20,986 bases of DNA from Bacteroidales bacterium (GTDB taxonomy: Bacteria; Bacteroidota; Bacteroidia; Bacteroidales; UBA932): positions 1 through 20,986 of the forward strand of contig JAFZLQ010000042.1 in the NCBI GenBank assembly GCA_017551425.1, given 5' to 3'. The translations under genes and the position numbers were made by a program. The notes beneath the pieces were generated by a model. The model saw only the letters and a program-made list of their open reading frames with translations, ran no database searches and was not told the origin of the DNA. Shown here one piece after another: positions 1-20,986 of this stretch (position 1 is its first letter; each line of letters opens with the position of its first letter).

Positions 1-105
1 ATGCAAGTTATCGCGCAGCGATGACGCCGCAGACGTTGGGAGGGATGGAGTGAGCGAAGCGAACGGAAACTTCCGGGGTCAACTGCCGCCGCTGGCGTCC
101 GCGCA
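1..105 (-). repeat. Partial or degenerate copy of the 3'-end palindromic repeat family
   Basis: On the + strand, positions 36-72 carry a GGGAGGGATGGAG...GCGAAGCG core that matches the cores of the two long palindromes at 5996-6147 and 6181-6367. Read in the sense of the upstream gene (minus strand) it is a CGCTTCGCTC...CCATCCCTCCC block, the same orientation relative to the preceding gene as in the other two copies. Flanking dyad symmetry (GACGCC/GGCGTC blocks) is imperfect, and the distal arm may lie before the window start. No coding sequence is seen here. Confidence 0.5.
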
Positions 106-153
106 CAAAAAAAGGTGACCAATAATCTCTTATTAGTCACCCTCATTTTTTTT
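106..153. terminator. Bidirectional rho-independent terminator
   Basis: Positions 114-125 (GGTGACCAATAA) pair with 130-141 (TTATTAGTCACC) with one mismatch around a 4-nt loop. The stem is flanked by an A-run at 107-113, which is a U-run in minus-strand RNA, and by a T-run at 146-153 on the plus strand. It lies just past the stop codon of the minus-strand lipoprotein at 166 and closes the epimerase-GH3-lipoprotein operon. Confidence 0.85.
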
Positions 154-165
154 CTCGATTTATCT

Positions 166-1086
166 CTATTTCTTGAACTTGACCTGGATGCTGGCGTTCT
201 TTCCGTTGGCGTCCTGGACGAATATCGTAAAGATGTTCACTCCGGAACCGAAGTCTGAGCGCCAGTCACGCATGAAGGAAAAGTCGAGGGAGACGTCCGT
301 CTTGCCGGTGACGCCGCTGCCGGTGGGGAACCAGTTCTTGAACTCGCTGGCGACCTTCTCGTCGTTGACGAGGTCTATGGTGAGGATGCCTGCGGTGGTG
401 CGGTTCTGAATCTTCTGGATGAGCTGTGCGTCTGCGGAGCTGTCGAGCATGATGCTCAGCCTCTCAACCTTGCCGGGAGCGTTTACCTTTACCTTATAGG
501 CGTTGTAGCTGTCGTCCGTCAGGTCCACTATGTCGAAGCTCTTGTTGCCGTCCCATGAGAAGGAAGGGGCTGCGGTAAAGTGGAACGTGGTCTTCTTTGT
601 GAGCTCGTTGGCGCTCTTGTCTATGATGTTCACGTCGATGCTGAAGGAGGTGTTGTTGGGAATCACGTCCTCCTGGCCCGCGAGGAGTTTCTTGATGATA
701 GCCACGAGGTCGAGTGTGGTGAGCGTCTTGCCTCTGAGCGAGGGACCGGAAAACATGCTGAGGGAGTTGATGAACGCGGCGGATTTGGCGTCGTCGATAA
801 TGTCGAGGACGGGATTCTTGGTGCCGCTTCCCTTGTTGGTGCTGTTGTCGATGTAGTCGTTGGCAAGGATGTTATAGCTGCCCAGACCGAGGGTGAGCGT
901 GAGGGATTCGAGTCCTGCCGGGACTGAGATGGAGATGTTGCCGTCGGCGGAGGGAGAGAGCTCCATCTGGCCGAACTTGGGATTGGCTGCCCAGGTGATC
1001 GAGGGCTTGTCCGGGTCTGTGTTCTTCTCGCATGAGCAGAAAAGCGCCGCTGCGAACAGTACTGAAAGAAGGATTGTCCGTTTCAT
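166..1086 (-). CDS. Two-module surface lipoprotein of unknown function
   Basis: This is a 306-residue predicted lipoprotein. A short signal peptide ends in LFCSC, so Cys19 is the probable lipidated residue. The mature part looks like two related beta-rich modules. The first begins near ITWAANPKF (about residues 29-172), the second near FSWDGNKSF (about 175-306). Each starts with a Trp-containing strand, continues with a V-PAG/APG-x-(L/V)E-x-L segment and ends in a strand of alternating hydrophobics, which suggests an internal duplication. I do not recognise a named family. The gene starts 13 nt after the GH3 stop and is probably the last gene of the operon, ending at the terminator at 106-153. 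A glycan-binding or surface accessory role is possible but only inferred from context. Confidence 0.8.
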   Translation of the reverse strand: MKRTILLSVLFAAALFCSCEKNTDPDKPSITWAANPKFGQMELSPSADGNISISVPAGLESLTLTLGLGSYNILANDYIDNSTNKGSGTKNPVLDIIDDAKSAAFINSLSMFSGPSLRGKTLTTLDLVAIIKKLLAGQEDVIPNNTSFSIDVNIIDKSANELTKKTTFHFTAAPSFSWDGNKSFDIVDLTDDSYNAYKVKVNAPGKVERLSIMLDSSADAQLIQKIQNRTTAGILTIDLVNDEKVASEFKNWFPTGSGVTGKTDVSLDFSFMRDWRSDFGSGVNIFTIFVQDANGKNASIQVKFKK

Positions 1087-1099
1087 AATTATCTGATTT

Positions 1100-3358
1100 T
1101 TAACGTATTTCTATTGTTGCCTCCGAGCGGATGTCGGCCGAAGAGGAGCCTATGAGTATGCGCCACTGGCCGGGATCCACCACCCACTCGTGGGCGTCTG
1201 CGTCAAAGCGCGAGAAGGCGCGGCGGGGGAGTGAGAACACGGCGTTCCCGCTGCCTCCGGCCTTGAGGACGAGCTTTTCGAAGCCGCGGAGCTCCCTGGC
1301 GGGGCGCTCCACATCGCCCTCGGGAGGGCAAAGGTAGAGCTGTGCGACCTCTGCGCCGTCGAGCCCGCCGGTGTTGGTGATGCCGACCGATACCCTTACG
1401 ACTTCTTCTTCTCCCTTGCCCACGGGGAAGTTGCCGGCGCACTTGACAACGGCCTTGGAGGGCTTTGCGCTGCCATATTCGAATGCGGTGTAGCTAAGGC
1501 CGTGGCCGAAGGGGAACTGTACGGGGATGCCTTTGCTGCAATACCAGCGGTAGCCCACGAAGACGCCCTCGTCGTAGTATTCCTGCCACCATTCCTTGCC
1601 TTCCTCCTGTATGCCGGGATACTGGCGCTCTGTCTTGAGCGGGCCGTCGGCAAGGGCTTTGGGGAATGTGAACGGCAGCTTGCCGGAAGGATTGACTGCA
1701 CCGGTGAGCACGTCTGCAAGGGCATGGCCCGTCTCGGAACCTCCGTACCAGCCCTGTACTATGGAGTTCACCCTGTCCGCCCAGGGCATTGCCACGGGCG
1801 AGCCGGAGATGTTGACGACGACGAGCGAGGGAACCGCTTCCGCGAGCGCCTCGATGACTCCGTCCTGGCCGTAGGGGAGGACTATGTCTGAACGGTCCGT
1901 GCCTTCGTTGTCCTGGCCATCGCTCTTGTTGAGACCGCCTATGAAGATGACGGCGTCGGCCCCTTCAGCCGCCGCGAGTGCGTCTGAAAGAAGCTTGGAC
2001 GCGCTGCGGGACTCGCTGAGGTCCTGGCCGGTGTCCACTCGGTTGTATGAGGTTGAGGTGTCTCCTACGTAGCCCCTTTCCCACACGACGCTGGCATTGG
2101 GGAATGCCTCCCGGAGGGCTTCCAGGGGCGTTATCTCGTAATTGGTCTTGAGACTGGAGGAACCTCCGCCCACCACCATTTTCTTTACTGCGTTCTCTCC
2201 GATGACCACCAGCCTGCCGCCGTCGGGGATGCTGAGGGGCAGGGCTCCGTTGTTCTGCAGGAGCACGGTGCCGGCGGCAGCTATCCTGCGTGCCGCTGCG
2301 TAATGCTCGGGAGAGTTGAAGCTGCCGAAGTGCATGTCTCCGCTCATCGAGGTGCGGAAGATGGTGCGGAGTACGCGGGATGCCTTGTCGTCAAGCTCCT
2401 TTGTGCCGGCGCGCCCGTCTGCGAGCCTCTGGAGGTACGGGTCTGCGAGATGATAGTTGCGGTAGCTGTCCGATGCGGCTCCGGTAAGGCCGTTGGTCCA
2501 GGTGCCGTATTCCATGTCAAGCCCGTTGGCGATGGCCTCGTCGGTGTCCCGGCAGCCGCCCCAGTCGCTTACTACAACTCCGTCAAAGCCCCATTCGCCC
2601 TTGAGTATATCCAGCAGAAGGCGTTTGTTGTGGCAGTTGAACTGGCCGTTGTAGAGGTTGTACGAGCCCATTATCGCCCATGCGCCGCCCTGGCGTACGG
2701 CGGCTTCGAATGCGGGAAGGTATATCTCGTAGAGGGTGCGGTCGTCAAGGTTGCTGCTGGTGGCGGTCCGGCGCACCTCCTGGTTGTTTACCGCATAATG
2801 TTTGACGCATGCGGCCACTCCGTTCTCCTGCACTCCTTTCACGTACGGCACCACCATCTGGCCTGCCAGGTACGGGTCTTCTCCCATGTACTCGAAGTTG
2901 CGACCGTTGAGGGGCGTGCGGCAGATGTTCACGCCGGGGCCGAGCAGTATGTCTTTCTTGCGGTAGCGGGCTTCCTCTCCTATGCTGTGGCCGAAAAGGA
3001 GGCTCATTTCCCTGTCCCAGGTGGCTGCAAGGCAGCTGAGGGCCGGGAATGCGGTGCATGAGTCGTTGGTCCAGCCGGCCTGGTCCCATTCGTCCCAGAG
3101 CACTTCCGGACGTATTCCGTGAGGGCCGTCGGTGCACCATACCTCGGGGATACCGAGACGGGGAACGCCGCGGGAGCTGAACTTCGACTGGGCATGCGTG
3201 AGGGCGACTTTTTCTTCTACCGTCAGGCGTGGAAGCACGTCTGCGACGCGTTCTTCGACGGAACGGGAAGGGTCCTGATAGACCGGGATGTCGTTCCCGG
3301 GCTGGGAGGTGCAGGCGGCTGCTGCGAGTATTGCCGGCAGGAGGGCTTTAAGTTTCAT
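1100..3358 (-). CDS. Glycoside hydrolase family 3 beta-glycosidase, lipoprotein
   Basis: This 752-residue GH3 enzyme probably releases terminal beta-linked glucose or a similar sugar outside the cytoplasm. The signal peptide ends in LAAAAC, making Cys16 the likely lipid anchor. The N-terminal barrel shows the family motifs GRNFEYMGEDP (about 152-162), KHY (186-188) and VVSDWGG, whose Asp265 fits the catalytic nucleophile. The second domain has GGGSS near 397 and NEGTDR, where Glu485 fits the general acid/base. A fibronectin-III-like C-terminal domain follows (about residues 650-735), as is usual in beta-glucosidase and beta-xylosidase type GH3 and unlike NagZ. No PA14 insert is seen. It begins 3 nt after the epimerase stop, so the two are co-transcribed. 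Substrate cannot be set from sequence: beta-glucosidase is the default guess. Confidence 0.93.
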   Translation of the reverse strand: MKLKALLPAILAAAACTSQPGNDIPVYQDPSRSVEERVADVLPRLTVEEKVALTHAQSKFSSRGVPRLGIPEVWCTDGPHGIRPEVLWDEWDQAGWTNDSCTAFPALSCLAATWDREMSLLFGHSIGEEARYRKKDILLGPGVNICRTPLNGRNFEYMGEDPYLAGQMVVPYVKGVQENGVAACVKHYAVNNQEVRRTATSSNLDDRTLYEIYLPAFEAAVRQGGAWAIMGSYNLYNGQFNCHNKRLLLDILKGEWGFDGVVVSDWGGCRDTDEAIANGLDMEYGTWTNGLTGAASDSYRNYHLADPYLQRLADGRAGTKELDDKASRVLRTIFRTSMSGDMHFGSFNSPEHYAAARRIAAAGTVLLQNNGALPLSIPDGGRLVVIGENAVKKMVVGGGSSSLKTNYEITPLEALREAFPNASVVWERGYVGDTSTSYNRVDTGQDLSESRSASKLLSDALAAAEGADAVIFIGGLNKSDGQDNEGTDRSDIVLPYGQDGVIEALAEAVPSLVVVNISGSPVAMPWADRVNSIVQGWYGGSETGHALADVLTGAVNPSGKLPFTFPKALADGPLKTERQYPGIQEEGKEWWQEYYDEGVFVGYRWYCSKGIPVQFPFGHGLSYTAFEYGSAKPSKAVVKCAGNFPVGKGEEEVVRVSVGITNTGGLDGAEVAQLYLCPPEGDVERPARELRGFEKLVLKAGGSGNAVFSLPRRAFSRFDADAHEWVVDPGQWRILIGSSSADIRSEATIEIR

Positions 3359-3361
3359 ATG

Positions 3362-4546
3362 CTATTGTGCGTCAGCGATTTCCTGAAGTATGTTGCCAAT
3401 CTGGTAGAGGGCCCTGGGCACGTGGAAGCAGCCCTTCCATTTGCCTCCCTTGAGGGGCAGGAGCACCTCGCCCCTGCGGTTGAGGTAACCGAACCATTCC
3501 GGGTATTCGGGGTCTTTGAACCTGGACCAGAGATAGTCGTCCAGGCGCAGGAACCATTCGAGCGCCTTCTGGTTGCCGGTGAGGCGGTAGCCCTTTATCA
3601 TGCAGATGGCGGCCTCGAGATGGACCCACCAGAGTTTCTGGTCCCATTCGAGCTCCTGTGTGGGATGGCCGAGGCGGTCCATGAAGTAGTAGATGCCGCC
3701 GTATTCCTTGTCCCAGCCGTACTCTATCACGCCCAGCGCTATGTCCATGCTCTTTTTGACGATCTCCGGACGGCCGAGCCTCTGGCCGAGGTTCATCATG
3801 AACCAGAGGGCCTCGAGGTCGTGCCCGGGGTTGACCTTGCGGCCTTCGAAGCAGTCGAGAAGTGTTCCGTCTGGTGCCAGGTTCTCCACCATCACGCCTA
3901 TGGACGGCTGGTAGAAGACGTCGAACACCTCGTGAAGCGCTTCTTCTATCGTCTTGTCCAGCAACGACTTGTCGTCTATGATGGGCTCTATCTCCAGGGC
4001 CATGTTGCAGATTATCATGGGAAGGGCGAAGTCCTTCATGGGGCGGGTGCCGGGAACGCCCTTGGACCAGATGCCCTTGGGGTTGCCGCGGCGCTCGAGT
4101 ATGCGCGTGAAGGTCTTGCGGGCCGCATCCGCCCATTTTTCATCTCCGGTCGCCACCGCAAGCTGGGCGAAAGCCATGCATGCGAAGGTGTTGGAGAAAA
4201 TGTTGTACGGCTGTATGAGCGCTTTTCCCTCGCGGGTGAGGGAGAAGTAGAAGTCGTAATTGCCGTCGTGGCCGTTCTTCAGGAGGAATTCGCCGCCCTG
4301 CAGTGCGCATTCGAGCCAGCGGGGGTTCTTTTCCACCTTGTTGTAAAGCATGGCGAACATCCACACCTCGCGGCCCTGGAGCCATACGAACTTGTCTGTG
4401 TCGAATACGGAACCGTCCCTGTCCAGGCAGGTGAAGTATCCGCCGTATTCCGTGTCCTGTGAATTGTCCAGCCAGAAGGGGAGGACGTTGGTGTAGAGTT
4501 CGTGGCGGTAGCGTTCCGCCATTTCCGAGAATTGCTTCTTTGTCAT
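3362..4546 (-). CDS. AGE-family sugar 2-epimerase (N-acylglucosamine 2-epimerase-like)
   Basis: A 394-residue cytoplasmic (alpha/alpha)6-barrel protein of the N-acylglucosamine 2-epimerase / cellobiose 2-epimerase superfamily. Visible family residues are Arg59 (QGREVW), His242 and Glu245 (PGHDLEALW), Glu311 (WWVHLEA) and His375 (CFHVPRAL), which fit the Arg, His, Glu, His set known in AGE enzymes. The WFGYLNRRGE segment is also typical. In Bacteroides, AGE homologues interconvert ManNAc and GlcNAc in sialic acid use; with GH89 and GH20 nearby a GlcNAc/ManNAc role is plausible, but mannose or disaccharide epimerase activity cannot be excluded. The ATG at 4546 is chosen because the upstream in-frame extension runs through the divergent promoter region and the first codons of the permease. 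An ATG at 4522 is an alternative. No signal peptide is seen. Confidence 0.88.
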   Translation of the reverse strand: MTKKQFSEMAERYRHELYTNVLPFWLDNSQDTEYGGYFTCLDRDGSVFDTDKFVWLQGREVWMFAMLYNKVEKNPRWLECALQGGEFLLKNGHDGNYDFYFSLTREGKALIQPYNIFSNTFACMAFAQLAVATGDEKWADAARKTFTRILERRGNPKGIWSKGVPGTRPMKDFALPMIICNMALEIEPIIDDKSLLDKTIEEALHEVFDVFYQPSIGVMVENLAPDGTLLDCFEGRKVNPGHDLEALWFMMNLGQRLGRPEIVKKSMDIALGVIEYGWDKEYGGIYYFMDRLGHPTQELEWDQKLWWVHLEAAICMIKGYRLTGNQKALEWFLRLDDYLWSRFKDPEYPEWFGYLNRRGEVLLPLKGGKWKGCFHVPRALYQIGNILQEIADAQ

Positions 4547-4552
4547 ATTATC

Positions 4553-4561
4553 GCAAAAATA
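4553..4561 (-). promoter_or_regulatory. Candidate -7 box for the epimerase operon
   Basis: The minus strand reads TATTTTTGC, an exact match to the Bacteroidetes -7 consensus TAnnTTTGC. It ends only 6 nt before the ATG at 4546, so transcription from it would give an almost leaderless mRNA, or the start would be the ATG at 4522. No TTTG -33 box is seen at the usual 19-21 nt spacing. The call is therefore weak. Confidence 0.35.
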
Positions 4562-4573
4562 ACAATTTTTTGG

Positions 4574-4581
4574 TACATTTG
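4574..4581 (+). promoter_or_regulatory. Candidate -7 box for the MFS permease
   Basis: TACATTTG matches TAnnTTTG and would place the transcription start about 17-20 nt before the permease ATG at 4605. No good -33 TTTG lies at the right distance. The 58-nt intergenic gap therefore holds two back-to-back -7 boxes serving divergent genes. Confidence 0.45.
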
Positions 4582-4604
4582 TAGAGAACAAAGCAAAGAA
4601 AGCA

Positions 4605-5990
4605 ATGAGCAAATCCGTCAACATGGGATACGTGGTATTCCTGTGCATCGTAGCCGCGCTGGGCGGCATTCTTTTCGGTTATGACACCGCCGTCATATCT
4701 GGCACCACGGGCATCGTAAAGGCCCAGTTCGGCCTTTCCACGGGCCTGGAAGGCTGGTATGTGGGATGTGCGCTTATAGGCTCGATTATCGGCGTGGCCG
4801 TGGCCGGCCTGCTGTCGGACAATCTCGGCCGCAAGAGGACCATGCTCATCGCCGCGGCCATGTTCAGCATATCCGCCATCGGCTGCGCGGTCTGCCGGGA
4901 CTTTACCCAGCTGGTGGTTTACCGCATCATAGGTGGCTTCGGCATCGGCGTGGTTTCCATCGTTTCGCCCATTTATATCTCGGAGGTCGCGGTGCCGGAG
5001 AAACGAGGCACGCTCGTGTCCCTCTACCAGCTTGCAATCACCATCGGATTCCTGCTTGCATATCTTGTCAACTACCTGATACTCAAGGGCGCAGATCTCG
5101 ACGCATCCGCTCCCGGGCTGGGTTCCAGGATGATGAACAACGAGTACTGGCGCGGCATGCTCGGCAGCGAGACTTTCCCCGACCTGCTGTTCTTCGTCGT
5201 CATTTTCTTCATCCCGGAGAGCCCACGCTGGCTCATTGTCAAAAGGCGCGAGCCGGCGGCCTTGCGTATCCTTCAGCGCATCTACGGTACGCAGGCGGAG
5301 GCTTCCGTGCAGCTCGAGGCCACACGCCTGTCCATCGCCGGCGAGGTCAAGAGCGAGTGGAAGACCCTTCTGGAGCCCGGTATCTTCAAGGCCGTGCTAA
5401 TCGGATCGGCAATCGCCATCCTGGGCCAGTTCATGGGGGTCAATGCGGTCCTGTACTACGGCCCCAAGATTTTCCAGGACGCCGGCCTCAGCGGCGAGGG
5501 CTCGCTTCTGAGCACCGTGCTGGTGGGCGTGGTGAATATGCTCACCACCGTGGTTGCTTTGCTGATAATCGATAAGGTCGGGCGCAAGAAACTGGTCTGG
5601 TGGGGCGTCGGCGGCATGATCGCGTGCCTGCTGATGATAGGGCTTTATTTCGCCCTCGGCACGCTGCCTACCTGGTTCCTGCTGGTGTTCTTCCTGCTTT
5701 ATGTGTTCTGCACTGCCATCTCCATCAGCGCCGTGGTGTTCGTGCTGCTGAGCGAGATGTATCCCAACCGCGTGCGCGGGCTTGCGATGTCGGTTGCCGG
5801 ATTGGCGCTGTGGGTGGGGACGTATCTGATCGGGCAGCTTACGCCCTGGATGCTGGAGACCCTCACTCCCGCCGGCACTTTCTTCCTCTTCGCTTTCATG
5901 TGTCTGCCGTACCTCTTCATCATGTACAAGTGGGTGCCGGAGACTACCGGAAAGAGCCTGGAAGAGATCGAGAACTACTGGAAGAAATAG
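4605..5990 (+). CDS. MFS sugar porter (sugar:H+ symporter, XylE/AraE type)
   Basis: A 461-residue inner-membrane permease with the 12 hydrophobic segments expected of the sugar-porter branch of the major facilitator superfamily. Seen motifs are DTAVISG in helix 1, DNLGRKR in the loop after helix 2, the second sugar-transport signature IGVVSIVSPIYISEVAV with a following EKRG, PESPRWL at the end of helix 6, VGRKKL after helix 8, and PETTGKSLEEIE at the C-terminus. These point to proton-coupled uptake of a monosaccharide. The exact sugar is unknown; the divergent epimerase and glycosidase operon suggests a released hexose or amino sugar. The ATG at 4605 gives a short N-terminus directly before helix 1. 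The stop lies 5 nt before the first long palindrome. Confidence 0.93.
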   Translation: MSKSVNMGYVVFLCIVAALGGILFGYDTAVISGTTGIVKAQFGLSTGLEGWYVGCALIGSIIGVAVAGLLSDNLGRKRTMLIAAAMFSISAIGCAVCRDFTQLVVYRIIGGFGIGVVSIVSPIYISEVAVPEKRGTLVSLYQLAITIGFLLAYLVNYLILKGADLDASAPGLGSRMMNNEYWRGMLGSETFPDLLFFVVIFFIPESPRWLIVKRREPAALRILQRIYGTQAEASVQLEATRLSIAGEVKSEWKTLLEPGIFKAVLIGSAIAILGQFMGVNAVLYYGPKIFQDAGLSGEGSLLSTVLVGVVNMLTTVVALLIIDKVGRKKLVWWGVGGMIACLLMIGLYFALGTLPTWFLLVFFLLYVFCTAISISAVVFVLLSEMYPNRVRGLAMSVAGLALWVGTYLIGQLTPWMLETLTPAGTFFLFAFMCLPYLFIMYKWVPETTGKSLEEIENYWKK

Positions 5991-5995
5991 TTTCA

Positions 5996-6147
5996 GCCGG
6001 CGGCTTCATTTCGCGGGTAGACATCTGCGGAACTTCCGCTTCGCTCCATCCCTCCCACTGCGCTGCGCTTGTGGGCCCCTCCCGTTCACGCGGCCACGGG
6101 CGGCCACGGTTCCGCAGATGTCTACCCGCCTCCATTTCGCCACCGGC
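5996..6147. repeat. Long palindromic element B at the 3' end of the permease
   Basis: Arms at 6013-6033 and 6109-6129 are a perfect 21-bp inverted repeat enclosing 75 nt. Outer blocks GCCGGCGGC (5996-6004) and GCCACCGGC (6139-6147) pair with one G/T mismatch and extend the stem. Inside, in the sense of the permease mRNA, come CCGCTTCGCTCCATCCCTCC directly after the arm, a small CCCAC/GTGGG hairpin, and then GGGCCCCTCCCGTT. The same two blocks in the same order occur in element C, whose arm sequence is different. There is no T-run, so this is not a classical terminator, though it could stabilise or end the transcript. Function is unknown. Confidence 0.85.
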
Positions 6148-6180
6148 GATGACGGATTAACTGTTTCTAGCTATTTCAGA

Positions 6181-6367
6181 CTGACGTTTCCTGGAGCAGG
6201 GTACTGTATCCGGAAACCTTTGGTCACCCGTGACTATAAACGGGAGGGGCCCGCTGGATGCCGGGACGGATGGCAAGCTTGCTTGTCAGACGGCACGACA
6301 TTCAGTGGGAGGGGCGGAGCGAAGCGGAGGGTTTCCGGATACAGTACCCTGCGGGAGGAAATGTCAG
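6181..6367. repeat. Long palindromic element C at the 3' end of the GH89 gene
   Basis: Arms at 6196-6218 and 6330-6352 are a perfect 23-bp inverted repeat. Pairing extends outward to 6181-6195 and 6353-6367 with four mismatches, giving a stem of about 38 bp that takes in the GH89 stop codon at 6364-6366. In the GH89 mRNA sense the interior begins with CCGCTTCGCTCCGCCCCTCC next to the arm and later has GGGCCCCTCCCGTT, as in element B, with a longer variable middle containing AAGCAAGCTT. Together B and C fill the 373-nt convergent gap 5991-6363, where no gene is seen. Confidence 0.85.
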
Positions 6368-9210
6368 TATCTGGTTACTACGATAACCGGCAGGTGGTCG
6401 GAGGCTTCGGGGTGGGAGGAGTCTGTTGAGGAGGAGAGTTGAACTACGGGGGCGGCGGAGCGAAGGGTGAAGATGTAGTCGATGCAGCGGTCGGGAGAGC
6501 CGGAGGGGTAGGTGGGGGCGGTGCCGCTCAGTAGCAGCCAGTTCTCGGAGAGTATGGCCAGGGTTTCGCTGTCGGGGAGGGAGTTGAAGTCTCCGCAGAG
6601 GAAGACCGGCTTGGAGCTTCTGGAGTAATGTTCTGTGAACCAGTCGTTTATGGCCCGTGCCTGTGCGGGGCGCGCTTCGGTCCCGACATGGTCCAGGTGG
6701 GTGGCGGCAAGTACGTACCGTTCGGTTTCCGCTACTGCGACGCTGCGCTGCTCCGCGCCGTCGGCCACTGGCAGCAACAGCCTCTCGCTTCTGACCACAG
6801 GTTCTTTGCTTGCGATTCCGTTTCCGTATGAGCCGCCGGCGAAGCTGAGTGCGGAGGCGAAGCCGTACTGCCAGCCGCCGAGGCATTCCGCGAGCTCCCG
6901 GAGCTGATAGCCGTCATGCCGTCGGTTGCAGCTGTCGAGTTCGTTGAGGCAGACGGCGTCGGCTCCGTAGGCAAGGATGGCCCGGGCAACTTCTGCCATG
7001 CTGTCCAGGCTGTATTTCGAGAAGACTCCCACATTCCAGCTCATGAGCGTGAGCTTCCTGCCGAACCATTTGATATACAATTGGTTGCAGAGTTCTTGGA
7101 TGTCGTCTGCCGGTGCCGGTTCCGCTACAGCGGGGGCCGCCTCCACAATGGCCTTTTCAAAGGCCCCGACGAGCTCTTCCACCTTTTCCTGTTCGTATGG
7201 GCGCCCTTCGCGAAGGCAGTCGAGCGCTTCTTCCAGGAAGATTTCCCAGCGGGGGGCGTAATAGGTGGATATCAGCCCGCTCCACATCCTGGATGCGTAG
7301 TCTCCCAGGTACGGGGTGTCGCCCCACACGGTAACTATCTGCCAGGCGTTGTGGCGGTAGTACGCTTCTTCCCCCGGTCCGGCCCATCGAACGGCGTCTT
7401 TCAGCCAGTTCTCAAAGCGGAATGACGGCTCGCATGCGGCAAGGGTTGCGATGTCGTGGAGGAGATCCCTCATCTGCCCCGCAATCTCTTCTGCTGCAGC
7501 GGGTTGATTGTAACGGAAGGCGCCTGCGAATTCGTCCCGGAGTCGGGCAAAGCGGTCTCCCAGGGCCTGGCATCCGAGGTTGACGGCGTCGTACTTCCAG
7601 GCGTCCTGGCCGGCGGGGGAGTCCAGCAGTGTCTTCCACCGGCGGACTAGGGCGTCGGGATCGTACCGGGTCTCGTATATGACCCTCCAGTCATGCCTTC
7701 CCGCCATGACTGGGCGTCCGCAGAGGAGGGTGCCTTCCGAGAAAGATCCGCGGAGGTATATGCTGTCGGCCATGGCCTTCCAGAAGCCTTCCGGGCTGCC
7801 TCTGCGCCTGTCCAGGCCGGAGAGCCATTCGTCGTCGGAAGTGCCGCCGTCCCATGCCCGCGAGAGGACGTATTCGAAGAACCACCGGTTGACGCCGAAT
7901 CCTTCCAGCGTGCAGCCGATGCCGACCACTCCGTCATGCCCGGCCTGACCGGGCATCCCGAGGGCCTCCGTAATCCTCTGGCTTTCAGTGCGGAACGGCC
8001 CTGCGAGGCGGGTGTTGCCGCCAAAGTTGCCGAGGTAGCAGAATATCCACGGCTGGCCGTAGAAGCCGTCTGTAAGCTTCCAGACGGGCACATTCTCGGT
8101 GTAGTAGTCGAGTATTGTAACCTTCCCTTCCGGAACGGCCTCCAGATAGGCGCGTATGAGCTCCGGAGTCCAGTGCCGGCTGTCGTTGTAGAACATCCAT
8201 CCCATCTGGATCCAGCGGCCTTCCGGATCGGCGTCGGCAATGCTCCTGTACGCGCCTCTGCCTATTGCCGCAAGGGTCTGCGGATCCCAGCTCGGGGGCT
8301 CGATTTCGTTGAAAAGGTCGAATCCGTAGATGTGGTCGGTGCCGTATTCACGGGCCTGCGCCTCCAGGAAGGCTTTCTGGATGACTCCGTACAGGCTGTC
8401 CTGCGGAGATAGGAAGTAGGGGCGGTTCTCCTCCGGGAATCCGCACCAGCCGCGAATCTGCGTAATCTGCGCATCGGGATACAACTCCTTGAACTGCGCG
8501 GGGATATGGCCGCCGAAGGCCGGCAGCACAGGGTGCATCCCCAGCTCGCGCTCGCGCTTCAGTATCTTTTTCTGCAGTTCTTTCTGGCCGTCTATCCAGC
8601 CCTGGGGCAGGGGACCGTCAACCCCGTCTATGTTGCACATGCGGTGCCATGGCAGGTGTGCGGGGCCGGTGAACCATGCGCGGATGTCTTCGTCGGACAT
8701 GCCGAAGCTGTGCCAGACTTCCTGCCAGATTGCGTCCTGCCCGGTGATGGCAAGAGGCAGGTTGATGCCCTGCAGGGCCATCCAGTCGATGAATCTCTCC
8801 CAGTCTTCCCACTGCCACCAGGGCATGGTGTAGCCGAAGGTGCAGTAATTCAGGAAGAAGCGCTCCGGTACGATTGCGCTGCTGCTGATGACGCTGTCCG
8901 GCAGTGGCATCCGGGCCGTAAGCTCCACCGGGTGCACCCGCTCCCAGGAGACGTCCGCATGGCATACGTCGGCGAGGTAGCGCCCAAGTCCGGCGGCCAT
9001 TGCGTTGGCGGTGCTGCCGCATATCTGCAGCCTGCCGCCGTGTGCCGCTATGCTGTACGTTTCGGCGCTGTCCGCCGTCTGCCGGAAGCTTATACTGCCG
9101 GCGTACCGGGGCGCAATCCTGCGTGCCAGCCCCGCTGCCGCCCGCTCCGCCGGACTCTGGCAGGAAACCGCAGCGCACATCAGCAATATCAGAGGGAGAG
9201 ATCTTTTCAT
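6364..9210 (-). CDS. GH89 alpha-N-acetylglucosaminidase fused to an EEP-domain phosphodiesterase/phosphatase, lipoprotein
   Basis: The 948-residue product starts with a lipoprotein signal ending in AAVSC (Cys17); the ATG at 9210 is chosen because it begins this signal. Residues about 20-710 are NAGLU-like: an N-terminal alpha/beta domain, a barrel with DLFNEIEPPS (Glu302, fits the acid/base) and GCTLEGFGVN (Glu436, fits the nucleophile), then a helical domain. GH89 enzymes release terminal alpha-GlcNAc, for example from gastric-type mucin or heparan sulfate. From about residue 717 a complete endonuclease/exonuclease/phosphatase fold follows: SWNVG (Asn726), NELDS (Glu757), THLDH (His838, Asp840), GDFNS (Asp874, Asn876), IDYIF (Asp910) and SDHLP (Asp938, His939). 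These are the usual metal-binding and catalytic residues of DNase I, sphingomyelinase and phosphatase relatives. The two join in one frame with no second signal peptide. The EEP substrate is unknown. Confidence 0.92.
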   Translation of the reverse strand: MKRSLPLILLMCAAVSCQSPAERAAAGLARRIAPRYAGSISFRQTADSAETYSIAAHGGRLQICGSTANAMAAGLGRYLADVCHADVSWERVHPVELTARMPLPDSVISSSAIVPERFFLNYCTFGYTMPWWQWEDWERFIDWMALQGINLPLAITGQDAIWQEVWHSFGMSDEDIRAWFTGPAHLPWHRMCNIDGVDGPLPQGWIDGQKELQKKILKRERELGMHPVLPAFGGHIPAQFKELYPDAQITQIRGWCGFPEENRPYFLSPQDSLYGVIQKAFLEAQAREYGTDHIYGFDLFNEIEPPSWDPQTLAAIGRGAYRSIADADPEGRWIQMGWMFYNDSRHWTPELIRAYLEAVPEGKVTILDYYTENVPVWKLTDGFYGQPWIFCYLGNFGGNTRLAGPFRTESQRITEALGMPGQAGHDGVVGIGCTLEGFGVNRWFFEYVLSRAWDGGTSDDEWLSGLDRRRGSPEGFWKAMADSIYLRGSFSEGTLLCGRPVMAGRHDWRVIYETRYDPDALVRRWKTLLDSPAGQDAWKYDAVNLGCQALGDRFARLRDEFAGAFRYNQPAAAEEIAGQMRDLLHDIATLAACEPSFRFENWLKDAVRWAGPGEEAYYRHNAWQIVTVWGDTPYLGDYASRMWSGLISTYYAPRWEIFLEEALDCLREGRPYEQEKVEELVGAFEKAIVEAAPAVAEPAPADDIQELCNQLYIKWFGRKLTLMSWNVGVFSKYSLDSMAEVARAILAYGADAVCLNELDSCNRRHDGYQLRELAECLGGWQYGFASALSFAGGSYGNGIASKEPVVRSERLLLPVADGAEQRSVAVAETERYVLAATHLDHVGTEARPAQARAINDWFTEHYSRSSKPVFLCGDFNSLPDSETLAILSENWLLLSGTAPTYPSGSPDRCIDYIFTLRSAAPVVQLSSSTDSSHPEASDHLPVIVVTRY

Positions 9211-9263
9211 ACCGTAAATATACGAAAAATGGCGCAGCAAATTATTGTTTTTTACAAAAACCC

Positions 9264-9294
9264 TTTGCAAATGGTAGGAAAATTCCTACCTTTG
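9264..9294 (+). promoter_or_regulatory. hicAB promoter
   Basis: TTTG at 9264-9267, a 19-nt spacer, and TACCTTTG at 9287-9294 form a textbook Bacteroidetes -33/-7 promoter. Transcription would start near 9300, about 20 nt before the hicA ATG. The spacer and the first bases of the -7 box carry the palindrome annotated separately. Confidence 0.8.
9273..9290. promoter_or_regulatory. Operator-like palindrome in the hicAB promoter
   Basis: GGTAGGAAAATTCCTACC consists of two perfect 8-bp arms around AA. It fills the space between the -33 and -7 boxes and overlaps the start of the -7 box, so a bound protein would block RNA polymerase. HicB antitoxins with a DNA-binding C-terminus repress their own operon, so HicB is the natural candidate ligand. 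That assignment is inferred. Confidence 0.7.
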
Positions 9295-9318
9295 GAGCGG
9301 ACACTATTAACTTAAATT

Positions 9319-9504
9319 ATGAAATACAGTGAATTGGAGAAAAGGCTCAAAGGGATTGGCTGTTACTATACGGGCAAAACTGTAAATGGCCATCCAGAGT
9401 GGTACAGCCCTAAAACCGGCCAAAGGTTTCAGATGGGGCATCACAAGAGTCATGAAGTAGCTATTAAGACCTTGATCAAAATAATAAAAGTATCTGGACT
9501 ATGA
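9319..9504 (+). CDS. hicA: HicA family toxin (mRNA interferase)
   Basis: A 61-residue protein with the HicA double-stranded-RNA-binding-like fold pattern: a first helix (YSELEKRLKGIGC), then NGHPEWYSP, where His25 fits the catalytic histidine, then KTGQRF and a C-terminal ALKTLIKIIK-like helix. HicA toxins cleave mRNA and block translation until bound by HicB. The family GSH motif is here NGH, a minor variation. The stop overlaps the hicB start by four bases (ATGA), so the pair is translationally coupled. Base composition is much lower in GC than the flanking genes (18 of 60 G or C by hand count at 9481-9540), fitting acquisition by transfer. Confidence 0.88.
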   Translation: MKYSELEKRLKGIGCYYTGKTVNGHPEWYSPKTGQRFQMGHHKSHEVAIKTLIKIIKVSGL

Positions 9505-9902
9505 AGTACGTAAAAGTTTTTATCGAACCGTCAGATTATGGTTTCTCCGCATATATGGATGATACGCCATTGAACTATTCGTGTCTGGGAGAAGGAAAAA
9601 CAATCAACCAGACCGTCAACGACTTTAATATGTCGTATGCCGGAATGAAGGAATCATTCGAAGAAGAAGGATTGGAGTTTGAAGAAATCCAGTACGAATT
9701 CTATATCGAGCCGGCCGCCTTTTTGAAAGAATACGGCCGCGTTTTCAGTCTGGCCGGTCTCCAAAGGATTACCGGTGTAAACCAGACCCAGTTAGGGCAT
9801 TATCTTCACGGGCGCCGCAGGCCCTCCAAAAAGACAGTGGACAAGATTCAGAAAAGCGTTCGTCGGTTTGCTGATGAGTTGTCGCAGGTGCGTCTGGTAT
9901 AA
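9501..9902 (+). CDS. hicB: HicB family antitoxin with C-terminal helix-turn-helix
   Basis: A 133-residue antitoxin. Residues about 1-60 give a degenerate HicB RNase H-like domain (KVFIEPSDYGFSAYMDD), and an acidic stretch follows (ESFEEEGLEFEE). Residues about 85-120 form an XRE-like helix-turn-helix (LQRITGVNQTQLGHYLHGRR) with the basic RRRPSKK. The first part should neutralise HicA, the second should bind the operon promoter. The usual PGC signature of HicB is not obvious, so this is a divergent, Bacteroidetes-style member. It shares the 4-bp overlap and low GC of hicA. Its stop is followed within 6 nt by the inverted repeats at 9908-10006. Confidence 0.85.
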   Translation: MKYVKVFIEPSDYGFSAYMDDTPLNYSCLGEGKTINQTVNDFNMSYAGMKESFEEEGLEFEEIQYEFYIEPAAFLKEYGRVFSLAGLQRITGVNQTQLGHYLHGRRRPSKKTVDKIQKSVRRFADELSQVRLV

Positions 9903-9907
9903 ATAAA

Positions 9908-10006
9908 TGGCGCAGGTCCGGAAAAAATGGTGGGACCTGCGCCATCAGATTGTTTCTGCAGTCGATTTGCGGCGCCGGTCAGGGGGATTTTTCCGGACCT
10001 GCGCCA
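9908..10006. terminator. Three-arm inverted repeat between convergent genes, probable terminator
   Basis: TGGCGCAGGTCCGGAAAAA at 9908-9926 is repeated as its exact 19-bp reverse complement at 9988-10006. A 12-bp partial reverse copy lies at 9933-9944. The first arm can thus pair with the near copy (13-nt loop) or the far copy (61-nt loop). In minus-strand RNA the near hairpin is followed by the U-rich TTTATTTA, suited to ending the lipoprotein transcript from 10012. HicB ends on the other side at 9902. Confidence 0.7.
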
Positions 10007-10011
10007 AACGT

Positions 10012-11907
10012 TTATTCGACTGTCATCTTGAAGAGGCTCAAACCGACGTTCTGCTTGCCGACGCAGATGTAAACTTCGTCGCCGATCACGCGCGCGGTGC
10101 AGCCGAGGCCTGAATTGCCGGACTGCCTGGGAGAAGCGGCCTCCAGCTCCACATGGTATTCGCCGTCGTTGAAAGCGAGATCCTGCTGGATGCTGGCCTG
10201 GTAAATGACCTTTCTCTTACTGCTCAGCAAATCCTGCCAGCTGACAGATGCCTCACCCTCGAGGATGTAGAAGCGGCCGTCGTTGGTCTCTGCATTCTTG
10301 GCGTATGCTATATAGCGCTTGCCGTTGAACTCGAAGAAATTGAAATCGGATGCGTTCACATAGTAGCCTCCGGCATTCTCCGCCGTGAACTCGGCAGCAT
10401 TCCATGTATAGACGTTGCTGCCTTTCTCGCTTACGAAATAAGCGCTTTCCGTGCCGGTGTAAATACCGTATTGAGGGGTCTTCTGGCCCGGATAAGGGTA
10501 GAATGCGGCACGCCCGCCTTCATCCTTGATGGTATTCCATGTGGGATTCCTGGGCGTCTGGTAGTAATCGGGGATGTAAGTGAAGGCCGTGCGCCAGACA
10601 AGTATGGTACCGTTGCCATAGACCTTGTCCCAGTCCTTGAACATGAATCCTCCGTCAGCAAACGTTCCGTGAATCGTGAAGATGTCGCCCAGGCGCCTGC
10701 CGAGGTTCGTTTCCTGCATCTCCCATTCGGAGGGCGCGTTGTCCGTTCCGTTGTTATAGATGTACAGCTTGAGGAAGGGCCCCTGGTTTACCATGACCAT
10801 GTTGGAAACGATGAGCATTGGCTTGCCGCCGTTCAGCTTTGTGGAGCCGGGATCCATAACGCGGGCTGCGCTCGTCTTGAAGTAGCCGGTGGGATTGGCG
10901 GGAGCGGTCACCTGGGATACGACGCTCGGGTCGGCCTTGCTGATCTTCCATATTTTGGCGTATTCCGTGCTGGTTTCGGGCACGTAGATGAAGTCATCGT
11001 CCATCGTGAAGTTGCGGTCCGAATCGGCCACGCCGCCGAAGTACTCGTTCCAGGCAGCGCCCTCTGTGGAATACTTGCCCCACACGCGGGTTACCGTAAT
11101 CTTTGCCTGAGCCGCAAGCTCGCCCACTTTGCCTATGACGCCACGCTTGATGCTCTGCTTCTTGTCTGATGCGATGACTACGGGTTCCTTGTCTCCGCGC
11201 TTGAGGGTGAAGGTGATTCCTCCTCCCAGCTCTGCGGGCAGCAGGGCGGCATAATAAGTGGCGGCGGGGTCGAAACCTCCCTGGGGAGCGACTACCGTAA
11301 CGCTTGACGAAGGGGTGTAGGAGCCTGATACCAGGGGCACGCCGTCTTCAAATACGACCGTCACCACTCCGGCGATGGGCTCGTCGCCGTTGGCCTCGAT
11401 GACCACTTCCGTGACGTCGGGCTCGGAAACGCTGAACTTGATGCCGCCGGCTACGTTCTTGAAGCTCATCGTGCTGGTCTTGGATACCGCGACGGCGGGG
11501 AAGACGTTGTCTGCGAAGGTGCCCGCAACAGCATTCTGTGTGATGGGAACCTCGAGCGTTATGACACCGCCATCAACGGCATTGACTGATGAGGAAGGAT
11601 AGACGGCGTAGATGTCGGTCTCGCCGTCAGGCAATATGTCGAGCGATCCCCTGAATTCGGCCGTGGCCGCAGGGGCTGCGTTCTGGCCGGTGAAGACCGC
11701 CGACTGGCCTGCGTAGAAGACGTCTATCTTTTCTGCGGCGCTCCACCATATCTGTTTGCCGTCAGACTGCACTGCGGTACGGGTGGAGGCGTCTCTGGTA
11801 GCTGTGATGACGAGTTCGGCGCCCGATGCGGGTGCGAACTCCTTTTCTGTGGTGCAACCGGCAATTACGAGGGCTGCAAGTGCGAATGCGCTGTAAGTCT
11901 TTCTCAT
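10012..11907 (-). CDS. Surface lipoprotein: fimbrillin-like N-terminus and DUF4623-like C-terminus
   Basis: A 631-residue predicted lipoprotein; the signal peptide ends in VIAGC (Cys18). Residues about 30-265 form a beta-rich module with the Bacteroidales fimbrillin-like pattern: STRTAV, then WWSAAEKIDVF, then an acidic turn and a LPAELGGGITFTL segment. Residues about 270-631 resemble DUF4623-type beta-propeller-like regions (VTRVWGKYS, NLGRRLGDIF, NVGLSLFKM at the end); this family name is from memory and moderately sure. The next minus-strand lipoprotein upstream, at 12118, has the same order, the HLGEIF equivalent and the ending YNVGLSVFKM, so the two are paralogues. No enzyme motif is visible. 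The microprotein ORF at 11919-12050 ends 11 nt upstream. Likely role: surface or outer-membrane-vesicle glycan-associated or adhesion protein, unproven. Confidence 0.82.
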   Translation of the reverse strand: MRKTYSAFALAALVIAGCTTEKEFAPASGAELVITATRDASTRTAVQSDGKQIWWSAAEKIDVFYAGQSAVFTGQNAAPAATAEFRGSLDILPDGETDIYAVYPSSSVNAVDGGVITLEVPITQNAVAGTFADNVFPAVAVSKTSTMSFKNVAGGIKFSVSEPDVTEVVIEANGDEPIAGVVTVVFEDGVPLVSGSYTPSSSVTVVAPQGGFDPAATYYAALLPAELGGGITFTLKRGDKEPVVIASDKKQSIKRGVIGKVGELAAQAKITVTRVWGKYSTEGAAWNEYFGGVADSDRNFTMDDDFIYVPETSTEYAKIWKISKADPSVVSQVTAPANPTGYFKTSAARVMDPGSTKLNGGKPMLIVSNMVMVNQGPFLKLYIYNNGTDNAPSEWEMQETNLGRRLGDIFTIHGTFADGGFMFKDWDKVYGNGTILVWRTAFTYIPDYYQTPRNPTWNTIKDEGGRAAFYPYPGQKTPQYGIYTGTESAYFVSEKGSNVYTWNAAEFTAENAGGYYVNASDFNFFEFNGKRYIAYAKNAETNDGRFYILEGEASVSWQDLLSSKRKVIYQASIQQDLAFNDGEYHVELEAASPRQSGNSGLGCTARVIGDEVYICVGKQNVGLSLFKMTVE

Positions 11908-11918
11908 AATTGCAGGTG

Positions 11919-12050
11919 TTAAATTGTCCAGTCTTCTTCGGTCAGGTCTTCCAGGTCGCCCCCGACGATGCTGTCGCAGAGGATACCCGGAACGAACGAA
12001 TCGGACACTGTTTCAGGAACGATGTATTCCTGTCTGGGGTAAATAATCAT
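11919..12050 (-). CDS. Acidic microprotein upstream of lipoprotein (43 aa)
   Basis: An ATG-initiated 43-codon ORF lies in the intergenic space, ending in TAA 11 nt before the lipoprotein at 11907. Its product has a short polar N-terminus with YIVPE, a central VPGILCDS containing the only Cys, and an acidic tail ending EEDWTI. There is no signal peptide. The ORF upstream of the paralogous lipoprotein at 12118 has the matching layout: YRIPL, LPDILCGS and a final GDTWVL. That parallel argues the ORFs are real and translated. Function is unknown; a coupled leader, a partner of the lipoprotein, or a modified peptide are all possible. Confidence 0.65.
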   Translation of the reverse strand: MIIYPRQEYIVPETVSDSFVPGILCDSIVGGDLEDLTEEDWTI

Positions 12051-12068
12051 AAGTGCTTGATTTATATC

Positions 12069-12101
12069 AAAAAGCGGCGCCCGTGTTGGGCGGGCGCCGC
12101 T
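12069..12101 (-). terminator. Rho-independent terminator after the 659-aa lipoprotein gene
   Basis: A perfect 11-bp GC-rich stem, AGCGGCGCCCG at 12073-12083 with CGGGCGCCGCT at 12091-12101 and a 7-nt loop, is followed in minus-strand RNA by five U. It lies 16 nt past the lipoprotein stop and only 18 nt before the next microprotein ORF, so downstream genes would rely on read-through or a promoter too compact to recognise here. Confidence 0.85.
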
Positions 12102-12117
12102 AAATGGAGGAACGTGA

Positions 12118-14097
12118 TTATTTCATGTACATTTTGAATACACTCAAACCAACATTGTAGCAATGGCTGAGGATGTAGATTGCATCATCCGTTTTGACAA
12201 CGGAGCAACTTGCAAGTACGCGATCATCGATAATATATGAAGGATCGTCTGCGAACAGTACTTCATCGAATTCTGCTTCTGTAACAGCATTATCGTTGGA
12301 GTTCTGAATAGGATACTCGAAGAGAATGTTGTCTGCTTCTATCGAAGGACCGAATAACTCTGCGGAACCCTGGTCCGCGATGATCTTAAGACGTGCGCGG
12401 GCGCCATTCTTAATGTTTGTGTATTTGCCAACCTGTGTGTAAGCAATGTACTTATTACCATTGAACTCGAAAGGTGTTACACCATACTTGCGTCCCATTA
12501 CAGACTGGTCCTTTCCAGCCCAGGAGACACCGGAGAATCCGGCGATATAACCATCAAGAGTCAGATTATAGCGGATGCCGAGATTTTCATTCTCCAGAAG
12601 TACCTGGTTGGTATCAACGCCGTACTTATATATGACACCAAGGCCCTTGGAACCATCATAGCCGATGGATCCTCCGAGAGGAGAGCCGAGAACGCCATTC
12701 TTAACTGGCCAGCAAAGAGTGCTGGGCGACATGCGGTTGCGTACCCAGATTTCGCCATTGCTCCAATCTCCCACTACTGAGAAGATTTCTCCAAGGTGTC
12801 TTCCCTGCGAGTCTTTGAAATTGAGAACTCTGGTGGCAGGCTGATCAATTCCATCAAGGAATGCGTAGATATTGAGCTGATAACCGTCTCCTGCCTCATT
12901 CCACTCGCTTAAGCTGCAGGCAAGCAGAATATACTTCTGGGTTGTGGGGTTGTAGATAGTGTTCAGGGATGCAACTTTGAGGTAACCACCGTCAAAATTG
13001 GAAATGTTAAGCTCTTTGACATCGGTGGGATCATTCAGGTTGATGGCAAGGATACCGGGAGTACTGGTACTTGCGCCGACAACAAATGCGTACTCACCAT
13101 CGGTTGCAGCAGAACGGTCATTGCCGATAATGAAGCTGCCTGTAGTGGAAGAATACTCGGTAGTCCATGCCTGACCAAGGCCGCGAGGGACTTTGCACAT
13201 GATGCGCTCGACGGTTAGCTCAGGAGCGGGAGGCTCCGGCAGCGTAAGCGTTACCGATGCAACCTTGTTGCGCTCGATGGAGAGGGATTTGTCGGTAGCG
13301 AGGGTGCCGATGCAAGACAGGGTCTCGTCGTAAAATTCGAATTCAACGCCCTTTGTGAATGTCGTAGGAGGGAGGACGATGTAGTAGGATTTGCTGGTGG
13401 AAAGGGCAGTGCTGCTCAGGATGCCGGTCTCATAACCGGTTCCGGGATCGTCGGTCATGACAAGCTGGGGAATGCCGTTGGAGTCGAGTGTAATGCTGGC
13501 GGCGCCCCATACATTCTCATTGTTGTTGCCGTGGATGGTGACTGCATAGACACCCTCTGACTGGAGATTAACCTTGAGAAGGCCGCAGGCATTGCGGAAT
13601 GCAAGCTGGAGATTGTCTGAGCAGGCAACTGCGGGGAATGCGGCAGGATCGAAAGAACCGGCAACTGCATTCTGCAAATTGGGAAGCTCCAGTTTGATGG
13701 TACCGTCTTTAAGGGTAGTCGTGGCAGAATGAGGGTAAACGCCCCAGAACTTCTTGGCTGCGGCTGCTTCGTTGCCTTCAGCCACGCCCGTGATCATGTT
13801 GAGGACTCCGGTGAACTCTGCAGTAGCTGCAGGCTCGGTGTTCTTGGAAACGAACTTGCTGCCGGCGGCACCGCCGTCTCCGTAGAAGACGCTGATGCTG
13901 TCGTTCTTGTTCCAGAGTATGCTGACCGCATCCGAGGCAATGACGGTCTTGGTGCCGTCGTTGGTTGCGGTGATGGTGATCAATTCTCCAGCCTTGATGC
14001 CGGGAGCGGGGGCGAACTCAGTGTTGGTTTCTTTTTCGCAGCCGGCGAGTACGAGGGCGGCGAGGGCAATGGCGCTTATTGTTTTTAATGCTTTCAT
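12118..14097 (-). CDS. Surface lipoprotein paralogous to the one at 10012: fimbrillin-like plus DUF4623-like
   Basis: A 659-residue predicted lipoprotein with the signal ending in LVLAGC (Cys20). Residues about 35-290 repeat the fimbrillin-like pattern: TKTVIASDAVSILWNKNDSISVF, GVYPHSATTT, VVLPPTTFTKGVEFEFY, and a final LSIERNKVASVTLTL linker. The C-terminal part, about 300-659, parallels the 631-aa protein (VERIMCKVPRGLGQAW, GRHLGEIFSVVGDW, YNVGLSVFKMYMK). Base composition changes within the gene: 36 of 60 G or C at 13861-13920 in the N-terminal part against 26 of 60 at 12541-12600 in the C-terminal part, hinting at domain replacement. A microprotein ORF ends 17 nt upstream and both share the promoter near 14311-14343. 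No catalytic motif is seen; function unknown. Confidence 0.82.
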   Translation of the reverse strand: MKALKTISAIALAALVLAGCEKETNTEFAPAPGIKAGELITITATNDGTKTVIASDAVSILWNKNDSISVFYGDGGAAGSKFVSKNTEPAATAEFTGVLNMITGVAEGNEAAAAKKFWGVYPHSATTTLKDGTIKLELPNLQNAVAGSFDPAAFPAVACSDNLQLAFRNACGLLKVNLQSEGVYAVTIHGNNNENVWGAASITLDSNGIPQLVMTDDPGTGYETGILSSTALSTSKSYYIVLPPTTFTKGVEFEFYDETLSCIGTLATDKSLSIERNKVASVTLTLPEPPAPELTVERIMCKVPRGLGQAWTTEYSSTTGSFIIGNDRSAATDGEYAFVVGASTSTPGILAINLNDPTDVKELNISNFDGGYLKVASLNTIYNPTTQKYILLACSLSEWNEAGDGYQLNIYAFLDGIDQPATRVLNFKDSQGRHLGEIFSVVGDWSNGEIWVRNRMSPSTLCWPVKNGVLGSPLGGSIGYDGSKGLGVIYKYGVDTNQVLLENENLGIRYNLTLDGYIAGFSGVSWAGKDQSVMGRKYGVTPFEFNGNKYIAYTQVGKYTNIKNGARARLKIIADQGSAELFGPSIEADNILFEYPIQNSNDNAVTEAEFDEVLFADDPSYIIDDRVLASCSVVKTDDAIYILSHCYNVGLSVFKMYMK

Positions 14098-14114
14098 GTT
14101 CTGTGATTTAATTG

Positions 14115-14255
14115 TTAAAGTACCCAGGTGTCGCCTTCTTCAAGGCTTTCGTTTCCCCAGTCGTCGGGGCTACCGCACAGGATGTCGGGCAGGACATCGC
14201 TGAATTCAACAAGAGGAATCCTGTATTCCTCCTTCTTTTGGGTTAAATGAATCAT
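14115..14255 (-). CDS. Acidic microprotein upstream of lipoprotein (46 aa)
   Basis: An ATG-started 46-codon ORF ends in TAA 17 nt before the lipoprotein at 14097. The product has a basic-acidic N-terminus (TQKKEEYRIPL), a central LPDILCGSPDDW with the single Cys, and an acidic tail ending EEGDTWVL. It matches the layout of the 43-aa product at 11919: a YxIP-like start, an (P)xILCxS centre and a DW/TW plus hydrophobic end. It sits directly downstream of a candidate promoter and so would be the first translated unit of the mRNA. No signal peptide, no known domain. Confidence 0.65.
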   Translation of the reverse strand: MIHLTQKKEEYRIPLVEFSDVLPDILCGSPDDWGNESLEEGDTWVL

Positions 14256-14310
14256 AGGCATTATGGTATTAATATTGATTTCCAACTGTGGTGCACTGTG
14301 GTATTCAAAT

Positions 14311-14343
14311 GCAAATGTACAAAGAATTTCTTAACTTAGCAAG
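14311..14343 (-). promoter_or_regulatory. Promoter for the microprotein and 659-aa lipoprotein
   Basis: The minus strand reads TACATTTGC at 14311-14319, an exact TAnnTTTGC -7 box, with CTTG (one base off TTTG) 20 nt upstream at 14340-14343. Transcription would start near 14304, giving a leader of about 50 nt before the microprotein ATG at 14255. It overlaps the candidate GH20 -7 box on the other strand. Confidence 0.6.
14332..14340 (+). promoter_or_regulatory. Candidate -7 box for GH20
   Basis: TAACTTAGC differs from TAnnTTTGC at one base. It would start transcription near 14346, shortly before the GTG at 14360, and supports that start over the upstream ATG codons at 14309 and 14318. No -33 TTTG is seen at the right spacing. 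Confidence 0.35.
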
Positions 14344-14359
14344 CAAAACACATCGAAAC

Positions 14360-15877
14360 GTGAAACTATTCTTGTTTTTTCTTTTGTCGGTCTCTCTGAT
14401 TCCCGCTCCCGCAGAATACAAAGAGAATCCGCGTGCCATATATGATGTCTCCGTGCTCGGGAAGGTGAAGGAATACACAGGCCCACGCTGCAGCGCCGCT
14501 TTCCGCAGGAAACTGGCGCAGCTGCCGGATTTCGCCGCCGCCGAGGCGTACGAATTAAGCATAGGATCATGCGGCGTCAAGATACAGGCGCTCACGCCGG
14601 AAGGCGTTTTCCGTGCCCGCCAGACCCTTCTCAAGCTTGCCGCCACAGACAGCGCCCGCCACAGCTGCACCATCTTCGACTATCCCCGCTACAGGCATCG
14701 CGGCCTGATGATAGACGAGTCGCGCAGTTTCAAGGGCAAGGACTTCATCAAGAAACAGATAGACGCCATGGCCCTGCTCGGGCTCAACAGCCTGCACCTG
14801 CATCTCACCGACGCCGCCGGCTGGCGGATAGAGATAAAATCGCACCCGGAGCTCACGGAACGGGCGGCCTGGCGCATAGGCTACACTTATGCCGAATGGG
14901 AAGCCAGGGGCTATCCCTTCTCCACCCGGGACGATCCGGAGGCCTACGGCGGCTTCTACACCCAGGAGGACCTCCGCGAGATAGTCGCTTACGCATCGGA
15001 ACGCTACATACAGATAATCCCTGAAATAGAGATGCCGGGCCACAGCATGGAGGTCAACCGCACTTATCCTGACCTCGCCTGCCTCGACGAAAACGGCCGC
15101 CGGCGCAGCTTCAGCTGGGACCTCTGCCCCGGCAACGACGGAACCATCCGCCTGCTGGAAGACATACTCACCGAGGTCATAGACATTTTCCCCTGCAGAT
15201 ACGTGCACATCGGGGGCGACGAGGCCGTTATGAAAGACTGGCCGTCCTGCGTAAACTGCCGCAGGCGCATGCAGGAGGAGGGTTTTACGGACGTGCACCA
15301 GCTCCAGGGCTACCTCGTGAGCCACATCGCCGAGTGGCTGCGGGACCACGGCCGCACGGCCGTAGGCTGGGATGAAATCCTTGAGACCGGCATTACGGAA
15401 GACGCCGTCGTGATGAGCTGGCGCGGTACCGCCGGCGGACAGAAAGCCGCGGCGGCAGGACACAACGTGATAATGTCGCCCAACACCCACGTTTATTTCG
15501 ACTACTACCAGGACCTCATCCGCAAGGAGCCGCTGGCCGTAGGGGAACTCACGTCGCTCCACTGGGTCTATACCTACGACCCCGGCGACGACCCGCACAT
15601 CCTCGGGCTCCAGGCCAATCTCTGGTGCGAAAAGATCCCCACGGTCAGCCATGCCGAATACATGCTGTACCCGCGCCTGTTCGCGATAGCGGAGATCGGC
15701 TGGACTCCGGCCTCGCACCATAAAGACGCAGAAGAGTTCCGGCACCGTGCCAGAACCCTCCTGAATCTGTTCAAGTCGTTGGGCTACAACAGCTTCGACA
15801 TGGACACGGAGTCCGATTTCGCCCGCGCCGGCATGCGCCGCACCCAGGCCGGAGACCTTATTTATCCTATCTTCTGA
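14360..15877 (+). CDS. GH20 beta-N-acetylhexosaminidase
   Basis: From the GTG start the product has 505 residues: a signal peptide (KLFLFFLLSVSLIPAPA) without a clear lipobox Cys, a short GH20b-like N-terminal domain (to about residue 108), and a catalytic barrel. Barrel motifs are RGLMIDESRSF (114-124), HLHLTDAAGWRIEI (146-159), PEIEMPGH (221-228) and HIGGDEAVM, with Asp287-Glu288 as the catalytic pair of substrate-assisted GH20 enzymes; then VMSWRG (351-356), NTHVYFDYY and GLQANLW. It should remove terminal beta-GlcNAc or beta-GalNAc in the periplasm or at the surface. GTG at 14360 is chosen because it begins the signal peptide and follows the candidate -7 box; ATG at 14309 or 14318 would lengthen the N-terminus. 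It runs tail-to-tail into the lipoprotein gene on the other strand with 11 bp overlap. Confidence 0.92.
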   Translation: MKLFLFFLLSVSLIPAPAEYKENPRAIYDVSVLGKVKEYTGPRCSAAFRRKLAQLPDFAAAEAYELSIGSCGVKIQALTPEGVFRARQTLLKLAATDSARHSCTIFDYPRYRHRGLMIDESRSFKGKDFIKKQIDAMALLGLNSLHLHLTDAAGWRIEIKSHPELTERAAWRIGYTYAEWEARGYPFSTRDDPEAYGGFYTQEDLREIVAYASERYIQIIPEIEMPGHSMEVNRTYPDLACLDENGRRRSFSWDLCPGNDGTIRLLEDILTEVIDIFPCRYVHIGGDEAVMKDWPSCVNCRRRMQEEGFTDVHQLQGYLVSHIAEWLRDHGRTAVGWDEILETGITEDAVVMSWRGTAGGQKAAAAGHNVIMSPNTHVYFDYYQDLIRKEPLAVGELTSLHWVYTYDPGDDPHILGLQANLWCEKIPTVSHAEYMLYPRLFAIAEIGWTPASHHKDAEEFRHRARTLLNLFKSLGYNSFDMDTESDFARAGMRRTQAGDLIYPIF

Positions 15878-18263
15878 AGAATCCGACGGAGGATTTTACG
15901 TTGCGGGTGTCGGAAGAAATCAGCTTGCCCGTGCCTGATACCTGCATCTGGGTTGACAGGCCTCCGTCCAGGTTCATGGCGTAGTCGCAGCCGAGCCCTT
16001 TCATTATTCGGGCCATGGAGGTGATGGTGATGTTGTCGGGCACCGTCACCAGCCAGAACACGCCGGAGGCTGAATTGAAGCCTATGGCAGTCCTCTGGCG
16101 CGAGGAACCGTATATGTTGCCGGAAGTCGTCTCCCACAGCTCGTAATTGGTGTAATACACGCCGGTTGCAATCTTGTCTTCGCTCACGCAGACCTTGCCG
16201 TCGTACAGCAGCATGGGGCCTGTGGAAAGGGCCTCTGCGGGGCTCCAGGACCTGGCGGGACCGGGGCCGGAATTCGCCGTGACCTGGGGGTAAACCAGTT
16301 TGCCTGCGGTTCCGGCGGGGATGGGACGGTCGAAGAAATAGACTTTGCCGTCTATTACGGAGCACCAGTATGCTCCAGGCTTGCCGGATGCATCGACCCC
16401 CAGTATCGCCCTGGTGACAGGCTGCCACGTGGTGGTGTAGGTGTTGCTGTATCCGCGGCAGTTGGATACGCCCTCGGCGGAAGAATTGTTGTACCTCAGC
16501 TGCCCTCCGGTGTAGGCCACGCCTATGTTGCCCTGGCCGCCGAAGATCTGGCCGTTCACCAGCACCAGCGCGCCGCAGCTTTCCATCTGGGAGGCGAGGG
16601 AAATGGCGCTGCACGCACCCATGGGGGCGTTGTTCACTCCCACGCTGATGCCGCCTGAAAGGGAGGCGCATGCGGCGAATCCTTTGTACTGTCCGTTTGC
16701 CGTGAAGCTGTATAACGATATGTCGCTGTCCGGCGATGCGATTGCGGTCTTGCTGATGCTGAAGCCCTCCGGCTGGGCGGGAAGGGTGAGCTCGCGCACC
16801 TGGCTGTAAACGTAGTTGCCGTTGTCGAAGCAGTAGGCGCGGAGGTAGCAGGTGCCTCCGGGCCTGAGGCAGGCGTTGGGCACGCACTGGGTGATAGTCA
16901 CGTCGCCGGATGAAGAAAGCACCGGCCCGGGCAGCTTGCCCTCGGCCCCGACGGAGCCGCAGGTGGGCTGGCTGACGTCATAGCTGAATACGAGGCCGTG
17001 CTCAGCACCGGCGTCGGGCAGCCCGGAGATGCTGTAATCGACGATGAAATTGTAATAATTGACTGCGGCATCGTCGATGCTTACGGTCATGCTGCTGCCG
17101 GATGCGTTGAGGGTGATGTCTTCCAGCCAGACGGTGGGGGAGTCGTCGTAACCGCTCTGTCCGGTGGCGGCGGCGCTTACGCCCACGTCATAGCTGGCTC
17201 CGGTGGCGAGGCCATCGAAAGTATATTCGAATGCGCCGTACTGGTTGGCACCGGTGGACATGGAGCTCACCAGGGTTCCTGCACCCAGCGACGCGGCGGG
17301 ACGGACGTACAGTTTATATGTGTCCCTTGCTCCCGACCCGCAGCTGAACTTTATCTTTATGGAAGTGGGTGAGACCTGGCCTCCGGAGATGATTTCCGGT
17401 GCGATGAGCTCGGTGCCGGCCTGGCCGCGGTCGTTCGTGACCCTCCAGTCCTTGTCGAACAGGTTGACTATGGCGTTGCGCCTGAGGACCAGCGGCTTGT
17501 CGGAAACGTAGCGGTTGTACTTGTTGTCCGTGTTGTAGAAGGTCATCACGATGCCGCTGCTGTAGTTTCCGGGATACACCGCCGCGTAGTACCGTTTTGC
17601 TATGGTTCCCTGCCCGAACTCAACTTCCACGTAGTTCTTGCTTGCCGATGTGGGCGTGACTTCCGGGGCGCCGTCGTTGTAACTGATTGTGGCGGGGCCC
17701 GTCATGGGCACGCTGCCGTCGCGGCTCTCTATCACCACACGGTTGAGGTAATTGCCCGGTACGGTAAAGGACAGCAGGGCGCAGGCGTTCTTGAAATGCA
17801 GCACGTCATCGGCACCGGAGGCATCGGCATTCACGCGGGCGATGGCAAGATGCGCCGCCGGGTCGAAGCTGTTCTCCACCCCGCTCTGCTTTGCGGGGAG
17901 GCCGGCGGTAACAGTGCCGGCGGTGGAAACCAGCCTTGCGGAGGAAGAAGCGGGATTGAGGGCGTAATAGTAGCCGTTGGAGCTTTGCGGCGAGAGGCCG
18001 GAAAAGCTTGCGACCCTGCCGCCGTCGGAGACGGACGAGACCTTGAATTCCTGGCCGGCCTTGCCTGTCTGCGCAAAGAGGGTGATTGCGTCTGAACTGC
18101 TCCAGAGAATGCCCCAGGCGTCACTGAGAGCCGTTTTGGTTGAGGCTTCGCCGGCGGCGGTGAAGGTCATCGGCAAAAGGTCTGAGGGCGCTTCTACGGG
18201 ACTGAGCGCCTCCGGCGTACATGCCAGAAGCAGTATTGCAAAAGGAACTGTCATCGCTTTCAT
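15867..18263 (-). CDS. Lipoprotein with fimbrillin-like, Fn3-like and C-terminal phosphodiester glycosidase (NAGPA) domains
   Basis: A 798-residue lipoprotein from the ATG at 18263; the signal ends in LLLAC (Cys15). Residues about 20-275 are a fimbrillin-like module (STKTAL, WGILWSSSDAITLF, YYAAVYPGNY). Two Fn3-like segments follow (about 285-500, with YKLYVRP and CYLRAYCFDNG). The last roughly 270 residues form the phosphodiester glycosidase domain: SVGVNNAPMGAC, LVNGQIFGG, RTAIGF (724-729), and MNLDGGLST with Asp766. In animals this family (NAGPA) removes GlcNAc from GlcNAc-alpha-1-phospho-6-mannose; bacterial relatives act on sugar phosphodiesters. The usual DGGGS is here DGGLS, so activity needs testing. 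The ATG of the microprotein ORF lies just upstream and its stop is 1 nt from this start. Its last 11 bp overlap the GH20 3' end. Confidence 0.85.
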   Translation of the reverse strand: MKAMTVPFAILLLACTPEALSPVEAPSDLLPMTFTAAGEASTKTALSDAWGILWSSSDAITLFAQTGKAGQEFKVSSVSDGGRVASFSGLSPQSSNGYYYALNPASSSARLVSTAGTVTAGLPAKQSGVENSFDPAAHLAIARVNADASGADDVLHFKNACALLSFTVPGNYLNRVVIESRDGSVPMTGPATISYNDGAPEVTPTSASKNYVEVEFGQGTIAKRYYAAVYPGNYSSGIVMTFYNTDNKYNRYVSDKPLVLRRNAIVNLFDKDWRVTNDRGQAGTELIAPEIISGGQVSPTSIKIKFSCGSGARDTYKLYVRPAASLGAGTLVSSMSTGANQYGAFEYTFDGLATGASYDVGVSAAATGQSGYDDSPTVWLEDITLNASGSSMTVSIDDAAVNYYNFIVDYSISGLPDAGAEHGLVFSYDVSQPTCGSVGAEGKLPGPVLSSSGDVTITQCVPNACLRPGGTCYLRAYCFDNGNYVYSQVRELTLPAQPEGFSISKTAIASPDSDISLYSFTANGQYKGFAACASLSGGISVGVNNAPMGACSAISLASQMESCGALVLVNGQIFGGQGNIGVAYTGGQLRYNNSSAEGVSNCRGYSNTYTTTWQPVTRAILGVDASGKPGAYWCSVIDGKVYFFDRPIPAGTAGKLVYPQVTANSGPGPARSWSPAEALSTGPMLLYDGKVCVSEDKIATGVYYTNYELWETTSGNIYGSSRQRTAIGFNSASGVFWLVTVPDNITITSMARIMKGLGCDYAMNLDGGLSTQMQVSGTGKLISSDTRNVKSSVGFFRR

Positions 18264-18264
18264 C

Positions 18265-18384
18265 TTAAATCCCTCCATACTCTTCCGGATCGGTGAAATC
18301 TTCGCCGGTCGGGCTTGTTGCAATAAAGAAGTCGCCTGTAAACGCACACCAGTACGTTTCCGGACATTTGTAAAACTCTTTCAT
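18265..18384 (-). CDS. Microprotein between regulator and NAGPA lipoprotein (39 aa)
   Basis: An ATG-initiated 39-codon ORF starts 2 nt after the regulator stop and ends in TAA 1 nt before the lipoprotein ATG, so it fills the gap exactly. The product begins KEFYKCPETYW, carries FTGDFFIATS in the middle and ends acidic, EDFTDPEEYGGI. It resembles the 43- and 46-aa ORFs only in size, acidity, lack of a signal and position before a fimbrillin-like lipoprotein; sequence similarity is weak. The packing suggests translational coupling. Function unknown. Confidence 0.55.
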   Translation of the reverse strand: MKEFYKCPETYWCAFTGDFFIATSPTGEDFTDPEEYGGI

Positions 18385-18386
18385 CG

Positions 18387-19412
18387 TCAGAAAGTCTTTC
18401 TGCGTATCATGTAGAAGGGGCAGTGAATCTTCTCCAGCTTGTGGGAGTGGATCATGCGGGCGGCGAGGCGTCCCATTTCCTTGAAGTCGGTGGACACGGT
18501 GGTGAGGCCGCCTAGCACGAGTTCGTTCATGTCGGATTCGTTGTAGGAAATGATGCGCACGTCTGTCCCTATATTGAGCCCGCAAGCCTGGATGTTGCGC
18601 GACAGCGCCACCAGGCCGGCGTCGAGCTGGGAGTTCAGCACCAGGAAGGTGTCGCCGGGGAAAATGTCTTCGGGAGCGCTCGTGAGGAACTCAACGGGCA
18701 TGCCGCGCTCGTGTGCGAATCGCTCCACGCCCTTGCGTATGCTGCTTCCGTACAGTGACGACGGCAGGGTGATGACCCTCAGTTTGGTAATGGTGGAGCC
18801 TACCCGGAAGCCGTCCGTCAGGCCGGAATAGATGTCGTTTTCGAAGTCCTGATATACGGCCCCGAAGCGTCCTTCATAGCCCGGCTGCATGTGGTCTATC
18901 ATTATGAGCTTGCGGTTGGGGATCCTGGCGATTTGCTTAAGCGCCTTTGCCTGGGTGGCCTTGTCCAGGGGGAAGTGGGGCGCTATCACGTAATAGTCGA
19001 ACCTGTCCAGATTGCTGTCCAGGAAGTATTCGAACAGCTCTATGCTCTGGTTGTGGTTGAGAATGGTTATCTGCGCCGAATTGCCCAGATGCTCGGCGAA
19101 CGAGTTGAACAGTATCTGCTTGTACAGCGAGAACTTGTCGAATATCACCAGCACCTGCTGGCGTGCGTCCGCGTTCAGGTCTGCCGCATAGAAGCCCTTG
19201 CCCTGTTTGGGGATGATGACGCCGCGGTCGGTCAGTATGCCGTATGCCTTCTTGGCCGTCTCCCGGGAGATGCCGAAGCTGGAGGCAAGCTCGTTCATGC
19301 TGGGGAGCAGTTCTCCCGCCTTGAGCCGGCCTTCGTGCAGGGCGAGTTCGACCTCGCGTACCAACTGCTTGTAAATGGGCTCTTTGTCGTTGGGTGTCAG
19401 ATGGAAACTCAT
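18387..19412 (-). CDS. GntR-family regulator with LacI/periplasmic-binding-like sensor domain
   Basis: A 341-residue transcription factor. Residues about 10-78 are a GntR winged helix (EPIYKQLVREVELAL, PSMNELASSFGISRETAKKAY, GVIIPKQGKGFY). Residues about 86-340 match the type 1 periplasmic-binding fold used by LacI/GalR proteins (VLVIFDKFS, YYVIAPHFP, KLIMIDH, VRIISYNESDMNEL, TTVSTDFKEMGRLAARMI). The same GntR-plus-sugar-sensor arrangement occurs in Bacteroides sugar regulators such as the fucose regulator. Its ATG overlaps the stop of the upstream glycosidase by four bases, and the microprotein follows 2 nt after its stop, so it is in the middle of the operon it most likely controls. The ligand is presumably a sugar released by these enzymes. 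Confidence 0.9.
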   Translation of the reverse strand: MSFHLTPNDKEPIYKQLVREVELALHEGRLKAGELLPSMNELASSFGISRETAKKAYGILTDRGVIIPKQGKGFYAADLNADARQQVLVIFDKFSLYKQILFNSFAEHLGNSAQITILNHNQSIELFEYFLDSNLDRFDYYVIAPHFPLDKATQAKALKQIARIPNRKLIMIDHMQPGYEGRFGAVYQDFENDIYSGLTDGFRVGSTITKLRVITLPSSLYGSSIRKGVERFAHERGMPVEFLTSAPEDIFPGDTFLVLNSQLDAGLVALSRNIQACGLNIGTDVRIISYNESDMNELVLGGLTTVSTDFKEMGRLAARMIHSHKLEKIHCPFYMIRRKTF

Positions 19413-20986
19413 ATCTCTTCAAATATAAGCACAGCCAGGCCGTTCTGTTCCAGGCTGATCCTGTTATTGCTTACGGACGCTCCGCCTATGGTGCGGCAGT
19501 CCGTCTGTCTGTATCCCTGTGCGTCTATCCTGCAGCTCCGGCGTTCCACGCCCGTGTTGGTGACAACCACGGCCATGCGTCCGGGGGCGGTGTAGCTGCG
19601 CGCCACCACTGCGGGATTGGAGCAGCTGAAGCCGTCTGTCGCGGTGTAGCGCCCTTCGAGCAGCAGCTCGGGGAACTCGTGGCGGATGGCGTTGACCTTT
19701 GCCAGATGTGCCTGATACACAGGTGTTTCGTCAATCAGGCCGCGGCAGCGAAAGACTTCTATGTCGTTGCGGAGACCTTTGAGCAGGGTATTGTTCACGC
19801 GGCGGGGGACGTCGTTGTCGTCACGTACGCAGCGGTCGCTCCACACCACCTCGGGGAAGGTGTAGCGGAACCATTCGGGGAAGCTTTCCGGCAGTGCGGT
19901 GAATTCCACTATGTGTACGAAGTCGCAGGCCTGGCTGGTGCAGTCGCTGAGCCATTCGGTGCCGAGTGCGAATTCGGGGTCGATGGCTTTGATGTGGTCG
20001 CGTATCTCCTGCAGGGCTTCGGCCTTGTATCGTCCCGTGAAGATGTCCTGCACGGGGAATTCGCGGCTGAGGTCCCAGTTGGGGAATTCTTCCGCCACGC
20101 CGAGCTGGTCGTAGAATACTGCGTCGGCTCCGTAGGCCATGGCCCTGTCGGCCCAGGCGATGAGCTGGTCGCGCCATTCGCGCTTGCTCATGTCTGCGAT
20201 TACGAAGGTGCGGGAGTCGTAGTAGCCGAGGGTGGTGCCTTCGCCGGTGAATTTGTAGCGTTCGGTGAATTCGCGGCCGGTGTTGTCTTTGTTGGAGACG
20301 CGTTTTCCTCCGCCTTGCCTGTAGAAGTCGCTCTCTACGTCTATCAGGCGGCCGTTGTAGTACAGCAGCAGGCGGTTGCCTGCGGAGCGGTAGTCGGCTA
20401 TGGCCTTTTTCCATGCCGCGTCGCCACCCTGGGTGTCATCGACCGTGTAGTTGGGGTAGCCGTTGTCCATGCCTTCTTTCCACCAGCCGAATGCGAGTAC
20501 TGCGTTGCAGCCTACGGATTCTCCGGCTGCGGCGATGCGGCCGGGGAGGTCTTCGTAGCTGCGGAGGTATTCGCCGTACTGGTGTTTGAAGATGATCCGC
20601 TGCCAGCCTGTCATGTCCTGTACCCAGCGGGGGACTGCCTCATGATGCCACCAGGTGTCGGCCCAGCGGCGGTAGATGCGGCCCGTCTCTGTCCAGTCGC
20701 CCTTGTATGGCACGATGACGGTGGCGTCGTTGGACCAGCTGTCGCCGCACATGGCGTTGGGATAGCGGTAGAATCCCGCTTCCAACCTGGTGAAGTCCGA
20801 TGCTACGTGGCCGATTCTTTCCGCTGCATGTTCGCGTGGAGTGCCAGGAGATTTCTCGGCTGCGCTCGAAATGACAGGGGTGTCATCTCGACCAAGCGTA
20901 GCGCGTGGAGTGCCAGGAGATTTCTCGGCTGCGCTCGAAATGACAGGGGTGTCATCTCGACCAAGCGTAGCGCGTGGAGTGCCAGG
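19409..20986 (-). CDS. DUF6259-like glycoside hydrolase, 5' end beyond the window
   Basis: The reading frame stays open from the stop at 19409 to the window edge, 525 codons, with no ATG in the 67 codons above the TTG at 20785. Continuity of the protein pattern (HVASDFTRLEAGFYRYP) argues that TTG is internal. The visible part has a barrel-like region with LAFGWWKEGMDNGYP, RLLLYYNGRLID, GADAVFYDQLG (Asp226 counted from that TTG) and FALGTEWLSD (Glu277), the last two being candidate catalytic residues, then a C-terminal beta domain ending AVLIFEE. This looks like the DUF6259 group of putative glycosidases; that name is from memory. The N-terminal part includes an in-frame 69-bp tandem repeat. 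The stop overlaps the regulator start (ATGA), placing it first among the operon genes seen here. Confidence 0.72.
   Translation of the reverse strand, partial: PGTPRATLGRDDTPVISSAAEKSPGTPRATLGRDDTPVISSAAEKSPGTPREHAAERIGHVASDFTRLEAGFYRYPNAMCGDSWSNDATVIVPYKGDWTETGRIYRRWADTWWHHEAVPRWVQDMTGWQRIIFKHQYGEYLRSYEDLPGRIAAAGESVGCNAVLAFGWWKEGMDNGYPNYTVDDTQGGDAAWKKAIADYRSAGNRLLLYYNGRLIDVESDFYRQGGGKRVSNKDNTGREFTERYKFTGEGTTLGYYDSRTFVIADMSKREWRDQLIAWADRAMAYGADAVFYDQLGVAEEFPNWDLSREFPVQDIFTGRYKAEALQEIRDHIKAIDPEFALGTEWLSDCTSQACDFVHIVEFTALPESFPEWFRYTFPEVVWSDRCVRDDNDVPRRVNNTLLKGLRNDIEVFRCRGLIDETPVYQAHLAKVNAIRHEFPELLLEGRYTATDGFSCSNPAVVARSYTAPGRMAVVVTNTGVERRSCRIDAQGYRQTDCRTIGGASVSNNRISLEQNGLAVLIFEEI
20833..20986. 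repeat. 69-bp tandem palindromic repeat inside the glycosidase reading frame
   Basis: The unit CGCGTGGAGTGCCAGGAGAT and following bases repeat exactly with a period of 69 bp, 2.2 copies to the window end. Each unit holds a hairpin: CGAAATGACA, GGGG, TGTCATCTCG (one mismatch), extended by GCTGCGCT against AGCGTAGC. Since 69 is 23 codons, the minus-strand frame of the glycosidase stays open, reading units that include SPGTPRATLGRDDTPVISSA. The motif resembles dispersed Bacteroidetes intergenic repeats. Confidence 0.85.

Follow-up and report, generated by a model that had tools for sequence, protein, structure and literature searches.

Putative RRE-dependent precursor peptides encoded directly before lipoprotein genes in Bacteroidales

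Three small open reading frames (ORFs), each directly upstream of a lipoprotein gene in a stretch of Bacteroidales DNA of 20,986 nucleotides (the window), are members of a conserved peptide family, as judged from their sequences. They are probably precursors in an RRE-dependent RiPP-type pathway resembling that of the linear polyphosphorylated peptides (LPP), whose machinery was reported from Bacillota in May 2026 (Popov et al., 2026; PMC13381572), each being coupled to a lipoprotein and matured in trans. The original prediction had offered leader peptides, chaperone-like partners or modified precursors. The last of these is now the best supported, by the Y-x-x-P motif, the spacing of a conserved serine and the co-occurrence with a candidate maturation cassette, while a leader-peptide role in cis and a chaperone role are less likely.

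The peptide family and its lipoproteins

All three predicted ORFs are present, at the distances from the lipoproteins that had been given for them (Table 1). Microprotein 2 has an alternative 56-aa reading from an upstream TTG.

Table 1. Microproteins, their motif segments and the lipoproteins in the window
Feature	Position	Strand	Remarks
Microprotein 1, 43 aa	11919..12050	-	ATG start, TAA stop; 11 nt before lipoprotein 1
Y-x-x-P to [C]-x-S segment, microprotein 1	11970..12026	-	Tyr9, Pro12, Cys25, Ser27; Ser at Y+18
Lipoprotein 1, 631 aa	10012..11907	-	28% identical to lipoprotein 2; no Pfam family
Microprotein 2, 46 aa	14115..14255	-	ATG start, TAA stop; 17 nt before lipoprotein 2
Y-x-x-P to [C]-x-S segment, microprotein 2	14169..14225	-	Tyr11, Pro14, Cys27, Ser29; Ser at Y+18
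Lipoprotein 2, 659 aa	12118..14097	-	no Pfam family
Microprotein 3, 39 aa	18265..18384	-	ATG start, TAA stop; 1 nt before lipoprotein 3
Y-x-x-P to [A]-x-S segment, microprotein 3	18313..18372	-	Tyr5, Pro8, Ala22, Ser24; Ser at Y+19
Lipoprotein 3, 798 aa, C-terminal NAGPA (phosphodiester glycosidase) domain	15867..18263	-	PF09992 E 9.1e-18

In the family layout, Y-x-x-P is followed at an almost fixed distance by [C/A/S]-x-S and then by an acidic tail. The tail had been described with an aromatic end, and it is indeed conserved, with a terminal aromatic residue in most members. Since most of the 78 aligned members were gathered by profile, the conserved columns are partly selected for: Y-x-x-P occurs in 78/78, and a serine lies near its expected place in 76/78, at Y+19 in 67 of the 78 and within a range of Y+18 to Y+20. 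The earlier emphasis on a central cysteine has to be given up. Its column holds Cys in 63 members, Ala in 11, Ser in 3 and Val in 1, and with another residue in 15/78 Cys is ruled out as the functional centre; two positions further on, the column is Ser in 77 and Met in 1, with no Ala and no Gly. Against Pfam and NCBIfam the 78 members give no match better than E 0.0079, and the family is without a model in either collection. A bias of synonymous over nonsynonymous changes, proposed as a check, was found: the pooled dN/dS over seven ortholog pairs is 0.25, which indicates purifying selection on the amino acids of the peptides.

In the protein database, microprotein 1 matches only itself at that level of similarity (P0001), and a relative of microprotein 2 is found (P0002); microprotein 2 has no match in the phage collection. 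Microprotein 3 had been thought only weakly similar to the others and turns out to be a true member. Its relatives are P0007, P0009 and a peptide encoded at L001 6715-6855, with which it has Y..P and [CA]xS in common, and in a Bacteroidales MAG a similar peptide precedes a NAGPA lipoprotein related to lipoprotein 3.

The lipoproteins are related to one another, as had been claimed: the 28% identity of lipoproteins 1 and 2 extends over 678 aligned columns, and lipoproteins 2 and 3 have an N-terminal stretch in common. MAG G001 encodes a protein with 78% identity to the C-terminal half of lipoprotein 2. Their assignment to fimbrillins or DUF4623 finds no match in these Pfam families for any of the three. 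Lipoproteins 1 and 2 have no Pfam match up to E = 1, and lipoprotein 3 has NAGPA above cut-off, fn3 below cut-off and two weak matches. Three relatives of the lipoproteins match Glug only, or nothing, among curated models. “Fimbrillin-like” is used here as shorthand only, for a signal peptide with Cys and TKT/TRT...W...D.I.VF.

Coupling to lipoproteins in relatives

The proposed link with surface lipoproteins is borne out in two relatives (526 kb), where a microprotein lies at 14/25 fimbrillin-like ORFs as against 3/331 other genes, one of these three being a fimbrillin-like ORF cut at a contig end and two being lipoproteins by eye. There are up to 15 microprotein matches per genome, and ten or more in 8/61 genomes. 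We inspected 52 genus matches from seven hit-rich genomes, a part of the full genus match list. A downstream gene is present for 49 of them; 42 of these genes fit a crude lipobox pattern and 7 were judged by eye. The remaining 3/52 have no downstream gene within the 150-nt limit: one is followed by another microprotein after some 200 nt, one by a lipoprotein that starts about 170 nt downstream, and one (G107 C28) has no downstream gene. The peptide is the first gene of the unit and often overlaps the lipoprotein gene or ends a few nt from it. Gene arrangement confirms that lipoproteins and putative peptides are tightly coupled. Variation in the tail of the peptide is correlated more strongly with that in the N-terminal module of the lipoprotein (r 0.53) than with that in its C-terminal 200 residues (r 0.29).

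More remote relatives in G229 and G137 sit downstream of, or apart from, their partner gene. Among eight partners of such relatives, NCBIfam finds a T9SS domain in two, both from G137, and in 0/6 from G229. The G229 partners have T9SS-like tails by eye.

Candidate maturation cassette and proposed pathway

Most sampled microprotein-positive genomes contain a cassette encoding a discrete RRE, a signal-peptidase-like protease, an HprK/PEPCK-fold kinase and an MsbA-like exporter; it is absent from the window. The RRE of relatives matches PF05402 with 60 bits (cut-off 23.4), and its nearest folds are lasso RREs solved with leaders (TbiB1, 5v1u/5v1v; TfuB1, 6jx3). The protease, of the archaeal SpI-like type with Ser, His and Asp, is found in 37/41 cassette windows. 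Its motifs GxSMxP, HR and GDGN are at least 90% conserved, and invariant in 10 rows of alignment A7. One protease reaches TIGR02228 under the cut-off (1.8e-8) and another is without an NCBIfam match. The kinase has the P-loop SGTGKST, other invariant residues and a PEPCK/HprK fold; its sequence scores 16-19 bits against HprK models (HprK_rel_A), far under the cut-off of 200. The exporter, in 29/40 windows (L212-L251), has MsbA as its best NCBIfam model (E 3.8e-69, under the equivalog cut-off), and directly follows the RRE in the G001-type run. An NTP transferase (PF14907) is confirmed in G137 only; inspection by eye shows genes resembling it in a few other genomes.

In some genomes microproteins and cassette lie in one gene run; in G012, for example, a microprotein-lipoprotein pair adjoins the cassette. 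Co-occurrence, with kinship ignored, is not significant in the genus sample alone (28/32 against 20/28, p 0.11) and gives p 1.8e-5 at the order level without G230, whose microprotein match contains stop codons and is noise, having been counted as positive in one order-level test. The kinase, whose model derives for the most part from genomes with microproteins, is also found in 34/78 microprotein-negative ones. Because the 40 cassette windows were picked around RRE or kinase matches, these two genes are present in them by construction. Microprotein matches occur in 7/40 of these windows and in 2/40 control windows (p 0.077), the former count leaving out L174, found via its microprotein, and including a weak match in L247 (E 0.01), about 2 kb off, as well as one locus each of G012 and G050 that are nearly identical, and the controls coming from 20 genomes with no hit-rich ones among them. 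Taken alone, this enrichment is weak. There are also counter-cases. G091 has 14 microprotein matches and an RRE of the cassette type, with neither kinase nor protease found; in G066 and G077, as well as in G052, which counts as positive only if the cut-off is relaxed, all three cassette markers are missing. The assemblies may be incomplete.

In the pathway that we propose, the Y-x-x-P leader would be bound by a discrete PqqD-like RRE whose gene lies at another site in the genome, and the HprK/PEPCK-fold kinase would phosphorylate the conserved Ser of [C/A]-x-S. The soluble archaeal-type signal-peptidase-like protease would remove the leader next to [C/A]-x-S, and the MsbA-like ABC transporter would export the core, which is acidic, has an aromatic end and comprises roughly 15-20 residues. 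Signal peptidases follow a -3/-1 rule for cleavage. By this rule the cut might fall exactly after [C/A]xS. Because the serine column has neither Ala nor Gly, and because LPP are cut two residues before phospho-Ser3 (PMC13381572), a cut directly in front of C/A is no less likely. With their genes coupled, the peptide and the surface protein would be made together, and the peptide would most likely act outside the cytoplasm with the N-terminal module of its lipoprotein.

Other explanations have to be weighed against these precursors. A single upstream ORF carries little weight, since in 106/2000 base-shuffled 330-mers of the window an ORF 35-70 codons long ends within the last 30 nt. With three ORFs out of three, a common motif and conservation elsewhere, chance ORFs are rejected as having a negligible probability, a verdict strengthened by the purifying selection and by the many genomes in which such peptides recur. 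The peptides might instead be cis-acting leader ORFs, whose translation controls or boosts that of the lipoprotein by stalling, attenuation or reinitiation, with a product that has no further role. This agrees with the very short gaps and the first place in the unit, and leader peptides have been suggested in general terms as places of reinitiation (PMC4833913, in the opening of its abstract). However, two motifs at almost fixed spacing, the purifying selection on amino acids, the displaced genes of the remote relatives and the presence of the RRE cassette make it unlikely; a cis role could exist in addition to the peptide role.

Unmodified small partners or chaperones, binding the lipoprotein or its export machinery while the RRE cassette serves other peptides, would fit the coupling and the co-variation of tail and N-terminal module. 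Joint duplication can also produce this co-variation. This explanation accounts neither for Y-x-x-P with its near-invariant Ser nor for the linkage to the genes of the RRE, kinase, protease and exporter, and seems quite unlikely. Lasso peptide precursors are highly improbable: the RRE fold is nearest to the discrete B1/RRE proteins of lasso systems, and Y-x-x-P is named as a lasso leader motif in the part of PMC12710340 covered, but inspection of the cassette maps by eye revealed neither a macrolactam cyclase nor a B2-type protease, and the protease that they do contain is signal-peptidase-like.

If the ORFs are RiPP-type precursors, they may, more tentatively, form a genome-wide peptide-adhesin system. 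One cassette would then serve at least ten scattered precursors, each with its own lipoprotein, and the phosphopeptide would serve the fimbrillin-like module of that lipoprotein as its dedicated ligand, cap or signal. We regard this as possible and rather doubtful. RiPP chemistry would in that case be a part of surface assembly and not yield an antibiotic, and the relatives at secreted T9SS cargo (the two G137 proteins) would follow this principle in a second form.

Comparison with known systems

No published description of the Bacteroidales form was found among the matches listed in the literature searched, and “fimbrillin” occurs 0 times in the papers among the matches listed for fimbrillin with RiPP or precursor peptide. 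In the parts covered of PMC12710340 and PMC7470986, “bacteroid”, “HPr”, “kinase” and “lipoprotein” occur 0 times. RiPP-type precursors have been mined in Bacteroidales with BAGEL4 (PMC10352776), but the clusters in the portion of that paper covered differ in having rSAM/YcaO enzymes, GG-motif precursors and peptidase-containing transporters; there, “PqqD” appears once, in the reference list, and the words “fimbrillin”, “lipoprotein” and “YxxP” do not appear.

The closest likeness is to LPP, for which PMC13381572, considered here in part, is the sole relevant paper among the matches listed. Like that system, the Bacteroidales relatives combine a discrete RRE, an archaeal-type signal-peptidase-like leader protease, an HprK-like kinase and an MsbA-like exporter, with a candidate NTP transferase in some genomes and no cyclase recognised. 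Both have a YxxP leader, and the phospho-Ser of LPP, at Y+18 and two residues after an Ala, compares with a Ser at Y+18 to Y+20 after Cys or Ala in the Bacteroidales peptides. The LPP leader consensus is YxxPxVLxHQxIxFETxxS, whereas its HQ and FET parts are not among the conserved columns of the 78 members, and the Bacteroidales peptides are therefore not classed as LPP. According to the same source LPP are restricted to Bacillota. A related pathway linked to surface lipoproteins would extend the LPP type to a second phylum. It would also offer a testable role for LPP products, whose role their discoverers call unknown in the text covered, and would account for a group of small hypothetical proteins that recur in Bacteroidales. 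The genomic arrangement sets the two apart as well: LPP precursors number 1-3 per cluster near capsule loci, whereas those of Bacteroidales are mostly scattered, with each coupled to a lipoprotein.

Peptide-lipoprotein pairs in the window and its relatives

The three small ORFs that the original prediction had placed upstream of three lipoprotein genes are present in the sequence as described, and comparing the lipoproteins bears out the N-terminal module they were said to share. A G+C-rich inverted repeat with TTTTT after it separates the end of lipoprotein 2 from microprotein 1, so microprotein 1 and lipoprotein 1 may form a separate transcription unit. The surroundings have the appearance, by sequence, of a glycan-use locus.

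Features of the window and of related loci
Feature	Position	Strand	Remark
Microprotein 1	11919-12050	-	43 aa
Microprotein 2	14115-14255	-	46 aa
Microprotein 3	18265-18384	-	39 aa
Lipoprotein 1	10012-11907	-	
Lipoprotein 2	12118-14097	-	
Lipoprotein 3	15867-18263	-	NAGPA domain
Inverted repeat, then TTTTT	12067-12101	-	
Apparent glycan-use locus	1100-9270 and 14288-20785		
GH20 (PF00728)	within 1100-9270 / 14288-20785		domain match
GntR/LacI-type regulator	within 1100-9270 / 14288-20785		domain match
GH3-like enzyme, epimerase, sugar transporter	within 1100-9270 / 14288-20785		by eye
NAGLU-like protein, apparently fused to endonuclease/phosphatase-like domain	6364-9270		by eye
Head-to-tail repeats of ~67-base unit	20824-20986		contig end
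Counterpart of lipoprotein 2 in G001	L001 7115-11110		
Small Y-x-x-P...[CA]xS peptides downstream of secreted proteins	L162-L167, L169, L170 (G229); L168, L173 (G137)		

Among the genomes in the collection, the nearest relative found is G001, a MAG from an uncultured member of the Bacteroidales, of which one locus (L001) matched. Residues 291-659 of lipoprotein 2 are 78% identical to a protein of this MAG, which outside the shared part carries another N-terminal module and GLUG motifs; a microprotein is again found 12 nt upstream, and the related NAGPA-type lipoprotein on the opposite strand has a homologue of microprotein 3 before it. A profile built from six peptides gives 13 matches in G001. 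Eleven have E <= 0.124, and each of these has a lipoprotein start downstream (-29 to +16 nt); the two with E > 0.5 are noise. With larger profiles, matches occur in 17/59 family-level genomes (E <= 0.1), 33/61 genus-level genomes (E <= 0.01, at most 15 per genome) and 7/198 order-level genomes (E <= 0.001). Taking as lipoproteins those recognized by a crude lipobox pattern and judgement by eye, 21 of the 26 family-level matches with a locus outside G001 lie upstream of one (20 at -35 to +40 nt, one at 144 nt), as do 49 of the 52 genus-level matches fetched (-38 to +22 nt). The other five family-level matches look like noise.

The predicted pairing also holds in other genomes when approached from the lipoprotein genes. 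In 526 kb of G001 and a second relative, G091, profiles that exclude both genomes and the window place a microprotein directly upstream of 14/25 fimbrillin-like ORFs (shorthand for a signal peptide, Cys and TKT/TRT...W...D.I.VF) vs 3/331 other genes (p 6e-16). Several of the remaining 11 seem, by ORF order, to be second genes after one carrying a microprotein. The microproteins and their coupling to lipoproteins are firmly supported.

Conserved peptide features and possible module exchange

The expected excess of synonymous change is found across seven close ortholog pairs, with a dN/dS of 0.245 and 21 substitutions at the first, 18 at the second and 55 at the third codon position. All 78 aligned members have the Tyr and the Pro of Y-x-x-P, in part due to profile selection; Cys occupies Tyr +17 in 55 of them and Ser Tyr +19 in 67. 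With offsets of +18 to +20 allowed, 76/78 carry [CAS]xS, vs 3.5 +/- 1.8 when the sequence C-terminal to YxxP is shuffled (500 shuffles). Past this motif comes a tail with a median length of 16 residues and a net charge of -5; 73/78 members have an aromatic among their last five residues. The five peptides of the window and L001, collected by position rather than by profile, all fit the motif rule. Pfam and NCBIfam hold no model for the family and give matches to single members only (best E 0.0079); protein-database matches are called hypothetical protein wherever the source gives a name.

Across 52 pairs, peptide-tail similarity correlates with that of the lipoprotein N-terminal module at r 0.53 and with that of the C-terminal 200 residues at r 0.29 (0.28 vs 0.14 in distant pairs only). 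Joint duplication could produce the same tail/N-terminal correlation. Lipoprotein 2 and its L001 counterpart, with a common C-terminal part but different N-terminal modules, GLUG motifs and microproteins, offer a sign of module exchange. Large secreted proteins in G229 and G137 have remoter relatives of the microproteins just downstream of them, and two of these proteins, both in G137, carry a confirmed T9SS sorting domain, so the partner could be a surface protein of any kind.

Association with a putative modification cassette

The original prediction had listed modified peptide precursors among its readings, and this one now appears likely, in the form of LPP-like RiPP precursors (LPP, the linear polyphosphorylated peptides of Bacillota). 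It draws on a cassette found in relatives, comprising a discrete RRE, a signal-peptidase-like protease, an HprK/PEPCK-fold kinase and an MsbA-like exporter. With kinship ignored throughout, the kinase occurs in 9/9 microprotein-positive vs 14/50 negative genomes of the family sample (p 6.5e-5), 28/32 vs 20/28 of the genus sample (p 0.11), 37/41 vs 34/78 of the two pooled (p 3e-7), and 7/7 vs 28/191 of the order sample (p 3e-6; one of the seven is noise). The cassette directly adjoins a pair, placed before or after it, in G012, its relative G050, G015 (two such pairs), G038, G024 and G231. Immediate same-strand adjacency is seen at five independent loci vs 0.1 to 0.3 expected, a rough estimate that assumes genomes of 2000 genes with 5-15 pairs each. 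Microprotein matches in 7/40 cassette windows vs 2/40 controls (p 0.077) are, taken alone, weak evidence. Against this reading stand cassette-poor genomes: G091, with 14 microprotein matches and an RRE, in which kinase and protease were searched for and not found, and the microprotein-positive G066 and G077, in which no cassette marker was found. Of the markers, G105 has RRE and protease only; at a looser microprotein cut-off, G052 has none and G027 a protease match only. More distant runs of PqqD, kinase, S26-like protease and ABC genes occur at L265 and L267, each preceded by an ORF whose C-terminus is T9SS-like by eye. We adopt the reading that the peptide would be exported and would act together with the surface protein, this last step being possible but doubtful.

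Comparison with the LPPs of Bacillota

LPPs are reported from Bacillota by Popov et al. (PMC13381572; Nat Commun, 20 May 2026), with their role given as unknown and their range as "restricted to the Bacillota". The machinery there comprises a discrete RRE, a SipW-like protease requiring Ser, His and Asp, an HprK-like kinase, an NTP transferase and an MsbA-like exporter. The precursor leader is given there as YxxPxVLxHQxIxFETxxS; the Bacteroidales microproteins depart from this full consensus, and the family is therefore not classed as LPP. Ser3 is described as the sole residue phosphorylated by the LPP kinase, S3A, S3T and S3Y failing (PMC13381572). Counted from the numbering in that paper, Ser3 corresponds to Tyr +18, and the conserved Ser of the Bacteroidales peptides lies at Tyr +18-20; two residues before this Ser, LppA has Ala, and the Bacteroidales peptides in most cases have Cys or Ala. 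By this analogy, the conserved Ser is likely the phospho-acceptor, as a prediction from position.
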